From assembly GCF_040183065.1 (NCBI RefSeq), contig NW_027185532.1:1-64000 (forward strand): a DNA stretch of 64,000 nucleotides. Direction: 5' to 3'. Both the position numbers and the translations under genes were made by a program. Numbering within the stretch: position 1 is the stretch's first letter; the number at the start of each line of letters is the position of its first letter. This DNA is from Periplaneta americana. Taxonomy: Eukaryota > Arthropoda > Insecta > Blattodea > Blattidae. Below are positions 1-64,000 of this stretch, in pieces. The notes beneath the pieces were generated by a model, which did no database searches, was not told where the DNA came from, and worked only from the letters and a program-made list of their open reading frames with translations.

Positions 1-3000
1 AACACATAGAGTGGAGTGCGAGTACAAAGAGAGGACTGAGATGACACAGAGTGGACTGAGAGTGGACGGGTAGGAAAGAGAGTGTAGTGACAGGATACAG
101 ATTGGATTGAGAGCACATAGATTGGACTGAGAGCACATAGAGTGGACTGAGAGCGCATAGAGTGAACTGAGAGCACATAGAGTGGACTGAGAGTGGACTG
201 GTAGGAAAGAGAGTGTAGTGACAGGACATAGATTGGACTGAGAGCACATAGATAGCACTGAGTGCACATAGGATGGACTAAGATAACAGAGTGGACTGAG
301 AGCACATAGATTGGACTGAGAGCACATAGAGTGGACTGAGAGTAAAAACAGTGGACTGAGATGACATAGAGTGGACTGAGAGTGGACTGGTAGAAAAGAG
401 AGTGTAGTGACAGGACACAGATTAGATTGAGAGCACATAGAGTGAACTGAGAGCACATAGAGTGAACTAAGACCACATAGAGTGGACTGAGAGTGGACTG
501 GTAGGAAAGAGAGTGTAGTGACAGGACAGAGATTGGATTGAGAGCACATAGATGGACTGAGAGCACATACATTGCACTGAGAGCACATAGAGTGGACTGA
601 GAGCACATATATTGGACTGAGAGCAACATAGGGTGGACTGAGAGCACTTAGAGTGGACTGAGAGTAAAATCAGTGGACTGAGATGACAAAGAGTGGACTG
701 AGAGTGGACTGGTGGGAAAGAGAGTGTAGAGACAGGACACAGATTGAATTGAGAGCACATAGATTGGACTGAGAGCACATAGATTGAACTGAGAGTACAA
801 ACAGTAGACTGAGATGACATAGAGTGGACTTATAGTGGACTGGTGGGAAAGAGAGTGTAGTGACAGGACAGAGATTGGATTGAGAGAACATAGATTGGAC
901 TGAGAGCGCATAGAGTGGAATGAGAACACATAGAGTGGACTGAGAGTACAAAAAGTGGGCTGAGATGGCATAGATGGACTGAGAGTGGACTGGTAGGAAA
1001 GAAAGTGTAGTGACAAGAGAGAGATTGGATTGAGAGCACATAAAATGGACTGAGAGGACAGAGGGTAGACTGAGAGAACAGAGAGTGTGGAAACAGGATA
1101 AAGATTGGACTCAGAGCACATAAAGTGGACTGAGAAGACTAAGAGTAGACTGAGAGCACTAAGAGTGCACTAGAAGGACAGAGAGTGTAGTGACAGGGCA
1201 AAATTTGGACTGAGAGCACATAGAGTGGACCGAGAGAACAGAGGTGGACTGAGATGACACAGAGTGGACTGGTAGGAAAGAGAGTGTATTGACAGGACAG
1301 AGACTGGACTGAGAGCACACAGAGTGGACTGAGAGAACAGTGAGTGGACTGAGAAGACAAAGAGAGGACAGAGAGTAGACTGAGAGTGGACTGAGATTAC
1401 ATAGAGTGGAATGAGACTACAGAGAGTGGATTGGTAGGAAAGAGAGTGTAGTGACAGGACAGAGATTGGACCGGGGCACATAGAGTGGACTGAGAGGACA
1501 GTGAGTGGACTGAGAGGACAGTGAGTGGACTGAGAGAACAGAGAGCGTAGAAACAGGACAGAGACTGTACTAAGAGCACATAGTGTGGACTGGGATACAA
1601 AGAGAGGAATGCGATGATATAGTGTGGACTGGTAGGAAAGACAGAGTATTTACAGGGCAGAGATTGGACTGAGATAACATAGAGTGGATTGAGGGACAGA
1701 GTGTGGACTGAGAAGACAAAGACTGGACAGAGAGTAGAAAGAGTGGACTGGTAGGAAAGACAGTGTAGTAAAAAGACAGAGATTGGACCGAGAACACATA
1801 GAGTGGACTGAGAAGACAGTGAGTGAACTGACAATACAAAGAGGGGACTGAGATGACACAGAGTGAACTGAGAGGACAGAGAGTAGACGGAGAGTGGACT
1901 GATTTGACAGATTGGACTGAGACTACAGAGAATGGACTGGTAGGAAAGAGAGTGCAGTGACAGGACAGAGATTGGAATGAGAGCACATTGATTGGACTGA
2001 TAGAGTGGACTGAGAAGAGGGAGTGGACTAAAACAACACAGAGTGTACTGAGAGAATAGAGTGGACTGAGGACACATAGAGTGGACTGAAAAGACAGGGA
2101 ATGGACTGAGACGACACAGAGTGTACAGAGAGAACAGAGTGGACTGAGAAGACATAGAGTGGTCTGAGAAATCAGGGAGTGGACTGAAAAGACACAGAGT
2201 GTACTGAGAAGACAGACAGTGAACTGAGAGGACATAGAGTAGACTGAGAAGACAGGGAGATGACTGAGGGGACACAAAGTGTACTGAGAGAACAGAGAGT
2301 GGACTGACAGGACATAGAGAGGAATGAGTAGACAGCGAGTGGACTGAGAAAACGTAGAGTCGACTGAGAAGACAGGGAGAATACTAAAAGGACATAGAGT
2401 GGAGTGAGAAGACAGGGAGTGGACTCAGAGGACATAGAGAGGACTGGGAGGATATGGAGTGGCCTGAGATGACATAGAGGGGACTGAGAGGACAGGGAGT
2501 GGACTGAGAGGACATAGAGTGGACTGAGAGAAAACAGACTGTAATGAGAGGACAGAGATTGTACTGAGAGGACGCAGAATGGACTGAGAAGACAGGGAGT
2601 GGACTGAAAAGACATAGAGTGGACAGAGAGGACATAGAGTGGACTGAGAAGATAGGGAGTGGACTGAGAATAGATACAGTGGACTGAGAAGACAGGAAGT
2701 GGACTAAAAGAAAATAGAGTGGACTGAGATGACAGAGTGGACAGAGAGGGAGTGGATTGAGATGATATAGAGTCCAGTGAGAAGACATAGAGTGGACTGC
2801 GAAGAAAGGGATTGGTCTGCGAGGTCACAGATTGTACTGAGAGAACAGTCTGTGGACTGAGAGAACTTAGAGTGGACTCAGATGACATAGAATGGAAAGA
2901 GAAGACAGGGAGTGGACTGAGAAAACATGTAGTGGACTGAGAAAACAAGGAGTGGGCTGAGAGGTCATAAAATGTACTGACATTTCAGAGAGTGGACTGA

Positions 3001-6000
3001 GAGAACATAGAGTGGTCTGAGAATACATAGAGTGGACTCAGATGACATAGAGAGGACTGAGAAGACTGAGGGAAGACTGAAAGGACATTGAGTGGATTGA
3101 GAAGACAGATAGAGGACTGAGAGGACACAGAGTGTACTGCAATGACACAGGGTGGACTGAGAGGACATAGAGTGGACTGAGAAGACAGGGACTGAGAGTA
3201 CATGGGCCGGACTGAGAGAGCACAGAGTGGACGGAGAAGACAGGGAGTGGACTGAGATAACATAGAGGGGACTGAAATGACATACAATGGACTGAGAAGA
3301 CAGGGAGTGGACTGAGACGACATGGAGTGGATTGAGAAAACAGGGAGTGGTCTGAGAGGTCACAGAATGTACTGAGATTACATAGAGTGGACTCAGAGGA
3401 CATAGAGTGGACTGAGAAGACATAGTGTGGACTGAGAAAACATAGAGTGGACGGGGAAGACATAGAGTGGACTGAGAAGACAGAAGGAAGACTGAGAGCA
3501 CATATATTGGACTGAGAAGACAGATAGAAGACTGAGAGGACAAAGAGTGTACTGCGATGACACAGAGTGGACTGAGAGGACATAGAGTGGACTGAGAATA
3601 CAGGGAGTGGACGGAGATGGCACAGTGTGTATTGAGAGAACAGAGGGTGGACTGAGAGGACATAGAGTGAACTGAGAAGACAGGGATTAGACTGAGAGAA
3701 CACAGAGTGTACTGAGATGACATAGAGTGGACTGAGAAGACAGGGAGTTTAGTGAGATGACATAGAGTGGTATGACATGACACAGAGTATACTGAGAGCA
3801 CAGAGAGTGGAATGAGACGACATATAGTGAACTGAGGAAAAAAGGAGTGGAGTCAGAGGACATAGAGTGTACTGCGATGACTTAGAGTGGACTGAGAGGA
3901 CATACACCGGACTGAGAACATAGGGAGGGGGACTGAGAGTACACAGAGTGTACTGAGAGAAAGAGTTGGGAGAGAGGACAGGAAGTGGACTAAGAGGACA
4001 TAGAGTGGACTGAGAAGACAGGAAGTGGACTGAGATTAGAGTGAACTGAGAGGACATAGAGGGGACTGAGAGGATATAGAGTGGACAGAGATGACATGGA
4101 GTGGACTGAGACGACAGGGAGTGGACTGAGAGAACATAGAGTGGACTGAGAGAACACGGAATATACTGAGAGGATAGAGATTGTACTGAGAGGACATAGA
4201 ATGGACTGAGAAGACAGGGAGTGGACTGAGAAGACATAGAGTGGACACAGAACATAGACTGGACTGAGAAGATAGGGAGTGGACTGAGAAGACATAGAGT
4301 GGACACAGAGAACATAGACTGGACTGAGAAGATAGGGAGTGGACTGAGATAAGATACATTGGACTGAGAAGACAGGGAGGGGACAAAAAGAACATAGAGT
4401 GGACTGAGATGACATAGATTGGGCAGTGAAGACAGGGAGTGCATTGAGATAACATAGAGTGGAGTGAGAAGACATAGAGTGGACTGAGAAGAAAGGGATT
4501 TGTCTGAGAGGACACAGAGAGTACTGAGAGAACAGTGTGTGGACTGAGAGAACATAGAGTGGACTGAGATGACATAGAATGGACTGAGAAGACAGGGAGT
4601 GGACTGAGAAGACATGGAGTGGATGAGGAGACAACGAGTGGACTGAGAGGTCACAGAATGTACTGAGACTACAGAGAGTGGATTGAGAGGACATAGAGTG
4701 GACTGAGAAGGCATAGAGTGGAGTGAGAAGAATGGGATTGGTCTGAGAGGACACAGAGTGTACCGAGAGAACAGTGGGTGGACTGAGTGAGCATAGGGTT
4801 GACTGAGATGAACTTGAGTGGACTGAGAAGGCAGGGAGTGGACTGAGAGGACATAGAGTTGACTGAGAAAACAGGGAGTGAACTGAGAGGACACAGAATG
4901 TACTGAGATCACAGGGAGTGGACTGAGAGGACATAGAGTGGTCGGAGAAGACAGGGAGTGGTCTGAGATAACATAGAGTGGACTGAGTGAAAATAGAGTG
5001 GTCTGAGAATACACAGAGTGGACTCAGATGACAAGAGAGGACTTAGAAGACTTTGGGAAGACTGAGAGGACATAGAGTGGATTGAGAAGACAGATAGAGG
5101 ACTGAGAGGACACAGAGTGTACTGCGATGACACAGAGTGGACAGAGAGGACATGGAGTGGACTGAGAAGACAGGGAGTGGACTGAGAGGACATGGGGTGG
5201 ACTGAGAGAGGATAGAGTGGACGGAGAGGACAGTGAGTGGACTGAGATAACATAGAGTGGCCTGAGATGACTGAGAATGGACTGAGAAGACAGGGAGTGG
5301 ACTGAGAAGGAATGGAGTTTACTGAAAAACAGGGAGTAGTCTGAAAGGTCACAGAATGTACTGAGATTACAGAGAGTGAACTGAGAGGACATAGAGTGGA
5401 CTGAGAAAATATAGAGTTGACTGAGAAGACAGAAGGAAGACTGAGAGCACATAGATTGGACTGAGAAGACAGATAGAATACTTAGAGGACAAGGAGTGTA
5501 GTGCGATGACACAGAGTGGACTGAGAGGACATACAGTGGACTCAGAAAACAGGGATTGGACGGAGATGGCACAGAGTGTATTGAGAGAACAGAGGGTGTA
5601 CTGAGAGGACATAGAGTGAATTGAGAAGACTGGGAGTAGACTGAGAGAACACAGAGTGTACTGAGATGACATAGATTGGACTGACAAGACAGGGAGGTTA
5701 CTGAGATGACATAGAGTGGACTGTCATGACACAGAGTGTACTGACAGAACAGAGGATGGACTGAGACGACATAGAGTGGACTGAGAAAAAAAGGAGATGA
5801 TTCAGAGGACATAGAGTGTACTGAGATGACATAGAGTGGACTGAGAACACAGGCAGTGGACTGAGAGGACATAGACTGGACTGAGAATATAGGGAGTGGA
5901 CTGTGAGTGCACAGAGTGTACTGAGAGTACACAGAGTGGGGAGAGAGTACACAGAGTGGGGAGAGAGGACAGGAAGTGGACTAAGAGGACATAGAGTGGA

Positions 6001-9000
6001 CTGAGAAGGCAGAGAGTGGACTGAGATGACATAGAGTGGACTGAGAAAACAGGGAGTGGACTGAGAAGTCAGGGAGTGGTCTAAGATGACATAGAGTGCA
6101 CTGATAGTACATAGAGTGGACTGACAGAACAGAGGTTGGACAGAGACGACATAGAGTGGACTGAGAAGACATAGAGTTGAATGACAGAACAGAGAGTGGA
6201 CTGAGACGACTTAGATTGGACAGACAAGACATAGAGTGGACTAAGAAGACAGGGAGTTTACTGAGATGCCATGGAGTAGACTGACATGAAACAGAGTGTA
6301 CTGACAGAACAGAGGGTGGACTGAGACGACATAGAGTGGACTGAGAAAAAAAGGAGTGGACGCAGAGAACATAGATTGTACTGAGATGACATAGAGTGGT
6401 CTGAGAGTACATAGACTGGATTGAGGACATAGGGAGTGGACTGAGAGTACACAGAGTGTACTGAGAGAAACAGAGTGGGGGGAGAGGACAGGAAGTGGAC
6501 TAAGAGGATATAGAGTGGACTGAGAAGGCAGGCAGTGGACTGAGATTAGAGTGGACTGAGAGGACATAGAGAGGACTCAGAGGATATAGAGTCGACAGAG
6601 ATGACATGGAGTGGACTGAGAGGAGAAGGAGTGGACTGAGAGGACTTAGAGTGGACTGAGAGAACACAGGATGTACTGAGAGGACAGAGATTGTACTGAT
6701 AGGACATAGAATGGAATGAGAAGACACGGAATGGCCTGAGAATACATAGAGTTGACAAAGAGGACATAGAGTGGACTGAGAAGATTGGGAGAGGACTGAG
6801 AATAGATACAGTGGAGTGAGAAGACAGGGAAGGGACTAAAAGTACATAGAGTGGACTGAGATTATATAGAGTGGACAGAGAAAACAAGGAGTGAATTGAG
6901 ATGTCATAGAGTGGAGTGAGAAGATATAGAGAGGACTGAGAAGAAAGGGTTTGGTCTGAGAGGACATAGATTGTACTGAGAAAAGTGTGTGGACTGAGAG
7001 AACAGAGTGGACTGAGATGACATAGAATGGACTGGGAAGTGAGGGAGTGGACTGAGAAAACAGGGATAGGACTGAGAGGTCATAGAATGTACTGAGATTA
7101 CAGAGAGAGGACTGAGAGGACATAGAGTGGACTAAGAAGACAGAGAGTGGACTGAGAAGAAAGGGATCGGTCTGAGAGAACACAGAGTGTACTGAGAGGA
7201 CAATGGGTATAATGAAAGAACATAGAGTGGACTGAGAAGACAGGGAGTGGACTGAGAGGACATGGCGTGGACTGAGAAAACAGGGAGTTTAATGAGAGGA
7301 GACAGAACTTACTGAGATCACAGAGAGTCAAGTGAGAATACATAGATTGGACGGAGAAGACAGGGAGTGGAGTGAGATGACATAGAGTGGACTGAGAGAA
7401 CATAGAGTGGTCTGAGAATACATAGAGTGGACCCAGATGACATAGAGTGGACTGAGAAGCCCGAAGGAGGACTGAGAGCACATAGATTGGACTGAGAAGA
7501 CAGATAGAAGACTGAGAGGGCAAAGTGTGTATTGCGATGACACAGAGTGAACTGAGAGGACATAGAGTGCACTGAGAAAACAGGGAGTGGAAGGAGATGG
7601 CACAGAGTGTATTGAGAGAACAGAGGGTGGACTGAGAGGACATTGAGTGAACTGATAAGACAGGGAGTGGAATGAGAGAACACAGAGCGTACTGAGATGA
7701 CATAGAGTGGACTGAGAAGACAGGGAGTTTACTGAGATGACATAGAGTGGACTGACATGACACAGAGAGTTCTGACAGAACAGAGGATGGACTGAGACGA
7801 CATAGAGTGGACTGAGAAAAAAAGGAGTGGACTCAGAGGACATAGAGTGTACTGAGATGACTCAGAGTGGACTGAGAAGAGAGGCAGTGGAATGAGAGTA
7901 TATAGACTGGACTGAGAACATAGGGAGTGGACTGAGAGTACACATTGTGTACTGAGAGAACACTGAGTGAGGAGAGAGGCCAGGAAGTGGACTAAGAGGA
8001 CTTAGAGTGGACTGAGAAGACAGGCAGTGGACTGAGAGGACATAGAGTTGACTGAGAATACAGGGATTGGACTGAGAAGACTGGGAGTGGTCTGACACGA
8101 CATAGAGTGGACTGATAGGACATAGAGTGGACTGACAGAACAGGGGATGGTCAGAGACGACATGGAGTGTACTGAGAAGACGTAGAGTGGACTGAGATAC
8201 AGGGAGTTTACTGAGATGACATAGAGTGGACTGACATGACACAGAGTGTACTGACAGAACAGAGGGTCGGCTGAGACGACATAGAGTGGACTGAGGAAAA
8301 AAGGAGTGGACTCAGAGGACATGGAGTGTACTGAGATGACACAGAGAGGAGTGAGAGGACATAGACTGGACTGAGAACGTTGGGAGTGGACTGAGAGTAC
8401 ACAGCGTGTACTGAGAAATCACAGAGTGGGGAGTGAGGACAGGAAGTGGACTAAGAGGACATAGAGTGGACTGAGGAGACAGGCAGTGGACTGAGATTAG
8501 AGTGGACTGAGAGGACATAGAGAGGACTGAGAGAATATAGAGTGGACTGAGGTGATATGGACTGCACTGAGAGGTCAGGGAGTGGACTGAGAGGACATAG
8601 AGTGGACTGAGAGAACACAGAATGCACTGAGAGGACAGAGATTGTACTGAGAGGACATAGAATGGACTGAGAAGACAGGTAGTGGACTGAGAAGACATAG
8701 AGTGGAGAGAGAAAACATAGATTGGACTGAGAAGATAGGGAGTGGACTGAGATAAGATACAGTGAACTGAGAAGACAGGGAATGGACTAAAAGAACATAG
8801 AGTGGACTGAGATGACGTAGAGTGAGTAGAGAAGATAGGGAGTGGATTGAGATGACATAGAGTGGAGTGAGAAGACATAGAGTGGACTGAGAAGAAAGGG
8901 ATTTGTCTGAGAGGACACAGATTGTACTGAGAGAACAGTGTGTGGACTGAGAGAATATAGAGTGGTCCGAGATGACATAGAATGGACTGAGAAGACAGGC

Positions 9001-12000
9001 AGTGGACTGAGAAAACATGGAGTGGATGAGAAAACGAGGATTGGACTGAGAGGTCACAGAATATACTGAGATTACAGAGAGTGGATTGAGAGAACATAGA
9101 GTGGACTGAGAAGGCATAGAGTGGAGTGAGAAGAATGGGATTGGTCTGAGAGGACACAGGGTGTTGCGAGAGAACAGTGGGTGGACAGAGTGAGCATAGA
9201 GTGGACTGAGATATGCTACAGTGGACTGAGAATGCATGGAGTGAACTGAGAGGACATGGAGTGGAATGAGAAAACTGGGAGTGGACTGAGAGGACACAGA
9301 ATCTACTGAGATCACAGGGAGTGGACTGAGAGTACATAGAGTAGACGGAGAAGACAGGGAGTGGACTGAAATAACATAGATTGGACTGACAGAACATAGA
9401 GTGGTCAGAGAATACATAGAGTGGACTCAGATGACAGAGAGAGGACTGAGTGGACAGAGGGAAGGTTGAGAGGACATAGATTGGACTGAGAAGACAGATA
9501 GAGTTCTGAGAGGACACAGAGTGTACTGCGATGACACAGAGTGGACTGAGAGGACACAGAGTGGACTGAGAAGAGTGGGAGTGGACTGAGAGGACATGGG
9601 GTGGACTGAGAGAGCATAGAGTGGACGGAGAAGACAGGGAGTGGACTGGGATAACATAGAGTGGACAGAGATGACATCTAATGGACCGAGAAAACAGGGA
9701 GTGGACTAAAAACAGGGAGTGGTCTGAGAGGTCGCGGAATGTATTGAGATTACAGAGAGTGGACTGAGTGGACATAGAGTGGACCGAGAAAACAGAGTTG
9801 ACTGAGAAGACAGAAGGAAGACTGAGAGCACATAGATTGGACTGAGAAGGCAGATAGAAGACTGAGAGGAAAACGAGTGTACTGCGATGATACAGAGTGG
9901 ACTCAGAGGACATAGAGTGGACTGAGAAAACAGGGAGTGGACGGAGATGGCACAGAGTGTATTGAGAGAACGGAGGGTGGACTGAGAACATATAGAGTGA
10001 ATTGAGAAGACAGTTAGTAGACTGAGAGAACAGAGAGTATACTGAGATGACAGAGTGGACTGACAAGACAGGGAGTTTAGAGAGATGACATAGATTGGAC
10101 TGACATTTCACAGAGTGTACTGACAGAACAGAGGGTGGACTGAGACGACATAGAGTGGACTGAGAAATAAAGAAGTGGACTCAGATTACGTAGAGTGTAC
10201 TGAGATGACATAGAGTGGACTGAGAAGACAGGGAGTGGACTGAGAGGACATAGACTGGACTGAGAACATAGGGAGTGGCCTGAGAGTACACTGAGTATAC
10301 TCAAAGAACACAGAGTTGGGAGAGAGGGCAGGAAATGGACTAAGAGGACATAGAGTGGACTGAGAAGACAGGCAGTGGACTAGTAGGACATAGAGAGGAC
10401 TGAGAAAACAGGGAGTTGTCAGAAAAGACAGGGATTGGTCTGAAATGACATAGACTGGACTGATAGGACATAGAGTGGACTAACAGAACAGAGGGTGGAC
10501 AGAGACGACATAGAGTGGACTGAGAAGGCATAGAATTGACTGACAGAACATAGAGTGGACTGAGACGACTTAGATTGGACTGAGAAGGCATAGAGTGGAC
10601 TCAGAACACAGGGAGTTTACTGAGATGACATAGAGTGGACTGACATGACACAGAGTGTACTGACAGAACAGAGTGTGGTCTGAGACGACATAGAGTGGAC
10701 TGAGAAAAAAAGGGTGTGGACTCAGGGGACATAGAGTGTACTGAGATGACATATGGTGGACTGAGAGGACATGGACTGGACTGAGAACATAGGGTGTGGA
10801 CCAACAGTACACAGTGTGTACTGAGAGAAAACAGTGGGGAGAGAGGATAGCAAGTGGACTAAGAGGACATAGAGTGGACTCAGAAGGCAGGCAGTGGACT
10901 GAGATTAGAGTGGACTGAGAGGACATAGAGAGGACTGAGAGGATATAGAGTGGACTGAGATTGCATTTAGTGGACTGAGAGGACAGGGAGTGTACTGAGG
11001 GGACATAGAGTGGACTGAGAGGACATAGAATGGACTGAGAAGACATGGAGTGGACTGAGAAGACATAGAGTGTACATAGAGTACATAGAGTGAACTGAGA
11101 AGATAGGGAGTGGACTGAGAATACAGGGAGGGGACTAAAAGAACATAGAGTTGACTGAAATGACATAGAGTGGGCAGAGAAAACAGGGAGTGGATTGAGA
11201 TGACATAGAGTGGGCAGAGAAGACATGGAGTGGATTGAGATGACATAGAGTGGAGTGAGAAGACATAGAGTGGACTGAGAAGAAAGGGATTTGTCTCAGA
11301 GGACACAGAGTGTACTGAGAGAACATAGAGTGGACTGAGATGACATCGAATGGACTGAGCAGACAGGGAGTGGACTGAGAAGACATCGAGTGGACTGAGA
11401 AAAGAAGGAGTGGACTGAGAGGTCACAGAATGTACTGAGATTAAAGAGAGTGGACTGAGAGTACATTGAGTGGACTGAGAAGGCATAGAGTGTACTGAGA
11501 AGAATGGGATTAGTCTGAGAGGACACAGAGTGTACCGAGAGAACAGTGGGTGGACTGAGTGAGAATAGAGTGGACTGAGATGTTATAGAGTGGACTGAGA
11601 AAACAGGGAGTGGACTGAGAGTGCATGTAGTTGACTGAGAAAACAGGGAGTGAATTCAGAGGACACAGAATGTACTGAGATCACAGGGAGTGGACTGAAA
11701 GGACATAGGGTGGACGGAGAAGACCGGGAGTTGACTGAGATAACATAGAGTGGATTGAGAGAACATAGGGTGGTCTGAGAATACATAGAGTGGACCCAGA
11801 TGACATAGAGAGGACTGAGAAGACAGAGGGAAGACTGAGAGGACATAGAGTGGACTGAGAAGACAGATAGTGGACTGAGAGGACAAAGAGTGTACTGCAA
11901 TGACACAGAGTGGACTGAGAGGACATAGAGTGGACTGAGAAGGCAGGGAGTGACTGAGAGGACATGGGATGGACTGAGAGGACATGGAGTGGACGGAGAA

Positions 12001-12530
12001 GACGGAGTGGACTGAGATAACATAGAGTGGACAGAGATGACATACAATGGACTGAGAAGACAGGGAGTGGACTGAGAAGACATGGAGTGGACTGAGAAAT
12101 CAGGGAGTGGTCTGTGTGGTCACAGAATGTACTGATATTACAGAGAGTGGACTGAGAGGACATAGATTGGACTGAGAAGACATAGAGTGGACTGAGAAGA
12201 CAAAAGGAAAACTGAGAGCACATTGATTGGACTGAGAAGACAGATAGAAGACTGAGAGGACAAAGAGTGTACTGCGATGACACAGAGTGGACTCAGAGAA
12301 TATAGAGTGGACTGATAAAACCTGGAGTGGACGGAGAGGGCACAGAGTGTATTGAGAGAACAGAGGTTGTACCGAGAGGACATAGAGTGAACTGAGAAGA
12401 CAGGGAGTAGACTGAGAGAACACAGAGTGTACTGAGATGACAGGCATTGGACTGAGAGGACATAGACTGGACTGAGAACATAGGTAGTGTGCTGAGAGTA
12501 CACAGAGTGTATTGAGAGAAAACAGAGTGG
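1..12530 (-). repeat. 20-bp satellite array, arm 1 (minus orientation)
   Basis: Continuous tandem array of a 20-bp unit. On the minus strand the consensus is close to CTCAGTCCACTCTATGTCCT, and on the plus strand it reads as repeated agtggactgag plus aggacatag-type blocks. Units diverge by several point changes and occasional one- to few-base indels. The unit carries no stop codon in any frame on the minus strand, so long low-complexity open frames (for example 8312-10111) appear with a 20-residue period (three units, 60 bp). The plus strand is full of TAG and TGA. I read these frames as artefacts, not genes. Diagnostic variant blocks recur at kilobase spacing, showing higher-order organisation. 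The array runs off the left edge of the window. Confidence 0.97.
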
Positions 12531-12546
12531 GCATAGAAGCCCAGCG

Positions 12547-12547
<1 letters not shown>

Positions 12548-12602
<55 letters not shown>
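12548..12602. repeat. (TA)n microsatellite
   Basis: About 27 uninterrupted TA units lying immediately at the inner edge of satellite arm 1, between the last recognisable satellite units and non-satellite DNA. Confidence 0.98.
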
Positions 12603-12604
<2 letters not shown>

Positions 12605-13186
12605 CATTCATAGCGTTCCCTCCAAGTGTTGGTCTTTCAATGCACACCCATTATTCTACAGTATTTCCTATTTTCTGGTTTCCTCTTTGTCTCCTCTTAT
12701 GATCCATATAATATATAATTTTTAAGATTGTAATAAATGGCATTTAACTGCTAATTCACACAGTATTCAACTTGGATAGTCTATGTCTATATTCGTAATT
12801 TACAATATATCCTCAACGTTCAAGAACGTCGTAAGGAATGTGTGCAGTATACAACACTTGGGAATGACCTTATTATCATAAATAAAGTCTTGCTACTACA
12901 TCCATACAGTGAAATCATGTTCTCCTTATCGGAATTATAATATAACTTGTGCTCCTTATGTATATAGAGCAAATGTTTTTCGTATGCTAGTACCAGCTTT
13001 TGTAGAAGTTAATATAGTTCGCTTATCGCGATTACGTCATAATCAGGACTACGGAGTCCAGCTCGCTACTAAACGTGGCCCTACACGAGATACTTTACAG
13101 GTGCACACAAATATGTTGCAGTATCAGTACCGCAGGCCACAATACAAAACTATTCCTTTCTAAGCGAGGGGAGAGTTATGTACAGT
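12603..13186. other. non-satellite spacer, no gene seen
   Basis: AT-rich sequence inside the spacer between the two inverted satellite arms. A short open frame at 12909-13163 has no recognisable similarity, no splice context and ordinary composition. I see no gene here. Confidence 0.6.
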
Positions 13187-13455
13187 AAAAAGGTAAAAGT
13201 ATCCCCGTAACATGCCATGAAGACACTTGGGGGGGGGGGGGCATGGAGGTAGAGCCACATGCTTTCCATGACCTCGGCACTATAATGACCATCTTTTACC
13301 CCGGGGAAAGACCCGGTACTCAATTTTATAGGAGGCTGAGTGAACCTCGGGGTCGTTCTGAAAGTTTGGCAACGAGAAAAACTTTTGTCACCACCTGGGA
13401 TCGAATCCCGGACTTTCCAGTCCGTAGTCAGCTGCTCTACCAACTGAGCTACATA
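13187..13455 (-). mobile_element. tRNA-derived SINE (minus strand)
   Basis: Read on the minus strand, the element starts with a tRNA-like head. An A-box-like TAGCTCAGTTGG lies at 13451-13440 and a B-box-like GGGATTCGATCCC at 13409-13397, about 55 bp apart as in RNA polymerase III promoters. The body runs to an AC/T-rich tail near 13187. A (G)12 tract (about 13219-13230 on plus) lies inside the body. From memory, the body resembles an insect SINE family in which a tRNA head is followed by a conserved segment mentioning cctccatgccccc and catggcatgttac. No intact tRNA acceptor stem is evident, so this is a SINE and not a tRNA gene. The small open frames across it are shadows. Confidence 0.82.
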
Positions 13456-14389
13456 CAGAAATATTTGATTGATAAGTGATATATTTTGAAAGCAGTGTGC
13501 CGTAAAAAGTAGGGACTGCTCATATTTGAAACTCAATATTTAAAAAAATCATTATAATGTTCAATAAATATAATACGGCATGTTGAGTTCGTGTAATATT
13601 AAATGATGAACGTGGTACGTAGTCTGTAAAGTATGAGTGTAGTGATCATTGACTAATCACCCAAACATAACTTCGACCTTGTTGAGGCACGACACTGCAC
13701 AGCCACGCAGAACTTTCAATTACGTCAGGCTCAACAGTATGCAATATGTTGACTTACTGGAGCCTCATCATATAAGAGACGCAGTGGAGATGGGGAAGCA
13801 CCTTCAATTGCCCACGTGCAGGTGTTATACTTTGCTTTAACATAGGCACAGTACTGATGCACTAGGCTTTCATTTATCGCATAGGCAAGGGTATTATAAG
13901 AAATCATTGATTTAGACATCGAAGCCCATATCACGCCAAATATAAACTGTAAGAAAACCGAAAGAAAAAGATAGGTATGTTCCTACGTTAGGCAATTATA
14001 TGGAAATACACTCCTTTACAGTTTATGCTATTTCCTTATTTTTAATGTTTATATTGGTGTTGTAAAATAATTGCATTTGCACGCGTTTTTTATGTTTTAC
14101 CGTCATTGCATTCATCATTACCTAAACATTGTCATGCAGTTAGGTACCAGTACTGGTTTAACATTATTTGTTAGTTTCTTCATATACTGTTTATTAACAT
14201 ATGTAGTCTATTACTGTTTATACCAGAATGTGTTAGAATTGTTCAATATGTATTACATTCTATGTGTACAACAATATTGGTATGATTTATTTACTTGTTT
14301 CATGATTAATGTCTCACTTTGCCTGCGGATCACTTTCCCTCATACTAGGCCTATCCTTACCATCTGTGTCAACTGTTCTTATTGGATTA
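13456..14389. other. spacer, no gene seen
   Basis: AT-rich DNA without recognisable coding or repeat structure. The open frame at 14071-14412 is hydrophobic, low in information and lacks splice signals or similarity I can recognise. I do not call it. Confidence 0.5.
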
Positions 14390-15055
14390 CATTATTCCAC
14401 TCTAGAAAATAATGCCCTTCCAGGTGTGATACTAAGGATATTTCAGTAAGATGTCGTGAAGTATAATAATCTTCCAATTTTTTTGCCTTTCCCTTCATAC
14501 ACAAACTTATAACTCATAAGTTCACAATGCTCGAACTTAGGAATTAATGCCCTTCAGCCTTAAATCAATTGTCGATTACTATTAGGACAGGGACTTCTTT
14601 ACAAATTCTGCATTCTTTAGAGTACCAACTCCTTCATACCCATACTAATGTCATATGTTTACACTAGGCTCGAATTAGGATAATAATTCTCTGACTTACT
14701 TCAGAGTACGACCTGTTACTATTCCAGTGAGGTTTATATTTACTAATTCTGCAATTCTTTTTTAGCATTTCATACCTCTACCTGTTTACAAGGATCGAAC
14801 TCGCGAAATAATGTCCTGACAGGATTCTAACTATGGCCTGCTAATACGTTGACATGGGACATTATGTTTACAGGACTACCATTTTTTACAGTTCCTTCAT
14901 ATCCATAACGATAAGTTATAAGTTTACTAGGATCAAACTCAAGACAGAATGCATTTACTGTGTTCAAACAGTGGCCCGTAAGTTTCACAGCAAGACATTA
15001 CCGTATGTCTAGATTTTCTGCTTTTGAATTTTTATAGCAATTTATTACTTCCCGT
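14390..15055. repeat. degenerate 125-140 bp tandem repeat
   Basis: A recurring block, with a core like (a)ctcgaact(c/t)(a/g)ggaataatg-cc followed by a variable AT-rich part and gtttac-type sequence, begins near 14531, 14670, 14795 and 14933, with a further weak copy near 14400. Spacings are 139, 125 and 138 bp. Copies are strongly diverged from one another. It sits directly against the start of satellite arm 2. Confidence 0.6.
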
Positions 15056-15121
15056 ATTAATCACATGTAAGATTACAAGTCTCAACCTATATTTCTATTC
15101 TCTCTGTCTACCCTGACATAT

Positions 15122-18100
15122 TCTTCTGTGTCCTCTCAGTCCACTTTCTGCCCTTACAATTCTCTTTTTGTCCCTCAGTCCTCTCACAGTCCTCTCAGTC
15201 CACTTTTTGTCCTCTCAGTCCATGGTATGTCCTCAGTCCACCCTGTACTCTGATTCCACTCTCTGAACTCTCAGTCCACTCTATGTTCTCAGTCAATTCT
15301 CTGTCCTCTGAGACCCATCTCTGAACTTTCAGTCCACTCTCTGTACACTCAGATCACTCTATGGGCTCTCAGTCCACTCTTTGTCCTCTCAGTCAACTCT
15401 ATCTCCTCTCCTTACAATCTAGTTCCTCTCAGTCCAACCAGTCCAGTCTCTGAACTCTCGGTCCACTTTATGTCCTCTCAGTCAACTTTATGTCCTCACA
15501 GTCCATTCTCTGTCCTCTGAGCTCTCTCAGTCCACTCTATGTCCTCTCAGTCCACTCTATGTACACTCTTTCCACTCTGTGTCTTCTCAGTCCACTCTAC
15601 GTCATCTCAGTCCAATCTATGTACTCTCAGTCCACTCTATGTTTTCTCAGTCATCTCTATGTAATCTCAGTCCACTCCCTGTCTTCTCAGTCCACTATGT
15701 GTCATCTCAGTCCACTCTTTGTTTTCTCAGTTAAATCTATGTCACTTCAATCCAATCTATGTCCTCTAAGTCCACTCCCTGTCTTCTCAGTTCTCTCTAT
15801 GTACTCTCAGTCTGCTCTATGTCTTGTTAGTCCACTATATGTTATCTCAGTCCACTCTATGTCTTCTCAATCCACTATATGTCATCTCTGTCCACTCTGT
15901 CTTCTCAGTCCACTCTATATATTCTCAGTTCGCTCTATATCTTCTCAGTCCACTCTATGTCTTCTCAGTCCACTCTATGTCTTCTCAGTCCACTATATAT
16001 CCTCCCAGACCACTCCCTGTCTTCTCAGTCCACTTTATATCATCTGAGTCCACTCTATGTCTTCTCAGACCATTCTATATCCTCTAAGTCCACTCCCTTT
16101 CTTGTAAGTGCACCCTATGTCTTCTCAGTCAACTCCATGTCTTCTCAGTCCGCCCTATGTCATCCCAGAGTACTCCTTGTCTTCTCAGTCCACTCTATGT
16201 CATCTCAGTCAACTCTAAGCCTTCCCAGTCCACTCTATGTGTTCTCAGTCCACTCTATGTCCTCTCAGCCATTCTCAGTACTCTGAGCACTCTCAGTCCA
16301 CTCTATGTCCTCTCAGTCCACTCTATGCCTTCTCAGTCCAATCTATGTTTCCTAACTCCAATCCATGTCCTCTCAGTTAACTCTATGTGCTATCAGTCCA
16401 CTCCCTGTTTTCTCAGTCCACTCTATGTTCTCTCAGCCCACTCTTTGTCCTCTCAGTTCACTCTATGTCCTCTCGGTCCACTCTTTGTCTTCTCATTCTT
16501 CTCTATGTCATCTCGGTCCACTCTATGTCCTCTCAGTCCACTCTATGTATTCTCAGTCCGCTCTATGTATTCTCAGTCCACTCTATGTCCTCTCAGTCCA
16601 CTCTATTTCTTCTCTGTCCACTCTATGTCATCTCAGTCCACTCTGTCCTGTCAGTCCAATCTAAGTACTCTCAGTTCACCCTATGTCATCTCAGTCTACT
16701 CTATGTCTTCTCTGTGTTCTCTATATCTTCTCAGTCCACTCTATGTATTCTCAGTCCACTATATATCCTCCCAGTCCATCCCTGTCTTCTCAGTCCACTT
16801 TATATGATCTGAGTCCACTCTATGTCTTCTCAGACCACTCTATGTCTTCTCATTCCACTCTATTTCCTCTCAGTCCACCCTCTGCCTTCTCCGTCCAATC
16901 TATGTCACCTCAGTCCACTCCCTGTATTCTCATTCAACTCCCAGTCAGGTCAGTGCACTCTATATCATCTCAGTCACCTCCCTGTATTCTCAGTCCACTA
17001 TGTGTCATCTCAGTTCTCTCCCTGTATTCCCAGTCCACTACATGTGATCTCAGTCCACCCTATGACTTCCCAGTCCACTCTATGTGTTCTCAGCCCACTC
17101 TATGTCCTCTCAGTCCACTCCCTGTCTTCTCAATCCACGCTATGTCATCTCAGTCCACTCTGTATCCTCTCAGTGCACTATCCTTCTCAGTCTACTCTAT
17201 GTCATCTCAGTCCACTCTATGTCCTCTCAGTCCACTCTATGTCTTCTCATTCCACTCTATATTCTCTCAGTCCACCCTCTGCCTTCTCAGTCCAATCTAT
17301 GTCACCTCAGTCAACTCCCAGTCTTGTCAGTGCACTCTATGTCATCTCAGTCCACTCCCTGTCTTGTCCAAACATTCTGTGTTATCTCACTCCACTCTAT
17401 GTTTTCTCAGTCCTCTCTATATCTTCTCAGTCCACTGTGTCATATCAGTCCACTCCCTGACTTCTCAGTTCACTATGTGTCATCTCAATCCACTCTATGT
17501 CTACTCAGTCCACTCTGTCTTCTCAGTCCACTCCCTGTCATCTCAGTCCACTCTATGTCATCTCAGTCAACACTATGGCATCTCAGTCAACTCTATGTCT
17601 TGTCAGTCCACTATATGTCATCTCAGTCCACTCTATGTCTTCTCAGTCCACTATACGTACTCTCTGTCCACTCTATGCCTTCTCAGTATTCTCTAATAAA
17701 TGTCAGTCCACTCTATGTCTTCTCAGTCCACTCTATGTCTTCTCAGTCCACTCTATGTCTTCTCTGTCTGCTATATGTCCTCCCAGTCCAATCCCTGTCT
17801 TCTCAGTCCACTTTATATCATCTGAGTCCACTCTACGTCTTCTCTGACCACTCTAAGTCTACTCCCTCTCTTCTGAGTCCTCCCTATGTCTTCTCAGTCT
17901 ACTCCCTGTCTTCTGAGTCCACCCTATGTTTTCCGAGTCAACTCCCTGTATTCTCAGTCCACTATATGTCATCTCAGTCCACTTCCTGTCATCTCAGTCC
18001 ACTCCATGTCATCTCAGTACACTCTATGACTTCCCAGTCCACTCTATGTGTTCTCACTCCACTCTATGTCTTCTCTGACCTCTCCTTGCTTTCTCAATCC

Positions 18101-21100
18101 ACTCTATGTCATCTCAGTCCACTCTATGTCCTCTCAGTCCACTCTATGTCTACTCATTCCACACTATATCCTCTCAGTCCACCCTCTGCCTTCTCAGTCC
18201 AATCTATGTCACCTCAGTCCACTCCCTGTATTCTCTGTCAACTCCCAGTCTTGTCAGTGCACTCTATATCATCTCAGTCCACTCCGTGTCTTGTCAAACC
18301 ATTCTGTGTTATCTCACTCCACTCTATGTTTTCTCAGTCCTCTCTATATCTTCTCAGTCCACTGTGTCATATCAGTCCACTCCCTGACTTCTCAGTTCAC
18401 TATGTGTCATCTCAATCCACTCTATGTCTTCTCAGTCCACTCTGTCTTGTCAATCCACTCCCTGTCTTCTCAGTCCACTCTGTGTCATCTCAGTCAACAC
18501 TATGTCATCTCAGTCAACTCTATGTCTTGTCAGTCCACTATATGTCATCTCAGTCCACTCTATGTCTTCTCAGTCCTCTATACGTACTCTTAGTCCACTC
18601 TATGCCTTCTCAGTATTCTGTAATAAATGTTAGTCCACTCTATGTTTTCTCAGTCCACTCTATGTCTTCTCGGTACACTCTATGTCTTCTCTGTCCAATC
18701 TATGTTTTCTCTGTCCGCTGTATGTCCTCCCAGTCCAATCCCTGTGTTCTCAGTACACTATATATATCATCTGAGTCCACTCTACGTCTTCTCAGACCAC
18801 TCTATGTCCTCTAAGTCTACTCCCTCTCTTCTGAGTCCTCCCTATGTCTTCTCAGTTTACTCCCTGTCTTCTGAGTCCACCCTATGTCTTCCCAGTCAAC
18901 TCCCTGTATTCTCAGTTCACTATATGTCATCTCAGTCCACTTCCTGTCATCTCAGTCCACTCCATGTCATCTCAGTCCACTCTATGATATCCAAGTCCAC
19001 TCTATGTGTTCTCAGTCCACTCTATGTCCTCTCTGTCCACTCCCTGCTTTCTCAATCCACTCTATGTCATCTCAGTCCACTCTATATCCTCTCAGTATAC
19101 TCTATGCCTTTTCTGTCCACTCTATGTCCTCTCACTCAACTCTATGTCTTCTCAGTCCACTCTATGTTTTCTAAGTCCAATGTATGTCCTCTCAGTCCAC
19201 TCTATGTCCTATCCGTCAACTCCCTGTTTTCTCAGTCCCCTCTATGACATCTCAGTCCACTATATGCAATCTCAGTCCACTCCATGTCTTCTCCGTCCAC
19301 TATGTGTCATCTCTGTCCACCCTATGTTTTCTCAGTCAACTCTATGTCATCTCAATCCACTCTATGTCATATCAGTCCACTCCCTGTTTTATCAGTCCAC
19401 TCTATGTCCTCCCAGTAAGCTCTATGTCTTATCAGTCAACTGTATGTCATCTCAGTCCACTCTATGTCTTCCCAGTCCACTATGTGTCATCTCAGTCCAC
19501 TCTGTCTTCTCAGTCAACTTTGTCTTCTCAGTCCACTCTATGTCGTCTCAGTCCACTTCCTGTTTTCTCAGTCCACTCTATGTCATTTGAGCCCACTCTA
19601 TGTTTTCCCAGTCCACTCTATTTGTTCTCATTCCACTCTATGTCCTCTCAGTTCACTCCCTGTCTTCTCATTCCACTCTATGTCATCTCCGTTAACTCCA
19701 CATTCTCGCAGTACACTCTATGCATTCTCAGTCCACTCTGTCCTCTCAGTCCACGCTATTTCCACGCTATGTTTCCATTCTGTGTCCCCTCAGTCCACTC
19801 TATTTCCTTTCAGTTCACTCCATGTCTCCTCAGTCTTATCTATGTCACCTCAGTCCACTATGTCTTCTCACTCCACTCTATGTTTTCTCAGACCACTCTA
19901 TGTCATCTCCGTTAACTCTACATTCCCGCAGTACACTCTATGCATCTCAGTCCACTCTGTCCTCTCAGTCCACGCTATTTGAACGCTATGTTTCCATTCT
20001 GTGTCCTCTCGGTCCACTCTATTTCCTTTCAGTTCACTCCATGTTTTCTCAGCCTAATCTATGTCACCTCAGTCCACTATGTCTTCTCAGACCACTCTAT
20101 TTATTCTCAGTCCACTCTATGCCCTCTCAGTCCACTCTGTCATCTCAATCCAATCTATGTCATCTCAGTCCAATCTATATCTTCTCAGTCCATTCTATGT
20201 CTTCTAAGTCCACTCTATGTCTTCTCAGTCCACTGTGTCATATCAGTCCACTCTGTCTTCTCAGTGCACTCTATGTCATCTCAGTCAACTCCCTGTCTTC
20301 TCAGTCTAGACTATATGTCATATCAGACCACTCTATGTCTACTCAGTCCACACTATGTCTTCTCAATCCTCTCTAGGTGCTCTCAGTCCACTCCCTGCCT
20401 TCTCAGTCACCTATATGTTCTCTCAGTCGAGTCCGTTTCTTCCCAGTCCAAGATGTGTCATCTCAGTCCACTCTATGTCTTCTCAGTCCACTCCCTGTCT
20501 TCTCAGATCACTATTTGTCATCTCATTCCACTCTATGTGTTCTCAATCCACTCTATGTCATCCCAGTCCACTCCCTGTCTTCTCAGTCCACTATGTGTCA
20601 ACTCAGTTCAGTCTATGTCTTTTCAGTCCACGCGACATTTTTTCAGTCCACTCTACGCCTTCTCAGTCCACTTTATGTCCTCTCAGTCCACTCTATGTCC
20701 TCTCAGTCCACTCTATGTCCTCTAAGGCTACTCCATGTGTTCTGAGACCACCCTATGTCTTCTGAGTCCACTCTGTCATCTCAGTCCACACTATGATTTC
20801 CCAGTCCACCCTATGTGTTCTCAGTCCAATCTATGTCCTTTCCGTTCACTCTCTTTCTTCTCCGTCCTCTCTATGTTTTCTAAGACCAATTTATGTCCTA
20901 TCAGGCCACTCCCTGTTTTCTCAGTCCACTCTATGTCTTCTCAATCAACTCTCTGTCTTCTGAGTCCTCCCTATGTAATCTCAGTGAACTTCCTGTCTTC
21001 TCAGTCCAGTCTATATGTTATCTCAGTCCATACTATTTTTTCTCAGCCCAGTCTATGTCCTCTCAGTCCACTCCCTGTCTTCTCAGTCCACTATATGTCC

Positions 21101-24100
21101 TCTCAGTCCACTCCCTGTCTTCTCAGTACAAGATATGATATCTCAGTCCACTCTATGTCATCTCAACCCACTCCCTGTCTTCTCAGTCCACTGTGTCAAC
21201 TCAGTCCACTGTATATCCTCACAGTCCACTCTATGTACTCTCATTTCACTCCATATCATCTCGGTCCACTCTAAGTCTCCTCAGTGTTTTCTATGTCATC
21301 TCAGTCCACTATGTCTTCTCAGTCCACTGTATGTCATATCAGACCACTCTATGTCATCTCAGTCCTCTCTATGTCCTCTCTGTCTACTCCCTGTCTTCTC
21401 AGTCCACTCTATGTTCTCCCAGTCCGCTCTATGTCTTGTCAGTACACTATATGTCATCTAAGTCCACTCTATGTGTTCTCAGTCCACTATATGTCTTCCC
21501 AGTCCACTCCCTGCCTTCTCAGTCCAATTTATATCATCTGAGTCCACTCTATGTCTTCTCAGACCACTCTATATACTCTAAGTCCACTTCATGTTTTCTG
21601 AGTCCACCCTATGTCTTCTCAGTCAACTCCCTGTATTCTCAGTCCACTCTACGTCATCTCAGTCCACTCCCTGTCTTCTCAGTCCACTCTGTTACATCTC
21701 AGTCCACTCTATGACTTCCCAGTCCACACTATGTGTTCTGAGTTCACTCTATGTCTTCTCAGTTCACTCCCTGTTTTCTCATTCCACTCTATGTCATCTC
21801 AGTCCAGTCTATATCCTCTCAGTTCACTCTACGCCTTCTCTGTCCACTCTATGTCCTCTCAGTTCACTCTATGTCCTCTCGGTCCACTCTATGTCTTCTC
21901 AGTCTTCTCAATGTCATCTTAGTCCTCTCTATATCCTCACAGTCCAGCCTCTGCCTTCTCATTCCTCTCTACGTCTTCTCAGCCCACTCTATGTCACCTC
22001 AGTCCACTCCCTGTATTCTCAGTCAACTCCCAGTCTTCTCAGTCCACTCTATGTCACCTCATTCCACTCCCTGTATTCTCAGTCAACACCCAGTATTCTC
22101 AGTCCACTCTATGCCATCTCAGTCCACTCTCTGTCTTGTTACACTTATCTATGTTATCTCACTCCACTCTACCTTTTCTCAGTCCTCTCTATATCTTCTC
22201 AGTCCACTCTATGTCATCTCAGTCCACTCCCTACCTTCTCAGTCCACTCTATGTCATCTCAGTCGACTCTATGTTTCCTCAGTCCACGCTATGTCTTCTC
22301 AGTCCACTCTCTGTCTTCTCATTCCACTCTATGTCATCTAAGTCAACACTATGTCACGTCAGTCAACTCTATGTCTTCTCAGTCCACTTCATGATATCTA
22401 AGTCGACTCTTTGTCCTATCAGTCCACTCCCTGCCTTCTCAGTCCACTCTATGTCATCTCTATCCACTCTAAGTTCACTCAGTCCACTCTATGTACTCTC
22501 AGTTCACTCTATGTCCTCTCAGTCCACTCTTTACCTTCTCAGTCTTCTCTATGTCATCTCAGTCCACTCTATGTACTCTCAGTCCTTTCTATGTCTTCTC
22601 AGTCCACTCCATGTCCTCTTAGTCCACTCCCTGTTTTCTCAGAACACTCTATGTGTTATTGACCACTCTATGTTCTCTCACTCCAATCTATGTCCTCTCA
22701 GTCAACTCTATGTCTTCTCAGTGCACTGTATGTTATCTCAGTCCAATCTAAGTCCTCTCACGCCACTCAATCTTCTACCAGTTCACTCCCTGTCTTCTCA
22801 GTGCGCTCTATGTCATCTCACTCCACTCCATGTCATCTCATTACACTCTTTGTCTTCTCAGTCTTCTCTGTGTCATCTCAGATCACTCTATGTACTCTCA
22901 GTCCACTCTATGTATTCTCATACCACTCTATGTCCTCTTAGTCGACTCCCTGTTTTCTCAGTCCACTCTATGTCTTCTCACTCAACTCTCTGTCTTCTCA
23001 GTCCACTCCATGTCATCTAAGTCAACTCCCTGTCTTCTCAGTCCAGTCCATATGTCATCTCAGACCACTCTATGTCTACTCAGTCCACACTATGACTTCT
23101 CAGTCCAATCTATGTCCTCTCGGTCCATTCCCTCTCTTTCCAGTCCACTATATGTCGTCTCAGTCCACTAACTGCCTTCTCACTCCAAGATATGTCAACT
23201 CAGTCCACTCCCTAACTTCTCAGTTCACTATGTGTCATCTTAATCCACTCTATGTCTTCTCAGTCCACTCTATGTCATCTCAGCCACTTCCTGTTTTCTC
23301 AGTCCACTCTATGTCTTCTCAGACCACTCTATGTCTTCTCAATCCACTCTATGCCTTCTCAGTCCACTCTATCCTCTCATTGCACTCTGTCTTCTCAGTG
23401 CACTGTATATCTTCTCAGTCCAATCTATGTCATCTCAGGCCACTCTATGTCCTATCGGTCCACTCTTTGTCTTCTCAGTCCGCTCCATGTTATATCAGTC
23501 CACTCTATGTCCTCTCAGTCCACTCTATTTCTTCTCTGTCCACTCTAAGTCATCTCAGGCCACTCTATGTCCTGTCAGTCCACTCTATGTACTCACAGTT
23601 CACTCTATGTCAACTCAGTCCACTCTATGTCTTCTCTGTGTTGTCTATATCATCTCAGTCCACTCTATGTCCTCTCAGTCCACTCTATGTCTTCTCAGTC
23701 CACTCTATGTCATCTCAGTCCACTCTATGTCCTCTCAGTCTACTCCCTGTCTTCTCAGTCCACTCTATGTCCTCTCAGTCCGCTCTATGTCTTGTCAGGA
23801 CACTATATGTCATCTCAGTCCAGTCTATGTCTTCTCAGCCTACTATATCTCATCTCAGTCCACAATATGTCTAATCAATCCACTCTATGTCTTCTCAGTC
23901 CGCTCTATGTATTCTCAGTCTACTATATTTCCTCCCAGTCCACTCCCTGTCTTCTCAGTCCACTTTATATCATCTGAGTCCACTCTATGTCTTCTCAGAC
24001 CACTCTATATCTTCTCATTCCACTCTATATCCTCTCAGTCCACCCTCTGCCTTCTCAGTCCAATCTATGTCACCTCAGTCCACTCCCTGTAATCTCATTC

Positions 24101-27100
24101 AACTCCCAGCCTTGTCAGTGCACTCTATATCATCTCAGTCCACTCTCTGTCCTCTGAGTCCACCCTATATCTTCTCAGGCAACTCCCTGAATTCTCAGTC
24201 CACTATATGTCATCTCAGTCCTCTCCCTGTATTCTCAGTCCACTACTTGTGATCTCAGTCCACTCTATGACTTCCCAGTCCACTCTATGTGTTCTCAGTC
24301 CACTCTGTTTCCTCTCAGTCCACTCCCTGTTTTCTCAATCCACGCTATGTCATCTCAGTCCACTCTGTATCCTCTCAGTGCACTATCCTTCTCAGTCCAC
24401 TCTATGTTTTCTCATTCCACACTATATTCTCTCAGTCCACCCTCTGCCTTCTCAGTCCAATCTATGTCACATCAGTCCACTCCCTGTATTCTCAGTCAAC
24501 TCCCAGTCTTGTCAGTGCACTCTATGTCATCTCAGTCCACTCCCAGCCTTGTCAGTGCACTCTATGTCATCTCAGTCCACTCCCTGTCTTGTCAAACCAT
24601 TCTGTGTTATCTCACTCCACTCTGTCATATCAGTCCACTCCCTGAATTCTCAGTTCACTATGTGTCATCTCAATCCACTCTATGTCTTCTCAGTCCACTC
24701 TGTCTTCTCAGTCCACTCTGTCTTCTCAGTCCACTCCCTGTCATCTCAGTCCACTCTATGTCATCTCAGTCAACACTATGTCATCTCAGTCAACTCTATG
24801 TCTTGTCAGTCCACTATATGTCATCTCAGTCCACTCTATGTCTTCTCAGTCCACTATACGTACTCTCAGTCCAATCTATGCCTTCTCAGTATTCTCTAAT
24901 AAATGTCAGTCCACTCTATGTCTTCTCAGTCCACTCCATGTCTTCTCTGTCTGCTATATGTACTCCCAGTCCAATCCCTGTCTTTTCAGTCCACTTTATA
25001 TCATCTGAGTCCACTCTACGTCTTCTCTGACCACTCTAAGTCTACTCCCTCTCTTCTGAGTCCTCCCTATGTCTTCTCAGTCTACTCCCTGTCTTCTGAG
25101 TCCACCCTATGTCTTCCCAGTCAACTCCCTGTATTCTCAGTCCATTATATGTCATCTCAGTCCACTTCCTGTCATCTCAGTCCACTCCATGTCATCTCAG
25201 TCCACTATGACTTCCCAGTCCACTCTATGTGTTCTCAGTCCACTCTATGTCCTCTCTGTCCACTCCCTGCTTTCTCACTCCTCTCTATGTCATCTCAGTC
25301 CATTCTATGTCCTCTCAGTCCACTCTATGTCTTCTCATTCCACTCTATATCCACTCAGTCCACCCTCTGCCTTCTCAGTACAATCCATGTCACCTCAGTC
25401 CACTCCCTGTATTCTCAGTCAACTCCCAGTCTTGTCAGTGCACTCTATATCATCTCAGTCCACTCCGTGTCTTGTCAAACCATTCTGTGTTATCTCACTC
25501 CACTCTATGTTTTCTCAACTCCCTCTATATTTTCTCAGTCCACTGTATCATATCAGTCCACTCCCTGACTTCTCAGTTCACTATTTGTCATCTCAATCCA
25601 CTCTATGTCATCTCAGTGAACTCTGTTTTGTCAGTCCACTCCCTGTCTTCTCAGTCCACTCTATGTCATCTCAGTCAACACTATGTCATCTCAGTCAACT
25701 CTATGTCTTTTCAGTCCACTATATGTCATCTCAGTCCACTCTATGTCTTCTGAGTCCTCTATACGTTCTCTCAGTCCACTCTATGCCTTCTCAGTATTCT
25801 CTAATAAATGTTAGTCCACTCTATGTCTTCTCAGTCCACTCTATGTCTTCTCTGTCCAATCTATGTCTTCTCTGTCCGCTGTATGTCCTCCCAGTCCAAT
25901 CCCTGTTTTCTCAGTCGACTATATATATCATCTGAGTCCACTCTACGTCTTCTCAGACCACTCTATGTCCTCTAAGTCTACTCCCTCTCCTCTGAGTCCT
26001 CTCTCTGTCTTCTCAGTTTACTCCCTGTCTTCTGATTCCACCCTATGTCTTCCCAGTCAACTCCCTGTATTCTCAGTTCACTATATGTCATCTCAGTCCA
26101 CTTCCTGTCATCTCAGTCCACTCCATGTCATCTCAGTCCACTCTATGATTTCCAAGTCCACTCCATGTGATCTCAGTCCACTCTATGTCCTCTCTGTCCA
26201 CTCCCTGCTTTCTCAATCCGCTCTATGTTATCTCAGTCCACTCTATATCCTCTCAGTATACTCTATGCCTTTTCTGTCCACTCTATGTCCTCTCACTCAA
26301 CTCTATGTCTTCTCAGTCCACTCTATGTTTTCTAAGTCCAATGTATGTCCTCTCAGTCCACTCTATGTCCTATCCGTCCACTCCCTCTATTCTCAGTCCT
26401 CTCTATGACATCTCAGTCCACTCTATGCAATCTCAGTCCACTCCCTGTCTTCTCAGTCCACTATGTGTCATCTCTGTCCACCCTATGTTTTCTCAGTCAA
26501 CTCTATGTCATCTCAATCCACTCTATGTCATACCAGTCCACTCCCTGTTTTATCAGTCCACTCTATGTCCTCCCAGTAAGCTCTATGTCTTATCAGTCAA
26601 CTATATGTCATCTCAGTCCACTCTATGTCTTCCCAATCCACTATGTGTCATCTCAGTCCACTCTGTCTTCTCAGTCAACTCTGTCTTCTCAGTCCACTCT
26701 ATGTCGTCTCAGTCCACTTCCTGTCTTCTCAGTCCACTCTATGTCCTTTCTGTCTACTCCCTGTCTTCTCAGTCCACTCTATGTTCTCTCAGTCCGCTCT
26801 ATGTCTTGTCAGTGCACTATATGTCATATAATTCCACTCTATGTGTTGTCAGTCCACTATATGTCCTCCCAGTCCACTCCCTGTCTTCTTAGTCCACTTT
26901 ATATCATCTGAGTCCACTCTATGTCTTCTCAGACCACTCTATATACTCTGAGTCCACTCCATGTCTTCTGAGTCCACCCTATGTCTTCTCAGTCAACTCC
27001 CTGTATTCTCAGTCCACTCTATGTCATCTCAGTCCACTCACTGTCTTCTCAGTCTACTCTGTTACATCTCAGTCCACTCTATGACTTCTCAGTAAACGGT

Positions 27101-30100
27101 ATGTGTTCTGAGTTCACTCTATGTCCTCTCAGTCCACTCCTTTTTTTTTCATTCCACTCTATGTCATCTCAGTCCAGTCTGTATCCTCTCAGTTCACTCT
27201 ATGCCTTCTCAGTCCACTCTATGTCCTCTCAGTTCACTCTATGTCCTCTCGGTTCACTCTATGTCTTCTCAGTCTTCTCAATGTCATCTCAGTCCACTCT
27301 ATATCCTCATAGTCCAGCCTCTGCCTTCTCATTCCTCTCTACATCTTCTCAGTCCACTCTATGTCACCTCCGTCCACTCCCTCTATTCTCAGTCAACTCC
27401 CTGTCTTCTGAGTCCACTCTATGTCACCTCATTCCACTCCCTGTATTCTCAATCAACTCCCAGTATTCTCAGTCCACTCTATGTCATCTCAGTTCACTCT
27501 TTGTCTTATCACACTTATCTATGTTCTCTCACTCCACTCTACCTTTTCTCAGTACTCTCTATATCCTCTCAGTTCACTGTATGTCATCTCGATCCACTCT
27601 AAATTCACTCAGTCCACTCTATGTACTCTCAGTTCACTCTATGTCCTCTCAGTCCACTCTTTGCCTTCTCAGTCTTCTCTATTTCATCTCAGTCCATTCT
27701 ATGTGCTCTCAGTCCACCCTATGTCCTCTCAGTTCACTCTATGTCCTCTCAGTCCAGTCTACTTCTTTTCAGTCTTCTCTATGTCCTCTCAGTCCACTCT
27801 ATGTCCTCTCAGTCCACTCTATGTCTTCTCAGGCCAACCTGGGTCCTCTCAGTCCAATCCCTATTTTCTCACTCCACCATATATCCTCTCAGTCCACTCC
27901 CAGTCTTCTCAGTCCAATATATGTCATCTCAGTCCACTCTATGTCATCTCTGTCCACTCCCTGTCTTCTCAGTTCACTATGAGTCATCTCATTCCACTCT
28001 ATGTTTTCTCAGTCACTCTATGTCATCTCAGTCCACTCCCTGTCATCTCAGTCCACTCCCTGTCTTCTCAGTTTACTATGTGTTAACTGAGTCCACCCTA
28101 TGCCTTCTCAGTCCACTCTATGACCTCTCACTCCACTCTATGTACTCTCAGTCCACTATGTGTTCTCAGTGCACTCTATGTCTTCTCAATCCAATCTAAG
28201 TCCTCTCAGTCAACACTATGTCCACTCAGTGCACTCCCTGTCTTCTCAGTACACTCTATGTCATCTCAGTCCACTCTGTGTACTCTCAGTCCACTCTGTT
28301 TCTTCTCAGTCCGCTCTATGTAATATCAGTCCACTCTATGTCTTCTTAGTCCACTCTATGTCCTCTCAGTCCTCTCTATGTCATCTCAGTCCACTCTATG
28401 TCTTCTCAGTCCACTCTATGTCATCTGAGTCCACTCTATGTGCTCTCAGTACAATCTATGTCATCTCAGTGCACACTATGTCATCCAGTCCACACTATGT
28501 CGTCTCAGTCCACTCTACGTCTTCTCAGTCCACTATGTATCATATCAGTCCACTCTATGTCTTCTCATTCCACTATAAGTGCTCTCAGTCCACTCTATGT
28601 CTTCTCGGTCCACTCAATGTCTTCTCAGTCGATCCCTGCATTCTAAGTTCACTATATGTCATCTCAGTCCACTCTATGTCTTCTCAGTCCACTCTATGTC
28701 ATCTCAGTCCACTATATGTCCTCTCAGTCCACTCTATGTCCTCTCAGTTCACTCTATATCTTCTCAGTCCACTCTATGTTTTTTCTGTCCACTCTATGTG
28801 CTATCAGTCCACTCCCTGCCTTCTCAGTCCACTCTATGTCCTCTCACTCCACTCTATGTCCTCTTATTCCACACTATGTCTTCTCAGTCTTCTCTATGTC
28901 ATCTCAGTCCACTTTATGTCCTCTCAGTTCTCTCTATGTCCTCTCAGACCACTCTGTGTCCTCTAAGTGCATTCCCTGTCTTCTCAGTCCACTCTATGTC
29001 TTCTCAGTCCTCTCCCTGTCTTCTCAGTCCCCTCTATATCATCTCAGGCCACTCTATGTCTTCTCAGTCCGCTCTATGTCTTCTCAGTTCACTCTATGTC
29101 TTCTCACTCCACTCTATGCTTTCTCAGTCCACTCTATGACCTCTCACTCCACTCTATGTCCTCTCAGTCCTCTCTATGTCTTCTCAGTGCACTCTATGTA
29201 TTCTCAATCCAATCTAAGTCCTCTGAGTCCCCTCTATGTCCTCTCAGTCCACTCCCTCTCTTCTCAGTCCACTCTATGTCATCTCAGTCCTCTCTGTGTA
29301 CTCTCAGTCCACTCTGTGTCTACTCAGTCTGCTCTACGTCATATCAGTCCTCTCGATGTCTTCTCAGTACACACTATGTCTTCTTAGTCTTCTCTATGTC
29401 ATCTCAATCCACTCTATGCCATCTCAGTCCACTCTATATCTTCTCATTCCACTCTATATCTTCTCAGTCTACTCTATGTCTTATCAGTCCACTATGTGTC
29501 ATCTCAGTCCACTCTGTCTTTTCAGTCCACTCTATGTCCTCTCAGTCCACTCTATGTCCTCTCAGTTCACTCTATGTCCTCTCAGTCCACTCTATGTCTT
29601 CTCAGTCTTCTCTATGTCATCTCAGTCCACTCTATGTCCTCTCAGTTCACTATGTCTTCTCAGTTCACTCTATGTAATCTTAGTCCACTCTGTGTGCTCT
29701 CAGTCCACTCCCTGTGTTCTCAGTCCACTCTATGTACTCTCAGTCCTCTCTATGTCTTGTCAGTCCACTATATGTCATCTCCGTCCACTCTATGTCTTCT
29801 CAGTCCACTCTGTGTCTTCTGAGTCCACTATATGTCCTCCTAGTCTACTCCCTGACTTCTCAGTCCACTTTATATTTGAGGCCCCTCTATGTCTTCTCAG
29901 ACCACTCTATGTCCTCTAAGTTCACTCCCTCTCTTGTGAGTCCACCGTATGTCTTCTCAGTCAACTCTCTTCTCAGTCTACTCTATGTCATCTCAGTGCA
30001 CTCCCTGTCTTCTCAGTCCACTCTATGTCATCTCAGTCCACTCTATGACTTCCCAGTTCACTCTATGTGTTCTCAGTCCACTCTATATCCTCTCAGTCCA

Positions 30101-30914
30101 CTCCGTGTCTTCTCTTTCCACTCTATGTCATCTCAGTCCACTCCATATCCTCTCAGTACACTCTGTGCCTTCTCAGTGCACTCTATGTCTTCTCTGTTCA
30201 CTCTGTGTCCTCTCAGTACAGTCTAATTCTTCTCAGTCTTCTCTATGTCATCTCAGTCCACTCTATGTCCTCTCAGTCCACTCTATGTCCTCTCAGTCCA
30301 CCCTCTGTCTTCTCAGTCCACTCTATATCTTCTAAGTCCGTTCTATGTCTTCTCAGTTCACTATGTGTCATCTCAGCCCACGCTGTGTTTTCTCAGTCCA
30401 CTCCCAGTAATCTCATTCCACTATACGTCATCTCAGTCCACTCTATGTCATCTCAGTTCACTATATGTCCTCTCAGTCCACTATGTCATCTCAGTCTACT
30501 CTATATCCTCTCAGTCCACTCTATGTCCTCTCAGTCTACCCTCAGTTTTCTCAGTCCTCTCTATGTCCTTTGAGTCCACTCCATGTTCTCTCAGTCCACC
30601 CTCTGTTCTCTCAGTACACTCTGTTTCCTCTCAGTCCACTCTCTGTCATCTCAGTTCACTCTATGTCGTCTCAGTCCACCCTCTGATCTCTCATTACACT
30701 CTTTGTCCTCTCAGTCCACTCTATGTCCTCTGAGTCCACCCTCTGTTCTCTCAGTACACACTATGTCCTCTCAGTCCACTCTCTGTTGTCTCAGTCCACT
30801 CTATGTCCTTTCAGTGAAATGACAGTACTGTCACTACACTCTGTGTTCCACTAGTCCACGCTATGTGCTCTCAGTCCACTCTCCGTCTTGTCAGTCCATT
30901 CCCTGTCCTGTCAT
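15122..30914 (+). repeat. 20-bp satellite array, arm 2 (plus orientation)
   Basis: Same 20-bp satellite as arm 1 but inverted: CTCAGTCCACTCTATGTCCT-type units read on the plus strand. Stop-free frames again occur on one strand only, now plus, and give long Ser/Leu/Val/His-rich frames such as 17084-18814. They have no splice sites, start context or non-periodic sequence and are not genes. Long-range internal duplications are visible. A variant carrying aataaatg occurs at 17695, 18622, 24898 and 25803. A gttacatc marker occurs near 21690 and 27060 (about 5.37 kb apart). The segment near 18.9-19.6 kb matches 26.0-26.7 kb at an offset of about 7.16 kb. The array decays into unique sequence around 30914. 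Confidence 0.97.
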
Positions 30915-30983
30915 TGGATCTTTATAATTTCTAATTTTACGATAATTTGCAATTCTCTCATACATGATCCAAAGAATTACTTC

Positions 30984-31046
30984 TAGACGGGAATCGATCC
31001 CGGTTTTTAATGTGTTAGATCAACACTTCCTGTACCGCACTGGTTT
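30984..31046 (-). repeat. tRNA-like fragment (possible SINE head)
   Basis: On the minus strand this has a B-box-like GGGATCGATTCCC (about 30999-30987). A possible anticodon arm with stem GTGTT/AACAC precedes it. The remainder of the cloverleaf is poor, and there is no convincing acceptor stem. It lies at the outer edge of satellite arm 2. It is a tRNA-derived SINE fragment or a decayed tRNA pseudogene. Confidence 0.4.
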
Positions 31047-31256
31047 ACTTAACTGGAGGCATCGTATTAATGCGACTCTGGTGTTCTGTCTGTAAACTAC
31101 GTCCACGATTTCATAGTTACAACTTATTGGCTTTTCAAATACATGATCGCTAAATAGTGTAGTGTTGGCTGCAATGCATACATGAATAATTTTGAATGAC
31201 GTAGTAGCCTTGCGCTCGTCCGCCATGACACTCGGCAGCCTATAGTTGGATTTAAC

Positions 31257-31257
31257 A

Positions 31258-31288
<31 letters not shown>

Positions 31289-31582
31289 GTAAATAAATAA
31301 ATATATACAAATAGATAAATAAATAAATTAATAAAATAAATAAATTAAATAAATAAATAAATAAATAACTAAATAAATATAAATCAATAAATAAATATAA
31401 ATAAATAAATAAACATAAATAAGTAAATAAATATAAATAAGTAAATAAATATAAATAAATAATAAATAACTAAATAAATAAATAAATATAAATAAATAAA
31501 TATAAATAAATAAATAACTAAATAAATAAAAATAAATACATAAGTATAAATAAATAAATGAATAAAAATAAATAAATAAATA
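31257..31582. repeat. imperfect (AAAT)n microsatellite
   Basis: About 325 bp of aaat units with scattered substitutions. The open frames on the minus strand here encode Ile/Tyr/Leu/Phe-rich low-complexity peptide and are artefacts. Confidence 0.95.
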
Positions 31583-32750
31583 CTGAGTAGCGCAAGTTCA
31601 CACTGCAAATATAGAATACTAAAAAAGACAGTTTTAACACGCGAAACTTTATAGAGATTTATTGTCATCATTAACTGAAGCGTGCATTTCCAGAAGGTTG
31701 TAAGTGCCAATTTGTAAAGTTTACAGTAGGAACAAAAATAGTTTTACGCAGTACATACAACGTAGTAACTTGCACAACCTGAAAGTGCACTACTTTATTA
31801 CTTGGAGCAGCACTTTTTTCATAACCTTTCGTAATATTGCCAAACAGGGCACCTACAACTGATATATGTGAAAAAAATATATTCCCCTGATTTCGGCACT
31901 TACAACGTTATGGAAATGCACGCTTATGGTGTACCACAACTTATGTATACGGGTTTCACCATAACTTTCTATTACAACTACTAACAATTATTATGAAATC
32001 CCGACAGCCTGTTAAATTAATACCTCTTCTACTATCCTTATTAACTTAACTCCACACAGTCAATTTCTCCTTATTGATCTTAAACATTCACCATCTGTTC
32101 GTTCCTCATTTATATTCCTTCAAGCATTCTAATTTTGCTAAAATCGCATCTAGTTCGTTCTACTCTACAGGATATTATTCTGTTAATCTTTATTACTTTA
32201 TCAAAAATATTGTTCTTAAATTTTAACTGGCTATTCTTATTAAAATCCCGATACTAACATTCCTATTTAAAACACTTAACACCTTCACACGGTTTTACTC
32301 ATTTACCTGATACACTTCATTATTATATCTTGCTCACTATAGTTTGAAATCATCTATTCATTAACGTCAATCAACGCCCAGCAAAAACTATAGAAAATTG
32401 TATTTACTCTCACTAATATAATATTTCATAAACTTCACTACGTCACTTTCCAAGATTTACTTCTTTATAATAAATTTCATTCGGTAACTATATTTATTAA
32501 CTGGACTCTTTTTTTTAACTTCCAAACTGATCTCTTTCCGAGGTCCCTTGAACACACTTTCATCACACTAAACACGATTTACGACATTAAATTATAAAAC
32601 TACCATATTGCAGTTCTATTCAGACACTTTATTTATTTCTTATCACTCATGCACCTAATTTCTAAGATTGTAACTATTTTGGCCCTTAAATCTACTCGTC
32701 AAAGATGATAATATAGGCCTACCGCCCTGTGGTGACGAAAGCACTATCTC
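31583..32750. other. unassigned AT-rich DNA
   Basis: No gene, RNA or structured repeat recognised. A short (CTT)n-like run occurs just downstream, near 32841-32872. Confidence 0.5.
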
Positions 32751-32904
32751 TTCACTCATCATCCTTATCGCATCCTGACTTCTTCTTTGAACGCTACCCC
32801 CACCTTCTCTTGATCTCCTGTAATGTCTCCTTGTTTCAGCTTCTTGTCTTCTTCTTCTTCTTCTTGTTGCCGATTCATGTAGGTTAGGTCATATGTTATT
32901 GCGT

Positions 32905-33688
32905 TGATCTACTCTTTCACTCCACTAGGCTCAGCAGAATCCTGACTGGTTCTTTCTCGGACGATAAGCTCGTCTATCGGATGACCAGTCTCCGATGTGG
33001 GCTTTAATTCCGTACATACTTCATATTGCTGACTCGCTCGTTCCTTGCCATCACGAACCAATTCCTCTATAATTCCTTCCGGTTGCTCGGTATTCACTTC
33101 TCTCGTCCGTAAATTTCCACTTGCGGAGACCTTGTTTTTCTGTGAGTTGAAGTTCCTCTGACAATGCTCTAAATCGTATAGTTTTCCATTTATTTTTATT
33201 TTATCCTTAACTAATATCGCAAACTGACATCTCGATCTTGCTTCTTTCATAAATGGTAGCAACATCTCTCTCTTACTCCTTATTTCCACACTGTAGCCCC
33301 GCTCAATTTTTTAATCCGTTCCTTTCAGCATTCTCAAGTGATCTAAGATAAATAATTTAGTCCTCATACTTGTAAATTTCACTAATATGGGACGATTTAT
33401 CCCTCTTCCAATTCTGAAGGTTTCTTCAATCTGCTCTTTGTTCAGGCTCAGGCTAAAAATCTCATTACATATATGAATAACTAAATTATATGTTTCTAAT
33501 CTATTTTCACTCCGGTCTTCATCCATAACTTAGAAATGCATCTGTAAAAGCTCATTGTGTCTCAATAGGTAACAATGCAGCACATCATACTGATATTGCA
33601 ATTTATATTTTCCTACAATTATCTAAGAAACTGTGCAGAAAGCAAACAAAAACAGTGACTTGTACACGAATGCAACATAGTAGAGGTC
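32905..33688 (-). pseudogene. LINE ORF1 remnant, copy 1
   Basis: On the minus strand two open segments (33526-33311, then 33289-32909) lie in one frame, separated by an in-frame TAA near 33311. The first contains RIGRGINRPILVKFTSMRTK, which looks like the RNA-recognition part of LINE ORF1 proteins (a basic patch then a beta strand). The second, with LLPFMKEAR and KIKINGKLYDL, looks like the C-terminal domain of L1-type ORF1 RNA chaperones. No Met lies near the start and the expected upstream coiled coil is absent, so the copy is 5'-truncated. A near-identical copy lies at 61953-62694. The reverse transcriptase that would follow on this strand is not present. Family level (LINE ORF1) is fairly secure; the clade is not. 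Confidence 0.7.
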
Positions 33689-33706
33689 CATATAGTCGCG
33701 CTCTGA

Positions 33707-34507
33707 CAGCGCTCGGGTGAGCTCACCTTTAGTGATATACTACAATCGCGAAGGTCAACAGATGAGATAATTGGTAATCATGTCGAGAATGAACCACACG
33801 AACAGAAGAATGCCCCATTGCCTACTACATCCACTGTAAACAAGACCAATGACCTCGAGATGTCAGTATCTCAACAGGAACGACTATCCGACAGCCATAG
33901 AGATATAGCAGCTGATTGTTCCGAGTTAGCTGACAGGATTGACGTACATCGGAATACTCAACCAAGCATACATGATGATGTTACTAATATACAGAACGAA
34001 TCTGAAACCGACTCGGCTGACGAAAGCGATATCGTATTAGTTACTGAGAACAGTTCAATTGAAAATGAGGATGAGTTTCCCGACAATAAACGTCGTAAGA
34101 AAGGGCGTTCGGAGCAAATTCCCAAGCAAACCAAAAGCAGTTCACAAGAAACTAGAAATAGACTTAATGTGATTTCACTTCATGGGATAAGTGAAATTCC
34201 CAACCCACAACCAATGATTCAAGATACAGGAGCTGCTCCAAGTGAAGATGAGGGGAGGATCCCTTCTTCTCAATCGGACTGCATTCAAGATCCTCGACTA
34301 CAAACACCGACAGCGACCAATAACACCATGTGGAGCGACGAAATGGAAGTTGTGAATCTTAACCTTACCAGGGAAATAGGAAGTAATGATCATGGACACG
34401 TAGACAAAGCTCCTGCCAAATCTACAAAAACATATACTAGTAATAGAAAGCATCCATATAAATCAGAAGAAGGCAAATCCTTTCTTCCTACTTTAAAAAA
34501 ATCATAA
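33707..34507 (+). pseudogene. possible LINE ORF1 C-terminal tail
   Basis: An open frame without an early Met runs from just after a TGA at 33704-33706 to a stop at 34505-34507. The product, about 265 residues, is hydrophilic, acidic and Ser/Thr-rich, with a basic patch (NKRRKKGRS) in the middle and no hydrophobic core. Disordered tails like this are common at the C terminus of gag-like ORF1 proteins of L1/Tx1-type LINEs. It lies just upstream of, and in the same direction as, the ORF2 remnant at 35061-38390. The zinc-knuckle part expected before such a tail is not visible, so the assignment rests on position and composition. It could instead be part of an unrelated host or transposon gene. 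Confidence 0.4.
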
Positions 34508-35060
34508 GTTATCACTGCATAAGTATTTCTTTAACATATGTACATGGCGCAAATCGTATGCTATGATATTTAGATGTTCTTTATGACGCTCACGTTTGAT
34601 TGTAACAACCTTAAAATCCGGTGGCAGTTCTTCGCCAACAAAATCCATGGTTTTAATAAGATTCTGAAAGCACACGATATCGCCATACTCTTTATGCAGG
34701 AAATACATAATTCAAATTTCACTTGTATCTATAATTATGTTTATGTTAATATCGAACCGACCGTCAGGAATAGCTAATTTAACCAAACCTGGCATACAAT
34801 ATACGCAAAGAAAACAATGTTTTTCTTCAATTGCATGACTATAGCTATCCCCTTGCAAATGTCAGTGCTTTATTTGGAAATAATAAGTGTAATGGAAGCT
34901 ATTTTTCTTTGCCAGCTGTTCTATAATGGCACTCATAGGAAATTTCTTCCTCAGCCATATAATTGTTAACCTTGGTAGCCATATTACCATTGCAATAACA
35001 ACACTCACCTTCCTCTGCAATTACTTTTCTATTAATAACATTATCAGTACCAATCTACTT

Positions 35061-38000
35061 ATGAATTACCCCTACCCTAACATTTTAGTTCGAAAAATTG
35101 CTACCATTAACATATGTGGATCATATTCACCAGTGAACAAGGACATGTTCCGTCACTTCTCATATACTCATGACATAGAAATAGCCCTCATACAAGAAGT
35201 AGTTGACGAAGATATAATCCAAATTAATGGATATAATACCTACAGCAATATTGGAATAAACAAACGAGGCCACAGCAATAATGGTAAAAGAGGGTATAGA
35301 AATGACAAATATAGAAAACTCCCTTCTGGTAGAGCCATCCTAGGAGAGTATCAAGGGACTCGTTTTCTTTCTATTTATGCTCCTTCTGGTACTCGCAAGA
35401 GAAAATTGCGTGAAGAGTTCTTCACAATAGATATTACGTACTTACTCTCGAAACTACAAAATAAATATATTATGTGAGGCGATTTCAATTGCGTACTTGA
35501 TTCACTCGAATGCACCGGTAGTACACCTAAATCACCGGCCCTAAAATACATTATCAACAACTTTCATATGACCGACGTCTGGAGAGTGACGCATAAAACT
35601 GCGGGATTTACGTATCACACTACCAAGTCGGCATCACGTATCGACAGAATATATGTCTCCACAGATTTAAAAAATAGTATCAGTAGCTCCGAAATTGTTC
35701 CCGCCCCTTTTACAGATCATAACGCTTTGATTGTGTTGATTAAAATTCCTATTTCCTTCATCACGCGTGGACGAACACTTTGGAAACTCAATAGTCAATT
35801 GTTACGAGACATTACAATAAAAGAAGACTTCACTATTGAATGGCAAAAATGGACAAGAAAACATGCCTAATATTTAACGGAAACTAACTGGTGGGACGGA
35901 TATGTAAAAAAACAGATTAGTACTTTCTTCAAATATAGAGGACTGGAAAGGAAACGGAATGAGAATACAACATTAAATTTTCTATTTCAATGTATCCGTG
36001 ATTTGCAACGTCCAGATTTTCAGTATGTTCCCATGCAAGCAAAGTTAAGTTATATTAAAGCCCAGATACGAACAATATACAGAAGAAGGATGGAGAGAAC
36101 AACAGTGACTAGTAAAATTATTTCTGCAGAAGAAGAAGATAAAATGAACATTTTCCATTTGGTAAAGGAAAGAAAACGCTGCAATTTCCACTTCGTTACT
36201 AAAATCGAAGATGAAAAAACGGAATATAGTAAACAAAAGGATATAATTACTATCTTTCATCGGTACTTTACCGATATGTTTGATGATAAATCTGCACATG
36301 TTTCTCAAACTTTTAATCCTAATCCAATAAGGTATGTCACACCTGAACAAAATAAACAGCTTAATGCACCAATCACAAAAGAGGAAGTTCAAATAGCAGT
36401 CTTTCAAGGAAAAGCAAACAAGTCACCTGGAACGGATGGCATCACTAATGAATTTTATCAGCAATATTGGGACATTCTTGGGAATGAATTTACACATGTC
36501 TTAAATGAAATAGTTCAGAAAGGAGAGTTGTGCCCTTCTCGACGCCAAGGAATAATGGCACTGATAAAAAAGATTCCACATCCCAAAACAGCTGAACACT
36601 ATAGGCCGATTACCCTACTAAATACTGACTATAAAATCTTAGCCCGAATTGTTAATAATCGTCTTAAATCAATACTGCAAGATATCATACATGAAACTCA
36701 ATTTGCTGGAGTTAAAACAAGAACAATCTTTGGTGCTGCAAATGCCATTAGAGACCTGTTAGCGTACCATACTAAATTGGGACACAAGGGCCTCTTAATC
36801 TCCGTCGATTTCTCAAAAGCATTTGACAAAATTCTACATGATTTCCTATTTCATACACTTCAACGATATGGATTTGATACTAATTTTATAAAAAAGGTAA
36901 AAATCTTCTATACCAATATCTCATCAATCTTACAAATTAATGGACATTATTCCAAGCCGATAGCTATAAACCGTTCAGTTCGACAAGGCTGCCCTTTATC
37001 CATGTCCCTCTTTGTAATTGCACTTAATCCTTTACTGGAATATCTCCACCAAAGTCTAACAGGATTAAATTTGCAAAATACCCGTCTTACGACACTGTCA
37101 TATGCTGATGATGTAAACATATTACTAGAAATACTAGACTTAGAAATGCCTAGAATGTGGCAAATACTACAAAAATTTGAAGAAGATTCGGGTTTAAATA
37201 TAAATATTTCTAAATCACGTGTTCTACCACTAGGGAAATGGGAAAATGCACCCCATTGTCCTCCACTTCTCACAACAGACGAGGTAAAGATTCTTGGTGT
37301 CATATAGTCATCGAAATGGAATAAAATTCAAGATCTGAATTGGAATCCCATAGTAGCAAAGATCAAGGGAAAACTTCAAACATCTTACCCGCGAGAAAAG
37401 TGTCTAAACAACAGAATCTTAATCCTTAATACTTATATATTGTCTCTCCTATGGTATGTGGCTCAAGTCATACCAATTCCCATGAACTACTCCAGACAAT
37501 TACAAGCAGCAATCACATGGTATCTCTGGAAATGAGCCATATTTAGGGTGCCACTTTCAACAGCTATTAAGAGAAGAGAAGAAGGAGGATTAGATTTCAT
37601 ACATATTCCAACTAAATGTGCTTCCTTATTAGTATCCCGTTACCTAAAACAACAACAGACGGATAATATAGCAGCTAAAAAGTTTACATTCTTCCAAAAC
37701 GCTCTTCAGTCCGGTACCAAAAATGATACAGACTTTGATTATGTACGTCAAATACTAAAAAGTATCAATAGTTTACAACTCACAAACTATGGTAACCAAA
37801 TATCAACAAGGTTAATATACCAACTGTATCTCGAAACGGTTTGTAACGCTTCCCCGTTCGATAAACCTATGAGAATAATGTCTTACTATCCCCAGGTTAA
37901 TTGGAATAGAGTGTGGATCAATATTAGAAATAAATTGATTCCTGCAAAACTAAAAACATCTTGGTTTAAAGCTGTTCATGATATATATCTAACGAACCTC

Positions 38001-38390
38001 CGATTATATAAAATCAAAAGATCACAAACTATGCTATGCTCTCTATGTGCCCAGATAGATACTGTTACCCATCGTTTAACTGAATGTAACAAAGTTAAGG
38101 AAATCTGGCACAAAATTCAACATATAATAAGTATATGGCTTAACACACCATATACATCTATATAACCTAGCATGATTACGCAACCTGACTTTCATTATTT
38201 ACCATCTCAAAAACATAATGCTGTGATTTGGATCATTAGCAATGTAGTATTCCTAATAATGGACTACAACAGGGAAATGGAAATGGAAGAATTTATGGAA
38301 ATTCTAAAACGTTCGAGGTACAAAGCCTATAATAAGAAACACGGGAAAAAACTTTATGGCAATGTACTGAATTATATATGTATAAGGTAA
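35061..38390 (+). pseudogene. L1/Tx1-like LINE ORF2: endonuclease plus reverse transcriptase, decayed
   Basis: One reading frame of 1110 codons from ATG 35061 to TAA 38388-38390 is interrupted only by in-frame stops at 35475, 35868, 37305, 37533 and 38163, with no frameshift. Residues 1 to about 260 form an APE-type endonuclease: TINI near 15-18, QE at 45-46, GDFN directly after the first stop (about 140), and TDH near 220. Residues about 450-750 are the reverse transcriptase: SVDFSKAFDK near 581, RQGCPLS near 641 and the catalytic YADD near 681. The C-terminal third holds a Cys/His cluster (LCSLC, then H and C) near 992-1015, as in L1/Tx1-clade ORF2 proteins. In life the protein nicks target DNA and copies its own mRNA into it. 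The phrase LLNTDYKILARIVNNRLK supports L1/Tx1 affinity over RTE. All five stops must be real for this copy to be dead, and nothing suggests host use. Confidence 0.9.
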
Positions 38391-38990
38391 AATAATTCAA
38401 ACACACTATGCCCAGCTAATCTATTTATGTTTACAATCCTCTATTGCATAAATGTTATAAACGAAGTGTTTAATTTAATTAATGACCATGTTATTACTGT
38501 TTTCTCTTTCTGAAACGTAATCTTCTTCCTTTAATACAATACTGTAAGTAATTTAGAAAAGATAGAATTGTTCAGTGACCTTATTTTTCTGTTTTGTGTT
38601 GTTAATTAATGAATTGTATTCTGTGATATCTCATATCTTTGTGATAGAAAAACTATGAAAACAATCTTATAAAAAAAACAATATTATTTTATATTTTAAA
38701 AAATGATTAATCATCAAATAAATAAATAAGTAAATGGTTAAATGAATAATTTAAAAGCAGATAAATCAAGTACTTAATCAAAACTAGGACATACATAACT
38801 AAACAAACAAATTCATAAATATAAATAAATTAAATGAATAAATAATCATATAAAGTTGTAAATTAATAGTTTAACCAAATAAAAATTGATAATAAAGAAA
38901 CTAAATAAAATAAGGACTCGGTAAAATTGTGGTCTGCCTGAGACTGAAATGAGCGGGGTTGGGGCTCATTTCATTAAATAAAATTAAAAA
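38391..38990 (+). mobile_element. LINE 3' region and A-rich tail
   Basis: Follows the ORF2 remnant. AT-rich 3' untranslated-like sequence passes into loosely repeated aaat units (38700-38905). A segment at about 38912-38985 with ctgcctgag and gctcatttcattaaataaa looks like the 3' tail of a second LINE family. The exact element boundary and a target-site duplication could not be fixed by eye. Confidence 0.5.
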
Positions 38991-39002
38991 AAAATTGTGT
39001 GA

Positions 39003-39246
39003 ATGGAGCCGGTAGTAATACGAGATGCAACAAGGTTATACGCGCCTTCTATACTCGAGGTTGCCGGTTCGATCCCGGCCGAGATCGATGGCATTTAAGT
39101 GTGTGTAAATGCGATAAGCTCACGTCAGTAGATTTACTCGCAAGTAAAAGAACTCCTGCGGGACAAAATTCCGGCACACTGGCGACGCTGATATAACCTG
39201 TGCAGTTGTGAGCGTTGTTAAATAAACCATGATTTAATTTTAATTT
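39003..39246 (+). mobile_element. tRNA-derived SINE (plus strand)
   Basis: A B-box-like GGTTCGATCCC lies at 39066-39076 with a degenerate A-box region upstream at about 39010-39025. The body contains actcctgcgggacaaaattc and ccggcacactggcgacgctg, and ends in ttaaataaaccatgatttaa. From memory the body and tail resemble a SINE family widespread in blattodean genomes. The short open frame over it (38999-39196) is a shadow. Confidence 0.8.
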
Positions 39247-39329
39247 AGCATAGACAGTAAGGAGAGGGAGATAATAAGATCAGTGGTTGTTGCGATCAAG
39301 AGGCAAAAGAGAAATGTCTTACTTACGAC

Positions 39330-40112
39330 TTTTAATAAACCCGGAGGTTCACTGCCGCCCTCACATAAGCCCGCCATCAGTCCCTATCCTGAGCAAGATG
39401 AATCCAGTCTCTACAGTAATCATATCCCACCTTCTTCAAATCCAATTTAATATTACTCTCCCATCTATGTCTCAGCTTCCCCAAAGGTCTTTTTCCCTCC
39501 AGTATCCCAACTAACAGTCTATATACATTTCTAGATTCGCCCATACGTACTACATATTCTGCCCATCTCAAACATCTGGATTTAATGTTTCTAATTATGT
39601 CAGGTGAAGAACAAAATGCATCCGGTTCTGCGTTATGTAACTTTCTCTACTCTCCTGTAACTTAATCCCTGTTAGCCCCAAATATTTTCCTAAGCACCTT
39701 ATTCCCTAACACCCTTAACCTCTGTTTCTCTCTCAAAGTGAGAGTCCAAGCTCACAACCATACAGAACAGCCGATAATAACTGTTTTATAAATTCTGACT
39801 TCAGCTTTTTTGAGAGTTGACTGGATGACAAAAGCTTCTCAACCTAATAATAGCAGACATTTCCCCTATTTATTCTGCGTTTAATTTCCTCCGAGTGTCA
39901 TTTACATTTGTTACTGTTGCTGTATTTGAATTTTTCCACCTCTTCAACGGATAAATTACCAATTTTTATATTTCCATTTCGTACTATGTTCTAGTCACGA
40001 GACATAATTATATACTTTGTCTTTTCGGGATTTATTTCGAAACGTATCTCTTTACTTGCTTCAAGTGTTTTCCCTAATAATTTATGGATTTTATAATACG
40101 TCTAGACGACAC
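39330..40112 (-). pseudogene. RTE-clade LINE reverse transcriptase 3' end, fragment
   Basis: On the minus strand, broken frames give the typical C-terminal end of RTE-type retrotransposon proteins. Near 39930-39960 there is IGNLSVEEVEKFKY, then a EEIKRRINRG-like segment, then YGCE (near 39757). At 39571-39377 is RWAEYVVRMGESRNVYRLL followed by VGILEGKRPLGKLRHRWE and a DWIHLAQDRD motif. Several stops and frameshifts separate these pieces. Upstream polymerase motifs are missing, so this is a 5'-truncated insertion, as is usual for LINEs. Confidence 0.85.
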
Positions 40113-40127
40113 CAGCAGTGATAACTG

Positions 40128-40174
40128 TGATGATGATGATGATGATGATGATGATAATGATGATGATGATGATG
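40128..40174. repeat. (GAT)n microsatellite
   Basis: About 15 GAT units with one interruption, followed by a purine-rich gaggagg/aagaag stretch. Met- and Ile-rich open frames on either strand are artefacts. Confidence 0.95.
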
Positions 40175-40611
40175 AAGGGAAGAGGAGGAGGAAGAAGAAG
40201 AATATTGATAATGACTGTATGTGAAAGTGAACTTTTTGGAAACCCAACAACTACAGACCTGTGCATCCACTTGAAAGACATTATGTATCGCTTACGGCTC
40301 ACGGCCAGATACGAATATTGTAATAATTGGAGTTGTGATCATACTGTATAGCACACAGAAGAAGAAAAATGTAATTTATTTATGTTTGATATTTTGTGAA
40401 ACCATATACTTTCACCTACCATATCCAATGGAATGCACTGAAATTAAATACAGTACCGAATGATGTTTTTGTAACTGTACGTACAACTGTTGCAGCAACG
40501 TCAGGTAGCCAGCAGATAGCTACGGGGCAGTGAGACAGCACTAGGGAACCCAGGTGCCTAGATAAGTTGCGCGGACAATACTCCTGGTTTCAGTATTAAA
40601 AGTGTCTTTTC

Positions 40612-41990
40612 CTACATTTGCAAATCACCATGACTTTTGATAACAGCAACTTGACCAAAAGTTTCAGCTTTCAGCATTATCTTTGAAAATGTTGAAATTT
40701 TCAATTTTTTTGTGTCGAGTGTTTGATGAGCTAATTCTTTGAAATCAGTAAAGCTCTCTTGAATCATTACAGAAAATGGTTGTTTGACTCTTGCTTGTGT
40801 GATTATACGCATGAGATTCATGTGTGTATGTGCCTTACATTTGCGTTTTCGCTTCTCTATGTGGCCAAGCCACGGTCACAACTAAGGGATGTGTGACCTC
40901 TTACCGGAAATTTATGAATAATGTCCTTAAATTTACCATTTGCCATATACATTGCAATCAATACCTGATTTTTGTTCTGGCTTGCACAGTTATCAGACAA
41001 TAAAATCAGCTTTTTCTTATCTGTTGTAAGTGTACTCAAATATTTGTGGAGACAATGGGCTACTTCCAGGGATCCTCTACCTCCTACAGTTTCTATCCAG
41101 AGGCACATTGTTCCCATGCCTGTACCTTCGTCATGTATACCAAGGTTGCAACAAGCAATCTGCCACGAATAGTAACATTTCTGAGTGCGTCAGACTTGGA
41201 AGATACATCTGCTGCTGCATATCAAATGAAATCACAATGGTATGTCCAGACGAATTCGCATTTTCTGTATCAGCAGACATGGCATTTGAGGCTGCTTCAG
41301 CTTGTCTATGGTGGAACTCTCTCATAACAGAAGCTTCCTTATCACCTGTTTTCATTTGCATAGTAAGGCGATCACAAGTTGAACATGCGTCTATTCGTCG
41401 TCGAGCAAAGGAAAGATTAAATTGCGCTAAGAAAATTTCATTGTACCACTGACGACTAACTGGAGGCTTCATGTCGCCATGACAATACTTTTCCAAAAAT
41501 GAGCGATACATCCTGCTTACATTCAAGTCTGGGGATAAGAACATCTTCTGTGGATTCTTGCTTCGAGAGTAGTGAAAGACTTTATATGTTCCATGATCTT
41601 CTCTCTCCATCCTTGATTTCTAAGAATTGTGTGAGCTCCACGCCTATTATCTTTACAGTCCATTTCACCTCTTACAATTTTTTCCCATATTAGTAGAACT
41701 CTTCTTGCAGTAATACCAAATGTATTGCAGAATGTTTTAAGACAGATTCTTACCTCATTTCCTCCACGAAGAAGAAGATAGTAGTGAAAAGAGTGCTGCC
41801 TTCTACTTTCACCTGGGTGCTCTTATTTACCATGTCTTCTCCATTTGATGGCCTGGGGATGCATGAGTCGAAACAAATAAGCCTGCTGCTTGGAGTATTC
41901 TCGCATTTCTTGGAACTGCCTAAACTGTCCTTTTCGATATTCTAGTCGAAGGCTGCTGCATGATAGTTTACACTTACAGTTCACCTACAA
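40612..41990 (-). pseudogene. DDE-type transposase-like pseudogene
   Basis: On the minus strand a protein reads through at least three frame changes (about 41580, 41150 and 40870). In order: an N-terminal helix-rich part with CKTFCNTFGI-like sequence (ICLKTFCNTFGITARRVLL, about 41760-41700); a MYRSFLEKYC segment and a FNLSFARRRIDACSTCDRL zinc-ribbon-like CxxC segment (41610-41131); VISFDMQQ with a first Asp; then LSDNCASQNKN with a second Asp; then GHTSLSCDRG with a third. The three Asp in beta-strand contexts suggest an RNase H-fold DDE/D transposase. I associate it with an invertebrate family often annotated only as a domain of unknown function (possibly DUF7869), but that label is from memory. 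It could be a transposon or a decayed domesticated copy. Confidence 0.65.
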
Positions 41991-42044
41991 TACAGTAAAA
42001 TAGAATATACATTTTAGCACATATAAATGTGCCACATATTGCTC

Positions 42045-42045
<1 letters not shown>

Positions 42046-42117
<72 letters not shown>
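42046..42117. repeat. (AAT)n microsatellite
   Basis: About 24 perfect aat units. Poly-Ile open frames on both strands are artefacts. Confidence 0.97.
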
Positions 42118-42119
<2 letters not shown>

Positions 42120-42955
42120 TGGTGTGCACAACAAATACAGAAAGGCGAGAATAAGATTATTCCAGTATTCATATTAAACAGTGTAACGTACAAACATTTA
42201 CAATATGGATAATTAATACTATCACTGGGCAATTCCGCAAAGCATAACCTTTGGAAAATATTGTCTGAGCGGTAGTTATGTGTTGTACTGACCACCATGG
42301 GGACTTACAATGCGTAGGCCTACCCATCTTAAGTGTCAGCCCAAAGACAAGTGCACAGCACATAAAATAATCTTCACACGCAATTTTTTATCCACGTCAA
42401 ATGTGAGCTCTGCTAGACATATTTTCACTCAGGGATACCAAGACTCAAAGGGCTTTCGTGGCACAATCAAAATTACTCCATGTCTACCTGTATGCCCGCA
42501 CTCCACACGAATATGAAAATTGAAGTTAAAACTTTTTTCGTCACAATTATATTAATTCTATAATTACTACTTTAATAAATTATATTCAGTTCACGATTTT
42601 TCATTTGTATTGTTTCACAACTTCTCTTATCACTGCATAATTTAATAATATTGAAGTGTCGGTTTGATTAATCTTGATAGTTTAACTTCATCTTGTTCCT
42701 ATTTCGCATCTAGGTATTGCGCAAACTGAAAATTAATTAATGGTATTTGTGAATTTAAAAATGGTGTCGTTCTAATAATCTTATTGTTAATGTAGACAGA
42801 ACTTGTTTATTTTTAGTAATAATGTTAATTTTTCATATTTAGTATTTGAATGACGTAACTTTAATCTTAAATCATCCTGGAAGACTAACTTTCCTGGTGT
42901 CATTTTCGATAAAGATCTTAGTTCTCTTTTCATGTTGATGACCTTTGTAATGCTT
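42118..42955. other. unassigned AT-rich DNA
   Basis: No gene or structured element recognised. Short frames at 42310-42516 (plus) and 42169-42363 (minus) have no supporting features. Confidence 0.5.
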
Positions 42956-42959
42956 TAGA

Positions 42960-43458
42960 CTCAATAAGGGGGGCAAAGGCTAATTGGGATTTCCCAGTCT
43001 CTGATTGGGTCAAAAACCCTGATGGAACTGATATTTAAACCATTGCGGTGAATTTCGGTGAAGTCCGGAGGGCCTAATTAGTCAAATCCACTCTCCTCAC
43101 CTCCACGCTGGGGCCCCCTGGGATCTTCTAAGATGCGAAAGAGAGAGTGGTATGCGGAAAGCAATGGGAAGCTTCCGCATTTATATATATCCCAAGAAGA
43201 TATTGGAATTAAGATTGCATGATGAGTCATTCCCTGGTAAAAAATTCCGGACGTAAACTATCCCCCCAATCGGATGTCCGGGAGGGGGATACTGGGGAAG
43301 GACGATTCATGACGGAGCCTACAGGAGAGAAGAAAAGAAGACCGACTGCTGGAACGCCTCTCGTTTCAGGTGAGTTGGAAAGCTTGAAGGAAGTAATGAA
43401 AAGAAACAGAGTGGATGTGATGAGAATATCAGAAGTGAGGTGGGAAGATAGTGGTTAG
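42960..43458 (+). mobile_element. RTE-like LINE 5' fragment (start of endonuclease)
   Basis: GC-richer segment ending in coding sequence for ELESLKEVMKRNRVDVMRIS followed by EVRWEDSG. This matches the first helix and the E(V/T)RW motif of the AP endonuclease of RTE-type LINEs. The sequence stops right after this motif, so only the 5' untranslated region and the beginning of the ORF remain. Upstream, 43080-43200 has the agag/ggaagcaatggg-type leader often seen in front of these ORFs. Confidence 0.65.
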
Positions 43459-43704
43459 TAAAATGTAGCATGAGTTACAACAACTATTTCAACAATAAAT
43501 CACAAATCACGAATTATATTCCCGATGGCTGTTTACTGCTATAAAGAATGTTCCTAAATTCAATAAATGAACCGAAAAAAAAACTTTATTTTTTGTTTTA
43601 GTATCTTGAAAAGTTCATAAATGTGTCTAAATGCAACGTGAGTTACTGTGGAATGACCCGAATCTAGTATTATTACTACGTATAACTTTTGTAATTGTAT
43701 TAAT

Positions 43705-43765
43705 TGTAGACTGCCTGAGTGGCAGAAAAGGCCTCAGGGTCTAACTCTGCCAGGTAAAATAAAAT
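43705..43765 (+). mobile_element. LINE 3' tail fragment
   Basis: The block gactgcctgagtggc, aaggcctcagggtctaactc, tgccaggtaaaataaaat has the form of the conserved 3' end of an insect non-LTR retrotransposon family. The name of the family is not certain. It is flanked by unassigned DNA. Confidence 0.5.
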
Positions 43766-44034
43766 ATATTATTATTGGTAACAGTAGTAGTAATACATTG
43801 AAATTCTTCGCCAGTGTGTTGAAGAAGAATGTCAGCAGATACAATAGCCAGTAAGATGGTACATGATGCGTTGCTTAGAAGTCTTTATTTTAAATCCTGG
43901 TGGCTATTTTAGCACTATCTACAGAATTATGCATGGTCTTCGTAAGCAAAGATGTAAAAATAAACATTCATTAACTAAAAATTGCCTGTAATGAAAAACA
44001 GAGCGAAAATGATTGCATGTATGCATATAGCTTC

Positions 44035-44345
44035 TAGTCACAAGCTTATAGTTTTGGAAATTTTAAAACTGGAACGTAATCCCTCTCTCTTATAGCATTT
44101 TGGTATTTGCTGGTACATCCAGGCACATAGACACACTATATTTATGAGCCGTATGTAAATAAAAGAATGTGGATAAATTAGGTTTTTTAATAAAAGTAAA
44201 AACTACTTCTATTTCAGTTCATTGAATTTATTTTTGTTTGAGATTTATACGACATGCTTTAGAAGTAATCGTTACTACGTTCTTCAGCTTTTGATTCATT
44301 TTCAAACTTCACTTTCATGATTTACTTATTGTTGATAGTTTGGTA
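44035..44345 (+). repeat. duplicated intron block, copy 1
   Basis: Shares extended similarity with 54670-55260 and 55550-56080: a ttctagtcacaagctt block, a block with gtaaataaaagaat(g/a)(t/a)ggataaatta, a block with tttcagt(t/a)cactgaatttattttt, and one with acgttcttcagctt. In the other two copies these blocks precede a short exon. Here they precede, at a distance, the large repeat exon at 48149, and insertions (hAT, MITE, Tc1) separate them. It marks the upstream edge of the duplicated exon unit. Confidence 0.7.
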
Positions 44346-44654
44346 ACTACAATAAGGTTAAAAAAGAATGGGCCGGTGACAAATGTGTAAATAAGTTCCA
44401 GAAACAGAACAGTGTGCATGTCCGTCTCCTTGAAGTTCCAGTTCACAAGATGACACAATTAAACCATATAAATGTGTTGTATTTTGTTCTAAAATATTTT
44501 ATAAAATAAAACAAAGGGTTGATTCTAGCTGCATCAGAGTCTCTGAAGAGTGAAATAGCAATAATATTGATAAATACTAAATCTATTGAAACGAGGTACA
44601 AAAGTATCGAAAATGAATGAGAAAGCAAATAATACGCTGCATTAAACCATGGGC

Positions 44655-44735
44655 CATTGTACCGTAGGTGATTTAAGCATGGGTCTAAACCTGATAGCAG
44701 TGATTAAAAGAGGTTCGAATCTCCATTAGTCTTAA
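44655..44735 (+). repeat. tRNA-like fragment
   Basis: Contains a B-box-like AGGTTCGAATCTCC at about 44711 preceded by gggtctaaacctgatagc-type sequence. No credible full cloverleaf. It is a SINE or tRNA pseudogene fragment inside the putative intron. Confidence 0.3.
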
Positions 44736-45011
44736 TTTTTTTAAATTATAAATTTACCATAATAAGTTTTTCATAAACACCATTTTCAAAAGTACCAATA
44801 GGCGACATCGCCTGGAAGTCGATTGAATGTTTAGTAAATAGCACAACCTCTCCCCTGAGCAACACTCCTGTCTGTTAATAAAACTGTCTGTATTTATATC
44901 TGATTTATAGTTTTTAAAAATATGTTTAACTACAACATTAAAACATGTTACCATTGTAAACATAGAATTTAGTTTTATTTGTTTTAATAATGGCAATATT
45001 GAAGTGATACT

Positions 45012-46460
45012 CAGTAGCGGCTCGCCGTAAAAAAAATAGGTGAAGTGCTTTTCACATACACAAATGCATAACAGTTTTACCAATATAATGAGTAGGCCTA
45101 CTATTCGTAAACTGCGTACAATTTTAATAGGTCTAGAACACATGCAAACAGGAAAATTAATTTATTTCAGGACTCACTCAATTTCTTGCATACCAAGTCA
45201 ATCCTCCTATCTTTTAAAGCAGTAAACCTGTTCGATGATGTCTTCATAAAATGTCTGACTGAGAGTGGACAGTATATCTCTATGCAAAGCTATGGGGCTA
45301 ATGAGGAAAATCTCTCCTGTGATGTAGCATTCCGAGTGAAATTTTTAATCTCATCAAACAGAAAATATTCTTGCATCGATTTTTTTTAACTTATTTTATA
45401 CAACTTCTCTATTTTCTTAGCACTTTTTAAAACAAAGAACAAATGGAACTGTAGGTCGTCCAGAACTTAAAACATCTTTCTTATCCTTATGTATAAGTCT
45501 ACAAAACAGCATTTCTAATAAATAATAAAACGTGTTATTTCGGGATACATATTTCACACTCATTTATCAATATTTTCTATGTACTGGTATCTAAGTATTT
45601 GTATAATAGCACTAGTGATTAAACATATAATATGCGCTATGATGTAGGATTAATACACTATATATAGACTTATCACTAATATTCGCTAAATACATTAAAT
45701 AATAAGTTAATATATACGTACACAGTATTAAGCTACACGTTTACATTTACGCGCGCGTTAAACTTTCAAATACAAGAGCTTGAACAAAACTGGCAAGCTC
45801 ATGGTAAGAAATAATACACGCTGCGGAAAACAACTTTTAAACTTTGCGAATGTATGTTGGGTGTATTTCTGATAAAATAACATAGAGCTAGCTAATTTAC
45901 CACAGCAGGGGTGGCTGCTTCTACACAAGGAATGAAGATAGTATTCTCGAGTCAGGTAGTACATACTCTAAAATTTCGCAGCCCTTAAACAATAGACTCC
46001 GGCCTTGGAGACCAGCTGCAACCCTACCCTATCGTCAGATCTGCAAACTGGTTACTCCACATACAACAAATCTGACAGTTCTCCGTAACTGAAAGACTCA
46101 GAAATGCACTTCACTCATACAATCTTTCTTTAGTACGTGACGTCACGTTACCATGGAAACCAAGTGCTGTATGAGAATGGGAGCCCAATTAATTTCACCT
46201 TTACAGTATTGTAACTTCCAATAGACACCGCTCGGCGCTCGTAACTGTTGACATTATTCTATTCAGCAGACGGTTACAGATACTATTTATACAACTAAAC
46301 ACTATTCATAACGACTGAAAATAAAACTTTTTTTTTTTTTACTTTAGAAATATGGTACCGGTAATAACTAGAATTAATTATTAGTACGAGATAAAATTGT
46401 GTTTTACGCGTAAATAGGTGAAGTCGCACTTCACCTACTTCACCTGAATAACCGCCCCTG
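45012..46460. mobile_element. non-autonomous hAT-type DNA transposon, 1449 bp
   Basis: Exact 8-bp direct repeat gtgatact at 45004-45011 and 46461-46468. Inside it the ends are cagtagcggctcg on the left and, read inward on the complement, caggggcggttattcagg on the right, so the termini share CAG and GCGG. Both ends lead into aggtgaagt(g/a) sequence, giving further imperfect inverted similarity. An 8-bp duplication with CAG-type ends is the signature of hAT insertion. No transposase-like frame is visible inside; the short frames at 45040-45964 carry no recognisable motif. It would have needed an enzyme supplied by another copy. Confidence 0.85.
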
Positions 46461-46522
46461 GTGATACTGTTTAGCATTCTTCACTTTGTTCGTATTGGAG
46501 TTTAGCTTTCTGTATCGTCCTT

Positions 46523-46765
46523 ATTGAAGGGTTCAGAACCATAATGGGCCAAGAGCCATATAATAAAAACGTAGACAACAAGGGTTAAAACTAAGTTATT
46601 ACAAGAATTCAATGAAAACATATAGCAAGTAATATGAAGTATGCATAATAAAATTAAATTATATCTCAATATTCATTAAACTATGGTATTCACTTAACTT
46701 TAACTCTCGCTTTCTCCGTTTGTAATAAATGGCGCTTGGCCCACTATGGTTCTGAATCCTTCAAT
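46523..46765. mobile_element. candidate MITE with 37-bp terminal inverted repeats
   Basis: Left arm 46523-46559 and right arm 46729-46765 are reverse complements with three mismatches over 37 bp; the core is ttcagaaccata(a/g)tgggccaag. The AT-rich interior is about 170 bp. No clear target duplication was seen by eye. It lies just upstream of the Tc1 remnant but its ends do not look like those of Tc1. Confidence 0.65.
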
Positions 46766-46859
46766 TCCTGGTCGACCGCGCATCTCTGCAAGGTAAGAGG
46801 ACGCAATCTTAATCAGAGAAGTTGAAAACCACTTCTTTCTAAATGCCTTTGATTTGAAG

Positions 46860-47620
46860 ATGGCGTCCAACTTTTCAACCGTGAGGAGACATTTTAGAGA
46901 GTATGGCATAAGGTCTCGTCGAACTGCGACGAAAGAACATTTGAAAATGAATCATGTCGTGGACCTTCTAGCTTACGCTACTATTTGGCAGGACTTCGAC
47001 TGGAGAATGTCATTTTGTCCGACGAGGTAGATGTCTTCAGTAGCACTTATGTCCTGCCCGTGTGTATCGTATGGATGACCACCGATATAATGAACGTTCG
47101 TGGGACGACTTCACAGGCCGGGTCGCGTGAGCGTTGCGATGTCAAACACTGGAGCAGAGCTTCTAGAACGCATGCATGGTCGGTTTACGACAGAAGTGTA
47201 TGAATAAATTTGGCAAATATAATGATTCCTTCTGCCCGAGAATGGTATCCAGACGGAACACTTGTGTTCCAGCAGGAAAACCATCAGATACACACCGCCA
47301 ATCGCATTTAAAGATGGTTTACGAAGAGGTCTGATGTCGACATGCTCGAATGTCCTTGGATTTTTCACCTGATATGAATCCGATTGAAAATGTGTGGCAT
47401 AGATTGAAAATGATCTTACGCTCTAATTCGGCAGAACCACCCTTACGAACAGCAGACAAATTATGGAACAGAGTAGCTACTAGATGCGTGGGAGGAGGTG
47501 GTCACGGATGTAGACCTATTACGTAATCTTTTGGACTCCATGTCGCGCTGAATGAGGGCAGTTGTTGATGCAAGTGGATTATGGAGAAATACTAGTCCCT
47601 ACCACAGGCCTTTTTTTTGT
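46860..47620 (+). pseudogene. Tc1/mariner-type transposase pseudogene
   Basis: Pieces of a Tc1-like transposase occur in order in shifting frames. A helix-turn-helix-like STVRRHFREYGIRSRR is near 46877-46925. VILSDEVDVF with the first catalytic Asp is near 47010. An FQQEN-HQIHTAN segment is near 47270-47305, where Tc1 enzymes have their second acid in a QxDN context; here the residue reads E. SPDMNPIENVWHRLK with the final Glu is near 47370-47415. Stops and frameshifts interrupt every section, so it is dead. Terminal inverted repeats were not located. Confidence 0.8.
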
Positions 47621-48046
47621 TTATATATGTTTTTGTATAATTTTTGTTAATTTATATTTGATGTACTTCTAATGTTTGAGGAGGCAAACAAACTATTAAT
47701 TTTGCATACAGATCAGGTTGTGCCTAACAGTAGCCCACAAATAATAGGATATAATATGTTTGCAACACTTGCATAACCAAGTTTATTAACAAATTCCACT
47801 AACACTTGTCATTAAACATATAAAATAATACAACATAAAAATCATCCCTACCGGGAAGCGAACTTACAACTCTGGTTCCGAAATCAGAAACATTACCCCT
47901 GCATTGTAGACGGATCATTATCAAAGAATCAACCGGAACAAACATCAGAGCATTGCCTTCGAACGAAATGAATTTCCTCGTGTGAACCTGACTTTAAAAA
48001 CTATTTGAACTACCAAGTGTCGGCCCATTCTATTTTAATCCAATTG
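47621..48046. other. intronic DNA, no gene seen
   Basis: AT-rich. A tRNA-like B-box (complement GTTCGCTTCC, near 47858-47867) suggests an old SINE scrap on the minus strand but the rest is not recognisable. Confidence 0.4.
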
Positions 48047-48148
48047 TACATGTTGTCATTTTTACTTAATATGCCCTATTCATCCTAGTCATTAGCTAGA
48101 AATCAGTGTGATAACGACGATTTCAACCAAGAATAATATTGCTTTCAG
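48047..48148 (+). repeat. duplicated intron block preceding exon (copy 1)
   Basis: The stretch ending ...gctttcag contains tacttaatatgcc(c)tattcatcct and attagcta plus ataacgacgattt. This is similar in order and wording to 55299-55399 and 56085-56181, which end in ttgcattttag before the two small exons. It ends with a polypyrimidine tract and AG at 48147-48148, the acceptor of the large exon. Confidence 0.75.
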
Positions 48149-49738
48149 CTGGACCAGCAGAGAAGATGAAGACGACCGCAGCGACGCAGACGAGCGATCA
48201 CTGCTTGCAGTCTGAAGTGATCCAGACGGACGCAACCACTCAAACGAGCGACCACTACTTACAGACCGAAGTGATACAGGCGGACGCAGACACACAGACG
48301 AGCGACCATTACTTACAGACCGAAGTGATACAGACGGACGCAGACACACAGACGAGTGATCGCTACTTACAGACCGAAGTGATACAGACTGACGCAGACA
48401 CACAGACGAGCGACCACTACTTACAGACCGAAGTGATACAGATGGACGCAGGCACACAGACGAGCGACCACTACTTACAGACCGAAGTGATACAGACGGA
48501 CGCAGACACACAGACGAGTGATCGCCACTTACAGACCGAAGTGATACAGACGGACGCAGACACACAGACGAGCGACCGCTACTTACAGACCGAAGTGATA
48601 CAGACGGACGCAGACACACAGACGAGCGACCATTACTTACAGACCGAAGTGATACAGACAGAAGCAGGCACACAGACGAGCGACCACTACTTACAGACCG
48701 AAGTGATACAGACAGACGCAGGCACACAGACGAGCGACCACTACTTACAGACCGAAGTGATACAGACGGACGCAGGCACACAGACGAGCGACCATTACTT
48801 ACAGACAGAAATGATACAGACGGACGCAGACACACAGACGAGCGACCACTACTTACACACCGAAGTGATACAGACGGACGCAGGCACACAGACGAGCGAC
48901 CACTTCTTACGGACCGAAGTGATACAGACGGACGCAGGCACACAGACGAGCGACCACTACTTACAGACCGAAGTGATACAGACGGACGCAAGCACACAGA
49001 CGAGCGACCATTACTTGCAGACCAAAGTCATTCAGACGGACGTAGTCACACAGACGAGCGATCACTACTTACAGACTGAAGTCATCCAGACGGACGAAGA
49101 AACAAAGACGAGCGACCACTACTTACAGACTGAAGTCATCCAGATGGACGCAACATCCGCACAGACGAGCGACCACTACTTACAGACTGAAGTGATACAG
49201 ACGGACAAAGGAACAAAGACGAGCGACCACTACTTACAGACTGAAGTGATACAGACGGACGAAGGAACAAAGACGAGCGACCACTACTTACAGACTGAAG
49301 TGATACGGACGGACAAAGGAACAAAGACGAGCGACCATTACTTACAGACTGAAATCATCCAGATGGACGCAACATCCGCACAGACGAGCGACCACTACTT
49401 AGAGACTGAAGTGATACAGATGGACGAAGAAACAAAGACGAGCGACCACTACTTAGAGACTGAAGTGATACAAACGGACGAAGGAACAAAGACGAGCGAT
49501 CACTACTTACAGACTGAAGTGATACAGACGGACGAAGGAACAAAGACGAGCGACCATTACTTACAGACTGAAATCATCCAGACGGACGCAACATCCGCAC
49601 AGACGAGCGACCACTACTTACAGACTGAAGTGATACAGAGGGACGAAGGAACAAAGACGAGCGACTACTACTTACAGACTGAAGTCATCCAGGAGGACAC
49701 AACATCCGCACAGACAAGCGTATCCAGCGTTGTTGAAG
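48149..49738 (+). CDS. large internal exon: 28 tandem TQT/IQTD repeats (novel protein)
   Basis: Exon of 1590 bp (530 codons), flanked by ctttcag at 48142-48148 and by GTACAG from 49739. It begins with two bases completing a codon and ends with one base of the next, so it is a symmetric phase 1-1 exon. After AGPAEKMKTTAA come 28 repeats (48184-49707), consensus TQTSDHYLQTEVIQTDAD: 24 of 18 residues and four of 19. Units 1-17 keep TQTSD, whereas 18-28 alternate TKTSD and AQTSD. Copies differ by many synonymous changes (GTG ATA versus GTC ATC, CAC/CAT, ACG/ACA), all length changes are whole codons, and there is no stop in 530 codons, which suggests protein-level selection. TQT and IQTD resemble anchor motifs bound by dynein light chain LC8. 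The peptide looks disordered or extended, acidic and Cys-poor. The minus strand is open too, as a shadow. The start codon probably lies in an exon not found; Met near 48166 is the only early alternative. Confidence 0.75.
48184..49707 (+). repeat. 54/57-bp coding minisatellite (28 units)
   Basis: 24 units of 54 bp and four of 57 bp, perfectly in frame. The first 17 units are homogeneous. The last 11 form a second subfamily built from mixed TKTSD and AQTSD units, the 57-bp units carrying an extra Ser codon (DATSAQ or DTTSAQ). This suggests two rounds of local amplification. Confidence 0.95.
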
Positions 49739-49829
49739 GTACAGTAAATTGTTTATATTAGTGGAGAGTATTAATATTTCAAAGGAGGGAAGCAGTAACT
49801 AAATACAATTAATATTTAGAAAAAAAAAT

Positions 49830-51500
49830 TGCCTACTCACCTGTCATTTAAGCTGCAGAACGATTCTCCCGTTTTGTTTGTCTAACTCGTCTATGACGTC
49901 ACCGTAAAACCGAGATTGTTGTGGCAGTTTCTTAATAAATGATTTTTCAATTTCAAAACTGCCAACTGTGAGATTCGCTTTTGGCCTATAGAATTTCTCA
50001 CAAATGCCTTTACTCTCTTGAGAATAGAGAGGAAGTAGTGGTAGGAATTGTTAGTGTAAGTTCACAAAATTTGACAACTGCAGAGTAGGCCGCCTCTAGT
50101 TTATATTCCTTAATACATTTCAACAACTCACTGAAGCTATTGACACTACTCGCACAAATGCTTTCTTTTACACTGAGCAGTACAGATAATTGGAAACGCA
50201 GAGTCACTGCATCAAAGAAACAACATAATTAGCAATAGTTAGTATATCAAAAGCACTTAGGATATGAGCATTGTAATGCTTTGGAAATTTGTGAGTTCCA
50301 GTAATTTTAGATAGTCAACATTACTGAACATTTAAGTTAATTGTTCAAGGTTGTTGTCAATAACTACAAAAAATAGTTTGCGACTTCATGTTTCCAAGCT
50401 ACCGATGTCATGAATATGGACCCTCTTAGCCTATGGTTTGAAATGTCATAATATGTTTTTTATACGATTCCAAATATTCGAAAAGCTGTCCCTTTTGCCT
50501 TCAATAATTGTCTTGGATTCACCAATTTACTGAATGCAATATACAATGTCATTTGTTTTGCTTTGAAGAACACCAAAAAGAATATCTGTGACAGAAAATA
50601 TTGCTCCAAATATATGCGAAAGAAAATTAAAATTGAAATCTGTCTTCAGCAAAGCAAGGTATCCTCTTGAAGAATTAAGAGTTTCTGAATCCCAATTATC
50701 AGTTTATTCAACAATATTTTCGAACAGCTAATGAATGGTTCACGATATTCTAAAACAGTCTATACCAGTCTACTGTTATAATTTCTGTTCGTCCGAGACA
50801 CCTTCGGAAGTATTTTCTTCACTAGTTCATCCAAAGCATGCATTCGCTTAGAAAACAGGGAGGAAAATAAAACAAGGCCATTAAGTAACAGAAAGAATAT
50901 TTATATTTAATCTAAATATTGTCCCAGCCGACTGAAATAGAACTAAATTCAGACGATGAGCAAAGCAATGAACATGGAGAAAACACAGGAAAAATTGTTT
51001 TACTCTAGCCTGCAATCCACTCAAGTGATCAGACGACAGCTCCGCCATCATAACCCTGAGCTACTAACTTTAACCACATTCCAGTTCTTCTACGATTTGA
51101 CACATTATGCTATACAAACCCCCAGCAGTTCTATCTGATTAAACATTCCAAAAACCTTTTTTGAACGTTGCCGTCCTTGGTCGGATATATAACGACTACA
51201 GATAACTGACTGGCATTCCTTACTTCCGTAATTTCATCCAAAAATATAGTTTTGAATGAACTATCAATAATTTACTTCTTAATGTTGTTCAAAGCAACTA
51301 TGGCAACCGAGGAAATTAGGCCATTTTGGATCAAATTAGAAGTACCGGTACTCTGGAAAACTGTAAATGTTTCTAAATGAAGCGGTAAAATTGAATCATA
51401 TTTTGCTCTAAAAAAAAAAAAACAAATCTTTCTTATTAACGAACTCACTTGATTCACTATGTTCTCTAAAGCCAAGTTAGGAAACACGCAATGTCAATTA
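49830..51500 (-). pseudogene. hAT-family transposase remnant (zinc-finger MYM/DUF4371-like)
   Basis: On the minus strand, many short frames give, in order from 51500 downward: scattered N-terminal catalytic-domain pieces; VHCFAHRLNLV near 50972-50940, the conserved C(x)HRLNL segment; a SRLV-TVLEYREPFI piece near 50790-50740; a FGIV/RNKI-like piece near 50460; and the C-terminal dimerisation region near 50120-50010 with CELTLTIPTTTSS, which normally leads into ERSFSALKRIK. At least ten stops and frameshifts are present. The family match is from motif order. It sits in the first intron downstream of the large exon and has no role there that I can see. Confidence 0.6.
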
Positions 51501-51694
51501 AGCGTTTCAATATTTCGCGATTTTTTTAACAATTCATTGTGCTTTAGACCAGCCCTACCCACTGGGGGCATACAGCGAGAGAAGGGGTAGTGCACGGAGC
51601 GTCATACTATTGCTGCCTCCTGAATACGGAGTCGAGATGTGGCGAATGTAGAACTACATTACAATCTGCATCGTGTAGGATAGAGCGTTCGGGG

Positions 51695-52041
51695 TTTAGA
51701 AAATACCATTGGGATATAGCCGCCTTAGCGGAAATCCCCCTCATTGTAATATAATTAAAATAAATTAGTTACGTATTTTCTAACGTATATAAAACCATAT
51801 AAATAAATTTAAATACATTGTAAGCATTGCTTCAAATATAAACGCTTTATATTACTTATAAATAGACTTGGCCTGTATGTTACTTTATTTGTATTTTCAA
51901 TAATCGGATAAATGGAATAGATTTACTTGTGTTGTTTATGTACGTTAGAAAATACGTAAATAACTTATTTAAATTATAGTAGAAAGAGGTGGACATCGCT
52001 AAGAAAACGACTCTACTCTATACCCAATGGCATTTTCAAAA
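51695..52041. mobile_element. candidate foldback/MITE with about 105-bp inverted arms
   Basis: The left arm from 51695 (tttagaaaataccattggg) through 51802 (ttacgtattttctaacgta) is the reverse complement, with mismatches, of 51936-52041 (tacgttagaaaatacgtaa through cccaatggcattttcaaaac). The interior of about 130 bp is AT-rich. No open frame. Long imperfect arms with a short core fit a foldback-type MITE. Confidence 0.65.
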
Positions 52042-52141
52042 CTCTGATCGCTCTAATAATATGGATTCGAACAATGCACATTGGAGAGGAGACGCGCAGA
52101 TTCCTTTACCCAGGATATAGATTGGAAAGAAAAATATTTCT

Positions 52142-52315
52142 GATTGCTTGATTGGCAAACTTACTCGTGTTGAATTGTATAAGCTCGTGTGGCTTACAGC
52201 TGTTTCGGTGCTTCACGCCATCCTCAGAGCTTATACAATTTAACACGAGTAAGTTTGCCAATCAACCAGTCAGTTATATTTAAGTGTTAAAAGTAGTGTA
52301 CGCAAGATTAAAGAT
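52142..52315 (-). mobile_element. 174-bp insertion with candidate hammerhead ribozyme (Penelope-like)
   Basis: Flanked by an exact 13-bp direct repeat gaaaaatatttct (52129-52141 and 52316-52328), so it is a discrete insertion. Inside are 38-bp inverted arms (52149-52186 and 52227-52264, one mismatch) around a 40-nt loop. Read on the minus strand the loop gives CUGAGGA, a short weak stem, GAAAC, then AGCUGUA. This matches the hammerhead core CUGANGA-stem II-GAAA-stem III-UH, and the long arms supply stem I. Penelope-like retroelements are known to carry hammerhead motifs in their terminal repeats and to make variable target duplications. Stem II has a mismatch, so activity is doubtful. No reverse transcriptase is present. 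Confidence 0.6.
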
Positions 52316-52321
52316 GAAAAA

Positions 52322-52472
52322 TATTTCTTTCTTCAAGTAGATGAACGATCGAGATGCCTGATATGTGGTACTTCCGTGGCCAATATAATGTGGAGCGCCA
52401 CTATAAAAAAACATGCTAATACCTATGATTTGGTCGTAGAAGAGGGTCGTACAAAAATGACTCAGGATCTTT
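52322..52472 (+). pseudogene. BED/ZBED-like zinc finger fragment
   Basis: Frame reading FLQVDERSRCLICGTSVA followed by ATIKKHANTYDLVVEEGRTK: CxxC, then a single His before a YDL motif, as in BED-type or related zinc fingers at the N terminus of hAT transposases and ZBED-like genes. The second zinc-binding His is not clear. Coding similarity starts directly after the 13-bp duplication of the preceding insertion and continues before it, so the insertion broke this unit. It is cut off downstream by the SINE at 52478. Confidence 0.5.
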
Positions 52473-52477
52473 TCCTT

Positions 52478-52716
52478 TTAATTGGTTTATTTTACGACGC
52501 TTTATCGACTGCTAAAATTGTCTAGCGTTTGAGTGAGATGATAACGACAGCGAAGTGAGTCCAGGTCCAGCGCCGAAAGTTATCTAACATATGTTCTTAA
52601 TGGGTTGAGGGAAATCCCCGGAAAAATTCTTATCCAGGCAACTTTCCCAACCAGGATTTAAACTCCGGCTCGCTCGTTTCGCGGTCAGACATACTGTTAC
52701 TTCACAACGGTGGACC
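52478..52716 (-). mobile_element. tRNA-derived SINE (minus strand)
   Basis: Read on the minus strand, the head near 52716 has a tRNA-like promoter with tctgaccgcgaaacgagc and a B-box-like GGAGTTTAAATCCTGG (about 52664-52649). It is followed by a body with gttgggaaagttgcctggat and aacccattaagaacatatg, ending in gcgtcgtaaaataaacc. From memory this is an abundant SINE type in cockroach DNA. It interrupts the zinc-finger fragment at 52322. Confidence 0.75.
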
Positions 52717-52758
52717 TGAGGATCTTGAGGAAACCTCCTTAACCGGAACAAATTTAAT

Positions 52759-52809
52759 TAGTAGTAGTGGTGGTGGTCGTGGTGGTGGTGGTGGTAGTAG
52801 TAGTAGTAT

Positions 52810-52890
<81 letters not shown>
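52759..52890. repeat. (AGT)n / (GGT)n microsatellite
   Basis: gtggtggt passing into about 30 agt units. The poly-Leu frame on the minus strand is an artefact. Confidence 0.95.
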
Positions 52891-53124
52891 CAGTAGCAGT
52901 ACGCTGTTATTAGGCCTAATAGTTGCAATATGTTTTATTTCACGTCTCATAGCGCAGACTCACCGTTTGCATCCTTTTTTCTAAAATCAACTTTACGACT
53001 GACACTTTTCCGAATGAGCATTTCTCCAAATGACTATTTCTTTTACGCGTTCACTGTTTACCGAAATTAATAATCCGATACATTATTAGAATAAATAGTG
53101 CCCGTTCTGTGTTACCTACAAGCG

Positions 53125-53880
53125 CCATAAATTGTTGCTCTTTTCATTTGGGGCAGATCCTGTATAGACGCATCCAGGCTGAAGGTCTAACTATAGGAAG
53201 CTTACAATGATATCGAAAACAATGAAGTAAGATTATATACACATATGTTGCTGTCATTAGCATTTGTTCCCCCAGATCATGTAAAACAATTATTCGAAGA
53301 ACTCAGAGAAGATGCGCCTGACACCATACTACCTATATACGTTACTTTGATTTCCATTAGGCCTACATCAGTGGCCGAAGATGTAAAGGCAAAACACGAC
53401 GTGTACCACCGCGCTATAACATCGCATTTGGAATCAATACCAATGAACATTGCAAGTTGAACACCGGACCAACAATGTAAGTGAAGCGCGGCATAATAGA
53501 TTTCAAATGCTCATCAGCAAGAATCATCAATCATCATCCCTTTATACGGCCTTAGCTGAAATTAAAAAAGAACAAGCAGACACTGAGGTCACGATGCAAG
53601 AGTTGAGATTGGAAAGGAAGGTAACAGCACAGCCAAGAAAGCAGTACAAAACAGAATAATGGCAATAACACTGGAATACAAAACACAGAAGGAAGAAACC
53701 CGCAGTCTTCAGTACTTAAGAAGAATTGGGTACAATTTTAGCTTCTGGAGAGGCATGAAATACAGGCATTCTGTGCTCGTTGATCATGTCCCATCTTTCA
53801 AAAAAACAAGCTATAGTCATACTCTGTTTTTATACATCTTCCAACTTACTCCACTCGAATTTATCTTTAACCACTTATAA
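53125..53880 (+). pseudogene. MULE-type transposase C-terminal remnant
   Basis: Pieces in order: GQILYRRIQAEGL near 53152; LLSLAFVPPDHVKQLFEELR at 53245-53305; a frame change near 53450; then RTNNVSEARHNRFQMLISKN near 53465; SLYTALAEIKKEQADTE near 53540; and a C-terminal LQYLRRIGYNFSFW near 53706-53750. The RTNNxxE-WHxRF and EIKKEQADTE blocks are characteristic of Mutator-like (MULE, often FLYWCH-associated) transposases of insects. The segment between the FVPPDHV and RTNN blocks is shortened. The catalytic DDE region is missing. Confidence 0.75.
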
Positions 53881-54665
53881 ATATTAAATTCAACCTCCAG
53901 AATAGTGCAATAATTCAGTATGTTCTAAATATGAGTTTTTAACAGAGCATAAACTGTAATTTACACTGAAAACGACACAAAGAACACTTATAGCTTCGAC
54001 ATACTTCGCGTATTCGTCACTGGAAGCAAGCTTTCAAAATGATAGTGGGGTGGTCTGACTGCTGGGGTTGCGAGGGAAACAACTGTGTCCTGCCCGTTGC
54101 GCGCTGCGTACAGTTTGAAACAAAAGTAACAACACTATGAAATAATAATTTCGTGAAAAATGAAAATAACTTTATTGTTAAATCATAAACATCAGAAACA
54201 ACGAAGACAATGACAACGACATTTTGATATATTTTAATAGCCTACATCAATTTCTTACACATCCTCAAAATGAACCAACAAAAAGCACATAAACATAGCA
54301 TTTACATTAGTGATCCTCCACTAACGATCTTACATTTTTGAGTATCTAACTTGTTACATAGTTCATCAAACGAATTAATTTTGTTTATTTGTAACCACTT
54401 AATTCGTTACGGTACTGTTCAAAGTTCTTAACGTTGTGCCTTCTCATTGCAGGGTTCATTCTTGTTGAGTAATACGATTGTATAATCGTTCCGGTAAGCC
54501 TGGAAATATCCTTGGCATATCACTAAGTTTTAAGAAACAGCTATTTCGGAGTATTTCTGCACATTTCTTTCTCTGTCTCTAGAATCATGTAGTAGGTACA
54601 AACGTTTACTTCTAAGTGTTTATACACACAACTGAATGCTTTGTTGGCGTGAAGACATTTCGTGG
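53881..54665. other. intronic AT-rich DNA, no gene seen
   Basis: No recognisable coding, RNA or repeat structure. It leads into the duplicated intron block that precedes exon 55400-55483. Confidence 0.5.
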
Positions 54666-55298
54666 TATATTTTCTAGTCACAAGCTTCTCCTTTTCAGAT
54701 GGAAATTTGAAAACTGTATAACTGCTCTCAAGTAGAGCACTCTGGTAGGCCTAATTGCTGGTACACTGGCGTTCGAAGAAAGTGTTCGATAATTTGTTCG
54801 TGTAAGTGTGGCTTTTTTAGTCATTATTCCTATGAATAGATGGCGAAGATAAGTCAGTGTTGCCAATAGTACATAACTATACCCGTATTATGAAATTCAA
54901 CACTTCATCCCCCTTGAATGATTGTAAAAATAAAAAAACACTACATTTAGCGGAACCGCTATTACCGTCAATTATGAAAATAAATTGTACTTGATCTATA
55001 TCAATATTTTTGCAAACACTTTTTTACCCGTTCCTGTAATAGATTCACCTATTGAAAAACTAGCAGAACTTGTTCAAAGTTTCTCAATTTGTTATATATT
55101 TGGTTCTGACCTATCCGTGGTTAGGACGTTCGCTCACCCTTATGATCAGAAAATTGTAGGCCAGATACCTTTGAACGCCAGTGTACACGCAGACACACAG
55201 GCACTCTACATTTAGAAGCCATCTGTAAAAAAAGTATAAGGATAAATTAATTTCATTTTTTAAATAGAATTAAATTAATAGTTTGATGACGTACATAT

Positions 55299-55399
55299 TG
55301 TCTACTTACTTGATAGGCTACCTATTTATCCTGTTCATTACATTAGCTAACAATTACTTCATTACGACGATTTAAACTCAGAATTATCTTGCATTTTAG
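55299..55399 (+). repeat. duplicated intron block preceding exon (copy 2)
   Basis: tctacttacttgataggcta, cctatttatcctgttcatta, cattagctaacaattacttc, then attacgacgatttaaa and ttgcattttag. Nearly identical in order to 56085-56181 and more distantly to 48047-48148. It ends in the acceptor AG (55398-55399). Confidence 0.85.
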
Positions 55400-55483
55400 A
55401 TGTACCCAAAGCGACAGAGAAGGTGATGACGTCGAGAGAACGCTTCCTGGAAAGAATAAGACGTAACAGAGTTAACAGTGAAG
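55400..55483 (+). CDS. small phase 1-1 exon of the repeat-protein gene (28 codons)
   Basis: 84 bp between ttgcattttag and GTACAGTAATTG. In phase 1, joined to the single G left by the previous exon, it reads D-VPKATEKVMTSRERFLER followed by IRRNRVNSE, free of stops; in phase 0 it hits TGA after eight codons. The product is basic and helical-looking. Its start (VPKATEKV) is related to the start of the large exon (GPAEKMK), consistent with origin by exon duplication. The intron following it keeps about 50 bp of near identity to the intron after 56298, beginning at the donor. Confidence 0.65.
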
Positions 55484-55535
55484 GTACAGTAATTGTTTAC
55501 AGCCTGAAGTGGTGGCGCTTCCAGCTACGCACAAG
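55484..55535 (+). repeat. duplicated intron start (copy of 56299-56350)
   Basis: gtacagtaattgtttacagc and ctgaagtggtggcgcttcca, then gct and cacaagttc, recur after the exon ending at 56298 with a few differences. The conserved stretch covers the donor site and the first 50 bases of intron. After the large exon only the donor and the first dozen bases (gtacagtaaattgttta) are still alike. Confidence 0.85.
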
Positions 55536-56084
55536 TTCTATTTTTACTGTAAATAAAAGAATAAGGATAAATTAATTTCATTTTTGAAATAAAATTAAAA
55601 AATTGGTTTAATTTCAGTACACTGAATTTATTTTTCTTTATGGGAACACTCAACTTAAAAATTAGAGAAAAAGTGTCATCGAAATGAAAAATTAAATTTC
55701 TGCACTAATTTACGTGACAGAACTAAATCAATACGCAAAATTCTTCCCCTATTCATTGAGAAGTCACAGTCAAATGCACAAAGCCAAAAAATAAAAAATG
55801 ATAATTAAAAGTGATATTTCAATTAATGATTGATTAAAAATAGAAATATTTTTTTTATTTTGAAAAGTATTGGATCTAATGAGCTGAGATTTTGCATGTT
55901 AATTTTCCATGTGTATATTAAATTTTTTCTCCAAATTTGAAAAAGATTGGTCAAATAGGAAAAAAGTTCCAAAATATAGCCGAGTGTCCCCTTAAGGCTA
56001 AACATGCGTTAGAAGTAACTTTACTACGCACTTCAACTTCTTATTCCTTTCCAAAATTCACTTTAATAACTTACTTATATTGTC

Positions 56085-56181
56085 TACTTACTTAATATGC
56101 TACCTATTTATCCTGTTCATTACATTAGCTAACAAACACTTTATTACGACTATTTAAATTCAGAATTTTGTTGCATTTTAG
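56085..56181 (+). repeat. duplicated intron block preceding exon (copy 3)
   Basis: Counterpart of 55299-55399, with the same order of blocks and the same ttgcattttag acceptor (AG at 56180-56181). Confidence 0.85.
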
Positions 56182-56298
56182 ATTTACGCAGAGCGAGAGA
56201 GAGGCAAATGATGGAAAGACTCAAAATGACAGGTCACTACCCGTACTACCCGCACCAGAAAAGAATGACACACTTAGACAGACGTCCCAAAGAAGAAG
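56182..56298 (+). CDS. small phase 1-1 exon of the repeat-protein gene (39 codons)
   Basis: 117 bp between an AG acceptor at 56180-56181 and a GTAAAG donor from 56299. In phase 1, with G from the previous exon, it reads D-LRRARERQMMERLKMTGHY then PYYPHQKRMTHLDRRPKEE, without stops. It is strongly basic, with an Arg/Glu-rich helix followed by a Tyr/Pro patch (YPYYPHQ). Flanking intron sequence shows it is a sister of exon 55400-55483, although the two peptides have diverged except in the Arg/Glu-rich first half. Length is a multiple of three, so both small exons could be skipped without changing frame. Confidence 0.65.
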
Positions 56299-58110
56299 GT
56301 AAAGTAATTGTTTATATCCTGAAGTGGTGGCGCTTCCAGCTGCTCACAAGTTCGATTGCTGGTAGCAAAGAGGAGATTTATGGAGTAGAGCCATTCAGCC
56401 AGTTAGTCCAAACCGCTTGTTAAATTTGTCGCAGTTCGTAGAACCTGCTGTTAAATATTTGAATTAAGTTCTTTACAGAAAGGAAGAATATTAATTTAAA
56501 CACAATTCTCTAGCTTTTTAATGTGGCAATAAACATAATGCTAAAATAAACGATAAAATAAACTCGAAACGAATTATTATTACATTCTTGTTTCCTATTC
56601 AAGTGTGTAGACAGTCAGGACAGGAATATGATATTATGCCTGCAGCCTTGAAACACACTTTCGCTTATTTTGGCTGTGGTTTACCCCTATACTTCCCCAT
56701 TTCAGTGATAATACCGCATACACAATAATGAAACGTAGTAAGTTATTCAAAAAAATAATTAAAAAAAGTAAATGGATTGTTGAGCACATTAATAAAGTAC
56801 TTCGTTTTCCATTTGTAATATTTCTCTTACAATTTTTTATTCCAATCCAATTAATTATTTTTTCATTAAGGGTATTAACAATACTGAATGCTTTATGGCC
56901 GCTGGGTCGGTAGTAGCCAGCATCATATAAGCTGCGCTTATATTTCAATCTAAATCCCAGAACGAAATCATTGTAGTGCAATGAAACGTTAAAGCGGTCG
57001 GTCAAGTCTTCTTGGTAGTGGTGGTTGGTTGATGTTTCGAAAAGTAAAGTGTTAAATTGGTAAATACGTAGTACATCACCCATACTTTTTTAGAAAAACC
57101 CTGCTGAATTTTTGGTTTACGAAAAATATTCATCTTTATGGGAAAACTCACTCCCGCCACTCCATTAGAACAACGTATTATATTTTTCGTGAACCAAAAC
57201 ACAATACGGCATTGCTACGAAGTGGTGCTGAAATACTGTACATGTTAAATTAACTTAATGTGCGGTAACAGTAGCCTAGATTGTGTGTGTGCAGACGCAT
57301 CTTCGGATAGTATAGTATTATGTGGAGCATAGGGCTGCAACAAGCAAGGCTAGGTAGAACTACATCTTAGACAGGTAAGATAATATGATACATATGTTTG
57401 CAGATGTAGCGAGGTAACCTTCCGCCGCTCTGATGTCGCCCAGTGCACAGACGAAGTGTCGGAAGTCTACCCCCTTCTTCCTGACGAGAGTCAAGGATTT
57501 TAAATTATACATATAAGAGCATGTTGATTTGTAGTTTTACTTTATTTGTAGCTGCTTATTATTTCATATTTCTATTGAGGTTATGAAATTTGCGGATATT
57601 TTTTAACACGTATATTAGTTGTATTTTCCCAGTTTTTTCCACATAGACGTGGATCACCGTCATACCCATAGAAAGCTTGTTCAGCCAGGTGCGATACTTA
57701 AACTGATAAGTGAAAGACCTAGCCCGATAGATGAAAAGTGATGTGAAGGATTGACTAGAGTTTAAAAGGAGTCGAGTTGTGATTCTTTAAATTGGCACTT
57801 CACTTGGAGGGACTACCCAAACATACAAACAAACATAAGGCCAGAGATTATATACGAAGTCTTCATAATGAAACAAGACATTTGCAAAAACATGCACAAT
57901 CCAATTTAACTAGAGTTTAATATCATTAAAAAATGAGACTATGTGAGGTATATATCACTTTGCACCAAGATCCATATGTGCACTTCATATCTTTGTTTAC
58001 TTTACTTTTTCTGGTTACAAAACACAGCCAACAGCGTTTTAAACTTATCTGTTGACGTACTTTGTTGCCTACAAGAAGATTTTTGAATGCTGAAAATTAT
58101 CGTTTGACAT
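56299..58110 (+). other. intron before the last exon
   Basis: AT-rich. A minus-strand open frame at 57083-56634 begins with ATG but has no recognisable motif. A short inverted repeat (ttttggttYacgaaaaatat at about 57111-57131 and 57177-57199) could form a hairpin. Nothing else supported. Confidence 0.5.
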
Positions 58111-58114
58111 CACA

Positions 58115-58366
58115 TGAAGGGTCCAGGGAAGAAACCAGGTAAGTCACTTTTTCCTTGAAACCTGTTTTCTTCGCTGAAAGAGTTGACTTACCTATCTCTT
58201 ATCATGTACACCAAAAATTTGAAGGCAAATAAACCCATGACTAATCTGTTTCTTTTCCTGTTTCATACCTCTAAACGATAGTCCTTTCCATAGAGAATCT
58301 AATGGCACCTCGAACTCCATCTCGACAAAAAAGTGACTTACCTGGTTTTTTCCCTGGACCCTTCAC
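58115..58366. mobile_element. candidate MITE with about 36-bp terminal inverted repeats
   Basis: The left arm from 58115 (tgaagggtccagggaagaaa, ccaggtaagtcacttttt) is matched by the reverse complement of the right arm at 58329-58366, with about one mismatch. The interior of about 180 bp has no open frame. acat flanks both ends and may be part of a short target duplication. Note that both arms contain ccaggtaagt, a strong splice-donor-like string. Confidence 0.65.
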
Positions 58367-58370
58367 ATGA

Positions 58371-59159
58371 AGTTATTCACAAAATTTTAGTGTATAAATT
58401 GTAATTTTTGTAAGATTCAGGTTCAAGCAAGCCACATTTTCTCGTTATTTTTTTACATTGAGCACAGTGCTGTAACCATGGTATTTATTTCGACAGTACC
58501 ATGTCTAATTTTGTCTTCACAACCTCATCAGTGGACCCTTGTGCGTGACAAATATCTTCCGTTAGGATTCTACTGCTTCGAATAATTTTTCAGGAGGCAT
58601 CACGAACAGACTCACACAATCCGCACACATAATACAACAAATCACGCACTCGACACTCAGACTGCTAGCATGCCAACAGACAGAGAAGGTAGTTATGGAG
58701 TTTAAGTCAGGTACGGAGGAGTATTTGGAAATCCTTCTTGTGCAGTAGGCCAAAGGCAGAGTGTGGTGTTGTTTTGGCTTTTCCACACTTACACTTCATA
58801 TATGCAAGAATTTTCCGCCATCAAGTAGTCTACAGTTAACAAAAAAAATATATATATTATGTGCTGACAAACAATCCAAAATATATTTTTACGAAATATG
58901 CTAATTTGAGGTTTTCTGACACAAAATCCTAGAAATATACAACATTGTATGCTCAATAGTCTTTTATATAGAACGCCAGAAATGTGCAAACATATGTACG
59001 AGTAACTTTAAATATTCGTCATTACAGACGTTCAAAAATGTATAAAATGTTTTTGCATGGATTGCTTACGAATCCTCGCCCTATTAATATAACATTCAAT
59101 GAAAATCAGTGAATGCAATGACACATGCTTAATGATCAATTTCGTTTTGCTCTTTGCAG
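58371..59159. other. intron, no further feature seen
   Basis: Intronic sequence ending in a good polypyrimidine/AG acceptor (ttcgttttgctctttgcag, AG 59158-59159). The minus-strand frames at 58562-58989 carry nothing recognisable. Confidence 0.5.
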
Positions 59160-59299
59160 AAATACGGGTTGTCAACTATGAAGAAGAAGAAGAACTCGAA
59201 CCAGTGAAGGTCAAAAAGCGTAATTTCTTCATTAGATTATTCTTTCGGATTTGTAGTTGCTGTTGTCCTTGTTTGTGCAAGAGAAAGAGAAGATTTTAA
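59160..59299 (+). CDS. terminal exon: acidic patch and Cys-rich basic C terminus
   Basis: Begins after the AG at 59158-59159 and ends with TAA at 59297-59299. In phase 1 with G from the previous exon it reads E-IRVVNYEEEEELEPVKVKK followed by RNFFIRLFFRICSCCCPC and LCKRKRRF, then stop. In order: a Glu-rich patch, a basic hinge, an amphipathic aromatic/Arg segment, six cysteines within nine residues, and a basic end. Such Cys clusters beside basic and hydrophobic residues are typical of S-palmitoylated, peripheral membrane proteins, so I infer a membrane anchor. No CaaX prenylation box. The phase agrees with all three upstream exons. An AATAAA about 106 bp downstream fits a 3' end here. Confidence 0.65.
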
Positions 59300-59404
59300 G
59301 TGTATGTAGTGATCACTAGAGATGGAACAATTCCTTCCTAAACAAAGCATGAGCACAATCATGATATTTAATTTGAAAATACGTGATTGTGCTTATTCCA
59401 TCTT

Positions 59405-59410
59405 AATAAA
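59405..59410 (+). terminator. candidate polyadenylation signal AATAAA
   Basis: AATAAA in tcttaataaagctgcactg, about 106 bp after the stop of the terminal exon. It would give a short 3' untranslated region. No GT-rich downstream element is obvious. Confidence 0.4.
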
Positions 59411-59612
59411 GCTGCACTGTACGTAAGAAACGTAACTTCAGTCACTAAGTACCAAACTGTACTCTTAAGAAGACACTACAGTAGTGTTATTAAACAGTAC
59501 TTTGTTTACGAAAAAATTGTTCCATCTCTACTTATTAAAACAGAGGAGAAATTAATAGAGTTAAAAGGTGACATATTCTAATTGTAGTTCAATGTAAAAT
59601 GCAATATCACCA

Positions 59613-59615
<3 letters not shown>

Positions 59616-59674
<59 letters not shown>
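59616..59674. repeat. (TA)n microsatellite
   Basis: About 29 TA units. Confidence 0.98.
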
Positions 59675-59677
<3 letters not shown>

Positions 59678-59699
59678 CGATCCCCAATTTCGCGAATTG

Positions 59700-59940
59700 A
59701 AGGCCCCTCCCTTATACTTCTTGTATTTCTCTTGTTCTCCTTGTCTTCCCGTTGTCCTCATTGACTTAACCTTGATCTCATTGGATTCCCCTTATTCTCT
59801 TCGCATTCACTATGTTGTCCTTTAATGCCTATTTTTATCCTTACATTGCCCTGTCCTCATTGTATTCTCAAAGTAACTCTTGTACTCCTCTTCCTTGCTC
59901 TCCTTTCATTCCTCTCGTTTTCCTCGCAGTACTTTTGTTT
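59700..59940. repeat. pyrimidine-rich degenerate simple sequence
   Basis: Stretch of ttct/ccttgtc/tcattg words such as cttgttctccttgtcttccc, with a loose 20- to 25-base rhythm. It leads into the (CTTGG)n array. It may be a strongly decayed simple or satellite repeat. Confidence 0.35.
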
Positions 59941-59944
59941 TAAT

Positions 59945-61787
59945 GGCTTGGCTTGGCTTGGCTTGGCTTGGCTTGGCTTGGCTTGGCTTGGCTTGGCTTG
60001 GCTTGGCTTGGCTTGGCTTGGCTTGGCTTGGCTTGGCTTGGCTTGGCTTGGCTTGGCTTGGCTTGGCTTGGCTTGGCTTGGCTTGGCTTGGCTTGGCTTG
60101 GCTTGGCTTGGCTTGGCTTGGCTTGGCTTGGCTTGGCTTGGCTTGGCTTGGCTTGGCTTGGCTTGGCTTGGCTTGGCTTGGCTTGGCTTGGCTTGGCTTG
60201 GCTTGGCTTGGCTTGGCTTGGCTTGGCTTGGCTTGGCTTGGCTTGGCTTGGCTTGGCTTGGCTTGGCTTGGCTTGGCTTGGCTTGGCTTGGCTTGGCTTG
60301 GCTTGGCTTGGCTTGGCTTGGCTTGGCTTGGCTTGGCTTGGCTTGGCTTGGCTTGGCTTGGCTTGGCTTGGCTTGGCTTGGCTTGGCTTGGCTTGGCTTG
60401 GCTTGGCTTGGCTTGGCTTGGCTTGGCTTGGCTTGGCTTGGCTTGGCTTGGCTTGGCTTGGCTTGGCTTGGCTTGGCTTGGCTTGGCTTGGCTTGGCTTG
60501 GCTTGGCTTGGCTTGGCTTGGCTTGGCTTGGCTTGGCTTGGCTTGGCTTGGCTTGGCTTGGCTTGGCTTGGCTTGGCTTGGCTTGGCTTGGCTTGGCTTG
60601 GCTTGGCTTGGCTTGGCTTGGCTTGGCTTGGCTTGGCTTGGCTTGGCTTGGCTTGGCTTGGCTTGGCTTGGCTTGGCTTGGCTTGGCTTGGCTTGGCTTG
60701 GCTTGGCTTGGCTTGGCTTGGCTTGGCTTGGCTTGGCTTGGCTTGGCTTGGCTTGGCTTGGCTTGGCTTGGCTTGGCTTGGCTTGGCTTGGCTTGGCTTG
60801 GCTTGGCTTGGCTTGGCTTGGCTTGGCTTGGCTTGGCTTGGCTTGGCTTGGCTTGGCTTGGCTTGGCTTGGCTTGGCTTGGCTTGGCTTGGCTTGGCTTG
60901 GCTTGGCTTGGCTTGGCTTGGCTTGGCTTGGCTTGGCTTGGCTTGGCTTGGCTTGGCTTGGCTTGGCTTGGCTTGGCTTGGCTTGGCTTGGCTTGGCTTG
61001 GCTTGGCTTGGCTTGGCTTGGCTTGGCTTGGCTTGGCTTGGCTTGGCTTGGCTTGGCTTGGCTTGGCTTGGCTTGGCTTGGCTTGGCTTGGCTTGGCTTG
61101 GCTTGGCTTGGCTTGGCTTGGCTTGGCTTGGCTTGGCTTGGCTTGGCTTGGCTTGGCTTGGCTTGGCTTGGCTTGGCTTGGCTTGGCTTGGCTTGGCTTG
61201 GCTTGGCTTGGCTTGGCTTGGCTTGGCTTGGCTTGGCTTGGCTTGGCTTGGCTTGGCTTGGCTTGGCTTGGCTTGGCTTGGCTTGGCTTGGCTTGGCTTG
61301 GCTTGGCTTGGCTTGGCTTGGCTTGGCTTGGCTTGGCTTGGCTTGGCTTGGCTTGGCTTGGCTTGGCTTGGCTTGGCTTGGCTTGGCTTGGCTTGGCTTG
61401 GCTTGGCTTGGCTTGGCTTGGCTTGGCTTGGCTTGGCTTGGCTTGGCTTGGCTTGGCTTGGCTTGGCTTGGCTTGGCTTGGCTTGGCTTGGCTTGGCTTG
61501 GCTTGGCTTGGCTTGGCTTGGCTTGGCTTGGCTTGGCTTGGCTTGGCTTGGCTTGGCTTGGCTTGGCTTGGCTTGGCTTGGCTTGGCTTGGCTTGGCTTG
61601 GCTTGGCTTGGCTTGGCTTGGCTTGGCTTGGCTTGGCTTGGCTTGGCTTGGCTTGGCTTGGCTTGGCTTGGCTTGGCTTGGCTTGGCTTGGCTTGGCTTG
61701 GCTTGGCTTGGCTTGGCTTGGCTTGGCTTGGCTTGGCTTGGCTTGGCTTGGCTTGGCTTGGCTTGGCTTGGCTTGGCTTGGCTTGGC
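59945..61787. repeat. perfect (CTTGG)n pentanucleotide array, 1.84 kb
   Basis: About 368 consecutive ggctt units with no visible substitution or indel across 1843 bp. Because the unit is 5 bp and contains no stop in any frame on either strand, frames stay open on both strands (AWLGL on plus, PSQAK on minus). These are not proteins. It is not the insect telomere repeat (TTAGG). Its right end merges directly with the 3' side of a minus-strand tRNA-like sequence whose last bases are tgccaagcc. Confidence 0.98.
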
Positions 61788-61862
61788 AGGAATCGAACTA
61801 ACGCCAAGTCGTAATTCCTGTTCGATATGCGAGCATCTCAGCTAACTGAACTACGCCGGGAG
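61788..61862 (-). mobile_element. tRNA-like SINE head or tRNA pseudogene (minus strand)
   Basis: On the minus strand: ggcgtagttcagttagctga (A-box-like), then a variable arm, then GTTCGATTCC (B-box-like), ending in tgccaagcc that runs into the pentamer array. The two boxes are about 45-50 bp apart. The acceptor ends do not pair well, so it is not called a functional tRNA. It could be a SINE whose tail is the (CCAAG)n tract. Confidence 0.6.
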
Positions 61863-61952
61863 CTACTACTAATAGTAATACTGTACTTAGATATAAAATC
61901 ATTATCTTGCAGATTCAGCTTACATATAATGAAATATTGACTAAATATCTTA

Positions 61953-62694
61953 GATCTGGTTCTTTCTCGGTCGATAAGCTCGTCTATCGGATGACCAGTC
62001 TCCGATGTGGGCTTTAATTCCGTACATACTTCATATTGCTGACTCGCTCGTTCCTTGCCATCACGAACCAATTCCTCTATAATTCCTTCCGGTTGCTCGG
62101 TATTCACTTCTCTCGTCCGTAAATATCCACTTGCGGAGACCTTGTTTTTCTGTGAGTTGAAGTTCCTCTGACAATGCTCTAAATCGTATAGTTTTCCATT
62201 TATTTTTATTTTATCCTTAACTAATATCGCAAACTGACCTCTCGATCTTGCTTCTTTCATAAATGGTAGCAACATCTTTCTCTTACTCCTTATTTCCACA
62301 CTGTAGTCCTGCTCAATTTTTTTATTCGTTCCTTTCAGCAGTAATCTAAGATAAATAGCCTAATTTAGTCCTCATACTTGTAAATTTTACTAGTATGGGA
62401 CGATTTTTCCCTCTTCCAATTCTGAAGGCTCCTTCAATCTGCTCTTTGTTCAGGCTCAGGCTAAAAATCTCATTACACATATGAGTAACTAAATTATATG
62501 TTACTAATCTATTTTCACTCCGGTCTTCATCTATAACTAGAATTGCATCTGTAAAAGCTCCTTGTGTCTCAATAGGTAACAATACAGCACATCGTACTGA
62601 TATTGCAATTTATATTTTCCTACATTTATCTAAGAAACTGTGCAGAAAGCAAACAAAAACAGTGACTTGTACACGAATGCAACGTAATAGAGTC
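61953..62694 (-). pseudogene. LINE ORF1 remnant, copy 2
   Basis: About 740 bp nearly identical to 32949-33688 and ending at the same upstream position (near 62694 against 33688). On the minus strand the same ORF1-like pieces read through: RIGRGKNRPILVKFTSMRTK, then after a small deletion KIEQDYSVEIRSKRKMLLPF and KDKIKINGKLYDLEHC. Here the stop between the two pieces in copy 1 is absent but a short deletion near 62340 removes codons. The 3' side stops earlier than in copy 1. Coiled coil and polymerase are missing. Confidence 0.75.
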
Positions 62695-62782
62695 CCATTT
62701 GTGTGAGCGGAGTAATCACACTTTCTATTCGGACGGTGTTATGCAAAAATGGGTTAACCAACAAAACAATAGTTATTCCTTG

Positions 62783-62992
62783 ACCACCTCTGTAGTGTAT
62801 GGGTCAGCATGCTGGTCTCTTACGCAGAGGGCCCGGGTTCGATTCCCAGTCGGGTTGAATTTCCTGGTTGAGGTTTTTCAGGGTTTTTCCTCAACCCTAA
62901 GGCAAATGCCAGTAAATTCGGGCCACAACATCCCTGAAAATCACCGGCTCATCACCGAAATCATATTCATAACAAATCAGGCATACATATAC
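62783..62992 (+). mobile_element. tRNA-derived SINE (plus strand)
   Basis: An A-box-like gtgtatgggtcagcatgctgg (about 62795) and a B-box-like GGGTTCGATTCCC (about 62835-62847) with standard spacing. These are followed by ggtttttcagggtttttcct, caaccctaaggcaaatgcc and catccctgaaaatcaccgg, ending near ataacaaat. From memory it belongs to an abundant blattodean SINE type. Confidence 0.85.
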
Positions 62993-63536
62993 AGTCGCCA
63001 TCTAGTTCACAACAATAGAAACAGTCTCAACAATAGTACACAGGCCTTCGGATTTCAATCAAAGATTAACTCGCTATATGACCAAAGATGTTAAAGCGAG
63101 TATAAATAAAAGCGAGGAAAAAAAATATATAGTTATTCCGTGGCTGTCTCTAGGAAAGCTGCGGGCTTCGGCTTGGCAAAACATAAGCATATACAGGTTA
63201 CAATCTTCGCGAAAGTCATAAACATCCTTAATGTTGTTTATAGGAGTTTCATATGACAGGTCTCGAAAAGCTTTCATAGCCTTGTGATTAACACCAGGTA
63301 CTGTTAAATCGTGCGTGATGTGAAACTATATGACACAGTGTATTCATAATGAAAGTGATAGTAAGTAGTTATGAACTTCATATGAAAATTATGCAGGAAA
63401 ACGGTGGAGTGCAACGTGTGATAGGCCTACATAATTTTGATTTCCACGTAGAGATGAGAACTAAAATATTATCTATAAAATATTATCATTTGAAACTCCA
63501 TTTTGCGACCCTAACTCGTGTAAATGAATAGGCCTA
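62993..63536. other. unassigned DNA
   Basis: Nothing recognisable. Short frames on both strands without support. Confidence 0.5.
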
Positions 63537-63540
63537 TCTA

Positions 63541-64000
63541 CTGCATTAAGTCAACATGGAGGATACACCTATTTGCTCGCTGTTTTCTATTAATTCACTG
63601 TCTCTCTTTCAGCTTATATCATGAGTTTGCTGGATACTGCCGTGAGTTATCTACTGCATTAAGTCAACATGGACGATACACCTATTTGCTCGCTGTTTTC
63701 TATTAATTCACTGTCTCTCTTTCAGCTTATATCATGAGTTTGCTGGATACTGCCGTGAGTTATCTACTGCATTAAGTCAACATGGAGGATACACCTATTT
63801 GCTCGCTGTTTTCTATTAATTCACTGTCTCTCTTTCAGCTTATATCATGAGTTTGCTGGATACTGCCGTGAGTTATCTACTGCATTAAGTCAACATGGAG
63901 GATACACCTTCTATTTGCTCGCTATTTTCTATTAATTCACTGTCTCTCTTTCCGCTTATATCATGAGTTTGCTGGATACTGCCGTGAGTTGTCTACTGCA
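63541..64000. repeat. 113-bp tandem repeat, array start
   Basis: ctgcattaagtcaacatgga recurs at 63541, 63654, 63767 and 63880, and again begins at about 63997. The period is 113 bp (117 in the last copy, which has a 4-bp insertion, ttct). Copies are almost identical, differing at single bases (ggagg/ggacg, cagctt/cgctt). The array continues beyond the window. Each unit includes a ctctctttcag string like a splice acceptor. Open frames across it change with each unit and are not called. Confidence 0.95.

Follow-up and report, generated by a model that had tools for sequence, protein, structure and literature searches.

The window analyzed here, i.e., the 64,000 nucleotides at positions 1 to 64,000 of the Periplaneta americana contig NW_027185532.1, harbors what looks like a member of an apparently protein-coding, undescribed, recently multiplied, and fast-changing cockroach gene family, perhaps restricted to its lineage. 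The sequence search on the 3.23 Gb genome retrieved 13 related copies, including the window gene; these are clustered on three large scaffolds and on the unplaced contig of the window. The reading we favor, with a probability of roughly 0.4, is that of an amplified orphan family whose products would display a polyvalent peptide on a membrane tail. According to this scheme, a partner would find one and the same short linear motif (T-S-D..L....I-Q-x-D) in each 18-residue unit, and S-acylation of the basic/aromatic/Cys tail at the C-terminus would hold the string at a membrane, where the partner might thereby be collected in many copies.

Gene model and repeat array

The first-pass annotation had proposed a four-exon gene, and its coordinates, splice sites, phase-1 junctions, and open frame were all reproduced: AG acceptors, GT donors, and phase-1 junctions are found at every exon, and the four joined plus-strand exons of the window copy give 642 codons and then a stop, with no internal stops. 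The AATAAA it had placed after the stop is likewise present, starting at 59405. The features are as follows:

44026..44329, plus strand: intron stretch 5' of exon A, matching intron pieces around exons B and C
48149..49738, plus strand: exon A, 28-unit array with the consensus TSDHYLQTEVIQTDAGTQ, phase 1-1
48166..48168, plus strand: candidate start ATG, in frame within exon A; it would be the start if the upstream exons were non-coding
55400..55483, plus strand: exon B, 84 bp, phase 1-1; paralogous to the 5' end of exon A and to exon C; fast changing
56182..56298, plus strand: exon C, 117 bp, phase 1-1; a duplicate of the exon B unit
59160..59299, plus strand: exon D, with an acidic run, a basic/aromatic stretch, the CSCCCPCLC cluster, KRKRRF, and the stop
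59405..59410, plus strand: AATAAA poly(A) signal, 106 bases beyond the stop

As for the first exon, the region 31501-48148 of the window was scanned for an ATG leading to a phase-1 donor (donor score of at least 7 of 9) and compared with three other copies; no acceptable candidate emerged. Two sequences, present in all three of these copies, passed and were rejected: the one at 43219-43369 resembles, by eye, part of the endonuclease ORF of a LINE, and the one at 44649-44667 has just six codons. The head of exon A, GPAEKMK(T/M)TAATQTSD, is kept in all 13 copies, and the in-frame ATG at 48166 could represent an alternative start.

The window array consists of 28 TSD-headed units, with 27 spacings (24 of 18 and 3 of 19 amino acids). 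The 28 repeats counted previously are thus found, but the TQT and IQTD motifs do not both occur in each of them: exon A contains 17 TQT and 19 IQTD, together with 8 TKT and 4 AQT. The repeat unit is under purifying constraint. The pN/pS between units, computed on 24 of the 28 in the window, is 0.34 in the gene frame, whereas the five remaining frames give 0.69-2.75; moreover, among the variants seen in at least 5 of the 380 family units, 12 of the 24 possible synonymous changes are represented versus 13 of 95 missense ones (Fisher P = 0.0003). Since the units vary mainly at synonymous sites, and in the gene frame only, the array is coding and constrained. In the TSD-split 18-residue units (n = 294), the conserved positions are L6 (294), I11 (291), Q12 (289), and D14 (289), and a unit finder that did not fix T1 and S2 retrieved these residues in 377 and 376 of the 380 units, respectively. 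The TQ site reads TQT in 246, TKT in 87, and AQT in 38 of the 380; at the IQ site, the finder, which favors I and Q, gave I in 377, Q in 374, and Thr at +1 in 281.

In a second scenario, which we regard as rather unlikely, the array would be structural (a beta-solenoid or fibre-like element of cuticle, egg coat, sperm, or secreted matrix), with a Leu/Ile/Val/Tyr core and no LC8 role. Leu6 and Ile11 are indeed the best conserved hydrophobic residues, and AF2, run without an alignment on 12 units, returned a regular all-beta model with a mean pLDDT of 71.7; this value is, however, moderate, no residue reaches 90, and AF2 is reported, in the available text of PMC11795689, to invent beta-solenoids for perfect repeats. 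Furthermore, the 19-residue units break the period, and the array is very acidic, with a net charge of -84.

Family copies, exon duplication, and fast-changing exons

Exons A, B, and C were found in 13/13 copies and the tail exon D in 12/13. In every copy, the length of exon A is a multiple of three and exons B and C keep their AG/GT borders; the array is free of stops in 12 of the 13, and its number of units ranges from 20 to 37 across the family. Two of the weaker array matches in the genome, the regions C10:10.45 Mb and C1:17.54 Mb, were inspected and proved to be low-complexity repeats, with more than one frame open, rather than relatives.

The recurrence of the exons in the copies, the lengths in multiples of three, and the in-frame synonymous bias place the gene model beyond chance; the sequences support a genuine, spliced, protein-coding gene that carries both a polyvalent repeat and a tail rich in Cys. 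The idea of a repeat locus passively amplified and now decaying, devoid of any present function, can appeal to copy C1:121441, which has a stop inside the array and whose tail exon was searched for and not found, and to the generally thin Hi-C and digestive-tissue RNA coverage of unplaced scaffolds in what is apparently the same assembly (available text of PMC12774602). Nevertheless, the open arrays, the exon A lengths, and the splice borders just described all speak against it, and it was already disfavored because the synonymous bias is confined to one frame; we consider it very improbable.

The comparison of the exon sequences shows that exons A, B, and C share descent from one duplicated exon. 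The match of the stretch 44026..44329 to the introns around exons B and C points, in turn, to a duplication of the exon unit.

Exons B and C also show an excess of change between clusters. The window copy differs from C12b at 17/201 sites in exons B+C and at 13/902 in the introns (P = 2e-6), and from C12a at 17/201 and 14/900, respectively (P = 4e-6); exon B alone accounts for 12/84 differing sites in both comparisons. The intron alignment with C12a was made piecewise, dropping local matches below 90% and taking each base from its best-scoring match; a figure of 39/374 was discarded as a misalignment around an insertion of about 1 kb. Exons B-D carry 4 synonymous and 29 nonsynonymous differences, a synonymous deficit that is not significant by itself (P = 0.21); the argument for selection comes from setting the exons against the introns. 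The cause of the excess might be either diversifying selection or conversion; gene conversion alone could yield an exon-only excess.

The rapid change of exons B and C suggests that the genes evolve under genetic conflict, reproductive or other. A rival reading goes further and sees a fast-evolving reproductive or conflict family (sperm, seminal, ovarian, perhaps drive-related), in which array length itself would be the trait that varies, the identity of the partner being secondary. The 13 recent clustered copies, the exon B differences set against those of the introns, and the range in unit number are consistent with it; conversely, clusters beside satellite DNA may be amplified passively, and the excess in the exons is marginal among the 11 copies outside C12 (14/201 variable exon sites versus 12/375 in the intron, P = 0.06). 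On balance, this rival seems to us rather improbable.

The LC8 motif question

The preferred reading, i.e., peptide display on a membrane tail, calls for a partner, and the first-pass annotation had proposed LC8 on the basis of both TQT and IQTD. The published position rules comprise a [T/V/I]Q[T/V/I] anchor, permitted residues at -4, -3, and -2, and P/D/E at +2 (available text of PMC6607443). The IQTD part of the proposal fits them, QTEVIQTD satisfying all the published positions, but TQT fits them less well: it is more degenerate than IQTD, and TDAGTQTS departs from the preferences at -3 and +2. Compliant sites number 20 in the window copy and 12-26 per copy over the 13 copies, against 3.7% of shuffled units with such a site, and the +1 Thr of the IQ site, a position that LC8 buries, is replaced by M, A, E, R, or I in 99/380 units. 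LQTE was rejected as an LC8 site under the published rules, its -1 and -2 positions being occupied by Leu and Tyr, respectively. Since the IQTD and TQT footprints overlap, each unit would bind at most about one LC8.

Matches to the dynein light chain domain PF01221 over the cut-off occur in the same genome on C14 (two exon pieces) and C11. LC8, via IQTD, is the best named candidate partner, a tentative proposal weakened by the variation at TQT and at the +1 Thr; the motor-adaptor role raised in the first-pass annotation is speculative. LC8 leaves the invariant T-S-D and Leu unexplained. A further scenario, which we judge quite doubtful, has germ-line competition over the availability of dynein light chain; amplification to about 13 genes and rapid change in the linker exons would then be expected.

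Multivalent LC8 clients share with the cockroach array serial short Q-centered motifs in a low-complexity chain; the likeness is one of motif, and any kinship of sequence is putative. ASCIZ/ATMIN has 11 sites in human and 7 in fly, Nup159 has 5, and Chica and Bassoon have 3 each (available text of PMC5963919). The cockroach family differs in its near-identical 18-residue units, 20-37 per protein, in the Cys-rich tail, in the 13 gene copies, and in the frequent loss of TQT. A search of the LC8 literature outside most subscription journals retrieved no account of such a repeat family.

Cys-rich tail, relatives, and significance

The Cys-rich tail noted in the last exon is present: its six Cys (CSCCCPCLC), lying between basic clusters, are unchanged in 12/12 tail exons found. 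The tail is probably S-acylated, and tethering to the membrane by it is plausible; its hydropathy over 19 residues is 1.47, just under the usual membrane-spanning value of 1.6, so that anchoring is not certain. Cys-cluster membrane anchors include S-acylated tails and the CYSTM module and, like the cockroach tail, end in a run of Cys with basic and aromatic residues next to it. Unlike CYSTM, the cockroach tail, for which acylation is predicted, has no Pfam match: at E values up to 10, neither the tail nor exons B+C+D retrieved any family, CYSTM included.

The first-pass annotation had recognized no homologue, and we found no convincing relative in Pfam or PDB either. For the whole protein, Pfam listed VQ, VAD1-2, AMG1_III, DUF5371, and SnoaL_4, all judged repeat-driven: VQ was the only one to pass its gathering score (35.9 against 20.5), with no single significant stretch, and VAD1-2 scored 19.6, below its 26, over six stretches. 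Probing PDB with a three-unit peptide gave 27 matches, all taken as chance: the best had an E of 0.066, GFP variants made up nearly the whole set, and one was a Pierce1 chain at E 1.1; the tail gave none in PDB, and one scan of viral contigs retrieved no relatives.

Insect gene families that are lineage-specific, amplified in tandem, and quick to evolve form a general class, with which the cockroach genes share recent clustered copies, exon duplication, and exons outpacing introns; in contrast, purifying constraint acts on the array, which makes up the main part of the cockroach protein.

The 13-copy family, the exon duplication, and the fast-changing exons are stronger findings than the LC8/motor-adaptor reading, and the locus is an example of a coding minisatellite growing within one of several duplicated exons. 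If LC8 binds, the arrays would be among the longest natural ones for this protein. If real and expressed, this would be an orphan multigene family of a common household insect, in which a motif array that is constrained and variable in length is joined to quickly changing linker exons and to an anchor of the lipid type, and would offer a natural test bed for the evolution of polyvalent motif strings.

Gene model and coding status of the window copy

The four exons proposed in the first-pass annotation are all present with the borders assigned to them; once joined, they encode 642 residues plus a terminal stop, every internal junction being in phase 1 and bordered by AG/GT, as claimed. The polyadenylation-type hexamer reported beyond the stop was also recovered.

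Features of the window copy
48149-49738, plus strand: exon A (repeat array), in the joined frame
55400-55483, plus strand: exon B, in the joined frame
56182-56298, plus strand: exon C, in the joined frame
59160-59299, plus strand: exon D (Cys-rich tail), in the joined frame, ending in the stop
starting at 59405, plus strand: AATAAA, read in the sequence

Counting of the array returned 28 TSD-headed units, the number originally described. The statement that these repeats carry TQT and IQTD motifs needs correcting, in that neither is universal: the window exon harbors 17 TQT and 19 IQTD, together with TKT (eight times) and AQT (four times).

In the 24 window units of 18 residues, the reported frame had a pN/pS of 0.34; the two remaining forward frames gave 0.72 and 2.75, and the reverse strand gave 0.69, 1.04, and 1.21. 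Over 14 codon columns of 380 units from all copies, 12 of the 24 synonymous changes that could occur, and 13 of the 95 missense ones, were seen in at least five units (Fisher P = 0.0003); without a frequency floor, the figures were 18/24 and 45/95, respectively (P = 0.02). These P values are guides only, since the units are related by duplication. The gene model of the window copy is good.

The flanks of exons B and C align over 296 columns (74%) and those of exons A and B over 143 columns (72%), the alignments taking in the acceptors and the first codons; moreover, intron pieces upstream of exon A (44026-44329) match pieces around exons B and C. These data suggest that exons A, B, and C derive from a single exon unit of symmetric phase 1 by duplication, and that the array grew within exon A.

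Several other elements surround the gene. Two large arrays of the same 20-bp minisatellite unit lie in opposite orientation at 4-12530 (12.5 kb) and 15174-30898 (15.7 kb), and most of the long "ORFs" called are their products. Around the gene cluster on C12, the motif also forms two blocks of opposite orientation; on the window's own contig (C51), it recurs at the far end, and no exact copy was found in C51:31.5-136 kb. A broken LINE with RVT_1 (reverse transcriptase) and zf-RVT matches occupies 33707-38165, related pieces lying near C51:91.8-92.6 and 124-127 kb, and a Tc1/mariner transposase-like remnant was recognized by eye at 46780-47640, in the intron 5' of exon A. Between exons B and C, an interspersed element of about 360 bp (55638-55996) has at least 27 copies elsewhere in the genome (94-96%). 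A perfect (TGGCT)n array of 1.84 kb (59944-61787, 100% match) lies about 645 bases 3' of the stop codon, and a 113-bp tandem repeat (97% matches) runs from 63535 to 64000 and on to C51:64760. Beyond the window, an ORF set at C51:93-105 kb and 114-124 kb resembles by eye a Polinton/Maverick-type element and includes a metalloproteinase-like ORF (93602-95104).

Family members and their divergence

The genome search covered 3,231,669,367 bases in 91 contigs, the PAMFEO1_priV1 assembly being described as 3.23 Gb in 91 scaffolds, of which 17 are the size of chromosomes (PMC12774602). The array query retrieved 13 high-identity loci, on C51 (two), C9 (four), C1 (five), and C12 (two); exon C gave exactly 13 matches, and a DNA query spanning exons B and C returned the same loci, the two C12 copies and two others in split pieces. 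Exon A was delimited in 13/13 copies, the thirteenth only once a base change 5' of its acceptor AG was permitted, and its length is always a multiple of three; the AG/GT borders of exons B and C are kept in all 13. The copies carry 28, 34, 36, 26, 20, 25, 29, 37, 30, 30, 26, 34, and 25 units, 380 in total, according to a unit finder that misses any unit whose position 9 is a stop and therefore excludes the stop-bearing unit; counting by TSD only gives fewer units in some copies. The gene family is real.

The tail exon query retrieved 12 loci. The copy at C1:121441, which adjoins intact copies, is likely a pseudogene, because a stop falls inside its array and the genome search with the tail exon found none for it. 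The window lies at the start of C51 (136,984 bases). Across exons B and C, the window copy is nearly identical to the C9 copies near 39.41 and 39.44 Mb, although their exon A is longer (1701 vs 1590 bases); C51 may therefore be a fragment of a C9-like cluster, either unplaced or allelic. The family could comprise 11 to 13 distinct loci.

In piecewise local alignments, exons B and C of the window copy differ from one C12 copy (C12a) at 17/201 sites and the flanking introns at 14/900 (P = 4e-6), and from the other (C12b) at 17/201 and 13/902 (P = 2e-6), intron counts omitting a mobile-element stretch; exon B alone accounts for 12/84 in both comparisons. A joint alignment gave 7/374 intron differences from C12b; its figure of 39/374 for C12a was rejected, as an insertion of about 1 kb had caused misalignment around it. 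When the 11 copies outside C12 were compared with one another, variable sites were 14/201 in exons and 12/375 in introns (P = 0.06). Exons B and C (13 copies) and D (11 copies) hold 29 nonsynonymous and 4 synonymous variants (P = 0.21 against the site expectation), a twelfth tail exon adding one amino-acid change; for the window copy, the corresponding counts are 20 vs 0 with C12a and 19 vs 1 with C12b. That exons changed more than introns is a sign of diversifying selection, although gene conversion may also have produced the excess. The twelfth tail exon and the realigned C12a introns slightly strengthen the family reading and have no bearing on the partner.

The repeat unit and LC8

With the unit numbered from T1, conserved positions among 294 TSD-split 18-residue units include L6 (294), T17 (292), I11 (291), Q12 (289), and D14 (289). 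The unit finder, which fixes residue classes at D3, L6, I11, Q12, and D14 and leaves T1 and S2 free, retrieved T1 in 377/380 and S2 in 376/380.

LC8 (dynein light chain) had been proposed as partner. The rules set out in PMC6607443 place Q at 0 and mid-size T/V/I at -1 and +1, bar a large hydrophobic at -4 and a bulky aromatic at -2, and call for a large residue at -3, with P/D/E favored at +2; a PLK1 peptide with LQT appears there as a non-binder. Scored on these rules, QTEVIQTD satisfies every one, whereas TDAGTQTS departs from them at -3 (Ala) and +2 (Ser), and LQTE at -1 (Leu) and -2 (Tyr). Fully compliant sites number 20 in the window copy and 12 to 26 across the 13 copies; by chance, 3.7% of shuffled units hold one and 30% hold some anchor. 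The LC8 reading is weakened because 99/380 units have a residue other than Thr at +1 of the IQ site (M 67, A 18, E 10, R 3, I 1), and because only 246/380 have TQT at the TQ site. Furthermore, since the IQTD and TQT footprints share two residues, each unit would likely occupy about one LC8 groove at most. Dynein-light-chain matches in the genome are confined to C14, where there are two exon pieces, and C11, so LC8 does not appear to have been amplified in step with the repeat family. We regard LC8 as a candidate partner rather than an established one.

Predicted structure, tail, and possible role

For 12 units, run with no alignment, the AF2 prediction is regular and all in beta structure, with a mean pLDDT of 71.7 and a pTM of 0.55; AF2 is reported in PMC11795689 to predict beta-solenoids too readily for perfect repeats.

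The exon D product comprises an acidic run, KVKKRNFFIRLFFRI, CSCCCPCLC, and KRKRRF, and had zero Pfam and zero PDB matches. Its Cys residues are identical in 12/12 tail exons; in the C12 copies, M or N replaces the K after CLC, and V stands in place of the I in FFIR. Because 19-residue hydropathy peaks at 1.47, anchoring by S-acylation plus basic charge seems likelier than a membrane span.

As for the function of the family, we infer that its proteins most likely would act as a polyvalent peptide scaffold tied to a membrane.
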